Shown here: positions 1 through 64,000 of the stretch, one piece after another | How positions within the stretch are numbered: position 1 is the stretch's first letter | Layout: each line of letters begins with the position of its first letter | Assembly: GCA_018241965.1 (NCBI GenBank) | Contig: JAFECS010000012.1 | Coordinates: forward strand, 1-64,000 | Direction: 5' to 3' | Length of the DNA stretch: 64,000 nt | From: Pseudomonadota bacterium | Lineage (GTDB): Bacteria; Pseudomonadota; Gammaproteobacteria; Berkiellales; Berkiellaceae | The notes under the pieces: generated by a model | What the model was told of the DNA's origin: nothing | Databases searched by the model: none | Seen by the model: the letters and a program-made list of their open reading frames with translations, nothing else | Program-made: the position numbers and the translations under genes

Positions 1-451
1 TTAGTTCACGTATATCATTATTGCAAGTACAATCAAAAGCCGTTGCACCATCAATATTTTGAATATCATAATTAGCGCCAAAAGAGAGTAAAACACGAGC
101 GGCATCAACTTGGTTGTTGATAGCGGCATAGCAAAGTGCTGTGTAGCCTTCCTTATTCACTGCATCTCGATTTGCCCCTTGCTCGCATAAATAGCGAACA
201 ATTTCGGTATTTCCCCAATAAGCTGCAAAGTAGAGGGCTGTATGACCGCTATTATCCTTTGCCTCTATATTCGCCCCTTGTTCGCATAAAACACGAACGG
301 TTTCAATGTGGCCGTTCATTGCTGCCAAGTGAAGCGCTGTCTGCCCACTATAATCCTTTGCCTGTTTATTTGCCCCTTGCTCGCATAAGCGCTGCACTTT
401 GTTCGTATTGCCTTTTCTGGCAGCCTTTAGTAAAGAATTTTCTAAAAACAT
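1..451 (-). CDS. Ankyrin-repeat protein, 5' part (runs off window)
   Basis: Reverse-strand frame open from ATG at 451 to the window edge, 150 codons seen and no stop. After a short N-terminus (MFLENSLLKAARKGN) it is built from about 33-residue ankyrin repeats, with motifs such as GQTALHLAAMNGH, GHTALYFAAYWGN and GYTALCYAAINNQ, each followed by a V-x-x-L-C-E-Q-G-A-N helix turn. At least four repeats are visible. Ankyrin repeats bind proteins; in Legionellales many such genes encode secreted effectors, but no secretion signal can be judged here because the C-terminus lies outside. Its upstream region carries a good promoter and a leader resembling that of the F-box/LRR gene at 30293-31630. Coding is clear; effector status is inference. 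Confidence 0.88.
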   Translation of the reverse strand, partial: MFLENSLLKAARKGNTNKVQRLCEQGANKQAKDYSGQTALHLAAMNGHIETVRVLCEQGANIEAKDNSGHTALYFAAYWGNTEIVRYLCEQGANRDAVNKEGYTALCYAAINNQVDAARVLLSFGANYDIQNIDGATAFDCTCNNDIREL

Positions 452-839
452 CGCTATCTCCGAGCCTATAAAAGTATACCTCGAGATAGACCCGTTTAAT
501 TGATTAAACTAGGCGCACTTATTCCAATTTAGGTTTAAGTGTTTAAACCAGTCCTCGTGTGAACGAGAAGACCTATCGCATGTTGCTGGTATTTTATTAA
601 CGATATTTTTTTATGTCAATTAAATTACTACATTTCTGGATTACCGGTTTAGATATGCCGCTGAGCGGTAAGTGGGGAAAAAATGGCATAAATTCAAAAA
701 GGGAAGAGCATTAGTGCTCAAACCAGTTTGAATTTAGGCAAGGCGCCAAGCAAACGAAACCCCAGGAGTGTACGCTTTGGTACATGACTGGGGTGAGGTT
801 GCGAAGGCAACGCTGTATAAATTTAAAATGGAAAGAGCA
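452..839. other. Intergenic region between ankyrin gene and djlA
   Basis: This 388-base gap holds the ankyrin promoter and leader (about 480-640) and a large imperfect palindrome (704-846) touching the djlA stop. I see no additional protein-coding gene; a rightward reading frame from 768 runs antisense into djlA and is a shadow. Confidence 0.6.
591..619 (-). promoter_or_regulatory. Sigma-70-like promoter of the ankyrin gene
   Basis: On the minus strand TTGACA (619-614) and TAAAAT (596-591) are separated by exactly 17 bases, a near-consensus sigma-70 promoter about 140 bases upstream of the ankyrin ATG. The transcribed leader then contains GTCTTC (572-567) and GAGGAC (556-551), able to pair as a stem, and a GATAGACC block at 485-492. 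The same ordered blocks occur upstream of the F-box/LRR gene. Confidence 0.6.
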
Positions 840-846
840 CTAGTGC
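704..846. repeat. Large imperfect inverted repeat downstream of djlA
   Basis: Two arms (about 727-773 and 780-829) are imperfect reverse complements centred on GTAC-gctttg-GTAC; the inner 14 bases match at 11 positions and the outer parts share a TTTGAATTT / AAATTTAAA edge. Both flanks carry similar AGAGCA(T/C)TAGTGC boxes (about 706 and 835). The form is that of a dispersed palindromic element or MITE-like repeat. No second copy was recognised in this window, so its family is unknown. It could also act as a terminator-like structure for djlA. Confidence 0.45.
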
Positions 847-1643
847 CAAGCGCGGTATTTGCAAATGGTATCATAAGCCACCTGAATGCGTTGCGCTTTT
901 TCAGTGGCAATTTTGATCATTTCATTGGGCAAGCCTTTGGCCACCAATTTATCCGGATGATTTTGGCTCATCAGCTTTCGATAGGCTTTTTTGACTTGTT
1001 GATGCGTGGAAGATTCTGGCACCCCCAACACTAAAAAAGCCTGTGCTAATTCATCTTCTGGTTTTTTCACAACGCGTTGCTCGCGTTTTTCATAATTATA
1101 GCCAGGCTCTGAATAACGTTGCGATTCCATTTGCAAAAGTATTGATCGTGAAATTTTTAATTTGTCGCACAAAATTTCTAAAACTTGCCTTTTAAGATGT
1201 GTTGCTTGACCATCCACTATGGCTGCTTGAATTTGAATTTCTACAAACAACTGTACTAATTGTGGATGATGGCCACAATATTTCACAAAATTATCTAATG
1301 CTGTATTAAAATTATATTCTTTGGATTTGCCGATATTAAAATATTCTATGGCGTCCATTTTTTGATCTTGTGTTAACTGCAAATGGGCCATTGCTTCGCG
1401 TGCCACTTGAATTTCTTTTTCGCTTACCCTGCCATCTAATTTGGCAATGTAGCCCATCATGGTAAAAGTGGTTTTAAAGAAAACTTTTTTGGCTAAGGCC
1501 ACATCGGGTCGGCCTTCATAATTGGCATTTAAAGCCAAACCTTTATCAAAGACATGACCAATTGCCACACCGATGATAAGCCCTAAAGGACCATAAATAA
1601 GGTAACCAAAAACGGCACCAAAAAGCTTACCAAAGATATTCAT
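840..1643 (-). CDS. djlA: DnaJ-like membrane co-chaperone DjlA
   Basis: Inner-membrane type III J-domain protein, a co-chaperone of DnaK. The N-terminus (MNIFGKLFGAVFGYLIYG...) is one glycine-rich membrane segment as in E. coli DjlA, followed by a TerB-like helical domain (about residues 45-170) and a C-terminal J domain with the essential HPD motif in SQNHPDKLVAKG. I place the start at ATG 1643; an upstream in-frame TTG at 1655 would add four residues, but the ATG gives the family-typical N-terminus. The length, 267 residues, is normal. It follows murU directly and is probably co-transcribed with murU and amgK. Confidence 0.93.
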   Translation of the reverse strand: MNIFGKLFGAVFGYLIYGPLGLIIGVAIGHVFDKGLALNANYEGRPDVALAKKVFFKTTFTMMGYIAKLDGRVSEKEIQVAREAMAHLQLTQDQKMDAIEYFNIGKSKEYNFNTALDNFVKYCGHHPQLVQLFVEIQIQAAIVDGQATHLKRQVLEILCDKLKISRSILLQMESQRYSEPGYNYEKREQRVVKKPEDELAQAFLVLGVPESSTHQQVKKAYRKLMSQNHPDKLVAKGLPNEMIKIATEKAQRIQVAYDTICKYRAWH

Positions 1644-1655
1644 ATGGTTAATCAA

Positions 1656-2336
1656 TCATCTTATTTTATCAGAACATAAACTTTGTTCTAAAAATTGTAA
1701 CCGCTCTAACGTGCCAACATCGGTCCACTGGCCATCAAAATATTCACCAAAAAGGAGATCTGCTTGTGCCGCTTTATCAAGGCATTTTGCTAAACGAAAT
1801 GAAGTGCCCCGCACTTCTTCTTTAAACAGATCTGGGTGAAGCACTGAGATCCCTGAATAGGTAAAAGTTGGTAAAAGTTGATCTCTTTTTAACACATTAT
1901 TTTTTAAGATAGCATAATCCCCTTTGAGATTATGTTCAGGGTTATCTACTAACACCAAATAAGCTAAGCCTTTATTTTTGTGTTTTAAGCTTGCAAATGG
2001 ATAATCTGTCCAAATATCCCCATTTACAATAACAAAAGGGGAATTGCCCAAAAGTGGCAAAGCGTTATGAATACCGCCACCTACCTCTAATTCTGTGTCT
2101 TCCACCGAGTAAGCAATATTCACCCCAAAAGCGTGACCATTTCCCAAAGCAGCCTGGATTTTTTCACCAAGGTGGCGCACATTGATAACAATCTCGGTAA
2201 AACCAGCAGCAGCCAAATTTTCTAAATGATAAACAATTAATGGTTTACCACAAACTTTGATCAGCGGTTTTGGACAAGTGTCCGTCAGTGGCCGCAGCCT
2301 GTTACCTCTACCTGCTGCTAAAATCATTACTTTCAT
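1656..2336 (-). CDS. murU: N-acetylmuramate-1-phosphate uridylyltransferase MurU
   Basis: Nucleotidyltransferase making UDP-MurNAc from MurNAc-1-phosphate in cell-wall recycling, bypassing the fosfomycin-sensitive MurA step. The N-terminal signature LAAGRGNRLRPLTDTCPKPL binds the nucleotide, and VNGDIWTD carries the metal-binding Asp. The 226-residue length fits the family. Its ATG overlaps the amgK stop in a TAATG arrangement, so the two are translationally coupled, and they are consecutive enzymes. The amgK-murU pair next to lptD is the Pseudomonas-type arrangement. Confidence 0.94.
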   Translation of the reverse strand: MKVMILAAGRGNRLRPLTDTCPKPLIKVCGKPLIVYHLENLAAAGFTEIVINVRHLGEKIQAALGNGHAFGVNIAYSVEDTELEVGGGIHNALPLLGNSPFVIVNGDIWTDYPFASLKHKNKGLAYLVLVDNPEHNLKGDYAILKNNVLKRDQLLPTFTYSGISVLHPDLFKEEVRGTSFRLAKCLDKAAQADLLFGEYFDGQWTDVGTLERLQFLEQSLCSDKIR

Positions 2337-3388
2337 TATGCCACCTTCGCTGTATCACCTTGCAGGTTGTTATGTTGCTCAAGCACCATCAACATTTTAG
2401 GAGAGGCTGTTTCTATTAAATATTGATGAAATGGCGCAAAGGCTTCATATTTACCTGTTACTTCTAAAACATAGTGCATAATGCGTGGCAAATATTGTAA
2501 ATAGCGGGGTTTATTGTCACGGATATTTAATCTTGAAAATATCCCAAGCACTTTGAGATGTCTTTGCAGGCCAACCCAATCAAACCACTCATTAAATTGA
2601 ATAAGTGATATTTCTGGCAGTTTACCTTGCGCTTTTAATTTCTCGTAAAAAATAGCAAGCCAACGCTGTACATCAACACTACGCCAGTCGATGTAGCAAT
2701 CTTTTAGCAATGAGGCAATATCATATGTAATTGGGCCGTGCATCGCATCTTGGAAATCGATAATACCTAAATGCGTATTGGGCAAGACCATTAAATTGCG
2801 TGAATGATAATCACGATGCACCGTCACTTGCGGCTGCTCGCAAAAATGATGAACAATATTATCGCAAGTCTTTTCCCATATGGCGGCTTCTTGCGGCGAA
2901 AAAGGACAATTGAGCAATCTGTTAATAAACCATTCTTTGAAGTGTGACAGCTCAAGTAAGGCGAAAGCTGCATCATAAGGCGGTAAGTCTAAAGCTTTTG
3001 GACAAGTCCCTTGTAAGTGAATCAGGGACTTCATCGCTGTGTTATAAAAAGCATCAACACTGTTAGGATTCAATTTGGCTAGCAACAGATCATCACCAAA
3101 GTCAGTAAGTAAAACAAATCCTTTGTTTCGTTCCCAGGCTAACACTTGTGGTACCAATAAGCCGTGTTCGTGCCAAGCCGTGGCTATTTTCACAAACTCA
3201 TCAGTTCTTTCTTTTCCTGGTGGCGCGTGCATCACAATATAACTTTGTGACTCATTTATTATCCTTGAGTAAGTTCTAAAACTAGCATCGCCGGGAAGTG
3301 GTAGATACTGATAGTCCTCTGTTCCTATTTGCTGTGAGAGCCATTGTTTTAGGTCCATTTCGCTTGTTGGCATCAATTTGCACTCCAC
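2336..3388 (-). CDS. amgK: N-acetylmuramate/N-acetylglucosamine kinase AmgK
   Basis: Cytoplasmic sugar kinase of the aminoglycoside-phosphotransferase fold that phosphorylates MurNAc (and GlcNAc) at the anomeric carbon, feeding MurU. The catalytic loop VHRDYHSRNLMV and the metal-binding IIDFQDAMHGP motif are intact. It has 350 residues; the start could be M1 or M6 (MPTSEMDLKQ), so the true N-terminus is uncertain by five residues. It is divergent from lptD, with only 36 bases between the annotated starts, so regulatory elements for both must overlap. Confidence 0.93.
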   Translation of the reverse strand: MECKLMPTSEMDLKQWLSQQIGTEDYQYLPLPGDASFRTYSRIINESQSYIVMHAPPGKERTDEFVKIATAWHEHGLLVPQVLAWERNKGFVLLTDFGDDLLLAKLNPNSVDAFYNTAMKSLIHLQGTCPKALDLPPYDAAFALLELSHFKEWFINRLLNCPFSPQEAAIWEKTCDNIVHHFCEQPQVTVHRDYHSRNLMVLPNTHLGIIDFQDAMHGPITYDIASLLKDCYIDWRSVDVQRWLAIFYEKLKAQGKLPEISLIQFNEWFDWVGLQRHLKVLGIFSRLNIRDNKPRYLQYLPRIMHYVLEVTGKYEAFAPFHQYLIETASPKMLMVLEQHNNLQGDTAKVA

Positions 3389-3424
3389 ATGGTATACTCG
3401 CCGCGCATCCTTGCATAAAATTAC

Positions 3425-5995
3425 TTGTCTAATTTAATAATAGATATAATAAAGTTGATCACCATAAAAAAGCTAGTTTTTTTACTTGTATTTTCGCTTG
3501 GCTTTATGCTGCCCATGCCCTGCGCGACAGCACTGCCGATGGATCCACTCAGTGACTGGATTAGCGAACCTGCTTCTAACAGTCTTTGCCAAGGACATTA
3601 TGCAAGCTTTGATCAAAATACAAGTTTTTTAGAGGAAGGTAGCTTTCAACTTCCACTTGAATTCTCGGCCAATGAAACGGAATTTACCCTAGAAGGACAA
3701 TCAAAGCTTCGCGGTGAAGTTACCTTTAGACAAGGGCAACGTTTTCTATCTACGGATGAAATTATTGTTGAGCGAGATAACATAACGCAAGAATGGAATA
3801 AAATTCTGGCCAAAGGAAATATCCATTTTGTTGGCCCTGGTATGAGTGTGTGGGGCGAAGCGGCTGAATATTTCAATACACCACAACATTTTCATTTTGA
3901 CAAAGCCTTTTATCGCTGGTACCCACGTCATGCACGCGGCTATGCCCGTTCATTGGATGTAGACGAAGACAGAAATCTACACTTAGTACAAGCAAACTAT
4001 ACCACCTGTGCTCCGAACCAAAACACTTGGTTATTAAGTGCTCAAAAAATTTCTCTCTTTCCTAAAACGGGTAGAGCCAGCGCTAAACACATTCGTTTAG
4101 ATGTCAAAGGAACGCCCATTTTTTATTTTCCTTATTTTAATTATCCCATAGATAAAGAACGTCACAGTGGTTTTCTTTTCCCCAGTTATGGCTCTACCAG
4201 TAATTCTGGTTATGAATTTACCGTTCCCTATTACTGGAATATGGCACCTAATTATGATTTTACTTTCGCTGCGAAATTATTAAGTGAACGCGGTGTTGAA
4301 GGTCAATCAAAATTTCGCTATTTACTTCCAAATAGTGAAGGCGCCATACAATGGCATTTTTTACCCAATGACAGGAAATATGGCTTATTTCAAAAACAAA
4401 ACTTGTTATCGCCGCCTACTGGCCTGATGTTTCAAGATCCACGCATCATTGCTTTAGAAGGAAATAATAATCGTTCTGCTTTTAACTTGCGTCATACCTC
4501 GCAATGGGACAGACGTTGGCAATTGAATGCCATTTTTGATTATGTCAGCGATGATAACTATTTTGTCGATCTGGGCAATGATATCAATACCGCAAGCATT
4601 ATCCATTTACCTCAACAAGCAAATTTAAATTATTATGGGGATTATTGGACACATTTGTTCAACATTGAAGAATATCAAGTATTACAACCGCTTTCTAAGC
4701 CCATCAATGAAGAAATATATAAACGTCAACCCCAATGGGTTTTCCAGGGTATTTATCCTAATCAACTATTTGGGCTGACCTTTGCCCTCAATGGGGAAAC
4801 TGTAAATTTTAGACACCGTCCTGAATTAATTACTGGGTTACCTGTCACCACAGGACAACGTTTTCATTTAAGACCAAGCATCAGCTTACCTTGGCAACAG
4901 CAATGGTATTATATTACCCCGCGCATGCAACTTGACTGGTTACAATATTCCCTGACATTGTCGCAAGAAGCCATTGATCAAAATCTGCCTAATGAACCCA
5001 GCCGCTCTATTCCGATGTATGACATTGATTCTGGTTTATTTTTTGAGCGCGATATTGATTTTAGATTTTTCCAAGGCGTGCAAACTTTAGAACCACGCGT
5101 TTACTATTTGTATGTACCATTTCGCGATCAACACTTTTATCCGGATTTTGATAGCGGCATTATGAATTTCAGTTATGCACAACTTTTTCGCGACAATCGC
5201 TTTAGCGGACGCGATCGCGTTGGTGATGCCAACCAAGTGAGTGTCAGCGTGATGTCACGTTTTTTACCTGCTAAGGGCGGACATGAGTTACTGCGCGCAA
5301 GTGTGGGCCAAATTTTTTATTTTCGCGATAGACGCGTTTCCTTATGTGAAGAATTAAGTCAAGAAAATGCCTGTTTCTTATTTGAGGATGTTAATGCCAC
5401 CACAAAACACTCAAAACTGATTGCTCAAGCAGAATTACATGCCACCCCAACATTATCCTCTGGCATCTTTTGGGAGTGGGATAGTGTTCAACAAGTTGCC
5501 GAGCAAGCTGCTTTTAACATGCAATATCGTCCTTCACCACATAAAGTGTTTAATGTTAACTATTACTGGTTAAAACATGACATTGCGCAAACAGACTTTA
5601 ACACCGGTGAGATCGGTAGCCTTAATCAAGCCGACGCCTCCGTGTTGTGGCCAATGAGTTTACATTGGGATCTGCTTTCTTTATGGCGTTACGATTTTGA
5701 AAAGAAGCAGACGGTAGAAGTTATTGGTGGCATTGAATATAACGGCTGCTGTGTGGCGGTTCAACTTGTGGGTTCTCGTTATCGTATTTCAAATAATTAC
5801 TTTTATCCTAATGCTTATGCCACCGGGGTGTTTGCACAGCTCGTCTTTAAAGGACTCAGTGCGATTGGCATGAATAACCCAGATGGCCGTCTCAAACAAA
5901 AGATCCCAGGGTATACGCCGCTGGCTTCGCGCCAACAATGGCTTACGAATCCTGATAGAAATTATTTTCCACCAGAAGAGATTTCCTTGTACTAA
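3425..5995 (+). CDS. lptD: LPS-assembly outer-membrane protein LptD
   Basis: Outer-membrane beta-barrel that, with LptE, inserts lipopolysaccharide into the outer leaflet. A signal peptide (KKLVFLLVFSLGFMLPMPC...) is followed by the OstA/LptA-like beta-jellyroll (about residues 80-200) and a long barrel. Cysteines that form the family disulfides are present: one near the mature N-terminus (NSLCQG), one in YTTCAPN and a C-terminal pair NGCC. The start is not secure: the frame opens at TTG 3425, a second TTG lies at 3455 closer to the signal peptide, and there is no ATG in the right place. It is the first gene of the lptD-surA-pdxA-rsmA-apaG-apaH series. Confidence 0.95.
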   Translation: MSNLIIDIIKLITIKKLVFLLVFSLGFMLPMPCATALPMDPLSDWISEPASNSLCQGHYASFDQNTSFLEEGSFQLPLEFSANETEFTLEGQSKLRGEVTFRQGQRFLSTDEIIVERDNITQEWNKILAKGNIHFVGPGMSVWGEAAEYFNTPQHFHFDKAFYRWYPRHARGYARSLDVDEDRNLHLVQANYTTCAPNQNTWLLSAQKISLFPKTGRASAKHIRLDVKGTPIFYFPYFNYPIDKERHSGFLFPSYGSTSNSGYEFTVPYYWNMAPNYDFTFAAKLLSERGVEGQSKFRYLLPNSEGAIQWHFLPNDRKYGLFQKQNLLSPPTGLMFQDPRIIALEGNNNRSAFNLRHTSQWDRRWQLNAIFDYVSDDNYFVDLGNDINTASIIHLPQQANLNYYGDYWTHLFNIEEYQVLQPLSKPINEEIYKRQPQWVFQGIYPNQLFGLTFALNGETVNFRHRPELITGLPVTTGQRFHLRPSISLPWQQQWYYITPRMQLDWLQYSLTLSQEAIDQNLPNEPSRSIPMYDIDSGLFFERDIDFRFFQGVQTLEPRVYYLYVPFRDQHFYPDFDSGIMNFSYAQLFRDNRFSGRDRVGDANQVSVSVMSRFLPAKGGHELLRASVGQIFYFRDRRVSLCEELSQENACFLFEDVNATTKHSKLIAQAELHATPTLSSGIFWEWDSVQQVAEQAAFNMQYRPSPHKVFNVNYYWLKHDIAQTDFNTGEIGSLNQADASVLWPMSLHWDLLSLWRYDFEKKQTVEVIGGIEYNGCCVAVQLVGSRYRISNNYFYPNAYATGVFAQLVFKGLSAIGMNNPDGRLKQKIPGYTPLASRQQWLTNPDRNYFPPEEISLY

Positions 5996-6084
5996 CACCT
6001 AACAAGATCGTGAAAATGATATATACTCGATTCGAATTTCACCCTCAAAAACAGAATGTTAAATGACTTTTAAATAGGCCTATT

Positions 6085-7377
6085 ATGCGTATGCTAAAAA
6101 CCTTAGTGTGTTGTGCAATCGTCGGATTCAGTACTGGCGCCCTTTCTAAAGTGGAGCCCCTTGATAAAATTGCAGCAACGGTGAATGACGCCATCATCAC
6201 CCAAAGCGAAGTCATGCGGCAAATGAAAATTATTCAACAACAACTCAAAGACAGTGGAAACAACGTACCTGAATCTAAAGCGCTTCAAAAACAAGTGCTT
6301 GATCATTTGATTCTAACCGAAGTGCAAATACAAATGGCTAAAAGAACCGGCATCCAAGTTGATGACATGATGCTTGATAATGCCATTGAAAAAATTGCCA
6401 AAGATAATCAAATTACCGTTACTCATATGCGCCAAGTTCTTGCCCAGCAAGGTTTAGATTTTAACGTATATCGTAATAATGTTCGTCAGCAAATTATCAT
6501 TTCACAACTGCAACAACGTGATATCTTGCCTGAAATTCAAGTCAGCGAACAAGAAGTAAACCAGTTTTTGCAATCGCCTAATGGTTTGGGCGGGTTATCC
6601 ACTGAATATCGTGTTGGACATATCCTCGTGCCATTATCTGACTCCCCTAGCCCCGAAGAACTTGATAAAGCAAATGAAAAAGTAAAAAGCATTATCCAAA
6701 AGTTACGACAAGGCGAAGATTTTGCCAAAGTGGCGATTGCTGATTCTACTGGCGAAAATGCACTTAATGGTGGCGATCTCGGCTGGCGAAAACTGCCTGA
6801 ATTACCTACTTTGTTTGAAAAAGTAGTGCCCACTTTAAAAACAAATGAAATTCCCGAAGCTATACGAAGCTCTAGTGGACTTCATATTATTAAATTAATA
6901 GACAAGCGATCTGCCTCTTCGACAGCGCCTGCGGTTGCCAAAACCAAAGTCCGACATATCTTAATTAAAACAAATGCCAACACTTCGGATAATGAGGCAA
7001 AAGCAAAATTAGCCGAATTAAAGAAAAAAATTAGCCAAGGCGAAGATTTTGCCCAATTAGCTAAAACACATTCTAGTGACTTAGCCTCCGCATCCAAGGG
7101 CGGCTCTTTGGGTTGGGTGAGCAAGGAAGTATTGGTTCCTGAATTTAGCACGGTGATGGATAGTTTAGCCGTGAATGACATCAGCGAACCTTTTAAAAGC
7201 TCATTTGGTTGGCACATCATGCAAGTGGAAGATCGCAAAACGCTTTCAAGTGATGAACTTGCCTTAAGACAAAAAGCAAAAGATATGTTGCAGCAACGTA
7301 AGTTTGAAGAAAAGTTGCAGATCTGGGCTCGTCAGTTACGTGATGAAGCCTATGTAAAAATTTTTGATGAGTCCTAA
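6085..7377 (+). CDS. surA: Periplasmic chaperone / PPIase SurA
   Basis: Periplasmic chaperone escorting outer-membrane proteins, LptD included, to the BAM complex. A signal peptide (MRMLKTLVCCAIVGFSTGALS) is followed by a SurA N-terminal helical domain (about residues 25-165), two parvulin domains (about 170-275 and 285-390, each with a GGxLGW motif: GGDLGWRK and GGSLGWVS) and a C-terminal helix. The 430-residue length matches E. coli SurA. It abuts pdxA (stop directly followed by ATG). Confidence 0.96.
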   Translation: MRMLKTLVCCAIVGFSTGALSKVEPLDKIAATVNDAIITQSEVMRQMKIIQQQLKDSGNNVPESKALQKQVLDHLILTEVQIQMAKRTGIQVDDMMLDNAIEKIAKDNQITVTHMRQVLAQQGLDFNVYRNNVRQQIIISQLQQRDILPEIQVSEQEVNQFLQSPNGLGGLSTEYRVGHILVPLSDSPSPEELDKANEKVKSIIQKLRQGEDFAKVAIADSTGENALNGGDLGWRKLPELPTLFEKVVPTLKTNEIPEAIRSSSGLHIIKLIDKRSASSTAPAVAKTKVRHILIKTNANTSDNEAKAKLAELKKKISQGEDFAQLAKTHSSDLASASKGGSLGWVSKEVLVPEFSTVMDSLAVNDISEPFKSSFGWHIMQVEDRKTLSSDELALRQKAKDMLQQRKFEEKLQIWARQLRDEAYVKIFDES

Positions 7378-8376
7378 ATGGCCATTGCTAGACTCGCCTT
7401 AACCACTGGAGAACCTGCAGGTATTGGGCCTGACATTTGCTTAAAACTGGCAAATTACGCCTTACCTGCCGAAGTGGTGCTCATTGGCAGTCTTGCGCTT
7501 TTAAAAGAACGTGCCAAAGCGCTTGATATCAATGTCGATTTTTATGCCTTTGATGCAAAAAGCGCCCCCAAAACCAATGGTCAGAATCGTCTTGCTGTCG
7601 TCGATGTCGCACTCCATGCGCCATGTATCCCCGGTGAATTAAATATCGCAAACAGCAAATATGTGCTTAGCGTGCTTAAAACTGCTTATTCATTATGTGC
7701 CAATGGTCAAACCAATGCGTTGGTCACAGCTCCCATTCATAAAGCCATTATTCAATTAAGCGGCATTCCTTTTTCGGGTCATACCGAATATTTTGCACAA
7801 CTTGCCAACGTGCAGCATGTTTTAATGACTTTTTTCACCCCTGAACTCATTGTTGCCATGGCAACCACGCATTGCCCTTTAAACAAAGTGTCGGAATTGC
7901 TAACCAAAGAAAGATTAGAGAATGCGATACGGTTGTTGCATCAGGGCCTGACACATGTTTTTAAAATGAATGCACCTATCCGGGTATTAGGTTTAAACCC
8001 CCATGCTGGTGAGTCTGGACAAATTGGAGAAGAAGAACAAATCCTGATGGCCCCGGTGATTAAGTCTTTAAAAGCCCAAGGGATAAATGTTGAAGGCCCT
8101 ATTTCAGGGGATACTGCTTTTACCCCCGATAATAGAAAAAAAGCAGGTGCCATTTTAGCCATGTATCATGATCAAGGCTTAGCCCCCATTAAGGCACTTT
8201 ATTTTGGTGAGATAGTTAATGTCACCTTAGGCTTACCTTTTTTGCGCACTTCAGTGGATCATGGGTGTGCTCTAGAACTTGCCGGTACGCCTCTTGCGCA
8301 AGAGGCTAGTTTACTCAAAGCCATTGATGTGGCCGTTAAATATGGCACTAATCTTAAAGTACCTACCTTCGCATGA
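7378..8376 (+). CDS. pdxA: 4-hydroxythreonine-4-phosphate dehydrogenase PdxA
   Basis: NAD-dependent enzyme of the DXP-dependent pyridoxal 5'-phosphate pathway. The N-terminus (LTTGEPAGIGPDI), the metal-binding SGHTEYFAQL and the MYHDQGLAPIKAL motif are typical, and the 332-residue length is normal. The ATG immediately follows the surA stop, and its own stop overlaps the rsmA start in ATGA, so surA-pdxA-rsmA are translationally coupled. Confidence 0.96.
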   Translation: MAIARLALTTGEPAGIGPDICLKLANYALPAEVVLIGSLALLKERAKALDINVDFYAFDAKSAPKTNGQNRLAVVDVALHAPCIPGELNIANSKYVLSVLKTAYSLCANGQTNALVTAPIHKAIIQLSGIPFSGHTEYFAQLANVQHVLMTFFTPELIVAMATTHCPLNKVSELLTKERLENAIRLLHQGLTHVFKMNAPIRVLGLNPHAGESGQIGEEEQILMAPVIKSLKAQGINVEGPISGDTAFTPDNRKKAGAILAMYHDQGLAPIKALYFGEIVNVTLGLPFLRTSVDHGCALELAGTPLAQEASLLKAIDVAVKYGTNLKVPTFA

Positions 8377-9170
8377 AACACCACATTCCCCGTAAACGTT
8401 TTGGTCAAAATTTTTTAATAGATAATAATGTGATTGCGCATATTGTGCGTGCATTAAACCCCAAGCCCAACCAACATTTAGTAGAAATTGGCGCAGGTTT
8501 AGGTGCCTTAACAACCAAAGTGCTAAACGAAATTGATCATCTCGATGTCATTGAAATCGATCGTGATTTAGGGGAAAAACTACAAAGTACTTTTTCAGCA
8601 TCCCAGTTAACGCTATATCAAGCGGATGCATTAGATTTTGATTTTTCAACTTTATGTCAGCAAAATCAGGCAAAGTTACGCATTTTTGGTAACCTGCCCT
8701 ATAACATTTCTACCCCTTTGCTTTTTCATCTATTACATTATGCAGGGTATATTCAAGATATGTTATTTATGCTGCAAAAAGAAGTTGTTACGCGTATGGC
8801 CGCTAAGCCAAATTCTAAAGAATATGGCCGTTTGAGTGTGATGATCCAATATTTTTGCCAAGCAAACCAACTTTTTGATGTAGGACCAAATTCTTTTTCA
8901 CCTCCGCCTAAAGTCACCTCGAGCATTGTGCATTTAGTGCCGCATGACCAAAATCGTCCACATCCTCTGGCTAAGAACGAAAAATTATTTGCCTCTATTG
9001 TTACTCAAGCTTTCTCTCATCGACGAAAAACGTTGAAGAATGCTTTAACCCCGTTGGTGCCCGCTTCTGTTATTGAAAAGGTGGGAATTGACCCAATGAG
9101 GCGCCCAGAAACCTTAAGTATTACTGAATTTGTAAATTTAAGTGATGCTTTACATGAAGACTCGCCCTAA
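8373..9170 (+). CDS. rsmA: 16S rRNA dimethyladenosine transferase RsmA
   Basis: Methylates two adjacent adenosines of the 3' terminal hairpin of 16S rRNA during late 30S maturation (KsgA). The PRKRFGQNFL N-terminus, the SAM-binding VEIGAGLGALT and the catalytic NLPYNIS motif are all present; 265 residues. The start overlaps the pdxA stop by four bases. A 91-base gap with no recognised gene separates it from apaG. Confidence 0.96.
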   Translation: MKHHIPRKRFGQNFLIDNNVIAHIVRALNPKPNQHLVEIGAGLGALTTKVLNEIDHLDVIEIDRDLGEKLQSTFSASQLTLYQADALDFDFSTLCQQNQAKLRIFGNLPYNISTPLLFHLLHYAGYIQDMLFMLQKEVVTRMAAKPNSKEYGRLSVMIQYFCQANQLFDVGPNSFSPPPKVTSSIVHLVPHDQNRPHPLAKNEKLFASIVTQAFSHRRKTLKNALTPLVPASVIEKVGIDPMRRPETLSITEFVNLSDALHEDSP

Positions 9171-9261
9171 AAATTCTGTCTGTCATCCCGATTACGCTGA
9201 AATTTGCAAAAAGGCCCATCACCGGGGTATTCTGGGTACGTGATCTTGAAAAGAGGGCAAC

Positions 9262-9639
9262 ATGCCAATTGATAATCACATCAGTGTGACAGCAACAACG
9301 CAATTTTTGCGCGAGCATTCTGATCCCAGTCAACAACGTTATGCGTTTAGCTATACCATCACTATCAGCAACCATGGCACTAAAGCAGCTAGATTACTCA
9401 CGCGACATTGGATAATCACCGACGGGAATGGGCATACCCAAGAAGTTCATGGAGAAGGTGTGGTGGGTGAGCAACCGTTGATTCAACCGGGCCAAAGTTA
9501 TCGTTATACCAGCGGCGCTATTTTAAGCACACCAGTTGGCACCATGCATGGCACCTATACCATGCTAAGTAACAATGGAAATTATTTTGATACCCTCATT
9601 GCTCCCTTCAGTCTTGCTCTACCAGAGTTAGTAAATTAA
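9262..9639 (+). CDS. apaG: ApaG family protein
   Basis: Small beta-sandwich protein of the ApaG/DUF525 family, historically tied to Co2+/Mg2+ efflux phenotypes; its biochemical role is not settled. The characteristic GEGVVGEQPLIQPG stretch and a YRYTSGA motif are present, and 125 residues is the usual length. A GAGGG ribosome-binding site precedes ATG 9262. It is two bases upstream of apaH, the standard gene order. Confidence 0.93.
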   Translation: MPIDNHISVTATTQFLREHSDPSQQRYAFSYTITISNHGTKAARLLTRHWIITDGNGHTQEVHGEGVVGEQPLIQPGQSYRYTSGAILSTPVGTMHGTYTMLSNNGNYFDTLIAPFSLALPELVN

Positions 9640-9641
9640 AA

Positions 9642-10469
9642 ATGCCGACTTATGCCATTGGCGATGTTCAAGGCTGTTATCACCCGCTTTTACAGCTATT
9701 AGAAAAAATTAACTACAACCCAGCGCAAGATGCGCTTTGGTTTACAGGCGATCTCGTCAATCGTGGCTACCATTCTCTGGAAACTATACGGTTTATTAAG
9801 GCATTACCGCAAAAAACTAAAATTGTTTTAGGCAACCATGATTTGGCTTTGCTTGCTTATGCCAATGGCAGTATTAAACCCCACCCTAAAGATACTTTTG
9901 ATGAAATTTTACAAGCACCAGATGCACAAGACCTACTGTCTTGGTTAAAACATCTCCCTTTATTGCATCATGATGCCACGCTTGGATTTACGTTAACGCA
10001 TGCTGGTATTTATCCCTTATGGGATTTAGTAACTGCACAAAATTTGGCAAAAGAAATTGAAGACTTGCTACAAGGTCCACAAAGCAAAGTATTTTTTGAT
10101 CATCTTTTTGGCAATACGCCTACAGCATGGGATGAGAAGTTAACTGGCTGGGAAAGAGCACGCTTTATAGTCAATGCTTTTACAAGGATGCGGTTTTGCA
10201 CAAGTGATGGTCACTTAGATTTAAAAGCCAATGGCAGCCCTGCTATGCATCCGGAGCTCATCCCCTGGTTTGCGTTTAAAGAGCGTAAGCTCAAATCACA
10301 GAACCTTATTTTTGGTCATTGGGCAGCCTTGTTTGGCTCGCCCACAACAGAGCATGTTATTGCATTGGACAGCGGTTGTGTTTGGGGTAATTGTCTAACT
10401 GCTTTTTGTTTAGAAAATAAACAAAGCGTAAGTGTTGATTGCAAGGATTATATAACCACGGTAAAGTAG
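9642..10469 (+). CDS. apaH: Symmetrical diadenosine tetraphosphatase ApaH
   Basis: Hydrolyses Ap4A symmetrically to two ADP and also decaps Np4-capped RNA. It is a calcineurin-like metallophosphatase with the motif series GDVQGCYHP, GDLVNRG and LGNHDL, and a later GHWAALFG. At 275 residues it is family-sized. It is the last gene of the lptD-apaH series; the folA that often follows in Enterobacteria is absent and the cytochrome oxidase operon begins instead. Confidence 0.96.
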   Translation: MPTYAIGDVQGCYHPLLQLLEKINYNPAQDALWFTGDLVNRGYHSLETIRFIKALPQKTKIVLGNHDLALLAYANGSIKPHPKDTFDEILQAPDAQDLLSWLKHLPLLHHDATLGFTLTHAGIYPLWDLVTAQNLAKEIEDLLQGPQSKVFFDHLFGNTPTAWDEKLTGWERARFIVNAFTRMRFCTSDGHLDLKANGSPAMHPELIPWFAFKERKLKSQNLIFGHWAALFGSPTTEHVIALDSGCVWGNCLTAFCLENKQSVSVDCKDYITTVK

Positions 10470-10603
10470 CGCAGCACAATAAAAGCAACCACAACTCTAG
10501 GATGGAAAAGGGGAAAAGTAGCCTTTGCGTCCCTTTGTACGTTTAGGAACTAACTAATTTTCATTGCTTCCCCTAGAGACGAATACTAAATGGAGAAAAC
10601 GGC

Positions 10604-11488
10604 ATGTATCGACTGCCGAAACTATTGCGTCTCGTTGTCGCAATCTTTGGAATGCAGGCTTCAACATCCTACGCAAGCTATACCCTTAATATGGCTAAAG
10701 GGGTTACCCCCGTAAGCCAAAATATTCACGAACTCCATATGATCATTTTATGGGTGTGTGTAGCAATAGGCGTGTTGGTCTATGGGTTAATGATTTATGC
10801 CATCATCCGTCATAGAAAAGCTGCAGGTCACCAAGCTGCTGCTTTTCATGAAAGCACCGCTGTCGAAATTATCTGGACAATCATCCCCTTTATTATATTG
10901 ATTGTCATGGCAGTGCCTGCCACCAAAACTTTAATATCAATGTACGATACTTCAGATGCTGCATTAACGGTTAAAATCACGGGGCATCAGTGGTACTGGG
11001 AATATGATTATGTCGATGACAATATTAAATTCACCAGTTTTCTCTCAACAAACAATGACGAAATTAACAACAAAGCACCTAAAGGCGAACATTATTTACT
11101 CGAAGTGGATAAACCCCTTGTGCTTCCTGTTGGTAAAAAAATACGCTTTTTAGTCACCGGAAAAGATGTCATTCACTCCTGGTGGGTCCCTTCCTTAGGT
11201 ATTAAAAAAGACGCCATCCCAGGCTTTATCAATGAAACTTGGGCGCTCATCGATGCTGATAAACCCGGCGTATATCGCGGGCAGTGTGCTGAGTTATGTG
11301 GCGTTAAACATGGTTATATGCCAATCGTGGTTGATGCAAAATCGGAAGAAGATTTCAAAGCCTGGGTCAATGAGCAAAGAAAGGCCACCAATGCCGCAAC
11401 AAATGAAACGGATAAAGTGGAAGCCTCCAGTGATTTTGCGATAATGCCACCTTGTGATGAATCAAAAGATAAAGCAACACTTTCGTAA
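10604..11488 (+). CDS. coxB: Cytochrome c oxidase subunit II (CuA subunit)
   Basis: Accepts electrons from cytochrome c and passes them to subunit I. It has a signal-like N-terminus, two transmembrane helices (about residues 45-65 and 85-105) and a periplasmic cupredoxin domain. The CuA ligands are visible: His in DVIHSWWVPS, then C-x-E-L-C-G-x-x-H-x-x-M in CAELCGVKHGYM. The aromatic electron-entry motif GHQWYWEYDY is intact. There is no fused cytochrome c domain. A GGAGAAAA ribosome-binding site precedes ATG 10604. First gene of a nine-gene rightward cluster. Confidence 0.96.
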   Translation: MYRLPKLLRLVVAIFGMQASTSYASYTLNMAKGVTPVSQNIHELHMIILWVCVAIGVLVYGLMIYAIIRHRKAAGHQAAAFHESTAVEIIWTIIPFIILIVMAVPATKTLISMYDTSDAALTVKITGHQWYWEYDYVDDNIKFTSFLSTNNDEINNKAPKGEHYLLEVDKPLVLPVGKKIRFLVTGKDVIHSWWVPSLGIKKDAIPGFINETWALIDADKPGVYRGQCAELCGVKHGYMPIVVDAKSEEDFKAWVNEQRKATNAATNETDKVEASSDFAIMPPCDESKDKATLS

Positions 11489-11518
11489 ATAAACCTATGC
11501 CGGAAGGTAATTGAAACA

Positions 11519-13132
11519 ATGGGCGCAACCAATTTTACACAAACACAGACAAGCAGCCATACAGATCACGATCACGATGCGCATGACCATGGCCCGGCTA
11601 AAGGGATCATGCGCTGGGTATTGACCACCAATCATAAAGATATTGGAACCATGTATTTGTGGTTCAGCTTTATTATGTTTCTATTAGGTGGGTGCATGGC
11701 CTTATTGATCCGCGCTGAGTTATTCAGGCCCGGTGAACAATTGGTTAACCCTGAATTTTTTAATCAGCTCACCACCTTGCATGGTTTAATTATGGTGTTT
11801 GGTGCTGTGATGCCCGCATTTGTAGGTTTGGCCAATTGGCTTATCCCCATGATGATAGGGGCTCCAGATATGGCCTTACCACGCTTAAACAACTGGAGTT
11901 TTTGGATATTACCGGTTGCTTTTGGCATTATGGTGAGCACTTTATTTATGGAGGGCTCTGCGCCAAATTTTGGTTGGACATTCTATGCCCCCTTATCTAC
12001 AACCTATGGCCCACCCTCGACTGACTTTTTTATTTTTGCTGTGCACTTGATGGGGATGTCATCCATCATGGGGGCTATCAACGTGATTGCCACCATTTTA
12101 AATTTACGCGCCCCTGGCATGACCTTAATGAAAATGCCTATTTTTTGTTGGTCATGGTTAATTACTGCTTTCTTATTAATTGCGGTGATGCCCGTACTGG
12201 CAGGTTGTGTGACCATGATGCTTACCGACAGACATTTTGGCACCAGCTTCTTTAATGCCGCAGGTGGTGGCGACCCAGTGATGTTCCAACACGTATTTTG
12301 GTTTTTTGGTCATCCTGAAGTGTACATTATGATTTTGCCGGCATTTGGCGTGGTATCGCAAATTCTGCCCACCTTCACCCGTAAAACGTTGTTTGGCTAC
12401 TCCTCGATGGTTTACGCCATTGCTTCCATTGCCTTTTTATCCTTTATCGTGTGGGCACATCATATGTTCACCACCGGCATGCCCTTAGCAGGTGAGCTCT
12501 TTTTTATGTATGCCACTATGCTCATTGCCGTTCCTACCGGGGTAAAAGTCTTTAACTGGACAGCGACGATGTTTAAGGGATCGCTGAGTTTTGAAACGCC
12601 GATGTTATTCACTTTAGCATTTATCTTTTTATTTACCTTGGGTGGATTTTCTGGATTGATGTTGGCGATTGCCCCTGCAGACTTCCAATACCAAGATACT
12701 TATTTTGTGGTGGCTCACTTTCACTATGTATTAGTTCCTGGCGCCGTTTTCTCGATTATTGCCGCCGTGTATTATTGGCTGCCCAAGTGGTCCGGGCACA
12801 TGTATAGTGAAGTACTTGGAAAAACGCATTTTTGGTTATCGTTTATTTCAATCAATCTTACCTTTTTCCCCATGCATTTTCTGGGATTAGCAGGTATGCC
12901 AAGACGTATTCCTGATTACGCTTTACAATTTGCTGAATTTAACCAGATGGCAAGTATCGGTGCCTTTATGTTCGGCGCCAGCCAAGTATTTTTCTTATAT
13001 ATCGTTATCAAAACTATTCGTGGTGGTAAAAAAGCAACTGCTGAAGTTTGGGAAAATCCACAAGGCTTAGAATGGACAATTCCTTCACCTGCGCCTTACC
13101 ATACCTTTACGACCCCACCTGTCGTGAAATAG
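11519..13132 (+). CDS. coxA: Cytochrome c oxidase subunit I (heme a / a3-CuB)
   Basis: Catalytic twelve-helix subunit of the proton-pumping aa3-type terminal oxidase. Present are the WFFGHPEVYIMILP block with the CuB His-Tyr pair and K-channel, the helix with VWAHHMFTTG (CuB ligands) and VAHFHYVLVPG (heme ligands). The 537-residue length is normal. The N-terminus has an unusual short His/Asp-rich stretch (HTDHDHDAHDHG) before the first helix, possibly metal-binding. A GGAAGG ribosome-binding site lies upstream of ATG 11519. Confidence 0.97.
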   Translation: MGATNFTQTQTSSHTDHDHDAHDHGPAKGIMRWVLTTNHKDIGTMYLWFSFIMFLLGGCMALLIRAELFRPGEQLVNPEFFNQLTTLHGLIMVFGAVMPAFVGLANWLIPMMIGAPDMALPRLNNWSFWILPVAFGIMVSTLFMEGSAPNFGWTFYAPLSTTYGPPSTDFFIFAVHLMGMSSIMGAINVIATILNLRAPGMTLMKMPIFCWSWLITAFLLIAVMPVLAGCVTMMLTDRHFGTSFFNAAGGGDPVMFQHVFWFFGHPEVYIMILPAFGVVSQILPTFTRKTLFGYSSMVYAIASIAFLSFIVWAHHMFTTGMPLAGELFFMYATMLIAVPTGVKVFNWTATMFKGSLSFETPMLFTLAFIFLFTLGGFSGLMLAIAPADFQYQDTYFVVAHFHYVLVPGAVFSIIAAVYYWLPKWSGHMYSEVLGKTHFWLSFISINLTFFPMHFLGLAGMPRRIPDYALQFAEFNQMASIGAFMFGASQVFFLYIVIKTIRGGKKATAEVWENPQGLEWTIPSPAPYHTFTTPPVVK

Positions 13133-13135
13133 TTA

Positions 13136-13675
13136 ATGAGTACGCAAAAACCCAAAAACATGCGCAAGCACCTTACGCTACTGACGTTAGTGATTCTGGG
13201 CATGTTTGGGTTTTGTTTTGCCTTAGTGCCGCTTTATAGTGTCTTTTGCAAAGCAACGGGGCTAAACGGTAAAACGTCTGGGATGGTCGAAAAAGTTTCT
13301 GGTGATGTTGATGCAAGCCGAACAATAACTGTCATCCTGCTTGCTACGCTTAATGATTCTTTGCCTGATAAAGAAAATGAATTTAACACCAAGGTGAGAA
13401 AATACACGGTACACCCTGGGGAATATATCAAAACATCTTTTTGGGTAAAAAACCTAAAAGATACCCCTAAAATAGTCCAAGCCATACCGAGTGTTAGCCC
13501 AGGATTAGTGGCAAAACATGTTAAAAAATTAGAATGCTTTTGTTTTCAACACCAACCACTTGCAGCACATGAAGGAAAAGAGCTGCCTTTGGTGTTTGCT
13601 GTTGATCCTAAGCTGCCAGCAGATATAAAAACTGTAACTTTAGCCTACACTTTATTTGAAGTGACCCAAAATTAG
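13136..13675 (+). CDS. ctaG: Cytochrome oxidase copper chaperone CtaG/Cox11
   Basis: Membrane-anchored periplasmic copper chaperone delivering Cu to the CuB site of subunit I. One N-terminal transmembrane helix (about residues 12-32), a conserved membrane-proximal Cys (YSVFCKATG) and the copper-binding CFCF motif (KKLECFCFQ) define the family. It begins three bases after coxA and lies before coxC, a usual proteobacterial order. Confidence 0.95.
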   Translation: MSTQKPKNMRKHLTLLTLVILGMFGFCFALVPLYSVFCKATGLNGKTSGMVEKVSGDVDASRTITVILLATLNDSLPDKENEFNTKVRKYTVHPGEYIKTSFWVKNLKDTPKIVQAIPSVSPGLVAKHVKKLECFCFQHQPLAAHEGKELPLVFAVDPKLPADIKTVTLAYTLFEVTQN

Positions 13676-13686
13676 GGAGAATGTGA

Positions 13687-14568
13687 ATGTCAGCAAAGAC
13701 GCACCACTATGAACATTATTATGTGCCAGCAAAAAGCCATTGGCCCATTACGGGTTCGATTGGGCTTGGTATCTTTATGGTGGGGCTGGCAAATTGGATC
13801 CATGGACATGCGATTGGCCATTATATATTTTTTGCAGGCTCTTTATGCGTTGCTTATATGATGTTTGGCTGGTTTCGTGATGTTATACACGAAAGCCGTC
13901 AAGGTCTTTACAGCAAACAAATGGACCGTTCTTTTCGCTGGGGCATGGCCTGGTTCATCTTTTCTGAAGTGATGTTTTTTGCTGCTTTTTTTGGCGCCCT
14001 ATTTTACGCCAGAGAATTCTCCGTTCCCTGGTTAGGCGGAGAAGGATACAGAGGGGCGACGCATCTTTTATGGCCAAATTTTGAAGCATCATGGCCATTA
14101 ATCAATTATCCGGATCCTGAAAAATACCCCTCCCCCCATGAAATTATTGCGCCCTGGGGTATACCGGCGCTTAATACGCTTATCTTATTAACCAGCGGTG
14201 TGACCATTACCATTGCGCATTGGGGATTGATAAAAAAGAATAGAGTTCAACTGAATTTGGGCTTATTTTTAACAGTTGCTTTAGGTGCAACGTTCCTTTG
14301 TTTCCAAGCTTATGAATACTATGAAGCCTATCATCATTTTAAATTAACGTTAGGCTCCGGCATTTATGGTTCCACTTTCTTTATGCTCACCGGCTTTCAT
14401 GGTGCGCATGTCACCATCGGTACCATCATGCTTATCATCATTTTAATGCGTTGCCTAAAAGGCCATTTTACTCCGGAGCACCACTTTGGTTTTGAAGCGG
14501 TGGCCTGGTATTGGCACTTTGTGGATGTGGTATGGTTATTTCTTTTTGTATTTGTTTACTGGTTATAG
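13687..14568 (+). CDS. coxC: Cytochrome c oxidase subunit III
   Basis: Seven-helix subunit III, non-catalytic but stabilising the oxidase. Typical motifs include FRDVIHES, WFIFSEVMFF, TGFHGAHVTIG and the C-terminal WYWHFVDVVWLFLFVFVY; 293 residues. A GGGAGAAT ribosome-binding site precedes ATG 13687. Its final 101 bases are overlapped by the leftward DUF2909 gene. Confidence 0.96.
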   Translation: MSAKTHHYEHYYVPAKSHWPITGSIGLGIFMVGLANWIHGHAIGHYIFFAGSLCVAYMMFGWFRDVIHESRQGLYSKQMDRSFRWGMAWFIFSEVMFFAAFFGALFYAREFSVPWLGGEGYRGATHLLWPNFEASWPLINYPDPEKYPSPHEIIAPWGIPALNTLILLTSGVTITIAHWGLIKKNRVQLNLGLFLTVALGATFLCFQAYEYYEAYHHFKLTLGSGIYGSTFFMLTGFHGAHVTIGTIMLIIILMRCLKGHFTPEHHFGFEAVAWYWHFVDVVWLFLFVFVYWL

Positions 14569-14785
14569 GGAATACGCCATGGGGTTTAAGCCACCCCATG
14601 GCGTAAGCAACAAGCAAAATAACAAACAAAGACAATGATAAACTAATCCGCACCGTCAAGGCTTTGGCTGCCTGCGCACCTAGCTCCCGCTTGAACAAAA
14701 TGTAATATAACCCCGTACCAAGCGAAATGACGATAGAGATCATAAACGCATAGATGATTAATTTGATAATCCAGTGATTTTCCAT
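14468..14785 (-). CDS. DUF2909-type twin transmembrane protein
   Basis: Small protein with two predicted helices (about residues 7-28 and 46-66) of the family found inside proteobacterial cytochrome oxidase operons, usually on the opposite strand between coxC and SURF1, as here. Function is unestablished; an assembly role is guessed from context. The hydrophobic core is about 70 residues, and the Pro/Ser/Gln-rich tail of about 35 residues is read antisense to the coxC 3' end. Its ATG and the SURF1 ATG overlap inside a single CATG (14783-14786). Confidence 0.75.
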   Translation of the reverse strand: MENHWIIKLIIYAFMISIVISLGTGLYYILFKRELGAQAAKALTVRISLSLSLFVILLVAYAMGWLKPHGVFPITSKQIQKEITIPHPQSANTRPPLQNQSGAPE

Positions 14786-15530
14786 GAGAAAGCAAAGCTC
14801 TTATCTTAAAATTAGCCTTATTGTACTCTGCGTAATTGCATTGGTCACTTTATTGTGTAGTTTAGGCTTTTGGCAGCTTTCTCGTGCCAAGGAAAAAGAA
14901 ACGCTTCTAAAACAATTCCAAGAAGCTAAAACACAACAAGTTTTACCGCAGGCCGTTTTGATCCAAGAGAGGGATCCCCAAGCTTTACGTTATCAATGGG
15001 TGAGCTTACAAGGCCATTTTATCAACGAACGCACTATTTTGTTAGATAACATAACAAATAATGGACTCCCTGGTTATTATGTTCTGGTGCCATTTAGCCT
15101 AGATGCAGATCACATTATCTTGGTTAACCGCGGCTGGGTGCCGCTTGGGAAATCACGGCAACAAATTCCCGTGCCAGAGCCTGTAAAAGGTGAAGTTACC
15201 ATTGAAGGTTATTTAGATTTTGCGTATCGTAACCCGTTGATTGAACAAGCGCTGGAAACTGACTCAATTCAATGGCCATTAAGGATGCAAAAACTTGATA
15301 TGCCGTTAATAGAGCAACTAACAGGTAAAAAAACCAACAAAATGTTAGTTATATTGCAAAACTCAGCCTATGCTTTTGAAGCACCAAAGCGCCCGCAAGA
15401 AGCAATGCCCCCCTCGCGTCATCGAGGATACGCATTTCAATGGTTTTCTTTAGCGGCCTTGTTAGTGATCTTGAGTTTGTTAAGCGCATACCACTTTAAA
15501 GGTAAAGCAAAACATGAGCACACATCCTAA
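14784..15530 (+). CDS. SURF1 family cytochrome oxidase assembly protein
   Basis: Inner-membrane assembly factor with two transmembrane helices at the ends (about residues 8-30 and 215-235) and a periplasmic domain; SURF1/Shy1 proteins help insert heme a3. Motifs such as GFWQLSRAKEKE, VNRGWVP and the C-terminal RHRGYAFQWFSLA are family features. It has 248 residues. It overlaps the next gene by 17 bases, indicating translational coupling. Confidence 0.92.
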   Translation: MRKQSSYLKISLIVLCVIALVTLLCSLGFWQLSRAKEKETLLKQFQEAKTQQVLPQAVLIQERDPQALRYQWVSLQGHFINERTILLDNITNNGLPGYYVLVPFSLDADHIILVNRGWVPLGKSRQQIPVPEPVKGEVTIEGYLDFAYRNPLIEQALETDSIQWPLRMQKLDMPLIEQLTGKKTNKMLVILQNSAYAFEAPKRPQEAMPPSRHRGYAFQWFSLAALLVILSLLSAYHFKGKAKHEHTS

Positions 15531-16137
15531 AACATCCGGATTTAAAAATCCAAAATTAATTCTTTTTTTATTCTTTCTTGTGATTGCCGGTCCATTTTTA
15601 TTTGCTTACATGATGCTTCAAAAAGCTGAGCGTCATCAAATGCGCACCACCAATCATGGTGATTTAATCACACCACCAGTAAATATATCTAAAGTTGGTC
15701 TTTATAACATTGGTGATAAATCCGCTTTTAAAAGCGAAAAGTTAGCTGGAAAATGGTGGTTAGTGTATGCAAGCCCGGCCAAGTGCCAACAAACGTGCCA
15801 TGAAACCATCTATAACATGCGCCAAATTCGCACCGCCTTAGGCAAGGATGCAACACGGCTGGAAAGATTGTTTGTTGCCCACCCTGAATGCCCACAAAGT
15901 GTTTGTGAAACTTACTTACGTGAAAATTACCCTGATATGCCAAGAGTGGGCATCGCTCCTAGTGAATATGAAATTTTGTTTAATCAAATTAGCAACAGTG
16001 CCGCAAGAGAAATGGTGGGCGAAGTTTACATTATCGATCCTAAAGGCAATATCATGATGCATTACGATGCTGATATGGAAGCCAAAGCAATTCTCAGTGA
16101 TATAAAACGTTTACTAAGGGCTTCTAAAATTGGATAA
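15514..16137 (+). CDS. Membrane-anchored thioredoxin-like cytochrome oxidase operon protein
   Basis: Has 207 residues with one N-terminal transmembrane helix (about residues 16-36) and a periplasmic domain containing ASPAKCQQTCHETIYNMRQ, a C-x3-C motif in the position seen in SCO-like copper/thiol proteins. Proteins of this kind sit between SURF1 and ctaA in many gammaproteobacterial cox operons; a redox or copper-handling role is inferred. It overlaps surf1 upstream and ctaA downstream, so all three are coupled. Confidence 0.8.
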   Translation: MSTHPKTSGFKNPKLILFLFFLVIAGPFLFAYMMLQKAERHQMRTTNHGDLITPPVNISKVGLYNIGDKSAFKSEKLAGKWWLVYASPAKCQQTCHETIYNMRQIRTALGKDATRLERLFVAHPECPQSVCETYLRENYPDMPRVGIAPSEYEILFNQISNSAAREMVGEVYIIDPKGNIMMHYDADMEAKAILSDIKRLLRASKIG

Positions 16138-17167
16138 CAAGACACACGCTATTTGGTTACACCGTATTATTGTAGCAAGTCTTTTACTGGCCTTTAGCGT
16201 GATCTTGCTTGGCGCTTATACAAGATTATCCGATGCAGGATTAGGATGCCCGGACTGGCCTGGCTGTTATGGGCAATTAACTGCACCAACAACCTCTCAT
16301 GAAATCCAAACTGCTAATAGTGCTTTCCCAGATATGCCCGTAGATAGCAGCAAAGCAAAAAAAGAGATGACACATCGCTATTTCGCAGAAAGCCTAGGCT
16401 TTTTGATTGTCTGCTTAGCGGCTTTTACTTTTGTTTATCGAAAAAAAATACAACTTCCCTTATGGTTACCCATGCTTTTAGTTGCCCTGGTTATTGCGCA
16501 AGGGATCTTGGGCATGTGGACGGTCACTTTAAAGCTGCTTCCGCTTGTGGTCATGGGGCATCTAATAGGGGGGTTTTGTACGCTTTCTTTATTATGGTTG
16601 TGTTGGTTATTATTAAAATTCCCAACCATGCCTCAATATCCGTTGCCTCGAGCATTATCACGTTTGGCATTTCTTTGTTTAGGCGTCCTCTTTTTTCAAA
16701 TTGCTTTAGGTGGTTGGACAAGCGCAAATTATGCTGCGCTCATTTGCCCTGATTTCCCCTTATGTCAAGGTAAATGGTTACCAGACATGAGCACACGTGC
16801 ATTTAATGTGTTAGGCGCAATAGGCATTGAAGAGCCGCTTGCTTTTATGGATGCCGTGGAAAAAACCACTATTCATGTATCACATCGTTTAGGCGCTTTA
16901 TTCACCTTTTTATTGTGTGGTGTTTTAAGTTTTAAATTATGGCAACAGGGTAGAAAATTACCCAAACAAAGTAGACGCCTTTTTATAGGCTGTAGTCATC
17001 TGTTGGCCGGATTATTATTTATTCAAATAATCCTTGGCATCTCTAATGTCGTCATGCATTTACCGCTGCATGTGGCCGTGACACATAATGGCATTGCCGT
17101 CTTATTATTACTAACTTTGATCACCATTAACTTTATTCTCATTAAATCAAGGAGCGCGCGTGAGTAA
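16130..17167 (+). CDS. ctaA: Heme A synthase CtaA (COX15)
   Basis: Eight-helix membrane enzyme converting heme O to heme A. DAGLGCPDWPGCYGQL, MTHRYFAESLG, WTSANYAALICPDFPLCQG and the VSHRLGALF histidine motif are present; 345 residues. The most likely start is TTG 16130, which overlaps the upstream stop and has an AAGGGC ribosome-binding site about 11 bases ahead. It ends overlapping ctaB. Confidence 0.94.
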   Translation: MDNKTHAIWLHRIIVASLLLAFSVILLGAYTRLSDAGLGCPDWPGCYGQLTAPTTSHEIQTANSAFPDMPVDSSKAKKEMTHRYFAESLGFLIVCLAAFTFVYRKKIQLPLWLPMLLVALVIAQGILGMWTVTLKLLPLVVMGHLIGGFCTLSLLWLCWLLLKFPTMPQYPLPRALSRLAFLCLGVLFFQIALGGWTSANYAALICPDFPLCQGKWLPDMSTRAFNVLGAIGIEEPLAFMDAVEKTTIHVSHRLGALFTFLLCGVLSFKLWQQGRKLPKQSRRLFIGCSHLLAGLLFIQIILGISNVVMHLPLHVAVTHNGIAVLLLLTLITINFILIKSRSARE

Positions 17168-18059
17168 TGTAAGGCTAGTCAGCCCAACAATCTGGCGCGA
17201 TTATTGGGAATTAACTAAGCCCCGTGTAGTGGCGTTGATGCTGCTCACCGCATGGGTAGGCATGCTTTTAGCCTCACCTGCTGACACTTTTCCTTGGCAA
17301 GCCATGATTTTTGGCACCATCGGTATTGCATTTTGTGCCGGCTCTGCAGCGGCCATTAACCACTTGGTAGAGCGCCATATTGATATTCATATGCGCCGCA
17401 CACAGTCTAGGCCTATTGCCGCAGGCAGAGTAGGCCCCTTACAAGGCATGATTTTTTCTTTAATTCTGGGCAGTGCAGGATTAGCCATTTTAATTTATTT
17501 AGTGAATGCATTAACTGCCTGGTTAACGTTGATTAGCTTAGTGGGTTATGCTTTGTTTTATACCCTCTTTCTCAAAAGAGCGACCCCGCAAAATATCGTC
17601 ATTGGTGGTGCTGCTGGCGCTGCCCCGCCTTTACTGGGATGGACAGCGGTGACCGGGCATATTGATCCCTTTGGTTTGTTGTTAGTGCTGATTATCTTCA
17701 CTTGGACACCGCCGCATTTTTGGGCATTAGCGATACATCGTCATGAAGATTATGTTAAAGCAAAATTACCGATGCTACCGGTTACCCATGGCATTCAATT
17801 TACCAAATTATGTATTTTGCTTTATATCGTTTTACTGATTGGGGCAACCATATTTCCTTACCTCACTGGGTTTTGTGGGATCACCTATTTGATTTGCGCT
17901 CTAGGATTGGGCGTTGGATTTTTATATTACGGCTTTTTACTGTATTTATCTGATGATCCCAAAGTGGCAATGAGTACCTTCACTTATTCTATTATCTATC
18001 TCATGGCCTTGTTCGTCGGTTTATTAGTTGATCATTATTTACATTTTTTTCTGAATTAA
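17160..18059 (+). CDS. ctaB: Protoheme IX farnesyltransferase CtaB
   Basis: UbiA-superfamily enzyme farnesylating heme B to heme O. The first Asp-rich-type motif appears as NHLVERHIDIHMRRTQSRP and the second as ALAIHRHEDYVKAKLPMLP; nine hydrophobic segments; 299 residues. It starts at GTG 17160, overlapping ctaA by eight bases, so heme O and heme A synthases are made together. Confidence 0.95.
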   Translation: MSNVRLVSPTIWRDYWELTKPRVVALMLLTAWVGMLLASPADTFPWQAMIFGTIGIAFCAGSAAAINHLVERHIDIHMRRTQSRPIAAGRVGPLQGMIFSLILGSAGLAILIYLVNALTAWLTLISLVGYALFYTLFLKRATPQNIVIGGAAGAAPPLLGWTAVTGHIDPFGLLLVLIIFTWTPPHFWALAIHRHEDYVKAKLPMLPVTHGIQFTKLCILLYIVLLIGATIFPYLTGFCGITYLICALGLGVGFLYYGFLLYLSDDPKVAMSTFTYSIIYLMALFVGLLVDHYLHFFLN

Positions 18060-18072
18060 GTTAAATATCATT

Positions 18073-18729
18073 ATGAAAAAGCACACTTTATTTATTATTC
18101 TCATTATCGGCATAGCAATCGCTATTGGGGTATGGCGCGATAACAATAACTTAGCCTCAACACAAAGTAATGCAAATGTGTTTACTACCCTTCCCTTAAG
18201 TGTGGGCACCGCTTTGCCACAACCGCATAAATTACCTGCTTTTAATTTAATTGATACCGATGGGAAACCTTTTTCAAACGAAGCTTTAAAAGACAGATGG
18301 TCTTTTTTATTCTTTGGTTACAGCCAGTGTCCTGGTGTTTGCCCAGCCACCTTGGGAGTGATGGATCAAATTTCTGCCAAATTAGGCAACCATCATAATG
18401 TGCAGTTTATTTTTGTCTCGATTGATCCAGAAAATGACACGCCACAAGCTTTAAAAAAGTTTTTACAACAAGATAAATTTCAAAAAACACCTTTTGTGGG
18501 CTTAACCGGCGATAAAGATAATGTTGCCATGCTTGCCAAAAAAGTGGGCATTCATGTGGCGGATGAACAAAAATTACCAATTTCTAAAGAGCACATCGAA
18601 CATGGTGGGGCTATTTTATTGGTTAACCCTGAAGGTAAACTGATGGCCATTTTCACCACCACCGATAAACCCAATGCCATCGTGCGCGATTTTAAAGAGA
18701 TTGTGCATTATTATGTTAATGCGGTTTGA
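18073..18729 (+). CDS. SCO1/SenC copper chaperone
   Basis: Membrane-anchored thioredoxin-fold protein that metallates or reduces the CuA site of subunit II. It has an N-terminal helix (about residues 5-20), the copper-binding CPGVCPATLG motif and a distal His in EHIEHGGAILLV; 218 residues. It closes the oxidase cluster and overlaps the 3' end of the convergent 18716-20881 gene by 14 bases. Confidence 0.94.
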   Translation: MKKHTLFIILIIGIAIAIGVWRDNNNLASTQSNANVFTTLPLSVGTALPQPHKLPAFNLIDTDGKPFSNEALKDRWSFLFFGYSQCPGVCPATLGVMDQISAKLGNHHNVQFIFVSIDPENDTPQALKKFLQQDKFQKTPFVGLTGDKDNVAMLAKKVGIHVADEQKLPISKEHIEHGGAILLVNPEGKLMAIFTTTDKPNAIVRDFKEIVHYYVNAV

Positions 18730-20881
18730 GTCGAAGATTTGTCTCTTCATAGTCTGGTTCTTCGAACGCTCTGCAGGATAGTGTCGCACCACTTGCAAAA
18801 GCTCTCAATAAGTTCCATGCACATAGTCCAGCACCTGATTGTGGTTTGCAAAGCAAGCTTGCATCATCACCGTACTCTTGAGTCGTAAGATTATCATGTT
18901 CTGCTTGAGCAGATTCTTTTGCAATTTGCTCATCATCTGCAACTGTGGGCGCAACCTCTGCTAAATTTTGCTGCGGTTGTGATTCGCCAGGCTGTACTAA
19001 ACAAAAATCATTTACTGATAATCTTGGATCAAGTGCCGATGTCTCTTTAAGGAGAGTTTCTTTGCATCGTTGCATTTCTTCTTGTTGCTTAGCAGATTCA
19101 AGCGTAGGAAATGCATCCGTTAGCGCGCCAATATGAATATCACTTGATTTTGAATGAAGTTGGTCAAAAAAGCGATCAATTTCATCACTTTTAGCTGGAA
19201 AATTATTATTATCAGCATACCAGCAAATCAAAGCGGATAACAATTCCATTTTAATCACATGATCCTTTTGATTGTACTGAATTTTGCACATATTTTCTTT
19301 CATAGAAGTGGCCGAAATATTATCGATTTGCTGCCCCCAACTTCCATTTGGTTTTCTTCTAACTCTCTTAATATATTCGAAAGTTTTTTCAAATAACACT
19401 TTACCAAGCCTATTATTTAAAACCAATTTATAAAATGCATCAATATCACTATGCCATAGTTCATTGTTATCATAGGTTTGTTTGCTAGCCGCCACTTGTT
19501 TTGCAACTTCTTTTAATAATGATCGCCTGTAGGTCATCCATGCATAATCTAGCAGCATATATTTTTTAAAAGCCACCCTGGGGTCAAACATATCGCCAAA
19601 TTCCCATAGTTTCTTTTGTGGGATAGACTTGCGATCAAGATCTTCCATCAGTTTTCTAAAAAGAAAATAACCTTCTTCACCAGGTAAGTCCGCAAGCATG
19701 TACCAAAAACATTGTCCATCTACCTCTTTACTTCCTCGATTATATGCTTTTGCACCTCTATTAAAACGCTCACGCCTTTCATATAACCCTTCATTAAAAT
19801 ATTTTTTCGCAACCACTTCATTAAAATAGGCGTAAAATGCGCTTGGTTCCCTTAAGTCTAAGCCCATAATTACTTTATCAAGGTTAAGTTCCTCATCATT
19901 ATTTCTTGTGTTTTTAAGCTTAGCTAAAACTGGACTAAAGGGTTTTGATTTTACAGCATCAATTGAAGATAAACCGATATAGCCATCAATATCTTCTACG
20001 TAACTTTCATATCGTTTTATCTGTTTACTGGCACTTAAAATAAAACGTAAATTTTTCAACAAAATATTTCTTCTTTCGTTACATTCATTCTTTTTACTCT
20101 CATCAAGTTTATTATATTCTTGCTCAGTTAAAACATGAGCAGGACAACAAGAGCTTAGTTGCTGATTATATTCTTTGTAAACCGGGTGCTCACTAAGATT
20201 AGGAGGCAGATCGCCACGCATAGCATAAATCTCACCCAGAAGTTCAGAAGCCGCATTTAATAAATTTACTTGCTTGGTGATTAAATAGTTTTTTACCAAT
20301 GCTAGATCTTGCTTATAAATACTTAATAGTGCTTCCAAATTATCTGCTTCTGGCTTTGAAAGCTTTTTATAATTATTGTGAAGTCTTTCATACATTTGTT
20401 TTGCAAATTCATCTACCTCTGAGTGCAAGTCATTTGTGTGATAGCGTAGGTATAATTTTAATGCTTTTAATTGTTTAATATAAAATCCATGGATTAAAGA
20501 GGCTAAATCTGAACCATATAGCTTTTCCATTTGATGATTGCATTGATATTGATCCTTAGAAAATTCCATCTCAATCTCACCTATTTGTGAGTTTTGAAAT
20601 GGCTTAAGCGCGCCTTGAAGTGTTTCTCCCAAATGAGTCGCTTCCTCAAATCTTTCTTTCAATGAATTGGCTGCCTTTCCCAATGGTTTGGTTATTAAAC
20701 TTTTCGCTTGATTCAGTAAAGGACTGGGATTAAGTTCCTTCTTAATGCTATCAACTATTTGTTCAAATTGATTTAATGACATAGGGGTTCTAACAATTGC
20801 TAAACTAGCATATTCAGGAAAAAGCGCTTTAAGGGTATCAACCTTTGTACGTTGATTAGCACTTGGGCCAACGTTAGACAT
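18716..20881 (-). CDS. Large unknown protein, candidate effector
   Basis: Not recognised. I choose ATG 20881 (MSNVGPSANQ) because AAGAAGGTGT lies just upstream; a longer frame to 20944 lacks such a site. About 721 residues, mostly hydrophilic and helical, with many Lys/Glu/Leu and no signal peptide or clear transmembrane segment. The C-terminal 40 residues are Cys/Ala-rich then acidic (FEEPDYEETNLRLKPH), which could fit the glutamate-rich C-terminal signal of Dot/Icm substrates. No catalytic motif was spotted. It lies at the head of an accessory island and is convergent with the oxidase operon. The effector idea is inference only. Confidence 0.75.
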   Translation of the reverse strand: MSNVGPSANQRTKVDTLKALFPEYASLAIVRTPMSLNQFEQIVDSIKKELNPSPLLNQAKSLITKPLGKAANSLKERFEEATHLGETLQGALKPFQNSQIGEIEMEFSKDQYQCNHQMEKLYGSDLASLIHGFYIKQLKALKLYLRYHTNDLHSEVDEFAKQMYERLHNNYKKLSKPEADNLEALLSIYKQDLALVKNYLITKQVNLLNAASELLGEIYAMRGDLPPNLSEHPVYKEYNQQLSSCCPAHVLTEQEYNKLDESKKNECNERRNILLKNLRFILSASKQIKRYESYVEDIDGYIGLSSIDAVKSKPFSPVLAKLKNTRNNDEELNLDKVIMGLDLREPSAFYAYFNEVVAKKYFNEGLYERRERFNRGAKAYNRGSKEVDGQCFWYMLADLPGEEGYFLFRKLMEDLDRKSIPQKKLWEFGDMFDPRVAFKKYMLLDYAWMTYRRSLLKEVAKQVAASKQTYDNNELWHSDIDAFYKLVLNNRLGKVLFEKTFEYIKRVRRKPNGSWGQQIDNISATSMKENMCKIQYNQKDHVIKMELLSALICWYADNNNFPAKSDEIDRFFDQLHSKSSDIHIGALTDAFPTLESAKQQEEMQRCKETLLKETSALDPRLSVNDFCLVQPGESQPQQNLAEVAPTVADDEQIAKESAQAEHDNLTTQEYGDDASLLCKPQSGAGLCAWNLLRAFASGATLSCRAFEEPDYEETNLRLKPH

Positions 20882-21127
20882 ATACACCTTCTTAAATTTA
20901 GGCAAAATGAAAAATGCTGGCTCTACTGTAACATGTGTGAACACTCACTTTAAATGCTCGGGAGAGGAGTTAAGACAAACTGCTAAAAATGAAGGATAAA
21001 AGTGATGAAATCAGCCAATTCAATTCCGAAGTACAATTTAGAAAGGTGTAATGACAACAAAATAGTAAGCCTTTGTGCAGGGATATTTAAATGATTAGAA
21101 ACACCCACAATAACTTGTAGGTCAAAC

Positions 21128-21310
21128 TTATCCTGTCTTTCTCTTAATCCTATTCCACAACAACCGATGCGCATTGTTGGCGTAAGCCGCAGCAAATGCG
21201 CCTATCACACACGCTAAAATTTTATGTTTATAATCCATACCTGGGAAAACCGATTCGCATAGCACCCAAGTGCTTATCCAGGCGAAGAGGGTGAGTTGAA
21301 GAATGTTCAT
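21128..21310 (-). CDS. Small two-helix membrane protein, probable bacteriocin immunity protein
   Basis: Start placed at ATG 21310 (MNILQLTLFAWIST) because AGGAGATCTT directly precedes it; a longer frame upstream has no comparable site. 60 residues with two hydrophobic segments (about 3-20 and 32-50) and a strongly basic end (RLLWNRIKRKTG). It sits immediately downstream of two double-glycine-leader peptide genes on the same strand. Small basic-tailed membrane proteins in that position are commonly immunity proteins, hence the call; there is no sequence-level family identification. Confidence 0.65.
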   Translation of the reverse strand: MNILQLTLFAWISTWVLCESVFPGMDYKHKILACVIGAFAAAYANNAHRLLWNRIKRKTG

Positions 21311-21344
21311 AAGATCTCCTAAGCTTATCTCTTGTCTCATTGCC

Positions 21345-21366
21345 CCTCTACCGCAAGCGGTAGAGG
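21345..21366. other. Perfect hairpin between peptide 2 and immunity gene
   Basis: CCTCTACCGC (21345-21354) and GCGGTAGAGG (21357-21366) are perfect reverse complements, 10 pairs with a minimal AA spacer. It lies in the 88-base gap between the second peptide gene and the small membrane protein. There is no T-run, so an RNA processing or stability element is likelier than a terminator. Confidence 0.55.
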
Positions 21367-21398
21367 CAATATATGCTCGCTTTGCTGGCATGGAAGAA

Positions 21399-21590
21399 TC
21401 AAGTTTCTTGCCTCAACTCATTCAAATTATTCACCCCTTCTGATATCACCATCCCCGACAACGCAATCCCAACACCTACCGGCCCTCCGGTAACAAATCC
21501 CACAACAATGCCTGAGATCACCGTTCCTAAATTTAAATGAATGCCACCGTTCACTGCTTGGCATTCTGATTTGTTTAAGATTTTAGACAT
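21399..21590 (-). CDS. Double-glycine-leader bacteriocin-like peptide 2
   Basis: A 63-residue precursor with leader MSKILNKSECQAVNGG ending in Gly-Gly, the cleavage signal for peptidase-containing ABC transporters. The predicted 47-residue core starts IHLNLG and contains GIVVGFVTGGPVGVGIALSG, a glycine-rich hydrophobic helix with GxxxG spacings as in pore-forming class II bacteriocins and microcins. A GGAG ribosome-binding site is just upstream. It is 45 bases downstream of peptide 1. No processing transporter is in the window, so export would need genes elsewhere. Confidence 0.78.
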   Translation of the reverse strand: MSKILNKSECQAVNGGIHLNLGTVISGIVVGFVTGGPVGVGIALSGMVISEGVNNLNELRQET

Positions 21591-21635
21591 ATAAACTCCA
21601 TTTTTTGTTGATTAAAATTCTTTTTCAGATCTAAA

Positions 21636-21791
21636 TTACGCTTGAATTCCTGGAAAATAATCGCACAAGGTTGGGATGATAATGGTATAAAATTTCTCAA
21701 AACCAATGGGACAAATTTCTGGCAATTCACTAGTGATTTCCATTGCACCCCCTACTACTTGCTGTGTTTGTTCTAATGTTATTTCTTGCAT
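21636..21791 (-). CDS. Double-glycine-leader bacteriocin-like peptide 1
   Basis: Start at ATG 21791 with an AGGAG site seven bases upstream, giving 51 residues; a longer upstream frame reads through the hairpin array and is not credible. Leader MQEITLEQTQQVVGG closely fits the classical LeuElx-type leader ending in Val-Gly-Gly. The predicted 36-residue core is acidic then hydrophobic (IGFEKFYTIIIPTLC) with two cysteines that could form a disulfide. Together with peptide 2 it may form a two-component bacteriocin. Too short for a homology claim; the leader pattern and context support it. Confidence 0.75.
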   Translation of the reverse strand: MQEITLEQTQQVVGGAMEITSELPEICPIGFEKFYTIIIPTLCDYFPGIQA

Positions 21792-21826
21792 GTTGGCTCC
21801 TGTTGTTTTAGATAAAATCCTTCTGT

Positions 21827-22100
21827 GCGCGAATACGCGCCTCTTCCCTTTACAAGGGAAGATCATTTATTCGCTTCCGCCTTCGCTAAGAAGCTACGGC
21901 GGACAAGTCGCTCATTAAGAGCGATCCTAGCGTTCACGAAGTGAACAAAATATCTTCCCTTGTAAAGGGAAGTTCATTTATTCGCTTCCGCCTTCGCTAA
22001 GAAGCTACGGCGGACAAGTCGCTCATTAAGAGCGATCCTAACGTTCACGAAGTGAACAAAATATCTTCCCTTGTAAAGGGAAGAGGCCCGCCTTGCGGGC
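21827..22100. repeat. Array of perfect DNA hairpins with two tandem 111-bp units
   Basis: Two tandem copies of a unit of about 111 bases (21863-21973 and 21974-22083) are nearly identical, with one clear difference (CCTAGCG/CCTAACG). Each unit contains CCGCC...GGCGG, TCGCTC-attaa-GAGCGA, GTTCAC-gaa-GTGAAC and CTTCCCTT-gta-AAGGGAAG stems. Additional stems flank the pair: GCGCG-aata-CGCGC (21827-21840), CTTCCCTTTACAAGGGAAG (21843-21861) and GCCCGC-ctt-GCGGGC (22086-22100). The array fills the space between the regulator stop and the first peptide gene, and would lie in a common transcript as a chain of hairpins. Confidence 0.8.
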
Positions 22101-22127
22101 ACAGATGGATTTCCTCTCGATCCACTC

Positions 22128-22610
22128 TCAATTCTTCAATAAATTCAAACTCACTAACCCTCTCCCTTTCCTCCTCGGTAAAACCACCCCTTGCACCTGA
22201 TCGCGCCGAAGCTTGTCACACTGAAGTAATACCGAAAGCGGACGAAGCGTAGGCGGATGATATGCGCGCGGCAGCAATACTTTCATCTGCCGCATCTCCT
22301 TTATCATTTCTGGCAAAGGTTGCGCATACCAAATAGGAATATTGCCTTGTAAAAACCCCATGGTTCTTAAACGAAAGAGACATCGATGAATTAAATAAGG
22401 CGGTTTATTCAACGTAGTTGAGATTTGTTCATAAGAAAATGAACAGGTTAATTGATGTTGATTGGCGCATTGGCTAGCAAGCCAGCACCACAAATACTTT
22501 TCATCATCATTTAGCAAAGAATGATTCATGATTTCTTTTAGGTGTACAAACCAGGTGCATGAGCATAGGTTTGCCGCACAAACAACAGGCAAAGCAAGTC
22601 CGTCTAGCAT
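22128..22610 (-). CDS. Putative winged-helix/HTH regulator of the bacteriocin-like locus
   Basis: Start chosen at ATG 22610 with GGAAG six bases upstream; ATG 22529 (MNHSLLNDDEKYLW) is an alternative. About 160 residues. The middle (LNDDEKYLWCWLASQC... SFSYEQISTTLNKPPYLIHRCLFRLRTMGFLQ) reads like a replication-initiator or MarR-like winged helix: a tri-helical region with S-Y-E-Q-I-S-x-x-L-N as turn and an R-x-L-x-x-x-G-F-L wing start. The C-terminal part is basic (RRKGRGLVSLNLLKN). It precedes the peptide genes on the same strand, so a regulatory role is plausible. Family not recognised with certainty. Confidence 0.6.
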   Translation of the reverse strand: MLDGLALPVVCAANLCSCTWFVHLKEIMNHSLLNDDEKYLWCWLASQCANQHQLTCSFSYEQISTTLNKPPYLIHRCLFRLRTMGFLQGNIPIWYAQPLPEMIKEMRQMKVLLPRAYHPPTLRPLSVLLQCDKLRRDQVQGVVLPRRKGRGLVSLNLLKN

Positions 22611-22648
22611 AAAAAACTTCCTAGATTTGGTCAGCAGATAAACCAAAA

Positions 22649-22675
22649 TTAACAAAAAGAGGTACTTTTTGTTAA
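22649..22675. promoter_or_regulatory. Perfect 11-bp inverted repeat upstream of the regulator
   Basis: TTAACAAAAAG (22649-22659) and CTTTTTGTTAA (22665-22675) are perfect reverse complements around a five-base spacer, about 40 bases upstream of the regulator start. The size and position suit an operator for autoregulation. It is AT-rich, so chance similarity in this background cannot be excluded. Confidence 0.45.
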
Positions 22676-22875
22676 AAAATTGTTTAAAAACTGCTAGTTA
22701 GGTCTTTGCAAGACTTGTAGATAACAAAGAATGATTTAAAATGCGCTTAGTCATGGGTGAAAACTCCGAATAAGTTTTTGCTTGTGATTAGTCCCTCAAG
22801 AATGCTAGTTACATTTTTGGGGGACGTTAGCGTGTAGGTTAGCGTATCTAATTCTTGTTGTAAACAATTCTTTGT

Positions 22876-22995
22876 TTAATTTAGCTTAAATAATTCCTTA
22901 CAAAATTTATCTATCCATAATTTTTTTTCATCTTCATCCAGTTCCATTTTATTTAGCATCTCAACCAGTAATTCTCGCGCCCTTTTTGAAATTAT
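22876..22995 (-). pseudogene. Possible gene remnant (short charged frame without start)
   Basis: A leftward frame of about 39 codons bounded by stops reads ISKRARELLVEMLNKMELD followed by a charged segment (DEKKLWIDKFCKELFKLN). It looks protein-like and amphipathic, but has no ATG until its middle (22959) and no clear ribosome-binding site. It may be the decayed C-terminus of a gene, or coincidence. Confidence 0.25.
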
Positions 22996-23005
22996 TTATC
23001 CGTCG

Positions 23006-23647
23006 CTACTGCAAAGGAAATAATAAAGATAAAATCCAATCAAATAATCTTCTTATTTCCGGCCGCAATGATATTATTAAAGCCAATAGCGCAATTAAAA
23101 AAGAATAGTTTGAAATTTTTTTACTATTTTCAGAAGTAATATTAGCCTCAATCGGTAGTAACTTAGTTTCGCACTCATTCACTTTTTGAGTTAAAATTGG
23201 AGATAATAACGTATCAAAATTTAATTCTGTTAACATATTTTCAACTTGTTGGGTATTTTGGGTATTATTGGAGCTTGCCAGCATTACTTGTTCTCTAAGA
23301 GTTACATTCGCAAAATCAATAGCCTCTTTGGCAAGAGAATTCATCAAATAATGGATGTCATCTGAATTAAGCGCTGCTTTGTTATTTTTTACATAAGAAT
23401 TTATTCCAGTAGAAATAATATCATAAATCTCGCCAAGATGTTTAAGAATAAGGTCACGTGATTGAACAGCATGTCTTCCGCTTCCTAACATTCCAACAGC
23501 AGCATTAGCATTGCCCAATCCTCTAATTTTCTCAGGAAGTTCAGCGTTCTTTCCTTGGATAGCATTGCTAATGGAAGAATGTATTTTTTTACTTATTCGT
23601 TTTATTTTAAATTTTAAAATACACACTATTCTCTCCATAATTTTCAT
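23006..23647 (-). CDS. Unknown protein with C-terminal membrane segments
   Basis: Not recognised. About 213 residues: a very basic N-terminus (KFKIKRISKKIHSSIS), a helical polar middle, and two hydrophobic stretches at the C-terminus (YSFLIALLALIISL and LFDWILSLLFPL) that would anchor it like a tail-anchored protein. No signal peptide. M1 or M4 could be the start. It lies in the accessory island between the bacteriocin-like locus and the SNARE-like gene, with AT-rich codon use. A host-membrane-targeted effector is conceivable but unsupported by any motif. Confidence 0.6.
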   Translation of the reverse strand: MKIMERIVCILKFKIKRISKKIHSSISNAIQGKNAELPEKIRGLGNANAAVGMLGSGRHAVQSRDLILKHLGEIYDIISTGINSYVKNNKAALNSDDIHYLMNSLAKEAIDFANVTLREQVMLASSNNTQNTQQVENMLTELNFDTLLSPILTQKVNECETKLLPIEANITSENSKKISNYSFLIALLALIISLRPEIRRLFDWILSLLFPLQ

Positions 23648-23816
23648 CTTTAAATTTATACATGTAGTAAACTATCTAGACTTATTTTTCAATTTTCCTC
23701 TAATCAAATCTGATCAGCTAACAGGCTAGTAACACTGGACTAAGGCTTGAATCATTGACATTCTCTATTTAAATCTCAAAACCTTTAAACACATCCCCAT
23801 CGTTTTAATACTAAAC

Positions 23817-24122
23817 TTAGTCTTTTTTGGTTTGTTTATCGTCTTTTAATTTCAAATAAAGTACGAGTAAACTATCAAGTAGTGCTCCAGCTATTTCGAT
23901 AGGTCGATTATCTTTTTCTATTTGTTTATAAAAAATAGCTTTAACTTGTTTTATATCTGAAAGAAATGGTAGTATTTTATTTAAATTTTCAACTTTATGT
24001 TCATAGCAAGCGACTTCAAACAGTTTTAGAAATAGATCCTGGTTATCTGTATTTTTTGCTTCTTCAAAATACGAATCCCAATCCTCGGCAATGTCATGAA
24101 GTTCATCTGTATTCAACGCCAT
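23817..24122 (-). CDS. Small acidic unknown protein
   Basis: Start taken at ATG 24122 (MALNTDELHDIAEDWDS), preceded by a GTGGGA stretch; a GTG at 24134 would add four residues. 101 residues, acidic and helical at the N-terminus, with an ILPFLSDIKQVKAIFYKQIE centre and a lysine-rich end (LKLKDDKQTKKD). No family recognised and no membrane segment. It is isolated within the accessory island by AT-rich gaps on both sides. Confidence 0.55.
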   Translation of the reverse strand: MALNTDELHDIAEDWDSYFEEAKNTDNQDLFLKLFEVACYEHKVENLNKILPFLSDIKQVKAIFYKQIEKDNRPIEIAGALLDSLLVLYLKLKDDKQTKKD

Positions 24123-24134
24123 TGTGAATCCCAC

Positions 24135-24701
24135 TGCCTAATATTTAATTTATTTTCTCATAGTTATTATTGACCTATGCACAATCAGAAAGTATACGCT
24201 TGTAAATTTCTTACTGTTTTTTTGGTAATATCATTTAATAAAGGAATGTGTTTGATTTTAGGTCGCTTCGAAGGGCAAAGAGAGAAATCTTGCGCCCCTT
24301 CCGGGCTGAGGAATCAATACATAATTTAAAAGGAGTTTCTTATCCCCTCTCCCCTTGCGGGAGAGGGTTAGGGTGAGGGGTATCTTAATCTGTAGCAATT
24401 TTAAGAAACAATATAATTAAGATTATTTTGACACCCCTCATCCCCACCTTCTCCCGCAAGGGGAGAAGGGGTAAGAGCATCGTTATACTTAATATTATTC
24501 AAAGTAAAACCATAATTTTTAAGATATTTTCTTCAAATTATGTGTCGATTCCTCAGGGTTAGGGTGAGGGGTATCTTAAAGATTATTTTGATACCCCTCA
24601 TCCCCGCCTTCTCCCACAAGGGGAGAAGGGGTAAGAGCATCGATGTGCTTAATATGATTCAAATTAAAAACGTTTCTTTTAAGATCTATAATTCTATTAT
24701 C
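24135..24701. other. Intergenic region holding a REP-like repeat block
   Basis: A 567-base gap between the 101-residue gene and the SNARE-like gene. The first 170 bases show nothing I recognise; 24307-24650 is filled by the C/T-rich palindromic repeats described separately. No coding frame is convincing. Confidence 0.6.
24307..24650. repeat. REP-like palindromic repeat block with terminal inverted repeats
   Basis: Contains stems of the CCCCTCTCCCCTTGCGGGAG and CTTCTCCCGCAAGGGGAGAAG type. Two similar copies of a segment of about 110 bases (roughly 24370-24510 and 24555-24672) share AGGGTGAGGGGTATCTTAA, ACCCCTCATCCCC and GGGGTAAGAGCATCG. The first part is bracketed by inverted sequences, TGAGGAATCAATACATAATT (about 24307) and the complement of TGAGGAATCGACACATAATT (about 24536), two mismatches in about 20. 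This is the look of a non-coding mobile repeat (REP/MITE) inserted and partly duplicated. Confidence 0.7.
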
Positions 24702-25826
24702 TCAATGAGATAATCTTGCAGGCCTTAAACCTACCTCAGCTTGTTCGACTTGACTTTGACGCTCACGATACCCTCGTCGATGCTGACCAAAACTCGGCAA
24801 CATGCTTCGTGTTGGTTCAACATGGATCACTGCTTTGTTTTGAGAGGCAAGTGGTTGATAGGTTTTGCGGGGGGAATGCGAAAAGTGTAAACCGCCGCTA
24901 AAAGATTTTATCCAATCGCCCACGCCAACCACTTTTTCCATGATTTTAGTGGCAAATGTACTTAACCCATAGGTTAATGAACCTGCCAAAACACCAAACA
25001 CCACCATCAACGGCCAAGAATAACCCATGATAAAGCCATACCCTGCCCCTAAAGCCATTCCGCCCATGCCAATAAGAATGGAATTTAAGTGATGATTTTG
25101 CGCTTCTTCAAAACGTTCCAGCTTATGGGCATCTTCATTTAACTTTTGAGTGTCTGTTTTAAGATCGGTGGCTTGATCATTTAATTTATCTAATAATTGT
25201 CCTCTGATAATTAATTGTTCCTCAACTTCCACTTGAGTCTTTTTAAAATCAGCAAGATCCGCCTTGGCTTGATCTAACAAAGCAGCATCTTGTGCGGTTA
25301 AAGTCACAGCCTCTTTTTGTTTAAGCTCTTTTTGCTTAGTCTCATCTTTTTTGAGTACTGGTTTTTTTTCCTTCTTTTTGCCCATGATAATCTCCTTCAA
25401 TTTTTTGAAAGAGGAGTTTACTGTAATTTTCCTAGAAGGGGAATGTGACCACTGCCTTAACGAAAAAGTGTTCAGTTTTTGTTGGATCTCTGACGCTACC
25501 ATACCGATCCCATAGCCTAACAATGCACCTATCCCTGTATAGAGCGCTATGCCAGTCGCAGATAAACTTGCAGCAGATCCTGCTAATAACCCTAAAGCCG
25601 CCCCTATCATCAACAATAACAAAGTGATGTTTTGCCACATCAACTTTCTTTTCAAGGTGGTTGCTTGGCGAACAAATTGATGTGATTGCACTTTAAGCGC
25701 AGTGCTCTTATCTTTTAACACTTCAATTTTTTTTCCGCGCAAAATTGCCAAATCGATGTTATGAACCATTATTTTCTTGGTTTCTTCAAGTTGTTTTTTC
25801 ACCATTTCAATTTTGGCTTTGTGCAT
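24702..25826 (-). CDS. Tandem R-SNARE-like (VAMP-like) double membrane-hairpin protein
   Basis: 374 residues in two repeats. Module 1 has an R-SNARE motif at residues 6-58 with zero-layer Arg30. Counting heptads from it, layers +1 to +8 are I34, L37, S41, L44, S48, F51, A55, L58, then K59-R60-K61, W64 and N66; upstream N23, M20 and I19 also match animal VAMP2. A glycine-rich two-helix hairpin (about 66-111) follows. Module 2 repeats this with Arg208 and +1 to +8 = L212, L215, A219, L222, T226, L229, A233, L236, then a second hairpin (about 247-290). Both modules end with a similar tail (HSPSRK, HSPRK). AGGAGAG precedes ATG 25826. The likely role is mimicry of host vesicle-fusion proteins; secretion is inferred. 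Confidence 0.88.
   Translation of the reverse strand: MHKAKIEMVKKQLEETKKIMVHNIDLAILRGKKIEVLKDKSTALKVQSHQFVRQATTLKRKLMWQNITLLLLMIGAALGLLAGSAASLSATGIALYTGIGALLGYGIGMVASEIQQKLNTFSLRQWSHSPSRKITVNSSFKKLKEIIMGKKKEKKPVLKKDETKQKELKQKEAVTLTAQDAALLDQAKADLADFKKTQVEVEEQLIIRGQLLDKLNDQATDLKTDTQKLNEDAHKLERFEEAQNHHLNSILIGMGGMALGAGYGFIMGYSWPLMVVFGVLAGSLTYGLSTFATKIMEKVVGVGDWIKSFSGGLHFSHSPRKTYQPLASQNKAVIHVEPTRSMLPSFGQHRRGYRERQSQVEQAEVGLRPARLSH
25370..25400 (-). promoter_or_regulatory. Internal ribosome-binding site and start within the SNARE-like gene
   Basis: On the minus strand GAAGGAGATTATC is followed by ATG 25385, in frame at residue 148 (MGKKKEKKPVL). As part of the long frame this ribosome-binding site is itself translated (KLKEII). 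It would allow production of a separate 227-residue protein carrying only the second SNARE module. It suggests that the gene arose by in-frame fusion of two tandem genes. Confidence 0.6.
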
Positions 25827-25918
25827 AATCTCTCCTGCGCGTATTAACAGAAATTATTAATACAGCATCAACATTGAGCTGACCTAACAGTAAAGACTAG
25901 ACGATAAAAGATGTTTTA

Positions 25919-27193
25919 TTACATTGGCATTTTTGCCAGTCGCTGAGTTTGTCTAAATAGATGTGAAAGTGATAGGGTATCTAAGGAAGAAAAGTTCAAT
26001 TGTGGAGATTTTACATTGTATTGATGAAATAATTTTTCCAGTTGCTCAAAAACGCCCTGCTTTGCTATTTTCATGTTTTTTGCTTTTAATTTAATTTCTA
26101 TATGCATCGGCGAATGCTGAATCAGTTGAAATTTTTCCACACCGCCTCTGGCACGATTTATTGCTAGCAGAAATTCATCTGAGTATATTGTCTTTAAGGT
26201 TGTACTATTACCATACTTTTGAAAATAGAGCATATCTTCACATCTGCCAATTATCTTTTCAATGGCCAGGTGAGCACTGCCACAGGAACATGGCGTAGGT
26301 GATATTTTTAAAATGTCATTCATGCGATAGCGAACAAGCGGCTGCAATCTTCGATGTAAAGAGGTGATCACCGGAATGAATTTATCCTTTTTTTCGTCTA
26401 TCCATTCTTTTTCAATATAATATTGATCTTCATTTAAATGCAATGTACCCATTTCACAAGTGCTACCTAAAAACCCTTCCGCACATTGATATAACTGAAA
26501 CACATTTTGTTTAAACGCCGTGGAAATAAGGTTTTCTTCAACAGGGGTTAAGACTTCTTGGGTGGCAACTATTTTTTTAGGCTTTAGCATTATACTATTG
26601 TTATTTTGATAATGTGCCAGCAAACATAAGGTTTGTACCGGTGCCACAATAATATCTGGCGAATTCTGGTTTAATTGATCAAGCCATATTTGTGTATTTG
26701 CTTGTAAATCATAAAATTGCCACTTAAAGCAGGCGGAGTTAACTGTGTGCAAGTATGGCGTTTTAGATAAATAAAATACCGCCACCTTAACAGGACATAG
26801 CCCAGTTACCGGATGTAATTTACTTAAAATGCTGGCTAACTCTTGTTGTCTTTCCGCCTCTGAAAATAAATAAATGCCGTTGGGTCCAGAGGTACCCAGA
26901 GAGTAATTTGCCGATTTGTTGGTACTCAATTGAAGATGGGTTGCCTCTTGATAAGTAATGTTCGCGCTATTCATCTTCTCAAAGTTTTCTTGCATGATAA
27001 CTTTGTCGATAATTGGCAATTGATGAAATTGTCTAACACCCTGCTTTTGATAAAATGGCACCTGTTTATGAATAAATGCCAATAAGTGTTTTATTTTAAC
27101 CTGCTGGAAATAATGACGAAAAAAAGTTGGAAAAAACCAGCTTTTGATTCGTGCTAATTGGTGCCATATCCAAAAGCGCAAAAGTTGCGACAT
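25919..27193 (-). CDS. PaaK/CapK-like adenylate-forming protein
   Basis: 424 residues resembling phenylacetate-CoA ligase / coenzyme F390 synthetase-like enzymes: an N-terminal HKQVPFYQK region, a weak P-loop-like NYSLGTSGPNGIYLF, and a C-terminal VRYRMNDILKI ... PCSCGSAHLAIEKIIGR block matching the R-x-x-D-x-x-x and CxCG features of the family. The P-loop lacks the usual SSGTTGxP form and Lys, so activity may be altered. Substrate unknown. It sits alone between the SNARE-like gene and znuB; its gene context gives no pathway. Confidence 0.7.
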   Translation of the reverse strand: MSQLLRFWIWHQLARIKSWFFPTFFRHYFQQVKIKHLLAFIHKQVPFYQKQGVRQFHQLPIIDKVIMQENFEKMNSANITYQEATHLQLSTNKSANYSLGTSGPNGIYLFSEAERQQELASILSKLHPVTGLCPVKVAVFYLSKTPYLHTVNSACFKWQFYDLQANTQIWLDQLNQNSPDIIVAPVQTLCLLAHYQNNNSIMLKPKKIVATQEVLTPVEENLISTAFKQNVFQLYQCAEGFLGSTCEMGTLHLNEDQYYIEKEWIDEKKDKFIPVITSLHRRLQPLVRYRMNDILKISPTPCSCGSAHLAIEKIIGRCEDMLYFQKYGNSTTLKTIYSDEFLLAINRARGGVEKFQLIQHSPMHIEIKLKAKNMKIAKQGVFEQLEKLFHQYNVKSPQLNFSSLDTLSLSHLFRQTQRLAKMPM

Positions 27194-27329
27194 AATTTTT
27201 ATCCAGTTTTATATTAAAAGGTGTCATTAATGAGGATCCTAATATAATTTTTTTAAGACCGATGCCTAATCCAGATAGACGTGACATCTTTTAAGATAAG
27301 TGGGATAAGATAAAGGATAAAATATAATG

Positions 27330-28145
27330 TTAGCCGGATTTCTTAATTGAGGAGATCGCCGTGGTTAATACCAGCATCAGGGCTGAGATCACTACTATCG
27401 CTGGCCCACAGGGTAAGTCCCAGAAATGGGAAGCCAACAATCCTAAAAACACCGAAAGTGCTCCTAAACAACTCCCTAGAAACGCCATGGCTTCTGGGCT
27501 GCGAGCTAAAGGTCTTGCCGAGGCGACGGGGATTATCAACAATGCTGTAATCAGCAAAACCCCAACCAACTTGATAGCAATAGCAATCACAACCGCCAAT
27601 AAGATCATATACATAAGCTCAACACGCTCTATGGCAACCCCTTCTACCTTGGCTAAATCAGCATCTACTGTCAGTAGTAATAAGCGCTGCCAAAGACGCA
27701 ACATCCCTAGCAATATTAAAAAGCCACCGCCATAAATCCACAGCAGATCATGTAAAGAAATGGTTAAAATATCGCCATATAAAAAACCAAGGACATCCAC
27801 ACGTAGATCTTGCATTAAAGATAAAACTAATAATCCCAACGCTAAGGTCGTGTGTGACAATAACCCCAATATGGTATCACTGGCCACCTTCAATTTGGTT
27901 TGCAGTTTAAGCAACAAACAAGCCACACTTATCGCAATTAAACATACCCCAAAGACAATGTTGATATGCAGGGCAAAAGCTAAGGTAATGCCCAATAAAC
28001 CAGAATGCGATAACGTATCACCAAAATAGGCTAAGCGTCGCCATACCATAAAAGCACCAAGCGGGCCTGCAAGCACAGCAACACCAATGCCGCCCAATAA
28101 GGGGACTAATAAATACCCTAAATTAAAGGCAAACAGTTCATTCAT
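27330..28145 (-). CDS. znuB: Zinc ABC transporter permease ZnuB
   Basis: Integral membrane component of high-affinity zinc import, about eight hydrophobic helices, ABC-3 family; motifs include GPLGAFMVWRRLAYFGDTLSHSGLLG and ALLIIPVASARPLARSPE near the end. 271 residues. Its start overlaps the znuC stop by eight bases. A reading frame on the opposite strand (27361-27735) is a shadow. Confidence 0.95.
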   Translation of the reverse strand: MNELFAFNLGYLLVPLLGGIGVAVLAGPLGAFMVWRRLAYFGDTLSHSGLLGITLAFALHINIVFGVCLIAISVACLLLKLQTKLKVASDTILGLLSHTTLALGLLVLSLMQDLRVDVLGFLYGDILTISLHDLLWIYGGGFLILLGMLRLWQRLLLLTVDADLAKVEGVAIERVELMYMILLAVVIAIAIKLVGVLLITALLIIPVASARPLARSPEAMAFLGSCLGALSVFLGLLASHFWDLPCGPAIVVISALMLVLTTAISSIKKSG

Positions 28146-28908
28146 CGTCTTTGGCCTTTTTGTTTTTTAGCACTTTACCGTGCACCCCATGATGATGATC
28201 ATGATGATGGGTGTAAAATGCGAGCCCTTGTGCGGCTTTACCAAAAAGCTCTGCAAAAGCAGGATCTCGACTTACCTGCTCAGGATGGCCGGAACAACAA
28301 ACATGTTGATTAAGACATACCACTGTATCAGTACGCGCCATCACAATGTTCAGATCGTGTGAAACCAGCAAAATACCACAATGATAAAGATCTCGTATTT
28401 TTGCTATCAAGTCATAAAGCTCACCTTGCCCCAGTAAATCAACCCCTTGGGCAGGCTCATCCAACACTAAAAATTGTGGTCGACGCAATAAGGCTCTGGC
28501 CAACAGTACCCGCTGCAATTCCCCACCTGATATTGCCTCAAGCGGGCTATGTTGGACGTGTGATACTCCTACTTCCTCAAGCATCTTAGCTAATTCTTGT
28601 TCTGACCATGTTTTATTGAGCTGTAAAAAACGCTGTACTGTCAGTGGAAAAATGGGGCTGAGATGGATCTTCTGTGGCATGTAGCCAATCGTTAAGCCTT
28701 CTTTGCGCGTAATGCGCCCTTGCGATGGTTTGAGCAAGCCTACCATGAGTTTGACCAAGGTTGTTTTACCGGCACCATTGGGCCCAATTACCGAGACAAT
28801 TTTGCCTGGCATAATGGTTAAATTCACCCCTTGCAAAAAGGTACGCTTCGCGTCCCCATAAGAAAGGTCTTGAACTTGAACTAAGGGCTCTGTAGTGGTT
28901 GGGCTCAT
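28138..28908 (-). CDS. znuC: Zinc ABC transporter ATPase ZnuC
   Basis: ABC ATPase with Walker A GPNGAGKTT, signature ISGGELQRV, Walker B FLVLDEPAQG and the switch His in LLVSHDLN. I take ATG 28908 (MSPTTTEPL) as start; a GTG at 28947 would add 13 residues that do not look conserved. The C-terminus is histidine-rich (THHHDHHHGVHG), a metal-sensing or storage tail seen in some ZnuC proteins. Coupled to znuB and divergent from znuA. Confidence 0.95.
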   Translation of the reverse strand: MSPTTTEPLVQVQDLSYGDAKRTFLQGVNLTIMPGKIVSVIGPNGAGKTTLVKLMVGLLKPSQGRITRKEGLTIGYMPQKIHLSPIFPLTVQRFLQLNKTWSEQELAKMLEEVGVSHVQHSPLEAISGGELQRVLLARALLRRPQFLVLDEPAQGVDLLGQGELYDLIAKIRDLYHCGILLVSHDLNIVMARTDTVVCLNQHVCCSGHPEQVSRDPAFAELFGKAAQGLAFYTHHHDHHHGVHGKVLKNKKAKDDE

Positions 28909-28975
28909 AACTTTTATAGTAGCATCAGATATGATAGATTCTAGCACTAACTGAATTGAACACCTATGGGATCCT

Positions 28976-29884
28976 ATGCGAAATCGCCTTGTTCTGTTTG
29001 CTTTGCTGCTGTTTTACCTGGGAAATGCTATTGGCGCACCAAAAGTGGTGGTGACGATAAAGCCCCTACACGGATTAGTCAGTGCAATCATGCAAGGTGT
29101 GGCTGAGCCTGCTTTATTATTGCCAGACAATGCCTCCCCCCATACTTTTGCCTTAAAACCTTCGAACTGGCAGCAATTACAAAAAGCCACCTTAATTATG
29201 TGGGTTGGCCCCTCCTTAGAATTGTTTATGCAAGCGCCATTAAAAGAAATCAAACCGCAATATGGCGTAATTACCTTGATGGAGATCCCAACACTTACCT
29301 TGTTGCCTCAACGCAATAGCAGACAATGGCAACATGCCCACGAGGAAGATCATGAGCACGCTTCGCATATGATTGATCCCCATTTTTGGCTAGATACAGA
29401 TAATGCTGTAAAAGTGATCGATTATGTAGAAAATTATTTAAGTAAAATTGATAACGAGAATGCAATTGTTTATAAAAAAAATGCAAGTACACTACGCGAT
29501 GACATTATCAAATTAAAATCTACGCTTAACCAAAAACTACAACCCGTGCACGATAAACCTTTTTTAGTGTATCACGATGGGTATCAATATTTTGAAAAAG
29601 AATTTAATTTAAATGCTGTAGGTACCTTTATCCTCAATCCGCATGTTCCACAAAGCGCCAAGGGATTATATGAAGCTAAAACACTCATTCATGATAAAGG
29701 GGTAAAATGTGTGTTTAGAGAAACAGAATTTTATGACACAAATATCGAGCGCTTACTGAGTGAAGCGGGTGTGAAGTTTACAGAATTGGATCCTTTAGGA
29801 GCCAGAGTTAAAGCTGGCCCCGGTGCTTACCAAGAAATTCTATTGAACTTAGCGCAAAATATGCAAAGTTGTTTAGCCTCTTAA
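28976..29884 (+). CDS. znuA: Zinc ABC transporter periplasmic binding protein ZnuA
   Basis: Cluster A-I solute-binding protein delivering Zn2+ to ZnuBC. A signal peptide (RLVLFALLLFYLGNAIGAP), first ligand His in KPLHGLVSAIM, a short His-rich loop (HAHEEDHEHASHM) and ligands in DPHFWLD and VYHDGYQYFE are visible; 302 residues. The intergenic region with znuC is short; Zur control is expected for this system but I did not find a convincing Zur box. Confidence 0.95.
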   Translation: MRNRLVLFALLLFYLGNAIGAPKVVVTIKPLHGLVSAIMQGVAEPALLLPDNASPHTFALKPSNWQQLQKATLIMWVGPSLELFMQAPLKEIKPQYGVITLMEIPTLTLLPQRNSRQWQHAHEEDHEHASHMIDPHFWLDTDNAVKVIDYVENYLSKIDNENAIVYKKNASTLRDDIIKLKSTLNQKLQPVHDKPFLVYHDGYQYFEKEFNLNAVGTFILNPHVPQSAKGLYEAKTLIHDKGVKCVFRETEFYDTNIERLLSEAGVKFTELDPLGARVKAGPGAYQEILLNLAQNMQSCLAS

Positions 29885-29945
29885 CATGTTTAAGCTGTTC
29901 TGGTACATTATCACGTTTTAAAATAACAATAAGAGGTAAACAAAA

Positions 29946-30152
29946 ATGCAAGGTGGTGCTTTTCCTGAAGATCAAGGCCAAAGAGATCCATTTGAAGAAC
30001 AACGACGCGCTCAAGATTATCTAAAGCAACTAAAAGCTGAGCAACAACGCGCACAAAAGTTGGCAGCTCTTGCAAGAGGGGCTAAAAATAAAAAATTTCA
30101 AAATAAACATTTTGGTCATCAAGATCCGCAGAAGAAAAGTAAATATCGCTAA
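29946..30152 (+). CDS. Small charged unknown protein
   Basis: 68 residues, highly charged and Gln-rich (EEQRRAQDYLKQLKAEQQRA), predicted as one long helix with a basic tail (DPQKKSKYR). AAGAGG lies about ten bases before ATG 29946, supporting translation. No family recognised. It follows znuA by 62 bases and could be on its transcript. Confidence 0.5.
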   Translation: MQGGAFPEDQGQRDPFEEQRRAQDYLKQLKAEQQRAQKLAALARGAKNKKFQNKHFGHQDPQKKSKYR

Positions 30153-30249
30153 GGTTAATTCTGCTGAACTTAATGAACGGTTTTCAAGGAAGAAAATCAT
30201 CGGCTCGATAGATGTGTGGCTGACAAATTTTAAATTCAGCCAATTCTCA

Positions 30250-30285
30250 AGTGTCCAAAGTCAGATGTGTCATGATTTCCTGCGC
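30250..30285 (-). pseudogene. Duplicated start region of the F-box/LRR gene (remnant)
   Basis: On the minus strand a GCAGGAAATC ribosome-binding site, ATG (30273) and codons for MTHLTLDT followed by a stop replicate almost exactly the start of the F-box/LRR gene (GGAGGAAATC, MTHLTLDT) about 1.36 kb away. Beyond these codons I see no similarity. It looks like the stub of a tandemly duplicated effector gene or a recombination scar, lying just after the stop of the intact gene. Confidence 0.5.
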
Positions 30286-30292
30286 GCTTATA

Positions 30293-31630
30293 TCATTTTT
30301 GTCTTTTAGCGGCAGATTGCTTGCCCTTACTGTGTCGTTTCCCATCTTCTGGTTGCCATCTTTCATCAACACGTAAAGCATTGATTTCACGCTGGCTAAT
30401 ACGTTGTCGCTTCGCCTTGTGTCTGTCTGTGTCGAGCTGACGTTTATGCAACACTGTGGGCGCATTATCCTCAACGGGTGGATTTCCAGGTTGATTGTCA
30501 ATGGGGCGTTGAGAAGACAGTATTTTTCTAACCCATTCTTCGCCAAATTTATCTTTTAATGCTGCAGGTAGTACTGTGAGTTGATTGTTATAGCACCGTA
30601 GCCATACCGTCACTTGCAGATTGCCGATGGACTCCGGTAGCGCTGTGAGTTGATTGTCATAGCACCACAGCTTATGCAAGGCTTGCAGCTTGCCGATGGA
30701 TTCCGGCAACGCTGTGAGTTGATTGTCATAGCACCACAGATTTTGCAACGCTTGCACCTTACCAATCGACTCCGGCAGCGCTGTGAGTTGATTGTTATCA
30801 CACCGTAGGTGTATCAACATTTGCAGATTACCGATGGACTCTGGCAGCGTTGTGAGTTGATTATTATTGCACCCCAGCCCTTGCAACACTTGCAGATTGC
30901 CGATGGACTCCGGTAGCGTTGTGAGTTGATTGTTATCGCAGAACAGTACTTGCAACGCTTGCAGCTTGCCGATGGACTCCGGCAGCGTTGTGAGTTGATT
31001 GTTTTCGCAAAACAGCGCTAGCAACGCTTGAAGATTGTTGCCTATATTGCTTGGCAAAGTTTGCAAAAAATTATCTTGCAAGCGCAAAGATTGTAAATCT
31101 CGCCAAAATGCCGCATGCGCTGGGTTATCTAGCAATGCCTTTGGAAATCTGGTTATTCCTTTGTGTTCTAAACGAAGATCATTCTCGCCTGCGTTTTTTG
31201 TTTGCTCAATCCTATTTGTAATAATGGCGCTATTGATTGCATCTAGCTCGGCGCTAATCGCGACAACATCACTTAAGTTAAGCGCTTGCTCAAGATATAT
31301 ATTGTTAATATGCGGACAATGCGCAAAGATATTATACCTGTATTTTTCATGCAAATAGGAAATTTCTGCAAGTTGCCTTGTTCTGACTTTTTCTAGGCCT
31401 GCAATAAAAGCAGCCTTGATGGTTTGACCTTGTTTTGGCTTAACGCTAATGGTTTCATCTATAGTATGCAGCTGGTTCAAAAAAGGCTGCCAGAGTACAT
31501 CAAGCTTATCTAATGTTTTATTCATTAATTTGCAAGTGCTTGCAAGCGCCTGAATATCACTTAGTGATAGATAGGGAGCCAAACCGGCCCATACACCTGC
31601 ATCTTGTGTGTCCAGAGTGAGATGTGTCAT
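30293..31630 (-). CDS. F-box / leucine-rich-repeat protein with basic nuclear-type tail
   Basis: 445 residues. Residues about 14-50 (GLAPYLSLSDIQALASTCKL...) fit an F-box, the eukaryotic SKP1-binding helix set. Residues 178-358 hold eight 23-residue leucine-rich repeats of the form LQxLxxLxCxxNQLTxLPESIGx, encoded by near-identical 69-base DNA repeats. The end carries two basic clusters (LHKRQLDTDRHKAKRQR and GKRHSKGKQSAAKRQK) resembling nuclear localisation signals. GGAGGAAATC precedes ATG 31630. F-box effectors of Legionella recruit the host SCF ubiquitin ligase; by analogy this is a probable secreted effector whose LRRs pick the target. Secretion is not shown. Confidence 0.85.
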   Translation of the reverse strand: MTHLTLDTQDAGVWAGLAPYLSLSDIQALASTCKLMNKTLDKLDVLWQPFLNQLHTIDETISVKPKQGQTIKAAFIAGLEKVRTRQLAEISYLHEKYRYNIFAHCPHINNIYLEQALNLSDVVAISAELDAINSAIITNRIEQTKNAGENDLRLEHKGITRFPKALLDNPAHAAFWRDLQSLRLQDNFLQTLPSNIGNNLQALLALFCENNQLTTLPESIGKLQALQVLFCDNNQLTTLPESIGNLQVLQGLGCNNNQLTTLPESIGNLQMLIHLRCDNNQLTALPESIGKVQALQNLWCYDNQLTALPESIGKLQALHKLWCYDNQLTALPESIGNLQVTVWLRCYNNQLTVLPAALKDKFGEEWVRKILSSQRPIDNQPGNPPVEDNAPTVLHKRQLDTDRHKAKRQRISQREINALRVDERWQPEDGKRHSKGKQSAAKRQK

Positions 31631-31723
31631 GATTTCCTCCGCCTATTTCTTGCAAACTTTTAAGATTTAGAGCAAGAGCAGGGAAGGTATGAAAAATGGA
31701 TCACCTGAACAATTTGCTCAAGT

Positions 31724-31839
31724 GATAGACCTGTTTAATAATTAAAACTTGGCAGTCAGCCAGTCCTCGATTTTTCCTTCTCAAGAAGACCCATCACGAA
31801 TCTGTAAGCAGGGTATCATAGAAAATTGCGTTATGTCAT
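31724..31839 (-). promoter_or_regulatory. Leader/promoter region of the F-box gene shared with the ankyrin gene
   Basis: Ordered blocks match those upstream of the ankyrin gene: GATAGACC(T/C)GTTTAAT (31724 on), CCAGTCCTCG (31760-31769), GAAGACC (31785 on) and TTATGTCA (31831 on). On the minus strand the last is ATGACA, and TATGAT (31820-31815) is the likely -10. GTCTTC and GAGGAC in the leader can pair in both copies. Confidence 0.5.
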
Positions 31840-32003
31840 AAAAAAACTTACATTTTCCAACGACTGGCTATGAATAACCGATGAGGGAAAGATAAAAAAG
31901 GATATGCAACGTAAAACCTTCAGCGATTGAATCACATTTTTAACCTTGATTGTCCATATAAATTTCCTAGTCATTTTAGAAGTATTATCCAAAAAAGTTG
32001 TGC

Positions 32004-32034
32004 AAAAAAAAGGGGGCAGTGCCCCCTTTTGTTT
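32004..32034 (-). terminator. Rho-independent terminator of the small secreted protein gene
   Basis: GGGGGC-agt-GCCCCC stem extended by an A-run and T-run. On the minus strand the stem is followed by eight T's, 13 bases after the stop of the 32047-32430 gene. The flanking T's on the other side could make it work in both directions. Confidence 0.85.
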
Positions 32035-32046
32035 ACTTAACCTACA

Positions 32047-32430
32047 TTATCCTCTTTTACCATGCTGTTTATAGCATTCTACGGATAACCCTTCGCGGTT
32101 ATAGCAACGATAAAATCCTTTTGGGTAACCAGAATGTTTGATAAAGAAAGGATGATAATGATGGCCATAATGATCACCCAAGTTTCCAAATACAGGATAT
32201 TGATACATAGGGTAATAACGGCCATGACGTTTGTGAAAAAAGTAACCATTTTTATGCACTTGACGGCAATGCAAATCCCAATAGTTACCAAAGCCATCGC
32301 CAAAATAACCATCAAAGCGATGTTTCCAACCGTCTCTATCTACGGGTGGCGCATAGCTGGTTTCACGCAATTGCCCGGCATAAACACCTGAAACTACACT
32401 CATTAGTACTGCAAATAATAATGCTCTCAT
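32047..32430 (-). CDS. Secreted His/Tyr/Gly-rich small protein
   Basis: 127 residues with a clear signal peptide (MRALLFAVLMSVVSGVYAG). The mature part is rich in His, Tyr, Phe and Gly (HRFDGYFGDGFGNYWD, GDHYGHHYHPFF) and has three Cys. No family recognised; the composition suggests a metal-binding or surface-exposed periplasmic protein. It has its own terminator and an upstream region with a palindromic GAAGATTCTTC stretch (about 32453). Confidence 0.7.
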   Translation of the reverse strand: MRALLFAVLMSVVSGVYAGQLRETSYAPPVDRDGWKHRFDGYFGDGFGNYWDLHCRQVHKNGYFFHKRHGRYYPMYQYPVFGNLGDHYGHHYHPFFIKHSGYPKGFYRCYNREGLSVECYKQHGKRG

Positions 32431-32543
32431 ATTAACTCCCCATTGGATTAAGAAGATTCTTCTTCACAATAGTAATTCGTCAAAATATTGACAATTATTA
32501 GGGAAAAATAATAAAAACAGTAAAATTACTGTATATATTTTGA

Positions 32544-32585
32544 GGGGGGGGGAGAAGAATCTTAGGATCCTAGGATCCTAAGATT
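32544..32585. repeat. Nine-G tract followed by a perfect 28-bp palindrome
   Basis: A run of nine G (32544-32552) is followed by a palindrome perfect over 28 bases (32558-32585), built from two copies of TAGGATCCTA-type sequence. It lies 23 bases beyond the tannase-family stop and about 130 bases upstream of the small secreted protein gene. It could be a strong hairpin ending the tannase transcript, although no T-run follows, or a protein-binding site. Confidence 0.6.
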
Positions 32586-32607
32586 TGAAATAGATATTTA
32601 TTTTTTA

Positions 32608-34296
32608 TTAATTATCACTTAAACCAAAATAGTAAATACAAGAAAAGTTAGTAGCACTATTTGTTATATTAGGATTGCTAGCATCAAGACCAGGCTTCAA
32701 TTTAGCCATTAAAGGATAGGGACAAACAAGTCTTGTCATATCAACATTATTAGAGGAGTTTATTCTTGAAGCTACCAACGCCTTCGGCGATACCCCTTTT
32801 TCAACCCAATTTTCTAAGGTGGTTAACGCTTGAATATGGGTTGGCGCATTAGCATCATGCCCCGTCGTAAGGCCGGGGATCGCGAAATGAAACAAGCCCG
32901 GAACAAAATACAAACGTAGGTAATCTGAATATGAATTATTTGGATCGGATATTGTTCTTAGATAATATTCTATAGATTCACCAGGTGGAACTGTCCAATC
33001 AGCTAATCCATGGATAATGATAATCTTTCCGCCATGTTTAATAAAACTTGATAAGTTTGTATTGTCAGCATCTAACATCTGTTTAGCGTTAACGCCACTT
33101 GGACTTATGAACAAATCATTTAAATGAGTATTGATATCAAAATCGTTTAAAATATAATTTGGATCATTATACACCATGTACTGCAATGTCCCTATTGCAA
33201 AGGCATAGTCAATGGTAGGAACATTAAAGCCAAAAGCATAAGGACTACCCAAACCAAGTCCAAAAGCCAAATGCTCAGTTGAAGACTCATAACCTGGTAA
33301 ATATCGTGAAACAATAAACTTTCCATTAACAAAAACGGGGCTGTATATATTATTCAAAGTAGCCACTTGCTGAGATGTAAACGTTGGCAAAGCAATGGCA
33401 GGAATAAATAAACAATGCAGTGGATCAGAAATAATATTATCAACTATGCCATCTTGTGCATCACATTGTTTCATTGTTTCATTTGCAACGGCAGCAGATA
33501 AAGGAATTGAAATAACTGGGTTTACTGGAGGATATGTTGGGAATTGCGATTGTTGCATCGTAATAAATCTGGCTATATTTTCCACCAACTTCCAAGCTGG
33601 TGCACCTGCGATAACGCCATCAAAGTCTAGTGGGTAACGTTGTGCTTCTATTAATCCTTGTCTACCCCCATTTGATTCTGACATGATATAAGCATGTATT
33701 GGTTTTTGGTTATAATAAGCACTCATAATACTTTTGGCCGCTACTGCCGTTATATGAACCCCTCTATAAGCAAAATTAATAATCCTATCGACATTTTGTG
33801 TACCATCAGCATTTCTAAAACCTGTGGCATCAATATTGGAGCTTCCTACATGGCCGGTATCAGTTGCTGCTATTGTGTAACCTCTATCTAAACCATATCC
33901 ACTTGGAAAGGTATTACCATCTACATCTGGCGTAACAATTGTTGAGTAGGCGTTTTGTATGTTACCCCCAAAACCACCATTACCATGCATCAAGAATTTT
34001 TTATTCCAAGCGCTAGGCATTTTTACTTCAAATTGCACACCTTTATCATTCGCATCGACAGGGGGGCTTGTTAAAGCATGGCCTTGAACATCACAATATT
34101 CAGGCAAACTTCCGGCAGCTGGTACTAATGCAACAGCATCAATCATGATACTTTGTGCACCATCTGGGACCGGAATATTGGAAAATTTCGATATGACACA
34201 ATTATTGTTATTCGCAGTTAGTGCATTTGCAGCTGGTAATATCGTGTAGAGACTAAGTATTGTTACAATATATAGAGGGCATCTTTTAAACTGCAT
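32608..34296 (-). CDS. Tannase / feruloyl esterase family hydrolase
   Basis: 562 residues with a signal peptide (about residues 1-25). Alpha/beta hydrolase of the tannase family: MHGNGGFGG oxyanion region, nucleophile Ser208 in SESNGGRQG, Asp433 in HGLADWTVPP and His470 in PGLFHF form the triad. The calcium loop CDAQDGIVDNIISDPLHC with its cysteine pair is kept. Unusually, both cysteines of the family CS-D-HC motif are gone: Glu207 before the Ser and Phe471 after the His. Likely an exported esterase of unknown substrate. Stands alone. Confidence 0.85.
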   Translation of the reverse strand: MQFKRCPLYIVTILSLYTILPAANALTANNNNCVISKFSNIPVPDGAQSIMIDAVALVPAAGSLPEYCDVQGHALTSPPVDANDKGVQFEVKMPSAWNKKFLMHGNGGFGGNIQNAYSTIVTPDVDGNTFPSGYGLDRGYTIAATDTGHVGSSNIDATGFRNADGTQNVDRIINFAYRGVHITAVAAKSIMSAYYNQKPIHAYIMSESNGGRQGLIEAQRYPLDFDGVIAGAPAWKLVENIARFITMQQSQFPTYPPVNPVISIPLSAAVANETMKQCDAQDGIVDNIISDPLHCLFIPAIALPTFTSQQVATLNNIYSPVFVNGKFIVSRYLPGYESSTEHLAFGLGLGSPYAFGFNVPTIDYAFAIGTLQYMVYNDPNYILNDFDINTHLNDLFISPSGVNAKQMLDADNTNLSSFIKHGGKIIIIHGLADWTVPPGESIEYYLRTISDPNNSYSDYLRLYFVPGLFHFAIPGLTTGHDANAPTHIQALTTLENWVEKGVSPKALVASRINSSNNVDMTRLVCPYPLMAKLKPGLDASNPNITNSATNFSCIYYFGLSDN

Positions 34297-34495
34297 TTTT
34301 GCCTCCCAGTAAATTGGTCAGATCTTAAAATTCAAAAGCTATATATCATTGCATACCTCTTCAAAAGACATGTCAATAAATGTACCCCCGATAATTGGCG
34401 GTATGTCAAGTAATATTTTGGCACTTAGGGTTTTTCAAGTAATGAAAAGAAATGATAAGTGGTGAATATGTTGTATATAAATCAAAAAAAATCAT

Positions 34496-37400
34496 TTACA
34501 TGTGCGAAAGTAATGCATTAATTCCTGCATAATCTACTTTACCGCTACCCAATAACGGCATTTTAGCCACAATGTGTATGATTTTAGGTATGGCCAATTC
34601 GGTAATGCCATTACTCTTGGCAAACTGCACAATTTCGCTTTTATCGGCTTTCTCTTGGGTCGTGACTAACACCAATTGCTCGCCTTTTTTCTCATCCGGC
34701 ATTACCACAACGGCATGATGTGCTTGTGGCCATAATTTATCCAGATAATGCTCCACAAACGTTAAAGAGATCATTTCACCGCCAATTTTGGCAAAACGTT
34801 TGGCCCGACCTTCAATGGTGATATAGCCACTATTATCAATTGAAACAACATCACCGGTATCGTACCAATTATTCTCTGGTGGCACTAATACCCCTGGGTT
34901 ATCAAAAAACATATAACCGAGCATGACATTGGGGCCCTTCACGTATAATCTGCCGGCATTATTGATATCAGGCACTTCTTCTAATCTATATTCAATGCCC
35001 GGCATAAACTGCCCCACCGTGCCAGGACGATTATGCATTGGCGTATTAGCCGAGATCACAGGAGATGTTTCTGTTGCCCCATACCCTTCAAAAATGCGTA
35101 CGCCAAATTTATCGGCCCATAATCGACGGTTTTCTTCTTTTAATTTTTCAGCCCCTGCATACACATAACGGATGCTATAAAAATCGTACGGATGCGCATA
35201 TTTGGCATAACCTGCTAAAAAGGTATTGGTACCAAATAAAATGGTGGCATTAATATCATAAGAAAGTTCAGGAATAACGCGATAATGTAAGGGAGAAGGA
35301 TAAAAGAACACTTTCATGCCGTATAAAATAGGTAAAATAGTACCGGCAGTTAATCCAAAGGAATGAAATATTGGCAAGGCATTGAGCACAATATCGCTTG
35401 GCGTAAAATCTACGCGGCTTGCCAATTGTCCTTTATTGGCGTGTAAATTACGGCTACTTAACACAACTGCCTTGGGTGTTCCTTCTGAGCCTGAAGTAAA
35501 AAGGATCACCGCAGGCTTGTGTGCTTGTTCTGGTTTTTGCGATAAACCAACTAACCAGGGAAAACGCGCACCAATAATACCAATCATTTTGTCAAAAAAG
35601 TGAACTTGCTCTTTGAGATCTTCCAAATAAATAATGTTAATATTTTTTTCTTCTATGGCCTTTATTAGGCTTTGCAATTTTGCTGTTTCAATAAAAGCAC
35701 GCGACGTACAAACTAAGTTTAACTTTGCGGTAATACAAGCGCTCGCCACATTTTGTGCACCACTTGAAAAATTCAATAAGGCAACAACACGCCCATAAGC
35801 TTGTAGGCCAAAAAAAGTCACAATGGTTGCCAGCACATTGGGTAATAAAAGCCCAACTGCTTCCCCTTTTTGGGTAAGATGCGCTAATTTTCTACCCAAA
35901 ACAACGCTACCTATCAAGAGGCGGCCATAAGTTAAGGGCTCACGCTTTATATCTTCAGCAATTTTATGTTTGGCACCATGTAGTTGCTTTGCGTCTAGCA
36001 GCGACTTAAACAAGGTTTTATCCAGACTAGTACCTAAAAACATAATCGTAGACATAATTTGATAAAGCTCTTCGCCAATCAAATGACGGCGCCGACGTCC
36101 TGTGATGTCTTCGCTTACTTTTATTTTTCTTGGGGGGTAAATGGTCAAAGTGATTTTAGGAAACCACCTGATGCGTACTTGGCCTTTTAAACGTGAAAAC
36201 GGCGAATACTGCGCACCTTCTATCAAAAGCGGCAAAACGTTTGCATCGGCTTTATCAGCAATGAGTCCTGGGCCTTCATAAATTTTCATTAAAGCGCCGG
36301 TGACGGTGATTCTGCCTTCAGGGAAAATGACGAGCTTTTTATCTTCTTTAACATATTTGACAATAGATTTCATGATATAAGGGTTTGTGGGATCTAACCC
36401 AAAAATATCCACCAAATACCCAATAGGCTTTACCCACCACTTTTGCGCATAACCACTATACATGGCAAAAGATAATCTACCGGGTAAAAACGCGGCTAAT
36501 AATAAGCCATCTAAAAAGGACGTATGGTTGGGTGAAATAACAACTCTTTGGCCTGCTTGATGAAAATGCTCAATCCCTTTCACTTCTACACGGTATATAA
36601 GTTGAAAAACAATCCGCAAAATAGATTTAATTAAATCACCGGGTAATAACCTACAACTTTGGATAACGGCAACAAGGTTTAACAACGCAATCGTTAAAAA
36701 GATATGCGGGATGGTCATTTGGAGTTTGAACATCACCATGGTAATAATTGCTGCCACCGTCATAAAAAGCGCATTCATGATATTATTGCTGGCAATGATT
36801 CTGGCTTTGTGAGATTCAGCGGCAATATGCTGCATGATGGCATATAGCGGCACGATATAAATCCCACCGCTAATAGCAATGAGCAACATATCAATCATAA
36901 TGCGCCAATGATTGGGCGCTTGGACAAATTCACGCAGCGTTAATAATGGCCCTGTAGGAGGCACTTCCAAATGGGTGGCCCAAAACAGATCTAGCGTAAA
37001 CAGGGTCATGCCAAGAGCCGCCAGTGGCACAAACGTTGCCTCAATTTGGCCCTTGAGTAATCGATTACATAAAGTAGAACCCACCCCAATACCAATAGAA
37101 AATAGGGCTAAAAATAAAACGAATACATCTTCGTTACCCCCAACAAAGTCTTTGGCATAACTGGGGAAGACTGCTAAAAAAGTAAAACCAATTAACCAAA
37201 ACCAAGAAATGCCTAAAATACATAAAAAGATGGGCGTAGATTTTCTTGAAAAATTGACAATGTCCCAGGTCTCTTTGAATAAATTCAAAGACAACTTCAA
37301 GTTAGGAACCGGCGCATGGGCTTGTGGAATAAAGCAACTACTTAAATAGCCTAAAGTCGCCATTAAAAATATCATTGCTGAGATGATGATTAAGCCATTA

Positions 37401-37912
37401 GGTAAAGTGATAAACACAACCCCTAAAATATTCCCCAGCAAAATAGCCAAGAATGTGCCCATTTCAATGAGGCCATTACCGGCCACTAATTCATCATCGG
37501 GTAAGTGTTGCGGCAAAATGCTGTATTTAATGGGGCCAAAGAAGGTGGCTTGCGCCCCTAAGAAAAATAACACCGTCATCAATAAAGAAACATTTTGTAA
37601 AATAAAACCTAAGGCACCAATTATCATTAAAATGATTTCTGCGATTTTAATGATTCTAATTAATTTGGCCTTTTCAAATTTATCGGCAATGCCCCCGGCT
37701 TGGGCTGAAAATAAAAACATTGGCAGAATCAGTAAGCAACCCGTTAAGGTCACTAAAATTTGCGGTTGTACTGTTAATTTATCTGCTAAGAAATAAGTGA
37801 TAAGTACCACCAAGGCATTTTTAAATAAATTATCGTTAAATGCCCCCAAAAACTGGGTGATAAATAGCGGTAAAAAGCGGCGCTTGGTAAAAAGCGAAAA
37901 CTGATTTTTCAC
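34496..37912 (-). CDS. aas: Fused lysophospholipid transporter LplT / acyltransferase-acyl-ACP synthetase Aas
   Basis: About 1138 residues. Residues 1-400 are a 12-helix MFS transporter of the LplT type (LPLFITQFLGAFNDNLFKNAL). About 430-620 is a PlsC-type acyltransferase with HX4D in NHTSFLD and FPEGR. The rest is an AMP-binding acyl-ACP synthetase (FTSGSEGTPKAV, GYGATETSP). Together they flip lysophosphatidylethanolamine inward and reacylate it. In E. coli lplT and aas are separate genes; here they are one chain. The start is probably GTG 37912 behind GAGGGATG; a TTG at 37927 is the alternative. Divergent or upstream partners are absent. Confidence 0.92.
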   Translation of the reverse strand: MKNQFSLFTKRRFLPLFITQFLGAFNDNLFKNALVVLITYFLADKLTVQPQILVTLTGCLLILPMFLFSAQAGGIADKFEKAKLIRIIKIAEIILMIIGALGFILQNVSLLMTVLFFLGAQATFFGPIKYSILPQHLPDDELVAGNGLIEMGTFLAILLGNILGVVFITLPNGLIIISAMIFLMATLGYLSSCFIPQAHAPVPNLKLSLNLFKETWDIVNFSRKSTPIFLCILGISWFWLIGFTFLAVFPSYAKDFVGGNEDVFVLFLALFSIGIGVGSTLCNRLLKGQIEATFVPLAALGMTLFTLDLFWATHLEVPPTGPLLTLREFVQAPNHWRIMIDMLLIAISGGIYIVPLYAIMQHIAAESHKARIIASNNIMNALFMTVAAIITMVMFKLQMTIPHIFLTIALLNLVAVIQSCRLLPGDLIKSILRIVFQLIYRVEVKGIEHFHQAGQRVVISPNHTSFLDGLLLAAFLPGRLSFAMYSGYAQKWWVKPIGYLVDIFGLDPTNPYIMKSIVKYVKEDKKLVIFPEGRITVTGALMKIYEGPGLIADKADANVLPLLIEGAQYSPFSRLKGQVRIRWFPKITLTIYPPRKIKVSEDITGRRRRHLIGEELYQIMSTIMFLGTSLDKTLFKSLLDAKQLHGAKHKIAEDIKREPLTYGRLLIGSVVLGRKLAHLTQKGEAVGLLLPNVLATIVTFFGLQAYGRVVALLNFSSGAQNVASACITAKLNLVCTSRAFIETAKLQSLIKAIEEKNINIIYLEDLKEQVHFFDKMIGIIGARFPWLVGLSQKPEQAHKPAVILFTSGSEGTPKAVVLSSRNLHANKGQLASRVDFTPSDIVLNALPIFHSFGLTAGTILPILYGMKVFFYPSPLHYRVIPELSYDINATILFGTNTFLAGYAKYAHPYDFYSIRYVYAGAEKLKEENRRLWADKFGVRIFEGYGATETSPVISANTPMHNRPGTVGQFMPGIEYRLEEVPDINNAGRLYVKGPNVMLGYMFFDNPGVLVPPENNWYDTGDVVSIDNSGYITIEGRAKRFAKIGGEMISLTFVEHYLDKLWPQAHHAVVVMPDEKKGEQLVLVTTQEKADKSEIVQFAKSNGITELAIPKIIHIVAKMPLLGSGKVDYAGINALLSHM

Positions 37913-37981
37913 ACCATCATCCCTCAAGATAGCCAGGATAAATACTATCTTAAAGTATCGGCTAATTCATCAATATTTTCA

Positions 37982-38845
37982 CTATGAAAAAAGAAAAGAA
38001 AATAACGTACCTAAAAACAACACTGCCCCAATCCATTGATTATTCAAAAATGCTTTAAAGCAAAGCGCACTTTCTCGGTTTCGAATGAGCCACTGTTGAT
38101 ACAGTGCCAATCCTAAGGCAATCAACAGCGCTATAAAGAATGGTTCACTCAACTCTAAGCGCAAACCAACCGCGGCCAATAATGAAAGCATCATGATATG
38201 ACATAAACCTATCCAAAATTTGTCCCATGAGCCAAATAAGATAGCCGTGGATTTGACACCAATTTTCATATCATATTGCTTATCGACCATGGCATATTCA
38301 GTATCATAGGCAATGGCCCAAATCAGGGTTGCAAAAAATAATAACCAACATTCTGCTGATAAGGGTGCACCTGAGGCACTAAAAGCCATAGGAATCGACC
38401 ACCCAAAAGCCGCCCCTAAAATCACTTGTGGGAATTGCACAAAACGTTTAGTAAACGGATATAAGGCTGCTAAGGCTGCCGCAATTAACGATAAGGCGAT
38501 AGTCATCGGGTTGGTCAGCAGTATTAAAGAAAATCCCATCAACAGCAGCACAACAAAAAGGAGCAATGCTTCTAGCGTAGTAACAGAGCCTGTGATCAAA
38601 GGCCTTTGCTTGGTTCTATCTACATGACCATCAATTTCTATATCTGCAAAGTCATTAATGACACATCCTGCTGAGCGCATAATCAAAGAGCCCGCTGCAA
38701 AAATGAAAACCAACTTCAAAGATGGAGAACCTGCATTTGCCAGCCATACAGCAACCATCGTTGGCCAAAGCAATAACAAGGTACCAATAGGGCGATGCAT
38801 GCGCATGAGAAGAGCATATTGCTTTAAGCGTCCTAAAAGTAACAT
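37982..38845 (-). CDS. ubiA: 4-hydroxybenzoate polyprenyltransferase UbiA
   Basis: Membrane prenyltransferase of ubiquinone synthesis. The first Asp-rich motif NDFADIEIDGHVDRTKQRP and the second YDTEYAMVDKQYDMKIGVKS are intact, with eight or nine hydrophobic helices; 287 residues. It starts ATG 38845 and is divergent from the flavoprotein gene at 38928. No ubiC is next to it. Confidence 0.95.
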   Translation of the reverse strand: MLLLGRLKQYALLMRMHRPIGTLLLLWPTMVAVWLANAGSPSLKLVFIFAAGSLIMRSAGCVINDFADIEIDGHVDRTKQRPLITGSVTTLEALLLFVVLLLMGFSLILLTNPMTIALSLIAAALAALYPFTKRFVQFPQVILGAAFGWSIPMAFSASGAPLSAECWLLFFATLIWAIAYDTEYAMVDKQYDMKIGVKSTAILFGSWDKFWIGLCHIMMLSLLAAVGLRLELSEPFFIALLIALGLALYQQWLIRNRESALCFKAFLNNQWIGAVLFLGTLFSFLFS

Positions 38846-38927
38846 TACTATCCCTATTTATGTTAAGATAAAATGCATCATTATATAGTTAGCAAACTTA
38901 ATATTGGATCTCATTTAACGGACCATT

Positions 38928-40109
38928 ATGAAACCATCTACAAAGCCAATTGTGATTATCGGTACCGGACTTGCAGGATACAACCTTGCAAAAGAACTAC
39001 GCAAGATAGACACAAATACACCCTTAGTGCTGGTAACACAAGATGATGGGCATTTTTATTCAAAACCGCAATTATCTACGGCCTTTTTTTACGGTAAAAA
39101 CCCTAAAGAATTAATTATTACCGATGTTAATACCATGCAAACACAGCTTGATGCCACAATTTACACGCATACTAGCGTTTGTGACATCGATAGCAAAATG
39201 CAAAAAATATCGCTTGACTCACCCTCGGGGCAACATGAAATTGAATATCGAGATCTGGTATTAGCCTTGGGTGCTTCACCAAAACCATTTCCACTGTTAG
39301 CGCAGCATCCTAGAAATTATCGTATTAACAATCGACTTGATTTTGCTCACTTTGAAGAACAATTAGCCCATATTGAACACTTATGCATCATTGGTAGTGG
39401 CCTTGTGGGTTGTGAATTTGCACATGATTTTGTAAAAAAAGTGAAACAAATAAGTCTTATCACTATTGATCCTCAACCTTTACACAATTTAGTCCCTGAA
39501 CAAGTTGGTAAGGCTTTGCAACGTGCTTTAGAAAATAGCGGCATCACCTTTTACACTAATGCGCGAATTGAAAGTATTTCTTCCTCTGCTGAGAAAGTAG
39601 CGCTAACACTTAACTCACAAGATAATCTGATTGCTGATGCTGTATTAACTGCTATTGGGTTAGCGCCCAATTGCGATTTAGCGAAAAAAGCGGGTATTCA
39701 AACCAGCGAAGGTATTGTGGTTGACTCGTCGCTCAAAACAAACCAACCACACATTTATGCCCTTGGCGATTGCGCCCAAATAAATGGGATCTGCCGCCAA
39801 TATGTTGCCCCCATTTTACAAAGTGCTCGCGCTTTAGCACAAACATTGACGACACAAATACCTTGCGCTGTATCCTTCCCACCCACACCCATTAGCTTAA
39901 AGGTGCAAACTTACCCAGTCATTGTGATGCCCCCCTCACAAAAAGGACAATGGCAATTTGAAAGTGATGGTGAAGGCATTAAAGCGTTGTTTATGGATGA
40001 TGAAGGAAATTTAAAAGGATATGCATTGGGAGGTAAAGCCGTTGAACAGCGTCAAGAATGTTTAAAATCTTTTATGCAAGCACAGCAAAATGTCTGTTTA
40101 ACCGCATAA
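38928..40109 (+). CDS. FAD-dependent oxidoreductase, rubredoxin-reductase-like
   Basis: 393 residues. N-terminal FAD-binding IIGTGLAGYNLAKELRK, NAD-binding CIIGSGLVGCEFAHDF and the FAD-contact IYALGDCAQI are typical of pyridine nucleotide-disulfide oxidoreductases of the rubredoxin/ferredoxin reductase group. Pseudomonas carries a related gene (NADH:rubredoxin reductase) near ubiA, which supports that call; no rubredoxin gene is seen here. Partner protein and physiological role are therefore open. Confidence 0.82.
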   Translation: MKPSTKPIVIIGTGLAGYNLAKELRKIDTNTPLVLVTQDDGHFYSKPQLSTAFFYGKNPKELIITDVNTMQTQLDATIYTHTSVCDIDSKMQKISLDSPSGQHEIEYRDLVLALGASPKPFPLLAQHPRNYRINNRLDFAHFEEQLAHIEHLCIIGSGLVGCEFAHDFVKKVKQISLITIDPQPLHNLVPEQVGKALQRALENSGITFYTNARIESISSSAEKVALTLNSQDNLIADAVLTAIGLAPNCDLAKKAGIQTSEGIVVDSSLKTNQPHIYALGDCAQINGICRQYVAPILQSARALAQTLTTQIPCAVSFPPTPISLKVQTYPVIVMPPSQKGQWQFESDGEGIKALFMDDEGNLKGYALGGKAVEQRQECLKSFMQAQQNVCLTA

Positions 40110-40236
40110 TTTATAGACAATTCAACGCGCGCATATCCACGTATATTTTTTAATGATTTTTCCTAGGAAAAATTTGCTGCAGAGCAAGAGCTTGTCCTAA
40201 ACTTAAATTGATAGTAAAAGATTTAAGGATAGTGTC

Positions 40237-40665
40237 ATGGCGCAAGTACACCCATTTACCAACCCCTTTTTAAAATCAACTCAAGGAAGTTCTTCTTTTA
40301 AACCGGCTGATCCTTTCATGCCCTATCAAGCTTTTTTTGCTTTTAATGCAAAAAACAACCCATTTGCAGCAAATGAAATGTCGCAACATTGGGCTGAGTC
40401 TCAAAGAAAGCTTTGGCAAGATGCCATGGAATACTTTTCTTGGCAACAAAACACAATGCAACAAAACATGGTAGATTCCGGCAAAGTCATGATGCACTGT
40501 ATGCAATTATCCGCCAATCCACCGCATTTGTATCGTTATATTAGACGAAATTGGCAAAAACCCTATGTTACTTTAGGAGCACAATATCTTCATGGGGCAA
40601 AGCTATATACGCAATTGATATCCGATTACTTATGCGCAGTGCAAACGACTTGCTCACATCACTAA
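40237..40665 (+). CDS. Small helical protein, possibly phasin-like
   Basis: 142 residues; N-terminal Phe/Pro-rich stretch (HPFTNPFLKST) then a helical region rich in Gln, Trp and Met (EMSQHWAESQRKLWQDAMEY, WQQNTMQQNM). The pattern faintly recalls phasins of polyhydroxyalkanoate granules, but I cannot confirm it. AAGGATAG precedes ATG 40237. Its end overlaps the convergent ornithine aminotransferase gene by four bases. Confidence 0.55.
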   Translation: MAQVHPFTNPFLKSTQGSSSFKPADPFMPYQAFFAFNAKNNPFAANEMSQHWAESQRKLWQDAMEYFSWQQNTMQQNMVDSGKVMMHCMQLSANPPHLYRYIRRNWQKPYVTLGAQYLHGAKLYTQLISDYLCAVQTTCSHH

Positions 40666-41867
40666 AATGCGTTTAATGCAACCTCAAATTCTGTTATAGC
40701 AAAATCAAGCGCCTCTTCATGAATGATTAAAGGAGGCGCAAAGCGGATAGTGGTTTCATGGGTTTCTTTTGACAGTACACCAAGCTCCATTAATTTCTCG
40801 CATACTTTTCTTGCTGAAACTACGTTTGTGTCAATTTCAACGCCTACAAATAGTCCTTTGCCGCGCACTTCTTTAATGATGGGATGATTGATGCTTTTTA
40901 GCCCTTCTAATAATCTATCTCCTAATTTTGCACTTTTTTGCACTAATTTTTCTTCTTCAATAATAGACAGTACCTCTAAGCCAATATGACATGCTAATGG
41001 ATTCCCGCCAAAAGTAGAACCATGACTGCCGGGATTAAATACTTCCATCACTTCTTTGCGCGCTAAAAACATCGAAATTGGCAAAATTCCACCACCTAAA
41101 GCTTTGCCTAATATCACCCCATCGGGTTTTACATTTTCATGTTCAAAAGCAAACATTTTTCCGGTTCTAGCCAATCCGGTTTGGATTTCATCAACGATTA
41201 ACAAAACCTTATTTTCACGGCATATTTTTTCACATTCTTTTAACCAACCTTTTGGCGGCAAAATAATTCCCGCTTCTCCTTGAATAGCCTCTACTAAAAA
41301 AGCACAAGTATTTGGATTGATGGCGCTTTTTAAAGCTTGTGCATCACCAAAGGGGATTTCAATAAACCCAGGCGTTAAAGGACCAAAGTGCTGTTGATAG
41401 CTTTTATCAGACGAAAAACTTATCACACTGATGGTACGTCCGTGAAAATTATTTTTTGAAACTATAATTTGTGCTTGATTATCAGGAATGCCTTTTTTTT
41501 CATAACCAAAACGTCGGACGGCTTTGAGCGCTGTTTCAACCGCTTCAGCACCAGAGTTCATCGGCAAGCCCATATCCATGCCTGTTAAGCGACACAATTT
41601 TTCAACCAGCGGATAAAGCTTATCTGTATGAAATGCGCGCGAAACAACTGCTAATTGATGAGCCTGTTCACTCAATGCCTTCAATAATCGGGGATGACAG
41701 TGGCCTAAGCTGACAGCAGAGTACGCCGACATCATATCCAAATAGCGTTTTTGTTGAATATCCCAAACCCATTCCCCCTTTCCACGCGTTAACACAACGG
41801 GTAAAGGGAAATAATTATGAGCACAAACTTTTGCTTCTTTTGCTATCCATTGTGATGTTTTACTCAT
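40662..41867 (-). CDS. rocD: Ornithine aminotransferase
   Basis: PLP-dependent class III transaminase converting ornithine plus 2-oxoglutarate to glutamate semialdehyde and glutamate. Features: MMSAYSAVSLGHCHP, NSGAEAVETALK, DEIQTGLARTG and the PLP lysine in GVILGKALGGG. 401 residues, typical of RocD. It follows the arginase gene by nine bases, so arginine is taken to ornithine and then to glutamate semialdehyde by one operon. Confidence 0.94.
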   Translation of the reverse strand: MSKTSQWIAKEAKVCAHNYFPLPVVLTRGKGEWVWDIQQKRYLDMMSAYSAVSLGHCHPRLLKALSEQAHQLAVVSRAFHTDKLYPLVEKLCRLTGMDMGLPMNSGAEAVETALKAVRRFGYEKKGIPDNQAQIIVSKNNFHGRTISVISFSSDKSYQQHFGPLTPGFIEIPFGDAQALKSAINPNTCAFLVEAIQGEAGIILPPKGWLKECEKICRENKVLLIVDEIQTGLARTGKMFAFEHENVKPDGVILGKALGGGILPISMFLARKEVMEVFNPGSHGSTFGGNPLACHIGLEVLSIIEEEKLVQKSAKLGDRLLEGLKSINHPIIKEVRGKGLFVGVEIDTNVVSARKVCEKLMELGVLSKETHETTIRFAPPLIIHEEALDFAITEFEVALNAF

Positions 41868-41876
41868 TATGGCTCA

Positions 41877-42749
41877 CTATAAAATGGCTGTCACCAATTG
41901 TTGCACTAATCGTGCTGTCATCTGATTGTCATCGCGCGTGGGATCAAATTCTGCTATTTCAAGCGCTGCAAAATTTGGCTTATTTTTAATGCTTTGCAAT
42001 GCTTGCACAACTCCCTCAATCTCAATAATGCCATCTTGCACTTTTGCCCCTGTGCCTGGGGCAATCGAGGGATCAAAGGCATCCACATCTATGCTAACAC
42101 CAAAATACTTTGTGTTTTGAGACACTTGTTGTATGGCTTCATTAAAAACAGTTTTAAATCCTCGTTGTTTAACCTCAGCCATAAAATAAATGGTGACATT
42201 TAAATTTCTTAAAAGCTCTGCTTCTTGCGGTTCAAAACTTCTCACCCCGATGAGCACAATATGTTTAGGATTTAACTTTGGGCCTTTTTCTACTAAATTT
42301 ACTAATTTGGCCTCCCCATACCCTAACAAGGCTGCTAAAGGCATGCCATGAATATTGAAAGAGGGAGTGGTTTTTTCAGTATGCGAATCCATATGCGCAT
42401 CTATCCAAATTAAGCCAAAATCCATTTGCGCTTTTTTGGCGCACACTAACGCACTCCACGTACCGATGGCAATGGAATGATCGCCCCCCAGAACAATGGG
42501 GAAATGATTTTTTTCAGAGGCAATGACTTCTTTGGCTAATTGCTGGTTAAATGCTTCAACGTGCGCTAAACGCTCTTCATAACTTAGCTTATTTTCAGTG
42601 GTATAAGTTGTTTGTGGCGTTAATAGGGTTCGCCAAGGCGCACTTTTAAGAACGGTTTCTTGTAAGGTTTTGGGGCCTTCTTGGGCTTGTGGATATGCCG
42701 CCCCTAAACCAAAGGCCGCGCCAATCAGTTCCCTTTTTTTGCTTGGCAT
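41877..42749 (-). CDS. rocF: Arginase
   Basis: Mn2+-dependent hydrolase producing ornithine and urea. Metal-binding motifs are complete: LGGDHSIAIG, WIDAHMDSH and SIDVDAFDPSIAPGTG; 290 residues. GGACAAATC precedes ATG 42749. It is first in the rocF-rocD operon. Arginine use as carbon/nitrogen source, or depletion of host arginine, are possible roles; the second is speculation. Confidence 0.94.
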   Translation of the reverse strand: MPSKKRELIGAAFGLGAAYPQAQEGPKTLQETVLKSAPWRTLLTPQTTYTTENKLSYEERLAHVEAFNQQLAKEVIASEKNHFPIVLGGDHSIAIGTWSALVCAKKAQMDFGLIWIDAHMDSHTEKTTPSFNIHGMPLAALLGYGEAKLVNLVEKGPKLNPKHIVLIGVRSFEPQEAELLRNLNVTIYFMAEVKQRGFKTVFNEAIQQVSQNTKYFGVSIDVDAFDPSIAPGTGAKVQDGIIEIEGVVQALQSIKNKPNFAALEIAEFDPTRDDNQMTARLVQQLVTAIL

Positions 42750-42836
42750 GATTTGTCCATGGCAAACTTTAAATATATTAAGTCTGGCACTTCAAAGGAG
42801 GACTTGCGAATTATGATTAGGGTACTGTATAGCCAT

Positions 42837-43988
42837 TCAGAAATGATTACCATTTCTTAAAAACGTTTCAAGACCACAAACAAATATTTTTTCATGTGGT
42901 TGGTATTGTTTATCTCCAGGATATATTACAACCAGCTGTTCCAAATGAAGATCACTTAGAGCAATATGCATTGACTTCGTCACTTTAGGCAAATCAGAAT
43001 ATTTAAATTCAAAACCCAATTTTTTTCCATCTTTCAAAATCAGCAGATCAAGTTCTGCATCAGCTTGCGTTGCCCAGAAATAGCAATCCAAAGGATCGGG
43101 TGCAATATGACGTATCGTTTCTTCTAATGCAAATCCTTCCCAAGATGCCCCTAATTTTGTACTCAGCTTTAAATCAGACTCATCCTTTATTCCAATTAAA
43201 CTGTGCATAATCCCCGTGTCTCTAAAATAGATTTTGCTTGATTTCACTTGCCTCTTGCTAATATTTTCAAACCAAGGTTTTAATTCACGAATCATAAAAG
43301 TATGCGTCAAAATATCAAGATAATTTTTTGCTGTAGGATGTGATATATTTAATGATCTTCCAATTTCGGAAGCATTAAAAATATTCCCATGATAATGCAC
43401 CAACATCATCCAAAATCTTCTTAAATTTTCCGGACTCACATTAATGCCCATCATCTGCATATCCCTTTCAAGAAAGGTGCGGATGTATTCTTTTCGCCAT
43501 GAATAGCTCACCTCATCTGTATGTGCTAAATAAGAAAGAGGAAATCCTCCTCGAAGCCAAAGCTGTTGCAAATTATTTACTTCAACCATACTAAATGGCG
43601 TAAGTTCAATATATGAAATTCGACCTGCTAATGTTTCAGAAGTTTGTTGTAACAACTCTCTTGAAGCACTTCCCAAAATTAAATACTTTTGTTCTAATTT
43701 TTTATTATCGACCATCACTCTCAATAATGGAAAAATTTCAGGTAACCTTTGAATTTCATCTAAGGTTATTAAATTTTTGAGACCAGAAAGTGTTAATTTA
43801 GGATGCTCTAGGCGCGCTAAATCATCTGGATCTTCTAAATCAAAATAATTAATATCCGGACTGTTCACAGAGGATACATATTGCTTTGCGAGAGTGGTTT
43901 TACCACATTGCCTAGGGCCTAACAAAGCCACAATGGGTGTCACTTCAAAGGCTGCTTTGATTCTGCTTATAAAGTCAGGTCTTTGCAT
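42837..43988 (-). CDS. AAA+ ATPase with DUF4143 domain
   Basis: 383 residues: Walker A GPRQCGKTTLAKQY and Walker B NLITLDEIQRLPEIFP in the N-terminal AAA_14 domain, then a winged-helix-like region (SEIGRSLNISHPTAKNYLDIL) and a C-terminal DUF4143 nuclease-like fold (AELDLLILKDGKKLGFEFKY, a D...E-x-K-type arrangement). Such ATPases occur as scattered, often horizontally moved single genes of unknown function. The ATG follows an AAGGAA ribosome-binding site that lies in one arm of a perfect palindrome. Confidence 0.85.
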   Translation of the reverse strand: MQRPDFISRIKAAFEVTPIVALLGPRQCGKTTLAKQYVSSVNSPDINYFDLEDPDDLARLEHPKLTLSGLKNLITLDEIQRLPEIFPLLRVMVDNKKLEQKYLILGSASRELLQQTSETLAGRISYIELTPFSMVEVNNLQQLWLRGGFPLSYLAHTDEVSYSWRKEYIRTFLERDMQMMGINVSPENLRRFWMMLVHYHGNIFNASEIGRSLNISHPTAKNYLDILTHTFMIRELKPWFENISKRQVKSSKIYFRDTGIMHSLIGIKDESDLKLSTKLGASWEGFALEETIRHIAPDPLDCYFWATQADAELDLLILKDGKKLGFEFKYSDLPKVTKSMHIALSDLHLEQLVVIYPGDKQYQPHEKIFVCGLETFLRNGNHF

Positions 43989-43991
43989 TAA

Positions 43992-44092
43992 TTTTCCTTG
44001 TAAATTGAAACTAACAATTTCAATTTACAAGGAAAAGGCTGGAAAATCAAGTATTTTCTTGTAAATTGAAATTTATGTTTTCAATTTACAAG
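43992..44092. promoter_or_regulatory. Twin palindromes upstream of the DUF4143 ATPase
   Basis: Two inverted repeats with the same core and the same seven-base spacer. The first has perfect 19-base arms (TTTTCCTTGTAAATTGAAA at 43992-44010, complement at 44018-44036). The second has perfect 14-base arms (CTTGTAAATTGAAA at 44058-44071, complement at 44079-44092). On the gene's strand the proximal arm contains the AAGGAA ribosome-binding site four bases from ATG 43988, so either a DNA-bound repressor or an RNA hairpin could shut translation off. Confidence 0.8.
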
Positions 44093-44149
44093 GTATAGGA
44101 TGATAAAAAATCCTGTGTATTTACAAAAATCTTTCTTAACAGTCTCAGC

Positions 44150-46237
44150 TTATGCTTGAGCGTAGTCTGCTTTCACATTCCATTTTTGACAAATGCGGCT
44201 CAACGCCGTTTCAGAGAAATCTTTTAAATGTGCTTCCCACTCTGACAGTAGCTCAAAATACGCTTTATCGCGTTTAAAATCAGCCACTTTAAATTGCAGC
44301 TCACCTGTTTGACGTACTCCCAATACTTCACCGGGACCACGCAAGGTGAGATCTTCTTCTGCAATCACAAAGCCATCTTGCGTTTGACGCATGATTTTTA
44401 AGCGCGCTTGTGCCATTTCACTTAAGGGAGATTGGTATAAAAGAATACAAAAACTGGCCTCACTACCCCGACCAACGCGGCCACGCAACTGATGCAATTG
44501 CGCCAAGCCTAAGCGCTCTGGGTTTTCAATGACCATTAATGTGGCATTGGGGACGTTCACCCCCACTTCAATCACGGTAGTAGCCACTAAAACAGAAATT
44601 TCATTGCGATAAAAAGCTTGCATAATACTTTCTTTTTCGCTTGTCTCCATTTTGCCATGGATGAGGCCAACTTTATAAGGAAGTGCCTCTTGCAGCGCAA
44701 TTTGCGTGCTTTGTGCCGCTTGGCACTGTAATGTTTCGGATTCTTCAATTAAAGTGCAAACCCAATAAGCTTGCTGTTTCTTGGCACAAATGGATTTTAA
44801 TTTGTCGATGACTTCTTCTTTGCGTTTTTGACCCACCGTTAAAGTGGTGATAGGTTGACGATTTGGGGGTAAGCTATCGATAATTGAAATGTCCAGATGT
44901 GCATAATGACTCATGGCTAAGGTGCGCGGAATAGGGGTTGCTGTCATGATAAGTTGATGCGGCGTATTAGCATTAATGGCCGCTTGGCCTTTAATATGTA
45001 AGGCTAATCGTTGATGCACACCAAAGCGATGTTGCTCGTCAATAATAACTAACCCAAGCTCCTTAAACTGAACATTATCTTGAAACAAAGCATGCGTTCC
45101 AATCACCACCTGTGTTAAACCGAGCGCGATGTTTTCTAAAATATCTCGTTTTTCTTTTGCTTTAAGCTTTCCGCTTAGCATTTGGCAACGATACCCAAAT
45201 TTTTCAAACCACGCTTTAAAATGGGCAAGATGTTGCTCAGCTAAAATTTCTGTCGGTGCCATGATGGCCACTTGCGTTGAATTATCGAGCGCTGCTAATG
45301 CTGCAATCGCCGCCACAACCGTTTTTCCCGATCCAACATCCCCTTGCACTAATCTGAGCATAGGCGTTTGTTGTTTGAGATCTTCGTGAATTTGCGCACA
45401 GACTTTTTGTTGCGCCATCGTGAGCTCAAATGGCAGTTCCTTAATAAAAGCATGTAAAAGGCTGTCTGAAACTTTCAACGCTTTAGCCGTTTTTGCCTTG
45501 GCAACGCCTTTTAGCTTTTTCAAACTAATATAATGTGAATAAAGCTCTTCACTGATTAATCGAAGATAGGCTGGGTGTTGGCGCGATATTAAAGCCTCAA
45601 TATTTTCATCAGCTTTTGGTTGATGAATCGTCGTCAGCGCTTGTAACCACGGTAACATAGGCAAACATGGCGATAAAGCATCGGCAAAATGATCCTTTTG
45701 GGTAAGGTATTGTTGATACGTTGCCAACAACGACGAGATTGTTCGTCTTAACCAGGCCTGACTTAAGCCGGCAACAACCGGATATACCCCTGTAAGATGC
45801 TGTGGCAATGGTTTATCCTGGGTAATGATTTCGCATTCTGGATGAATTATCACATAGCCATATTGATTCGCTTTTACCTGGCCAAAACATCGCAATGTTG
45901 TGTCTTTAACCCAACTCTTTTGCATATTGGGATGAAAATTAAAAAATAATAAAGAAATAACGCCAGTTTGATCAGTCAGCGTAATGTTGGCCCTTTTTTT
46001 GCGTTTGCCTTCCAATTTAACATTAATAATTTTGCCTTGAATAACAACACTTTGCTCTATCTGAAGTGCTTTGATGGGCGTAAGCTGTGTTCTATTTTCA
46101 TAACGATAGGGGCAATGCAATAACAAATCGCCAATGCAGTGAATATTTAGTTGCGCTAATTTTTCGGCTATTTTACTTCCAACGCCTTTGAGGTTGCTTA
46201 TGGGGGCAAACCAATCAAAACTATTTACCGCGGACAA
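44150..46237 (-). CDS. recG: ATP-dependent DNA helicase RecG
   Basis: Fork-reversal helicase acting on stalled forks and Holliday junctions. N-terminal wedge/OB domain (LKGVGSKIAEKLAQL, VVIQGKIINV), Walker A GDVGSGKTVVA, DEQH box, TATPIPRT, and C-terminal motifs ATTVIEVGVNVPNA and QLRGRVGRG; 695 residues. Its start lies inside the end of spoT (17-base overlap). Last gene of yicC-gmk-rpoZ-spoT-recG; the usual trmH is missing between spoT and recG. Confidence 0.97.
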   Translation of the reverse strand: MSAVNSFDWFAPISNLKGVGSKIAEKLAQLNIHCIGDLLLHCPYRYENRTQLTPIKALQIEQSVVIQGKIINVKLEGKRKKRANITLTDQTGVISLLFFNFHPNMQKSWVKDTTLRCFGQVKANQYGYVIIHPECEIITQDKPLPQHLTGVYPVVAGLSQAWLRRTISSLLATYQQYLTQKDHFADALSPCLPMLPWLQALTTIHQPKADENIEALISRQHPAYLRLISEELYSHYISLKKLKGVAKAKTAKALKVSDSLLHAFIKELPFELTMAQQKVCAQIHEDLKQQTPMLRLVQGDVGSGKTVVAAIAALAALDNSTQVAIMAPTEILAEQHLAHFKAWFEKFGYRCQMLSGKLKAKEKRDILENIALGLTQVVIGTHALFQDNVQFKELGLVIIDEQHRFGVHQRLALHIKGQAAINANTPHQLIMTATPIPRTLAMSHYAHLDISIIDSLPPNRQPITTLTVGQKRKEEVIDKLKSICAKKQQAYWVCTLIEESETLQCQAAQSTQIALQEALPYKVGLIHGKMETSEKESIMQAFYRNEISVLVATTVIEVGVNVPNATLMVIENPERLGLAQLHQLRGRVGRGSEASFCILLYQSPLSEMAQARLKIMRQTQDGFVIAEEDLTLRGPGEVLGVRQTGELQFKVADFKRDKAYFELLSEWEAHLKDFSETALSRICQKWNVKADYAQA

Positions 46238-48335
46238 TACGAGTTACCTCAGATACAGTACGCAAGCGACGCATGGTTCTTGCTAAATGGGAACGATTGT
46301 TTACCCCAACAACAAATTTTACTGTATTGTGCCTACCATCTCGTTCATCGACATGCACATTGATAATATTAGCATTAGAATCTGCAATGGCAGCAGCCAA
46401 GTGGGCCAATACGCCTCTGCCATTAAGCACATCCACAATAATTGGCACTGGGAAATCCCCAACCACGCTTTCTTCCCATTTTACGTTAATACATTGATTG
46501 GAAGTTCTCTTTAATTTGGCTACTTTAGGGCATTTTTCCCGGTGAATAACAATGCCTTGTCCCATGTTTAATTGTCCAACAACAAGATCTCCTGGAATGG
46601 GATAACAACATTTGGCGTAATTAACCACTAATCCTTCGGTGCCTTGAATCATCAAGACGCCTTGCTTTTTGGGCGTTAAATTCTCGGGGGCTTTTTGCTC
46701 TTGATAAGTCATGATGCGCTCTGCCACTAAGGGAGCCATACGTTTACCTAAGCCTACTTCTTCATAAAGCTCATCGAGGGAATGAAGGCTAAAATCCTTA
46801 ACAATGGAGTGCCAATTTTTACTACTAATACTGTCTAGGCTGACATTCACTTGCGCTAAAGCACTTTGAATTAAGCGTTTACCCAAAGCTTGAGATTCTG
46901 AGCACTGTTGACTCTTTAGCCAATGACGGATATTGCTTCTGGCTTTGCCTGTCACAGCAAAAGATAACCAAGCTGGATTGGGATGAGCACCCTTGGCGGT
47001 GATGATCTCTACCGTTTGCGCATTACGCAAACGCGTAGAAAGTGGCGCTAATCGTCTGTCGATTTTACAACCTACACAAGCATTACCTATATCGGTATGC
47101 ACAAGATAAGCAAAATCAACCGGCGTTGCTCCTTGGGGTAAAGAAAGAATGCTCCCTTTTGGCGTAAATACATACACAGCATCTGAAAAAAGATCTATTT
47201 TAACATTTTCAATAAACTCAAGAGAATTGCCCGTATTTTTTTGGATTTCCAGCAATCCTTTTAACCATTCACGTGTGTGAATATGAGCCGTTTCTGTTTC
47301 AGCAGTTTTATACACCCAATGTGAAGCCACGCCATTTTCAGCCAACTCTTCCATTTCTTCGGTGCGAATTTGCACTTCAATAGGCACACCATGAGGCCCA
47401 ATTAAGGTGGTATGTAAAGATTGATAGCCGTTCGTTTTAGGAATTGCGATATAATCTTTAAAACGTCTGGCAATAGGCCTGTAAGTATTATGAACCACGC
47501 CCAATGCCAAATAACAATCTTCGGATTTTTTAACAATGATACGAAATGCATAAACATCCATAACTTCCGACAAAGAAAGGCGTTTTTTATGCATTTTATT
47601 ATATAAACTATATAGGTGCTTTTCTCTGCCCCATACTGAGCATTCTTTGATGCCTTTATCATGAAGGCGTTTGCGGATCTCTTTTTCAATCGTTCTAATT
47701 AATGCTTTACGATTTCCCCTGGCGCGACGCACTGATTCTTTTAGTACACGATATCGAAGCGGATACAGCGCGGCAAAGCCTAAATCTTCGAACTCCACCC
47801 GCATGTGGTTCATCCCTAACCGATAGGCAATGGGCGCGTAAATTTCTAACGTTTCAAGGGCTATGCGCCTTCTTTTTTCGGTAGGCATTGCTCCCAAGGT
47901 GCGCATATTGTGTAATCTATCGGCAAGTTTAATTAAGATAACGCGAATATCTTGCGCCATGGCAAGCATCATCTTACGAAAATTTTCAGCTTGCGCTTGC
48001 TCTTTGCTTTCGAAAGTAATTTGTTTTAATTTACTCACCCCATCCACTAATTCAGCCACTTTTTCGCCAAATCGCTTAGCAATCATGCTTTTATCAATGG
48101 ACGTATCTTCGATAACATCATGAAGCATAGCAGCCATGATGCATTGGTGATCCATGTGCATGCCTGCCAAAATTCTGGCAACTTCAACAGGATGCGAAAT
48201 GTAAGGTTCGCCAGTATAACGTTTTTGACCTTCATGGGCTTTTGCTGCCGTCATGTAGGCTTGCGTTATGGCTTCAACTTGCTCTTGCGTTAAATATAAA
48301 GCCAGTTGATCTCGCAAATCAGTAAAATCAAACAC
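46221..48335 (-). CDS. spoT: Bifunctional (p)ppGpp synthetase/hydrolase SpoT
   Basis: Sets the level of the stringent alarmone. HD hydrolase domain with HPVEVARIL and LHDVIEDT (about residues 45-150), synthetase domain with YQSLHTTLIGPHG (about 240-360), TGS domain (IDLFSDAVYVFTPKG, GATPVDFAYLVHTDIG), and a C-terminal ACT domain. Both catalytic halves look intact; 704 residues. In intracellular Legionellales SpoT couples starvation and fatty-acid signals to phase switching; that is family knowledge. Confidence 0.96.
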   Translation of the reverse strand: MFDFTDLRDQLALYLTQEQVEAITQAYMTAAKAHEGQKRYTGEPYISHPVEVARILAGMHMDHQCIMAAMLHDVIEDTSIDKSMIAKRFGEKVAELVDGVSKLKQITFESKEQAQAENFRKMMLAMAQDIRVILIKLADRLHNMRTLGAMPTEKRRRIALETLEIYAPIAYRLGMNHMRVEFEDLGFAALYPLRYRVLKESVRRARGNRKALIRTIEKEIRKRLHDKGIKECSVWGREKHLYSLYNKMHKKRLSLSEVMDVYAFRIIVKKSEDCYLALGVVHNTYRPIARRFKDYIAIPKTNGYQSLHTTLIGPHGVPIEVQIRTEEMEELAENGVASHWVYKTAETETAHIHTREWLKGLLEIQKNTGNSLEFIENVKIDLFSDAVYVFTPKGSILSLPQGATPVDFAYLVHTDIGNACVGCKIDRRLAPLSTRLRNAQTVEIITAKGAHPNPAWLSFAVTGKARSNIRHWLKSQQCSESQALGKRLIQSALAQVNVSLDSISSKNWHSIVKDFSLHSLDELYEEVGLGKRMAPLVAERIMTYQEQKAPENLTPKKQGVLMIQGTEGLVVNYAKCCYPIPGDLVVGQLNMGQGIVIHREKCPKVAKLKRTSNQCINVKWEESVVGDFPVPIIVDVLNGRGVLAHLAAAIADSNANIINVHVDERDGRHNTVKFVVGVNNRSHLARTMRRLRTVSEVTRIVRGK

Positions 48336-48355
48336 TGGCTACCCCTAAGAAGTTT

Positions 48356-48565
48356 TTAACTATCAGCTTCAGTTAAAATAGTGCGTGTCACATATCCACC
48401 AGCTATTTCACGTAAAGCAACTACCGTTGATTTATCATTTTGCCAAGGAACCATAGGCTCTTGACCCGTCATGGCTAATTGTCTGGCACGCTTGGTGGCA
48501 ACCAATACTAACTCAAAGCGATTTTCAACATGATCTAAACAATCTTCTACCGTGATACGAGCCAT
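48356..48565 (-). CDS. rpoZ: RNA polymerase omega subunit
   Basis: 69 residues beginning [28 protein letters not shown], the conserved omega helix that folds over the beta-prime C-terminus. Located between gmk and spoT in the standard order, 20 bases before spoT. Confidence 0.96.
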
Positions 48566-48641
48566 TTGTCTTTCTCCTATGGTTTCTATAAGTAATATGT
48601 TAACTCACTTCGTACAATTACACCAGTGTGTTTTCACGAAT

Positions 48642-49250
48642 TCAATTAAAGGTTTCAAGTAAATCTTTATACCGTATTTTTTGTCTTGCTGTGCGCAATC
48701 TTTGTGCTTTAAAAATGTTCACTAAATCTTCTAAAGCAAGTTCAAAATTATCATTCACCACAAGATAATCATATTCATGACAATGAGAAATCTCTGCACT
48801 TGCTTTACTCATGCGCGATGCTATTACCTCATCACTATCTTGCTTACGTGCCATGAGACGTTCTAGTAATGCTTCTTTAGACGGCGGCACAATAAAAATG
48901 CTCACACATTCCATTTGAGCCTTAACATGGTTTGCCCCTTGCCAATCAATTTCTAGAATGACATCCCTTCCTGCTTCTAATTCTTTAAGCACCCATTCTT
49001 TTGATGTGCCATAAAAGTTGTTAAAAACATTAGCAGATTCTAAAAAATAATCGTTTTGCTGATATTTTTTAAATTGCGCTTCGGATACAAAAAAATAATT
49101 TACCCCATCCACTTCACCCATTCTGGGCGCACGTGTTGTATGCGAGACAGAAACTTTAACATGCGATAATTTTTCTAATAATGCAGCAACCAAAGACGTT
49201 TTTCCGCCACCTGATGGCGCAGAAATAATAAATAATGTCCCCAGCATCAT
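48642..49250 (-). CDS. gmk: Guanylate kinase
   Basis: Phosphorylates GMP to GDP. P-loop SAPSGGGKTSL, GMP-binding SHTTRAPRMGEVDGVNY and DVILEIDWQGA are present; 202 residues. Start ATG 49250 has GGAG in the end of yicC, so translation is coupled. With spoT downstream the operon links GTP supply to alarmone turnover. Confidence 0.96.
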   Translation of the reverse strand: MMLGTLFIISAPSGGGKTSLVAALLEKLSHVKVSVSHTTRAPRMGEVDGVNYFFVSEAQFKKYQQNDYFLESANVFNNFYGTSKEWVLKELEAGRDVILEIDWQGANHVKAQMECVSIFIVPPSKEALLERLMARKQDSDEVIASRMSKASAEISHCHEYDYLVVNDNFELALEDLVNIFKAQRLRTARQKIRYKDLLETFN

Positions 49251-49253
49251 GAT

Positions 49254-50120
49254 TTACTCCACATTTTGGATCTGCTCACGCATCTGCTCAATGAGTACTT
49301 TCAGCTCAATAGCTGCACTGGTAATACCACCGTCTTGAGATTTAGCTGCTAATGTATTCGCTTCACGATTCATTTCTTGCATTAAAAAATCAAGTCGTCG
49401 ACCCATGGCACCTTTTTCATTTAAGGCACGTGCCACCTCTTGCGTATGAGTAGATAAACGCCCGATTTCTTCTTCTACATCAATACGCTGAGCAAATAAC
49501 AAGAGTTCTTGTTCTAAACGTTGTGGGTCTAATGAGGCTTGAACATCGGCTAATTTTTGCATTAACTTTTGCTTTTGTGCTTGTAAGCATAGGGGCAGAC
49601 GTTCTTTCACCAGCGCAACATGGGATAACACCTGATTTAATTTATCTTTAATAAAGTGCGCTAGCTGTTGACCTTCACGTTTTCTGGTTTGGACTAAATC
49701 CGAAAAGGCTTCTTCTAGTAGGTTTGTTAAAGGACCTTTTAACGCAGAAAGATCGCGCGTTTGAGAGGTGAGCACTTCGGGAAAGCGTAAAATTTCCATT
49801 GATTTAACAGTAGGCGTTACCCCAGGATGTTCTGCGACTGCATGACAACTAGACACAAGTTGCTTAACTAAATCCATGTTTATTTGTAATTTCGGTGCTG
49901 TTTCATGACTTGGAAAAAAGCTTAGATAGCACTCAACTTTGCCACGAGAGACATAATTCCCCGCAAGGGAACGCCATTCATTTTCCCACTCACGAAAACC
50001 TTCTGGCATTTTAAACGTTAAGTCCAAATACCGATGATTAACCGACCGCAACTCCCATGTTGCTTGCCCCCACGGTTGAGAAAGGGCTCGTCTACCATAG
50101 GCGGTCATACTAGCAATCAT
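49254..50120 (-). CDS. yicC: YicC family protein (putative endoribonuclease)
   Basis: 288 residues with the typical MTAYGRRALSQPWGQATWELRSVNHRYLD start and C-terminal GRRLDFLMQEMNREANTLAAKS / IELKVLIEQMREQIQNVE end. Members act as endoribonucleases on small RNAs or mRNA in E. coli. It is first in the gmk operon and divergent from rph, a widely conserved arrangement. Confidence 0.94.
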   Translation of the reverse strand: MIASMTAYGRRALSQPWGQATWELRSVNHRYLDLTFKMPEGFREWENEWRSLAGNYVSRGKVECYLSFFPSHETAPKLQINMDLVKQLVSSCHAVAEHPGVTPTVKSMEILRFPEVLTSQTRDLSALKGPLTNLLEEAFSDLVQTRKREGQQLAHFIKDKLNQVLSHVALVKERLPLCLQAQKQKLMQKLADVQASLDPQRLEQELLLFAQRIDVEEEIGRLSTHTQEVARALNEKGAMGRRLDFLMQEMNREANTLAAKSQDGGITSAAIELKVLIEQMREQIQNVE

Positions 50121-50265
50121 TCAAAGCGACTCCTTTCTTTAGATGGATTTCGGTAAAATAAGTTATAAAACATACACATCAGTGCTAATTACTTCGCTAA
50201 TGCAGACATTACAGAATATAATAGCTGCTCTTTTTTTTCCTTAGAAATATTTAGAAGGTGCATAA

Positions 50266-50982
50266 ATGCGTCCCTCAGCCAGAAAGAGCGATGAACTCAG
50301 AGAAATCAAATTGACGCGCAATTATATCAAACACCCAGAGGGATCTGTGCTGGTAGAATATGGGGATACCAAGGTGATTTGTAATGCCTCTGTGGTGCAA
50401 GGCGTACCCCGCTTTTTAAAAGGCACCGGCAAAGGCTGGGTAACTGCTGAATACAGCATGCTACCCCGCTCTACCACCGAAAGGATGATGCGCGATATTG
50501 TAAAGGGCTCCCCTTCCAGTCGCTCTCAAGAAATTCAACGTTTTATTGGTCGTGCTTTACGCTCCTGCGTACATTTGGATGCCCTTGGCGAAAATACCAT
50601 TACTATCGATTGTGATGTCATCCAAGCCGATGGTGGCACTCGCACTGCCAGTGTTACGGGAAGCTGCGTGGCCTTGGTTGAAGCTTTCAGATGGATGGAA
50701 AAAAGAAAGCTCGTTAAAAAATTCCCTCTCCGACATCTGGTCGCTGCTGTATCTGTGGGCATTTATAACCAAGAAGCTGTTTTAGATTTAGATTACGCCG
50801 AAGACGCCAATGCTGAAACTGATATGAATGTGGTCATGACCCAACAAGGCGAGTTTATTGAAGTACAAGGCACCGCTGAAGGCAAAGCCTTTCATTTAAA
50901 TGAATTAAACAGCATGTTGGCACTTGCTCAAAAAGGCATTCAGGAATTAATTACCAAGCAAAAGCGACTTTTAGACTTATAA
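50266..50982 (+). CDS. rph: Ribonuclease PH
   Basis: Phosphorolytic 3'-5' exoribonuclease trimming tRNA precursors. [20 protein letters not shown] start, [16 protein letters not shown] and [15 protein letters not shown] phosphate-site motifs and [18 protein letters not shown] are intact; 238 residues, full-length. Convergent with the small membrane protein next door, with no base between the stops. Confidence 0.97.
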
Positions 50983-51192
50983 TTATTCCAACTTCTTGCG
51001 AATGCTTGCATCGACTTGTGCTTCAAGTGCTTCTTGCTCAGGACTTCTTTGCCAATTTTTGGTGATTGCTTTGCAGGAAAATAACAAAAGGGGTGGCACT
51101 AAACTGGCTACGGCTATTAAACAACCTGTTGCTGCCACCACTGCTTTCTCACTAGGCTCTGCAACAAGTAACTTTCCTAAAAGATCAAGCAT
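50983..51192 (-). CDS. Small single-span membrane protein, unknown
   Basis: 69 residues with one hydrophobic helix (about residues 18-40, VVAATGCLIAVASLVPPLLLF) and a charged C-terminal helix (SPEQEALEAQVDASIRKKLE). AGGTGG precedes ATG 51192. Not recognised. It sits between xth and the rph stop on the xth strand. Confidence 0.6.
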   Translation of the reverse strand: MLDLLGKLLVAEPSEKAVVAATGCLIAVASLVPPLLLFSCKAITKNWQRSPEQEALEAQVDASIRKKLE

Positions 51193-51206
51193 ACTACCAC
51201 CTGCAT

Positions 51207-51974
51207 CTAGATATCATAATCAATAATTAAAGGCGCATGATCGGAAAATTTTTCATCTTTATAAATAGCCACTTTTTTAATGGCTTTTTTAAGATCCGGC
51301 GTTACCACTTGGTAATCGATTCTCCACCCTACATTGTTTGCCCATGCTTGTCCGCGGTGTGACCACCAAGTATATTGCTCAGGCTCTTGGTTTAGTACTC
51401 TAAAGGCATCTACAAAGCCCTTTTTATCAAACACAGTATCTAACCAGGCTCTTTCTTCAGGCAAAAACCCTGAATTTTTTTGATTGGTTTTCCAATTTTT
51501 TAAATCAATATTTTTGTGAGCAATATTCCAATCACCACATAAAATGGTGGGACGTTTGGAATGCAAAACTTTTTCCATGAGCACTAAATACTTATCTAAA
51601 AAGTGATATTTAAGTTTTTGGCGCTCCTCACCACTGGTGCCTGAGGGAAAATAAATGGAGGCAACAACCAGGGGGCCAAATTCCACATGAATATATCGAC
51701 CTTCATCATCGGCCAACGCAAAACCTAATTTCTCTACCACTTTAGTAGGTTCTTTTTTAGTGAATATGCCTACGCCACTGTAACCACTTTTTTGGGCATG
51801 ACAATAATAACTATGGTAGCCTGGCAATTGAAAGTCTGTGCTTTCCAAGACTTTGTCTGAAGCGCGCACTTCTTGCAAGCAAATCACATCGGCATTTTGT
51901 TTAGCCAACCACGCAAAGGCACCTTTGCTGGCCGCTGATCGAATTCCATTTACATTAAAGCTAATAATTCGCAT
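51207..51974 (-). CDS. xth: Exodeoxyribonuclease III (AP endonuclease)
   Basis: Base-excision repair enzyme of the EEP superfamily. Motifs: FNVNGIRSA, CLQEVRASD, GDWNIAHKNIDL and the catalytic SDHAPLIIDYD end; 255 residues. Divergent from pyrE with a 69-base gap to its ATG. Confidence 0.96.
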   Translation of the reverse strand: MRIISFNVNGIRSAASKGAFAWLAKQNADVICLQEVRASDKVLESTDFQLPGYHSYYCHAQKSGYSGVGIFTKKEPTKVVEKLGFALADDEGRYIHVEFGPLVVASIYFPSGTSGEERQKLKYHFLDKYLVLMEKVLHSKRPTILCGDWNIAHKNIDLKNWKTNQKNSGFLPEERAWLDTVFDKKGFVDAFRVLNQEPEQYTWWSHRGQAWANNVGWRIDYQVVTPDLKKAIKKVAIYKDEKFSDHAPLIIDYDI

Positions 51975-52043
51975 AATTCTCCCGTCTTTTTGCCCGTATA
52001 TGTTACAATCTTTGGCATTATTTCACCAGATGAGCAATGCCCC

Positions 52044-52688
52044 ATGGAACAATATCAAAAATCATTTATTGAACTTGCCTTGAAACATCAAGCCTTACGC
52101 TTTGGTGAATTTACCTTGAAATCAGGTAGGATCAGCCCTTATTTTTTCAATGTCGGGCAACTTAATTCAGGTCAGATCTTAAAGGCCATAGGTGAATCTT
52201 ATGCTGGTGCAATAAAACAAGCTGCATTTAGCTTCGATGTGCTTTTTGGCCCCGCTTATAAAGGGATCCCACTTGCTTGCGCAACGGCTATCGCGTTAAG
52301 CGCGCAATATAACCAAGATGTGCCTTATTGCTTTGATAGAAAAGAAGCCAAAGATCATGGCGAAGGCGGAATGATTATTGGTGCCCCCTTAAAAGGTCGT
52401 GTATTAATCATCGACGATGTTATCACTGCCGGTACAGCAATTCGGGGATCTTTTGAACTCTTTAAGCAACATGATGCCAAAGCTTGCGGCATCGTTGTAG
52501 CCCTAGATAGACAAGAAAGAGGACAAGGACAGCTTTCTGCGATAGAGGAAATTCAGCAAATCTACCATACCCCTGTCAAAGCGATCATTACTTTTAGTGA
52601 CATTATGGAATATGTTGAAAAAGAACCCGAATTTAAAGCCTTTATTAAGCCAATGGCAGATTATCGCGCGCAATACGGATGTAAATAG
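52044..52688 (+). CDS. pyrE: Orotate phosphoribosyltransferase
   Basis: Pyrimidine synthesis enzyme forming OMP from orotate and PRPP. The start is set at ATG 52044 (MEQYQKSFIELALKHQALRF), matching the E. coli N-terminus; an upstream frame from TTG 51990 is not conserved. The PRPP-binding VLIIDDVITAGTAIR and FGPAYKGIPLA motifs are present; 214 residues. Confidence 0.96.
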   Translation: MEQYQKSFIELALKHQALRFGEFTLKSGRISPYFFNVGQLNSGQILKAIGESYAGAIKQAAFSFDVLFGPAYKGIPLACATAIALSAQYNQDVPYCFDRKEAKDHGEGGMIIGAPLKGRVLIIDDVITAGTAIRGSFELFKQHDAKACGIVVALDRQERGQGQLSAIEEIQQIYHTPVKAIITFSDIMEYVEKEPEFKAFIKPMADYRAQYGCK

Positions 52689-52726
52689 CCTATACATAAA
52701 ATAAGACTTTATATGGGCGAATGGTT

Positions 52727-53446
52727 ATGCGGAAAAACTGGATAAAAATATCGTTATGTTCAAGCCTTTTGGGACTTCTCCCTGTAGTGGGTTTTGCCGC
52801 AACAGAGACTCATTATTATTATCGCTACAAAGATACCGATGGGCATCAAGTGATTACCAGCACTTTGCCTTCGGATGTGGCTGATCAAGGTTATGACATT
52901 ATTAGCCCTCGTGGGAACGTTATTAAAACCGTTCAACCAGCAAAAACTAAAGAAGAGATCGCACAGGATGAAAAGGCATTAGAAGAGAAAAGAAAAGCTG
53001 ATCTAAAAGAGATTGAGAATAAAAAACAAGCTGAAATTCAGGCCAAAAAGGACGACATTCTGCTCAAATCCTTCTCTAATGAAGACGATATTATACGTTC
53101 CAGAGATGAAAAAATTGCCTCTATTGAAGTACTTGAGCAAATTATGCGTGAGAATATCACACGCTTAAATAAGCAACTTAAAGAAGCCAATGAATCTAAA
53201 GCAACCTTTGTCCAAGCAGGACAAAAAATTCCCGACTCTTTAGAAAAAACAATAAGCGAGACGCAAAGGCAAATCAAAGACAATGAAGCCTTTATTCAGC
53301 GTAAAACGATTGAGAAAGAAAACATCCATACAAAATATCAAGGGTTGATTGATAGATTTCATCAATTAAATAAGCATGAAAATCAACCGAGCGCTACTCC
53401 GACTCCAACGCCAACTTCTACTTCTGCTCCTAGCAAAGCGCCTTAA
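52727..53446 (+). CDS. DUF4124-type periplasmic coiled-coil protein
   Basis: Signal peptide (ISLCSSLLGLLPVVGFAA), then a DUF4124-like segment (YYRYKDTDGHQVITSTLP), a long coiled coil (about residues 75-215, EEIAQDEKALEEKRKADLKE...) and a Thr/Pro/Ser tail (ATPTPTPTSTSAPSKAP). Start ATG 52727 has GGGCGA at good spacing; ATG 52721 is too close to it. Function unknown. Its stop overlaps the convergent deoC stop inside a hairpin. Confidence 0.78.
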   Translation: MRKNWIKISLCSSLLGLLPVVGFAATETHYYYRYKDTDGHQVITSTLPSDVADQGYDIISPRGNVIKTVQPAKTKEEIAQDEKALEEKRKADLKEIENKKQAEIQAKKDDILLKSFSNEDDIIRSRDEKIASIEVLEQIMRENITRLNKQLKEANESKATFVQAGQKIPDSLEKTISETQRQIKDNEAFIQRKTIEKENIHTKYQGLIDRFHQLNKHENQPSATPTPTPTSTSAPSKAP

Positions 53447-54131
53447 ATAAGGCGCTTGCGCCAATACGGAAGTGTTCTTTTGTGAGCCAAGCCTCTCCCA
53501 GCAGTTCTTTTACTTGATCAATATACGATTGCGCTTGCGCTACCGTTCTCACGCCACCTGAGACTTTGAGGCCAACTTGCCTACCAGATTGCCTGTGATA
53601 GTCTTTGATAGCCCCAATGATGCTCTTTGTTGCATCTAAAGTTGCACCCATCGCAACTTTTCCTGTTGACGTTTTAATAAAATCAGCGCCTTGCTCACAA
53701 CAAATAATGCTCAAAGCATAAATGTCTTGCGCTTGTTTAATTTCGCCTGTTTCTAAAATCACTTTGAGTGTTTGGGTAGGTAACGCCTTACGACAAAACC
53801 CAACAAATTGCGCAATCTGAGTAAAATCCTTACGCTGTAAAAAATCTTTATAGGGGATCACCACATCGATTTCATCTGCGCCTAATTGTTTTGCAAGATT
53901 AAGCTCTTCTATTACTTGCTCTTTAGTTTTGTTTGCTTGAGGAAAATTAACAGGAACCCCAAAAGCAATGGAATAATTTGCCAACAGGCTTTTGACAAAA
54001 GCCAAATCTCGCAAATAAACAAAAATGGCAGCAGGAGCCATCGGTGCTTTTTGAATAGCCTGACAAAGGCTTTCTAACGCCGCGTTATCTGTTTTGTCTT
54101 CAAGGTAAGTAACATCAAGCATGCTTAACAT
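53430..54131 (-). CDS. deoC: Deoxyribose-phosphate aldolase
   Basis: Class I aldolase cleaving deoxyribose-5-phosphate to acetaldehyde and glyceraldehyde-3-phosphate in deoxynucleoside catabolism. The Schiff-base lysine lies in FIKTSTGKVAMGAT and the second active lysine in GLKVSGGVRT; DEIDVVIPYKDFL is also typical. 233 residues. The start overlaps the algC-type stop by one base. Confidence 0.93.
   Translation of the reverse strand: MLSMLDVTYLEDKTDNAALESLCQAIQKAPMAPAAIFVYLRDLAFVKSLLANYSIAFGVPVNFPQANKTKEQVIEELNLAKQLGADEIDVVIPYKDFLQRKDFTQIAQFVGFCRKALPTQTLKVILETGEIKQAQDIYALSIICCEQGADFIKTSTGKVAMGATLDATKSIIGAIKDYHRQSGRQVGLKVSGGVRTVAQAQSYIDQVKELLGEAWLTKEHFRIGASALFKALC
53436..53457. terminator. Hairpin spanning the two convergent stop codons
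   Basis: AAGCGCCTTA (53436-53445) and TAAGGCGCTT (53448-53457) are perfect complements with a two-base spacer. The TAA of the DUF4124 gene is inside it and the deoC stop is just beside it. Bidirectional terminator is likely although T-runs are weak. Confidence 0.55.
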
Positions 54132-55531
54132 TAGAAAGGTACCTCTAAATCCGGCGCCAAGGCTAAAAGCGAGCGCTTAAAATTGGCTTGAATTTCTTTT
54201 AAGGCTTGTTCACTCTCTGCTTCAAAACGCAACACCAAACAAGGTGTGGTGTTAGAGGCTCTTACTAGTCCCCATCCTTGTTTAAATTCAGCACGTATAC
54301 CATCCACCGTAATCAGTTCTGCCTCGTCAAATTGGTGGTGCTTTTTTAAGCTTTCTATAAAGGGGAATTTTCTTTCTTCACTGATAGCAATGTTAATTTC
54401 TGGGGTGCTAACACTATTGGGTAAAGCATGGAAAATTTCCGATAAGGTTCTCTTATCTTTGGAAACAATTTCTAAAAGACGAGCCGCTGCATAACAAGCG
54501 TCGTCAAAACCAAACCATCTTTCTTTAAAAAAGAAATGACCACTCATTTCACCAGCAAGTTCTGCATTTACTTCACGCATTTTACGTTTGATAAGCGCAT
54601 GTCCTGTTTTATACATTACAGGCTTGCCACGACATTGAATAATTTTTTCAGACAATAATTTTGAGCATTTTACATCATAGATAATGTGGCTATCGGGTTT
54701 ACGATGTAAGAGATCTTCCACAAATAACATCATTAATCTATCTGGCCAGACAATTTCACCTAAATTGGTAACCAACCCTAACCTATCGCCGTCACCATCA
54801 AAAGCCATGCCAAGATCTGCCTGATGTTCTTTTACTGCTTTAATTAAATCTTGTAAATTTTTAGGTTGACCAGGATCAGGATGATGATAGGGAAAATTAC
54901 CATCTACTTCACAGTACAGGGGAACAACCTCACACCCAAGGCTGTTAAATAATTTTTCAGCTAAAACGCCAACCACACCACTGCCACAATCAACAACTAT
55001 TTTCAGCTTTCGTTCAGTTTGGATATCTTGAATAATACGCTGAATATATCTGTCGATAATATCCAATGTTTTTTTAGCGCCTTTCCCTCTTTCAAAATCC
55101 TGCGCTAGAATTTGCTGATACAAAGCATGCACTTGTTCTTCTGCAAGGGTATCCCCTGCTAACATCATTTTAAAACCATTATAATCGGGTGGATTATGGC
55201 TACCGGTAATCATGATCCCGGTGCCTGTGTTTAGTGCATAAGTAGCATAATAAACTACCGGTGTTGGCACTTGTCCCAAATCAATGACATCACAGCCGCT
55301 GTCCATTAAGCCTTCGCTTAAATGCTTAATCAGCATGGCTCCTGAATGACGCCCATCTCTACCGACAACAACTTTTGTTTGGTTCTGACGTTTTGCCAAG
55401 GTACCAAAACTTAACCCCAATAAATATGCCACTTCGGGAGTAAGCGTTTTATTGACGACGCCACGAATGTCACAAGCACGAAAAATTTCAGGCTTTACCA
55501 TGGACACATGATATTGTTGTTCAAGACTCAT
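54131..55531 (-). CDS. algC: Phosphomannomutase/phosphoglucomutase (AlgC type)
   Basis: Alpha-D-phosphohexomutase supplying mannose-1-P or glucose-1-P for LPS and exopolysaccharide precursors. N-terminal IFRACDIRGVVN, the phosphoserine loop TGSHNPPDYNG, metal-binding DGDGDRLGL and sugar-binding GEMSGHFFF are complete; 466 residues. Placement next to dut and coaBC matches Pseudomonas. Confidence 0.92.
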   Translation of the reverse strand: MSLEQQYHVSMVKPEIFRACDIRGVVNKTLTPEVAYLLGLSFGTLAKRQNQTKVVVGRDGRHSGAMLIKHLSEGLMDSGCDVIDLGQVPTPVVYYATYALNTGTGIMITGSHNPPDYNGFKMMLAGDTLAEEQVHALYQQILAQDFERGKGAKKTLDIIDRYIQRIIQDIQTERKLKIVVDCGSGVVGVLAEKLFNSLGCEVVPLYCEVDGNFPYHHPDPGQPKNLQDLIKAVKEHQADLGMAFDGDGDRLGLVTNLGEIVWPDRLMMLFVEDLLHRKPDSHIIYDVKCSKLLSEKIIQCRGKPVMYKTGHALIKRKMREVNAELAGEMSGHFFFKERWFGFDDACYAAARLLEIVSKDKRTLSEIFHALPNSVSTPEINIAISEERKFPFIESLKKHHQFDEAELITVDGIRAEFKQGWGLVRASNTTPCLVLRFEAESEQALKEIQANFKRSLLALAPDLEVPF

Positions 55532-55561
55532 AAAATATCCCTTTAGCTGTATCCGTGGAAA

Positions 55562-56017
55562 TTATCGATGACCTGTTGATCCAAAACCACCGACACCACG
55601 TATAGATTCATGAAAATCGGCAACAATCTCAAATTGTGCCTGCACGACGGGTACAAATACTAATTGTGCAATTCTCGCGCCCACTTCAACGGTATAGGGA
55701 GAATCACTGCGGTTCCAACAAGATACCATTAATTCTCCTTGATAATCTGAGTCGATTAGTCCTACCAAATTACCCAGCACAATGCCGTGTTTATGGCCAA
55801 GTCCAGAGCGTGGCACAATCACCGCTGCTAATTCAGGATCAGCTATATGAATCGCAAGACCTGTTGGAATAAGAATAGTTTGATGGGGATCAATTACGGT
55901 TTCATCTTTTAAACAAGCACGTAAATCTAGCCCGGCCGATCCTGTTGTTGCATACGCTGGCAAAGGAATTTCATTGCCAATTCTTGCATCAAGTACTTTT
56001 AGTTTTATTTTTTGCAT
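55562..56017 (-). CDS. dut: dUTP diphosphatase
   Basis: Trimeric dUTPase keeping uracil out of DNA and providing dUMP. Five motifs are visible, e.g. [31 protein letters not shown] and the C-terminal [10 protein letters not shown] use ATG 56017, eight bases behind AGGTGAG; a GTG at 56029 would add four residues. It overlaps the end of coaBC by 29 bases. Confidence 0.96.
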
Positions 56018-57200
56018 GATAGTACTCACCTATGATTTCTAATAGTTTTATGGCGACATTTTCTTTTGAATTTTTTGTTATTTCGTGTTTCTGATGGTGA
56101 GAAAACACCGTTAACGCATTGTCATTGGCATCAAAACCAATTTCATTATTGCTGACATCGTTGAGTGCGACTAAATCAAGCTCTTTTTCAAGTAACTTTT
56201 GGCGTGCATAGTGTTCAAAGTTCTCCGTTTCTGCTGCAAACCCGACACAAAAGGGTCGCTTTGGCAACTTTGCCACCGTCGCCAATATATCCGGGTTAGC
56301 CACTAAATTGAGCGTTAAGTTTTGATGTTGATCTGATTTTTTTATTTTGTGATTGTTCGTTTCCAAAAGGCGAAAATCACATACCGCCGCGGCAGAAATA
56401 AAAATATCACAGTGTTGAGCCTCTTTCATAACCACATCATACATTTGCTGCGCACTGGTAACATCGAGACGTTTAACGTGTGCGGGTGTAGGCAATGAAA
56501 CAGGCCCTGCAATTAAAGTCACTTTTGCTCCCATCCTTTGGGCGGCCTTTGCCAAGGCAAACCCCATTTTACCTGAACTTCTATTACTCAAGTAACGCAC
56601 AGGATCAATAACTTCTTGCGTGGGGCCAGCGCTAATTAGCACATGTTTGCCTTCTAAGATTGTTTTTTCAGCGTTAAATAAGTTTGCAACAATAGCCTCT
56701 GGTTCACACATTCTTCCTAAACCGATTTCTTGACAAGCTTGCTCGCCATACTCAGGGCCAAGGAGTTGAATGCCGCGCTCTTGCAAAATGCGAATATTAG
56801 ATTGCGTGGCTGGATGATGCCACATCTGTTGATTCATGGCAGGAGCTGCCCAAATGGGGGCTTGCGTTGCTAAACACAGCGTAGTTAATAAATCATCGGC
56901 CATGCCATGCGCAAGCGCTGCTAAACGATTGGCACTTAAGGGGGCAATGAGTATTCCTTGCGCCCATCTGGCTAATTCAATGTGCCCCATCGCTGCTTCA
57001 AAATCTTCATCCAAAAGATCGCTATAGACAGGGTTTCTGGAGACCGCTTGCAATGTCATCGGGGTAACAAAAGACTTGGCACCATGGGTCATAACCACTT
57101 TCACTTCTGAGCCTTGCTTAACGAGCAAGCGCACAAGTTCAGGGGTTTTGTAGGCGGCTATGCCGCCAGTGATTCCGAGGATCCAGCGCGTTATTTTCAT
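55989..57200 (-). CDS. coaBC: Bifunctional phosphopantothenoylcysteine decarboxylase/synthetase CoaBC
   Basis: Coenzyme A synthesis. N-terminal flavoprotein decarboxylase ([18 protein letters not shown], catalytic [13 protein letters not shown]) and C-terminal synthetase ([44 protein letters not shown]). Start at ATG 57200; the longer frame from TTG 57254 is not family-like. 403 residues. Coupled to dut by overlap. Confidence 0.96.
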
Positions 57201-57369
57201 GGGTTTAAAGCCATAGGAAGAATGGTCAATAAGATACCATTTTTTAGCCAGCAATTCACGTAAGTTAATATTTTTGCATGAACGCAGATGAAATATGTAC
57301 GGTATTCAACTGAATTTGCATAAGAAGGGAGTTGAATCAAGCAGTTTGCATATACAACTAATCTAGCGT

Positions 57370-57684
57370 TTAAACCTCAACACTCAATCCAGCATGCTGC
57401 CAAGCCATGACTCCGCCAACGATATTTTTCACATTGTTGATACCAACATTTTGTAAAAATTCTACAGCAACTTGACTGCGATAGCCTGAATGGCAAAGTG
57501 CAACAATAAGTTTATCTCGCGGAATTTGGGCTACACGCTTAGGCAATTCTGAAAGTGGAATTAAGGTGCCACCCAAATTAAACACTTGGTATTCATCTAT
57601 GTTACGCACATCCAACAAAAAGAAATCTGCTTTGGCATGAAAAAGTTTAGCAAGTTCTTGAACCGTTATTTGATGTGATTGCAT
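57370..57684 (-). CDS. Single-domain rhodanese-like protein
   Basis: 104 residues with the rhodanese active loop VALCHSGYRSQVAV, carrying the catalytic cysteine, and FFLLDVRNIDEYQVFNLGG. Cytoplasmic, GlpE/PspE-like; persulfide carrier or sulfurtransferase activity expected. Divergent from the HAD gene at 57765. Confidence 0.88.
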   Translation of the reverse strand: MQSHQITVQELAKLFHAKADFFLLDVRNIDEYQVFNLGGTLIPLSELPKRVAQIPRDKLIVALCHSGYRSQVAVEFLQNVGINNVKNIVGGVMAWQHAGLSVEV

Positions 57685-57725
57685 ATACGCCCAATATAAT
57701 CTTTATGCTACCTATTATTGTGGGG

Positions 57726-57731
57726 TATAAT
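57726..57731 (+). promoter_or_regulatory. Likely -10 element of the HAD gene
   Basis: A consensus TATAAT lies 34 bases before ATG 57765 in the 80-base divergent gap. The matching -35 region (TTTATG, about 18 bases upstream) is weak. Confidence 0.4.
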
Positions 57732-57764
57732 ACCTATAAAAATCAATTAAAGTAAAGGGTACTG

Positions 57765-58448
57765 ATGGACTTACTAATCTTTGACATTGATGGCACCTTA
57801 ATTCATTCCCACGAAGATGAAGTCACTTGCTTTGTAAAAGCCTATACCCAAGTAATGGGCAAGAGTGACATTAACACTGATCTACAATCTTATGAGCATG
57901 TTACTGACACCGGCATTGCCAAAGAATGCATCTTCAAACAGTTTATGCGCGAAGCAACAGAAGATGAACTTCTCGCTATTGAAGAAAATTTCTTAACCTT
58001 ATTTGATCAATCGTTGAGCATAAATCCCCCCAAAGTTATTAAAGGTATTCATGATTTATTAGCATCATTGAGTAACCAGGAAAATCTATGCTTAGCGATT
58101 GCCACAGGTTCATATTATCGCTCAGCATTACTTAAATTAAATCATGCGGCGCTCGGTCTTGCGCATTTGCCTTTATCAAGCTGTGATGATCATATTGCTA
58201 GAATTGAAATTATGAAGCATGCCAATAACCGAGCTAAAGATCATTATGCAATAGACAATTTTCGTTCAATAACCTATGTCGGCGATGGCCCATGGGATAT
58301 CCAAGCTTGCGCAAAGTTGGATTGGAACTTTATAGGCATTGCTAGCAACTATAGCGCCTTACAACTCAAAACCTGGGGCGCAAAATCAGTTATCAATGAT
58401 TATCAACAACCTCTAGGCTCCTTTTTAGAACTTATTCTTAACAAATAA
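57765..58448 (+). CDS. HAD-superfamily phosphatase
   Basis: 227 residues; DxDGT nucleophile motif in LLIFDIDGTLIHSH, motif II AIATGSYY, and the acidic motif YVGDGPWDIQAC. The cap domain lies in the N-terminal helical insertion (phosphoglycolate-phosphatase-like class). Substrate unknown. Followed within about 50 bases by the helical-repeat gene on the same strand, so perhaps an operon. Confidence 0.82.
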   Translation: MDLLIFDIDGTLIHSHEDEVTCFVKAYTQVMGKSDINTDLQSYEHVTDTGIAKECIFKQFMREATEDELLAIEENFLTLFDQSLSINPPKVIKGIHDLLASLSNQENLCLAIATGSYYRSALLKLNHAALGLAHLPLSSCDDHIARIEIMKHANNRAKDHYAIDNFRSITYVGDGPWDIQACAKLDWNFIGIASNYSALQLKTWGAKSVINDYQQPLGSFLELILNK

Positions 58449-58499
58449 GACTGAATTTTGTATTATGACGCTAATTTAGAAAATACGCAGGGAGACAGT

Positions 58500-59492
58500 A
58501 TGTTATCTCATTTAATTCATAGAAGTGAAACTCATTCACATAAAACACTAGAATGGGTATTAAATGAAATTTCTACAAACGGGAAACTGACTCGTTTTCC
58601 AGATGATTTAACCTGCTATTATAAGCTACCCACTTTGCTCACAATCAGTGGAAAATTACAGCAAGCACAAATTGTACTAAGTTACATAGAATCTGCTTTT
58701 TTTAAACAGGGTAATAAACTTTGCTTTGAAGATAAAAAAACGAATAACCCGTTAATGGCAAAATTTTGGGGTTATGTTTTAGGCTGGATTGGTTATGCCG
58801 CACAGAAACTGGGTCGATTTGATTTATCGTATCCTTTATTTAATTATTTAAAATCATTTCAAAGTCAGGACCATGGTGGTTTTGCGACCAGCGGCCCTTG
58901 GGGCAGCCAAAACCCAGAAATGGATGTTATTACCAGCGCACAATGTGGCCATTTATCACTTTATTTTGGCGATCTGAAAATGGCTACCAAAACAGGTGAA
59001 TTTTTAGGCTGGCATATAACGCATCAATCCGAGGCAAATTCACATCTTTATTTATTTGTAGATAATGATAAAAAATTCGTTACACAATATCCTCAAGAAT
59101 TAGAAATTGTCTATAAGTTAAAAAAGGCTGAACCTCAGCAAGCTTATTTTATGATTGGTTTTCCCTGTGCTTTCTTAGTGCAATTATACAACGCCACCGC
59201 TAATCCAGATTTTTTACATTATGCCAAACAATATGCAGACTATGCTCTTGGTTGCCATGAAAGTATTAAATCTTTCCATTTTAGTCATAAAGTAGCTTGG
59301 GCGATGTCGCTGTTGTATCGCGCCACCAAAGAAGAAAAATACTTAATTCTTTGCCAACAGATCACCGACTATCTTATTAGTATTCAAACATCTGACGGGA
59401 AATGGCTCACCGATCAAGATGCTATTCATTCTCTTGACCAATCTATTGAAAACGCCATCTGGTTAAAGGAAATTGCGAGTCAATTGTCTTAA
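58500..59492 (+). CDS. Alpha/alpha-toroid-like helical repeat protein, unknown
   Basis: Start ATG 58500 is preceded by GGGAGAC, making it preferable to the upstream in-frame ATG. 330 residues of repeated helix pairs with aromatic Gly-rich turns (GGFATSGPWGSQN, VAWAMSLLYRATKEEKYL, LISIQTSDGKWL), the pattern of six-hairpin glycosidase or terpene-cyclase-like toroids. A family assignment is not possible. No signal peptide, so cytoplasmic or secreted by another route. Confidence 0.65.
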   Translation: MLSHLIHRSETHSHKTLEWVLNEISTNGKLTRFPDDLTCYYKLPTLLTISGKLQQAQIVLSYIESAFFKQGNKLCFEDKKTNNPLMAKFWGYVLGWIGYAAQKLGRFDLSYPLFNYLKSFQSQDHGGFATSGPWGSQNPEMDVITSAQCGHLSLYFGDLKMATKTGEFLGWHITHQSEANSHLYLFVDNDKKFVTQYPQELEIVYKLKKAEPQQAYFMIGFPCAFLVQLYNATANPDFLHYAKQYADYALGCHESIKSFHFSHKVAWAMSLLYRATKEEKYLILCQQITDYLISIQTSDGKWLTDQDAIHSLDQSIENAIWLKEIASQLS

Positions 59493-59501
59493 GATATTGC
59501 T

Positions 59502-59527
59502 AATTCCCTCTCTTTTGAGAGGGAATT
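59502..59527. terminator. Bidirectional Rho-independent terminator
   Basis: AATTCCCTCTC and GAGAGGGAATT (11 pairs, TTTT loop) lie between the convergent helical-repeat and DUF2059 genes, with A/T-rich tails on both sides. Confidence 0.85.
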
Positions 59528-59537
59528 TTATCCTTTT

Positions 59538-60056
59538 TTATTTCTTGGTTTTGTCAGCAGACTTTAAATATTTTGAAATAATCTGCATGTAATCCTTTTC
59601 ATGCTTTTTTAAAAGCTCCCCACCCATTTGTTCGCTTTGCAAGGCAATAACTTGATTAGACTGAATGATTTTTTGACCAAGCGGCGTATTATAAAAATTA
59701 ATCAAGGCCATCATTTCTTCGATGGTAAAATATTGCTGATATATTGTTGCAAGACGCGCCATCATTTCATCTGAATTAAATTGCTCATAAAAAAATTGCT
59801 TAAGATCGCTTGTCAATGTTGGGGAAACTAACATTTGTGATTTAGGATCTTTTGCTAAGTCTTTGTTAATTTTATCTACTGCGACCGTTGATGCATTTTT
59901 TGCAAAGTCGGTAATTTGGGCCCATTGACGCACTAATTTCACATAATCACCACTGGGTTTGTTTTGTGAAGCATCATTAGGTGCAGCAAATGCTTGCGCA
60001 GCGAAAATAAGTAAAAAGAATATCAACAAAGCTCGAGATGCTGTAATAAAATACAT
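59538..60056 (-). CDS. DUF2059 family exported protein
   Basis: 172 residues with a signal peptide (ALLIFFLLIFAAQAFAA) and a helical DUF2059-like domain: YQQYFTIEEMMALINFYNTPLGQKIIQ is the family hallmark. Periplasmic, function unknown. Confidence 0.85.
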   Translation of the reverse strand: MYFITASRALLIFFLLIFAAQAFAAPNDASQNKPSGDYVKLVRQWAQITDFAKNASTVAVDKINKDLAKDPKSQMLVSPTLTSDLKQFFYEQFNSDEMMARLATIYQQYFTIEEMMALINFYNTPLGQKIIQSNQVIALQSEQMGGELLKKHEKDYMQIISKYLKSADKTKK

Positions 60057-60314
60057 TTATTTGATATCCCCTTTTTGCCTCTCTTAAAATATAAGGATAA
60101 CAACAAATGCAATAGTCTCATTTAAAAATGAGTGATGTTTAAATACACGCATAGGCCAGTTTGCAAATAGTTCCCCCCAAATGAACACTTTTTTTAGTAC
60201 TTTAGTGCTAGAGTCTGATTGGAAATTATCCAAAATATTTATAGCATTAAATTTTAATGGATTATTTGTGCATCCTTTATCCATAAAAAAATTAAAACGA
60301 GCGGACATAGGTGT

Positions 60315-62222
60315 ATGAGCACGATAACCTCTCATTCAAACGATAGCACAAATGGTACTACCCATATTAAAGATGCACCTTTGGTGCAAGCAAAACCTTT
60401 TGATTTTGAATTACTCTTTAACGCTTATTTAGATGAAATTTACCTACCGTTATCAAACATTGTGTTCCCTTACGGCAATTTTTCGGATGCTTTTAACAAT
60501 GCCCTGATGGAATATCTCAGTGAAGATTTTCAAGCTTTCCAACAAAAACTAGCCAGCTTTGCACAGGGCAAAGATAATTCACCTGATTTTATGAATGCTT
60601 CTTATGAGGAACTTTTAAATACGCCAGTAGACGAAGGAGATGAAGCTGCCAATAGCACCTCTCAGGCTGCCAGCTCATCTGAAGTGAATTCTCAAAGTAA
60701 TAATCTGTCAAATTTTGATTCATCAGGTTTGTCTACAGCAGGCCTTGAAGTTTTAGATAAAAATAAAATGATAACAACAGTGTCACCTAATTCTGCCGAA
60801 GGCGCTCCTGTATTTTTTGCTTCAATTCATGCTCCCAATGAATCCTATATTGTCAATGTAAGCCAACCAGGCGGATTGATTGTCCCCTCTACAACTCCAT
60901 TAACATATGACCCCGATGCGCTTATTCGCATACTTGAATTAGGAAATGCGTTTTCACTCCTAGGCGCAAGACTTGTCGTTGATAATGGAGGTCTTAGCAG
61001 AATACTCGTTGCGATTGACGGTATCTCCATCCCTGTTGATGGAACCATCATATTGGGCAATGGGTATATTGCTTCTGCCAATGCAAACGGTGGTTTTACC
61101 TATATACCAATTCAAGGGAATCCTCCTTTTGCTGATGGCTTTGATTTTACGTTGATGGATAAAGCAGGCCATCTTTTACCCGGCCATGCCTACATTTCAG
61201 AGATCCAAAATCCATCGTTTTACCTACCACTTACTTTCGATAACTATACAGATACATTTTCTACTGTCTTGAGTGCAAATTTACTCACCGGTGATGCCCC
61301 AGCGCCTACAGCGACACTATCAGTTGCCTTTGTACTCGACCCCGGTGCAAATGGTAATTTTCCAAATGTCATATTTTCAGAATTTACCTCATCAAGTCTT
61401 AATTTTTCGTTTACTGACAATGGAGACAATATGTCTGTTACTGTGAGCAAAAATGGTGATGTGACTATTTCTGGAAGCGGTTCATCGATTCCAGATCCAT
61501 TTGATCTTTTATTTGTCGTCAGCGATGGCTTAGGTAATACTGCACTAGCAGATGCCACTATTACACCCACTGTAAAACCAGTCATTTTAGATCTCGTGGG
61601 CCAAGGCATCCAATTGACAGCAGCACAAAATTCTCCAGAAACCATCGGCATGTTAACCTCTACCAATAACCCAACGCATGTAGGCTGGTATGGTGCTGGC
61701 GAAGGTATGCTTATGTATGATCCTAACAATTCGGGAAAATTAACAAATTTAAACCAAATCTCATTTGTGTCTTATACAAACGGCGCCCAAACTGACTTAG
61801 GTGGCCTAGTCGCTTTTGATACCAATCATAATGGCATGCTCGATAATAATGATAAAGATTTTAGCAAATTCGGCGTATTGTTCTCTAATGGAAAATTTGA
61901 AACTTTATCACAGTTGGGTATTGTCTCTATCAGTTTAAGTTCTGATCATAACAGCCTTGATCAAAATGGTAATCATATTTACGGCTTAACATCCTACCTC
62001 ACCAGTGATGGGGAATCTCATACTGCTGCTGATGTTGCATTGGGGATAGCGCTTAGTTCGAACAACACTTCGCTTACGTTGCAAGATGTTATACACGATG
62101 TCCCTCAAGGGACATCCGCGGCTTTGGCAGCCGCTCAAGCTGGCGTAAATACTTTGCTTACTGTCACACAAACGGCAGAACACTTGATGCCTACTACAAA
62201 TGAAGCAGCCCACCTGGCATAA
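60315..62222 (+). CDS. Large Asn/Ser/Gly-rich surface protein, type I secretion-like
   Basis: 635 residues without a standard signal peptide. A polar Ser/Asn linker (residues about 105-160) is followed by beta-rich, cadherin/VCBS-like repeats (about 240-420, e.g. NGNFPNVIFSEF, SVTVSKNGDVTISG, LLFVVSDGLGN). Then comes the C-terminal domain of RTX-like exoproteins: PVILDLVGQGIQL, VGWYGAGEGMLMYD, FDTNHNGMLDNNDKDF, a calcium-binding D-x-N-x-N-G loop, and ETLSQLGIVSISL. Nonapeptide RTX repeats are absent. Likely a T1SS-exported adhesin or effector; no transporter genes are nearby. AGGTGT precedes ATG 60315. Confidence 0.75.
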   Translation: MSTITSHSNDSTNGTTHIKDAPLVQAKPFDFELLFNAYLDEIYLPLSNIVFPYGNFSDAFNNALMEYLSEDFQAFQQKLASFAQGKDNSPDFMNASYEELLNTPVDEGDEAANSTSQAASSSEVNSQSNNLSNFDSSGLSTAGLEVLDKNKMITTVSPNSAEGAPVFFASIHAPNESYIVNVSQPGGLIVPSTTPLTYDPDALIRILELGNAFSLLGARLVVDNGGLSRILVAIDGISIPVDGTIILGNGYIASANANGGFTYIPIQGNPPFADGFDFTLMDKAGHLLPGHAYISEIQNPSFYLPLTFDNYTDTFSTVLSANLLTGDAPAPTATLSVAFVLDPGANGNFPNVIFSEFTSSSLNFSFTDNGDNMSVTVSKNGDVTISGSGSSIPDPFDLLFVVSDGLGNTALADATITPTVKPVILDLVGQGIQLTAAQNSPETIGMLTSTNNPTHVGWYGAGEGMLMYDPNNSGKLTNLNQISFVSYTNGAQTDLGGLVAFDTNHNGMLDNNDKDFSKFGVLFSNGKFETLSQLGIVSISLSSDHNSLDQNGNHIYGLTSYLTSDGESHTAADVALGIALSSNNTSLTLQDVIHDVPQGTSAALAAAQAGVNTLLTVTQTAEHLMPTTNEAAHLA

Positions 62223-62308
62223 TCTGATATATTTCACCATATAGACAGTAATCTTAAAAAAGCATATTCTATAAAAACACTGATAAATTTTTTCATACCT
62301 TAACTTAA

Positions 62309-63208
62309 ATGAGCACCATATTATATTTTTCTATTATCCTTTTATGGGGGTTTACTTGGTTTGCGATTAAAAACCAGGTGGGCGTTGTCCCCGTGGAGAT
62401 TTCTCTTATCTACCGATTTGGCTCAGCCGCTTTGATTATTTTTATTATCATGTTAATTAAAGGAACTCAATTCCGTTTTACTGTCAAACAACACGGATTA
62501 ATGGCGTTACTTGGCTGTTTATTATTCTCAATTAACTTTTACTTTTTTTATAACGCTGCCCATTACCTCACTTCCGGCCTAATGGCCATTATATTATCCA
62601 CCAGCGTGATTATGATAATGCTCAATAATGTCCTATTTTTGAAAAGGCCAGTTAAGCTGCCCATGCTCTTTGGCGGTGTTACAGGATTACTTGGTTTGAG
62701 CTTTATTTTTTGGCCAGAGTTAGAAACTTTTGACTTCACAGATAAAACTTTTTTAGGCTTAGTATTGGCTCTTGTGGGTGCGTATTGTTTTTCCTGGGCT
62801 AATCAAATTTCTGCCATTTGCAGCCGACAAGACATTCCCTTAATGTCTAGTACCTTTTATGGGATGTTATATGGTGTTATTTTATTGAACCTCATGTGCT
62901 TAGTCACAAAAACGCCATATGCTTTTGATAGTTCTTTACCTTATGTGCTCTCTTTGCTCTATTTAGCTATCCCAGGTTCGGTGATTGGATTTTTAACTTA
63001 TTTCGGACTCGTCAAACGTGTAGGACCAGAAAAAGCTGTTTACGCCACACTGTTTTTTCCCATTGTGGCGCTTATTGTTTCAACTTTTTTTGAATCTTTT
63101 ACCTGGCAAATCACAGATACTATTGGCATCGGTTTGGTTATTTTAGGTAATGCCTTAGTCATCGCAAAACCGGAGAAAAGTAAGGAACAAAATCAAACAC
63201 CGGCTTAA
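62309..63208 (+). CDS. DMT/EamA family transporter
   Basis: 299 residues, ten hydrophobic helices in two EamA halves (ILLWGFTWFAIK start; PGSVIGFLTYFGLVKRVGPEKA in the second half). Exports or imports small metabolites; substrate unknown. Its 3' end overlaps the convergent acetyltransferase gene by 50 bases. Confidence 0.88.
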   Translation: MSTILYFSIILLWGFTWFAIKNQVGVVPVEISLIYRFGSAALIIFIIMLIKGTQFRFTVKQHGLMALLGCLLFSINFYFFYNAAHYLTSGLMAIILSTSVIMIMLNNVLFLKRPVKLPMLFGGVTGLLGLSFIFWPELETFDFTDKTFLGLVLALVGAYCFSWANQISAICSRQDIPLMSSTFYGMLYGVILLNLMCLVTKTPYAFDSSLPYVLSLLYLAIPGSVIGFLTYFGLVKRVGPEKAVYATLFFPIVALIVSTFFESFTWQITDTIGIGLVILGNALVIAKPEKSKEQNQTPA

Positions 63209-63941
63209 ATCCAAGTTGTAGATCTAATGATGTGCCCATTTCGGAGGATTGCAAAATGGCCACTTTTACACCCATTTCTTGGCTTTGTTTAAGACGATAG
63301 CATTTCAACGCCGTAGCAATTTTCTGATATCTAAACTCTGGCAATACACCCAAATTATAGAAACCACTGATGCCGTTTTCTATGAAAAGTGTCCCAATAC
63401 CAACCATTTTATCTTGATGCGCCACATAATAATGTTTAACACGTGGATCATCGAATAGTTGCTTTAAGACAGTGGCACAAAATAAGGTTGAGGCATCATC
63501 TATACCAAAACAAACTTGTAAAATCTTTATCCATTCATCTATTTGATCTTGTTGAGTGATGTGCTTTACCTGTATAGCATTTACCTCTTCAGAAAATTTA
63601 AGAGGTGCGCTCAAGTCATATACCATCCCTGTAAATTTACTGCCCTTTTGAAAGCCATTGTTTTGTAGCTCAACTTCAAAAGTTTGTGGCTGAACAAAAT
63701 CAGTTATCCACCAGCAAAATTGTTTTTTATGACTATAAATTTTTTTTATCTCATCAATCAGTGCTATTGGATTTTGGTCTTTAACCACGGTATCTAAAAC
63801 AGAATTAAATACCGGAAAATCTGCTTCAGGTAGCGTATAGCTACAACCACGATGCTTTTGAGCATGACAGGTCAAAGAGAAGTAACTCAAAAAATTACTA
63901 AAAATATGGCGTTTATCTAATTCATGTTTAGCGAGCTTCAT
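63159..63941 (-). CDS. GNAT-family N-acetyltransferase
   Basis: Start ATG 63941 behind a perfect GGAGGTGG site (a TTG upstream is unlikely), 260 residues. The C-terminal half has a GNAT core: MVGIGTLFIENGISGFYNLGV then LPEFRYQKIATALKCY, a relaxed acetyl-CoA-binding R/Q-x-x-x-A motif. The N-terminal half is a degenerate partner domain. Substrate unknown. Confidence 0.8.
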   Translation of the reverse strand: MKLAKHELDKRHIFSNFLSYFSLTCHAQKHRGCSYTLPEADFPVFNSVLDTVVKDQNPIALIDEIKKIYSHKKQFCWWITDFVQPQTFEVELQNNGFQKGSKFTGMVYDLSAPLKFSEEVNAIQVKHITQQDQIDEWIKILQVCFGIDDASTLFCATVLKQLFDDPRVKHYYVAHQDKMVGIGTLFIENGISGFYNLGVLPEFRYQKIATALKCYRLKQSQEMGVKVAILQSSEMGTSLDLQLGFKPVFDFVPYFSPVLR

Positions 63942-64000
63942 AACCACCTCCAGCAAAAAACCATGATAAACAATTGGCTTTGCTTTGGCTGTCCGTAAAA

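Follow-up and report, generated by a model that had tools for sequence, protein, structure and literature searches.

The window analysed here, a stretch of 64,000 nucleotides from a genome of the same family as 'Candidatus Berkiella cookevillensis', encodes a bacterial protein with two R-SNARE modules in tandem. The gene (24702..25826) lies on the minus strand, as do all of its features described below. It encodes 374 amino acids in an open reading frame that begins with ATG, 5 nt downstream of a Shine-Dalgarno core AGGAG (25832..25836). By sequence comparison the whole protein is a true R-SNARE homologue with both motifs in R-SNARE register, and module 1 matches a canonical R-SNARE motif. The interpretation that we favor, at about even confidence, is that the Dot/Icm system injects this tandem R-SNARE into host cells, and that its module 1, by zipping with Q-SNAREs found there, would help the bacterial vacuole to fuse with membranes of the host.

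The complete protein was compared with the Pfam family Synaptobrevin (PF00957), for which the curated cut-off is 26.4 bits. It matches over two stretches with 97.5 bits (E = 4.1e-28), and the original prediction, which proposed R-SNARE motifs and named a synaptobrevin match no better than that of generic coiled coils as the result that would speak against them, is clearly upheld. Could the match simply reflect a coiled coil in which an R-SNARE pattern arose by chance? Coiled-coil proteins do reach 21-28 bits with PF00957. Two such matches, L013 in genome G010 (21 bits; GrpE by reading) and L023 in G151 (27.9 bits; a chemotaxis receptor by reading), were dropped as R-SNAREs. Module 2 alone (residues 148-374) falls in the same range, scoring 24.2 bits, which is under the cut-off, with 26.3 bits in the genome search and 26.4 bits together with its neighbours. 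Module 1 alone (residues 1-147) scores 78.1 bits, and none of 14 named control genomes has a PF00957 match above the cut-off. The score of module 1 by itself refutes the explanation for that module, and for the protein we consider it very improbable indeed. Since module 2 alone lies below the cut-off and within the range of the false matches, it is classed as an R-SNARE by its alignment to module 1 rather than by Pfam. The two modules align over 140 amino acids with 28% identity (44.3 bits, E = 9e-11 in a two-sequence blastp comparison).

Searching the PDB with the whole protein by phmmer gave VAMP2 as the best match (4.6e-8), followed by VAMP4, VAMP8, VAMP7, Nyv1 and others, and none of the 25 chains listed bears the name of a Q-SNARE. 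A bacteria-only profile, A2, was built from module 1 and four one-module relatives with zero eukaryotic rows, and used to search the PDB with E values up to 10. It found VAMP2 (1.2e-14), VAMP4 (2.6e-14), VAMP8, VAMP7, Nyv1, Ykt6 and Sec22. The top 24 of its 49 hits are R-SNAREs, running from VAMP2 at 1.2e-14 down to synaptobrevin-2 at 1.2e-7, one of these chains being named merely 'rv-SNARE/sc-t', and no chain named syntaxin, SNAP-25 or other Q-SNARE occurs among the 49. A Pfam scan of the whole protein gave no match to PF05739, to longin or to IncA.

The heptad register was examined using layer numbers in which Arg56 of VAMP2 is, as we take it, the zero layer. The module 1 motif, layers −7 to +8, corresponds to residues 6-58 (25653..25811). 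With Arg30 (25737..25739) set on VAMP2 Arg56, layers −7 to −1 are I, V, L, T, M, N, A and layers +1 to +8 are I, L, S, L, S, F, A, L, the downstream residues being exactly those originally named, and all 16 layers fit. The second motif (layers −7 to +8, residues 184-236; 25119..25277) has the same register about Arg208 (25203..25205), as the original prediction held, and reads L, A, L, F, Q, V, L-R-L, L, A, L, T, L, A, L; both the layer table and the alignment of the two modules bear this out. Over the window protein and the four other proteins with two modules, the layers of the proposed register are hydrophobic at a mean of 84% for module 1 and 87% for module 2. Shifting the register by 1 to 3 lowers this to 15-64%, so that the proposed register alone is mainly hydrophobic. 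Both zero-layer arginines are invariant in the five proteins (10/10 modules).

Module 2 carries a polar residue at layer −3, which is Gln or Glu in 5/5 two-module proteins, and Lys at layer −2 in 3/5. Since layer −2 is Asn in VAMP2 itself, the real departures of module 2 are just layer −3 and the lysine at layer −2 in those three proteins.

The original prediction had also listed residues shared with VAMP2 outside the layers. On alignment with 3hd7, M20, N23, D25, K59-R60-K61, W64 and N66 are indeed shared; M20 and N23, however, occupy layers −3 and −2 and are not off-layer. The juxtamembrane linker of an R-SNARE transmits the force of zippering to the membrane. In module 1 the KRK..W.N stretch leads from layer +8 to the membrane with zero insertion relative to VAMP2.

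What follows each motif? Hydropathy reveals two adjoining hydrophobic stretches behind both motifs of the window protein. The first pair, rich in glycine, forms putative hairpin 1 (residues 67-111; 25494..25628), and the second putative hairpin 2 (residues 249-292; 24951..25082). AlphaFold2, run with nine sequences, predicts helices at residues 2-85, 90-119, 178-267 and 271-313, with a disordered linker and tail. The linker (residues 120-177; 25296..25469) is rich in lysine, and has pLDDT <50 at 123-177. Confidence was low overall (mean pLDDT 61.3, pTM 0.27), with blocks of pLDDT 74-90 for residues 1-120 and 56-76 for 181-290. The model thus predicts that the SNARE motif and the first membrane helix form one unbroken helix, and that the hairpin has both its ends on one side of the membrane. 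The anchor does not take the form of a single C-terminal transmembrane segment; by this prediction each motif is followed instead by two hydrophobic helices and a turn, with a soluble tail behind. A membrane hairpin behind each motif, as first proposed, is therefore supported by both hydropathy and structure prediction.

The two modules differ in which part is conserved. Compared with four one-module relatives, the SNARE motif of module 1 has a mean identity of 39.9% (20 pairs) and that of module 2 25.4% (20 pairs). The reverse is found for the hairpins, where mean identity among the five modules 2 is 68.2% and among the five modules 1 only 40.8%; against the one-module relatives the hairpins are about equal (30.4% and 28.7% mean identity). 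Judged by these identities, conservation is split, falling on the fusion helix in module 1 and on the hairpin in module 2, and we infer that module 1 may serve to zip and module 2 to anchor. Because its SNARE helix has diverged, with a polar layer −3, while its hairpin is strongly constrained, module 2 would act mainly as a membrane anchor or a self-association unit that holds module 1. The earlier suggestion of two equal motifs bridging two Q-SNARE bundles does not fit a module 2 in which the motif is the more diverged and the hairpin the most conserved part.

A protein search for homologues, as originally proposed, returned four other two-module proteins, 40-51% identical overall, and 19 one-module relatives (P0006-P0024). 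P0006 is CC99x_000965 of 'Candidatus Berkiella cookevillensis', named Synaptobrevin in UniRef. Among the 14 genomes of the order, all of which belong to that one family, PF00957 matched 8 at 1e-3, including one false match, and 7 above the cut-off, and both modules of a two-module model were matched in the window genome only. In a sample of the class, 6/369 genomes matched at 1e-5, again with one false. Scans of named genome contigs and of viral contigs gave zero relatives, and a search of the 14 genomes of the order for Q-SNAREs (PF05739) matched none, the controls likewise giving no match. The zero-layer arginine is present in 21/23 one-module relatives (19/19 of P0006-P0024, together with L007 and L008). 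The two that lack it are above the Pfam cut-off and have Gln (L011:1495-2073, genome G008) or Asn (L012:1333-2034, genome G003).

The gene occupies a locus common to relatives. In the window it is bordered on its upstream side by a gene for an F390 synthetase-related adenylate-forming enzyme (25919..27193, minus strand; TIGR02304, 306 bits) and then by a conserved flank of zinc-uptake genes (27330..29884), comprising an ABC-3 permease, an ABC ATPase and a ZnuA-like protein; the first and last of these were assigned by Pfam and the ATPase by reading. Zinc-uptake genes are near the SNARE gene in G001, G002, G003 and G005 also, and the F390-related gene sits between them and the SNARE gene in G001, G002 and G005 (shorter in G005). 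On the other side, homologues of the window genes at 16130-18729 come next in G001, G003 and G005, after some 6 kb in G005. The protein at the shared locus in G003 is the one with Asn at the zero layer. G004, of the same genus and 81% complete, has an empty site (L064:5190-5215), where on a single contig hardly any space is left between the F390-related gene and its neighbour, and a SNARE gene was found nowhere else in the genome either. G006 and G008 carry the SNARE gene at other places, with zero neighbours in common within the stretches fetched. At this locus, then, the gene is doubled in the line of the window, while one relative has an altered form and another lacks it.

The neighbourhood of zinc uptake and a CoA-ligase-like enzyme resembles housekeeping rather than effector genes, and would suit a membrane coiled-coil protein of R-SNARE descent that acts inside the bacterium with no host target. 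A match that is specific to R-SNARE profiles and the retention of arginine in 21/23 one-module relatives and in every module of the two-module proteins argue the other way, and we give such an intrabacterial role little probability.

How did the two-module form arise? Module 1 alone as a protein query gave 0/82 candidates at E 0.01, and few eukaryotic motifs could for this reason be included in the trees. One tree contained two eukaryotic motifs and L022. A second, of 56 columns, had six eukaryotic motifs and 10 of the 19 rows P0006-P0024, with L011, L012, L058, L061, L062 and L063 left out. The third, of 121 columns, was made without P0010, L011, L012, L021, L022 and two eukaryotic rows, and is to be read with a warning of long-branch effects. 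Module 2 forms one clade in all three, with support of 100/99 in the two-eukaryote and 121-column trees and 100/98 in the 56-column tree. Module 1 is one clade (96/86) in the 121-column tree, where the long rows are left out, and is not in the two-eukaryote and 56-column trees (25% and 30% of bootstrap trees). It groups with L007, a one-module protein of the same genus, at 95/96 in the 56-column and 89/83 in the 121-column tree. The best trees place module 2 beside one-module proteins of the G006 type, with 83/64 (two-eukaryote, L022 being one of these proteins), 95/91 (56-column) and 81/73 (121-column). The AU test rejects neither a tree that unites the two modules (p = 0.229, 121-column tree) nor a single origin of all bacterial R-SNAREs (p = 0.214, 56-column tree). 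The simplest reading of these trees would be one origin of the two-module form before the five proteins split, and module 2 is read as a probably repurposed copy with a diverged SNARE helix.

Among known systems close to this protein is the synaptobrevin/VAMP family, of which VAMP2 and VAMP4 each have 18/55 motif residues identical to module 1, which has the same 16-layer motif, the zero-layer Arg and a gapless juxtamembrane stretch of K-R-K and W/N. In contrast to synaptobrevin/VAMP, with its single C-terminal segment, there are here two modules per chain, predicted hairpin anchors, long tails and a bacterial gene. The longin R-SNAREs (Ykt6, VAMP7 and Sec22) have an N-terminal longin domain, whereas the motif of the window protein starts at residue 6.

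Neveu et al. reportedly described in 2020 SNARE genes in archaea and Legionellales, thought to be of eukaryotic origin. Synaptobrevin motifs are listed for Legionella hackeliae (lha0498) and L. fallonii (lfa3165) in PMC4256840, and the statement in the original prediction that bacterial SNARE-like proteins are mostly Q-type or only loosely similar had overlooked these. Like the present protein, they and the members of family f42 have a gammaproteobacterial R-SNARE motif, that of f42 being above the Pfam cut-off. In f42, PF00957 scores above cut-off in 24/140 genomes, 22 of them with one match. Each of the 12 one-motif loci considered (L050-L061, from the 22 one-match genomes) combines an N-terminal domain of ~115-150 amino acids with a CaaX-like C-terminal end and has no hairpin, unlike the window protein. 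The N-terminal domain is longin-like in position, and gave no Pfam longin match in the proteins tested. Two further f42 proteins, L062:1112-1945 (G454) and L063:1301-2056 (G471), have the N-terminal domain, two back-to-back synaptobrevin motifs with Lys and Glu at the zero positions (by eye), and a CaaX-like end (CNLI). If this is right, the R-SNARE motif would have been doubled twice.

Other bacterial proteins that resemble SNAREs differ in type and order. In Inc proteins a bilobed hydrophobic domain precedes the SNARE-like motifs. That order is not matched here, where the motif comes first and the hairpin after. Chlamydia IncA, as reported (PMC2265411), similarly combines two SNARE-like motifs and a bilobed hydrophobic domain in one bacterial membrane protein; its C-terminal motif is described there as Q-type, whereas the present protein has two R-type motifs, with homology at the level of Pfam for module 1. 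The Legionella proteins YlfA/LegC7, YlfB/LegC2, LegC3 and LseA are reported as cases of SNARE mimicry by Dot/Icm effectors (PMC7542358, PMC4961411), as we propose for the present protein, and in the same accounts YlfB has two putative membrane helices close together, resembling the hairpin. In the descriptions given there these proteins are Q-type, the Ylf pair having an N-terminal hydrophobic region and LseA, a Qc-SNARE, a CaaX end, in contrast to the R-type motif and the anchor that follows it here.

In the mechanism that we favor, the Dot/Icm system would deliver the tandem R-SNARE into the host cell, module 1 would zip with Qa-, Qb- and Qc-SNAREs of the host, and the bacterial vacuole would thereby be led to fuse with membranes of the host, with module 2 perhaps also made alone from Met148. 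We infer the secretion, the location on the host side, the pairing with host Q-SNAREs and the promotion rather than block of fusion. A check of the same genome for a secretion system, as suggested at the outset, covered two Dot/Icm components and found both, a DotA-type match of 307 bits (cut-off 100) and DotB with 580 bits (cut-off 463). Of 27 dot/icm genes, 17 and 18 are reported to be present in the two named Berkiella genomes (PMC9803151).

Counting against a fusogen is the hairpin anchor, in place of the single C-terminal segment of synaptobrevin. So do the low confidence of the structural model, a module 2 under the Pfam cut-off, the empty site in G004, the equality of the two hairpins when compared with the one-module relatives, the zero-layer substitutions of L011 and L012, the two trees in which module 1 is not one clade, and L010, a relative from G006 for which hydropathy shows no hydrophobic window above threshold. 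The protein may alternatively be an inhibitor. Such an R-SNARE would be delivered to the vacuole membrane and tie host Q-SNAREs into non-fusing complexes, thereby keeping lysosomes from fusing with the vacuole. In favor of this, the predicted anchor is a hairpin rather than a single spanning segment, and the diverged helix of module 2, polar at layer −3 in all five proteins, would suit a partial capping helix. There is precedent, in that Chlamydia IncA, with its two SNARE-like motifs, and Legionella IcmG/DotF are reported to inhibit SNARE fusion in liposomes (PMC2756591). Module 1, however, has every layer in place and a juxtamembrane linker free of insertions, as in an R-SNARE that drives fusion, and a decoy needs less. 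We regard inhibition as a tentative alternative, appreciably less probable than promoted fusion.

Might the gene also give two products, the full two-module form and module 2 alone? This would be compatible with the favored mechanism. A sequence AAGGAG (25392..25397) lies 6 nt upstream of Met148 (25383..25385), a candidate internal start. In a survey of 55 hand-chosen open reading frames of the window, a 6-nt Shine-Dalgarno core was found at 3/421 internal in-frame ATGs and at 2/55 listed starts. Met148, Lys150 and Lys151 are invariant in 5/5 two-module proteins, inside a linker that is otherwise variable. Against this, 32/55 listed starts lack a core of at least 4, making the signal weak evidence in this genome; among the five two-module genes the Shine-Dalgarno sequence was judged from the window DNA alone; and the conserved methionine may have been left over from a fusion of two genes. 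From the sequence around Met148 a second product is plausible, and we hold the two-product reading as possible, at confidence clearly below even.

A more elaborate scheme can be constructed, in which the Berkiellaceae would have kept an R-SNARE lineage of their own for long enough to evolve a two-headed fusogen, with divided labour (module 1 zipping, module 2 anchoring or self-associating) and two sizes from one gene, which would fuse the vacuole with membranes of the ER or nuclear envelope and so aid nuclear entry, the tandem having arisen again, CaaX-anchored, in f42. Reported observations suggest that 'Ca. B. cookevillensis' enters host nuclei with its vacuole still intact, or else forms deep invaginations in them, and the route is described as unexplained (PMC6507137). 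The same authors read lamin staining as indicating no fusion-reforming event (PMC6507137), which counts against a role at the nuclear envelope. The scheme as a whole we consider improbable. Nevertheless, as 'Ca. B. cookevillensis' carries a one-module relative in its genome and its nuclear entry route is unexplained (PMC6507137), these genes provide a direct lead on that route.

R-SNAREs are taken as a hallmark of eukaryotes. Here there is a bacterial gene family in which the anchor has been changed, the motif doubled and the central arginine altered in two relatives, and these are natural variants for probing what an R-SNARE requires. In the open-access literature on R-SNARE or synaptobrevin in Legionellales, gammaproteobacteria, Legionella or Berkiella, no title or abstract among the matches listed concerns this protein, and a term search of the main text of the Berkiella comparative genome paper (PMC9803151) found mention of neither SNAREs nor synaptobrevin. 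For this order, R-SNARE domains were already on record in the form of domain lists; the tandem, hairpin-anchored form is new as far as we have seen.

Several other features of the window were observed. Just downstream of the SNARE gene, at 24330-24640, there are near-identical GC-rich REP-like repeats in both orientations (ccccttctcccc...gggagaagg; by reading). Between the SNARE gene and the genes at 16130-18729 are four open reading frames (18716-24134) with no Pfam family above the cut-off, and one at 23006-23647 has a hydrophobic tail at its end like that of a tail-anchored protein (by reading). Beyond the zinc-uptake genes, 32608-34296 encodes a protein of the Tannase/feruloyl esterase family (PF07519, 275 bits), and 30293-31630 a leucine-rich repeat protein (Pfam LRR_14, 94.7 bits) that is possibly a further host-directed protein.
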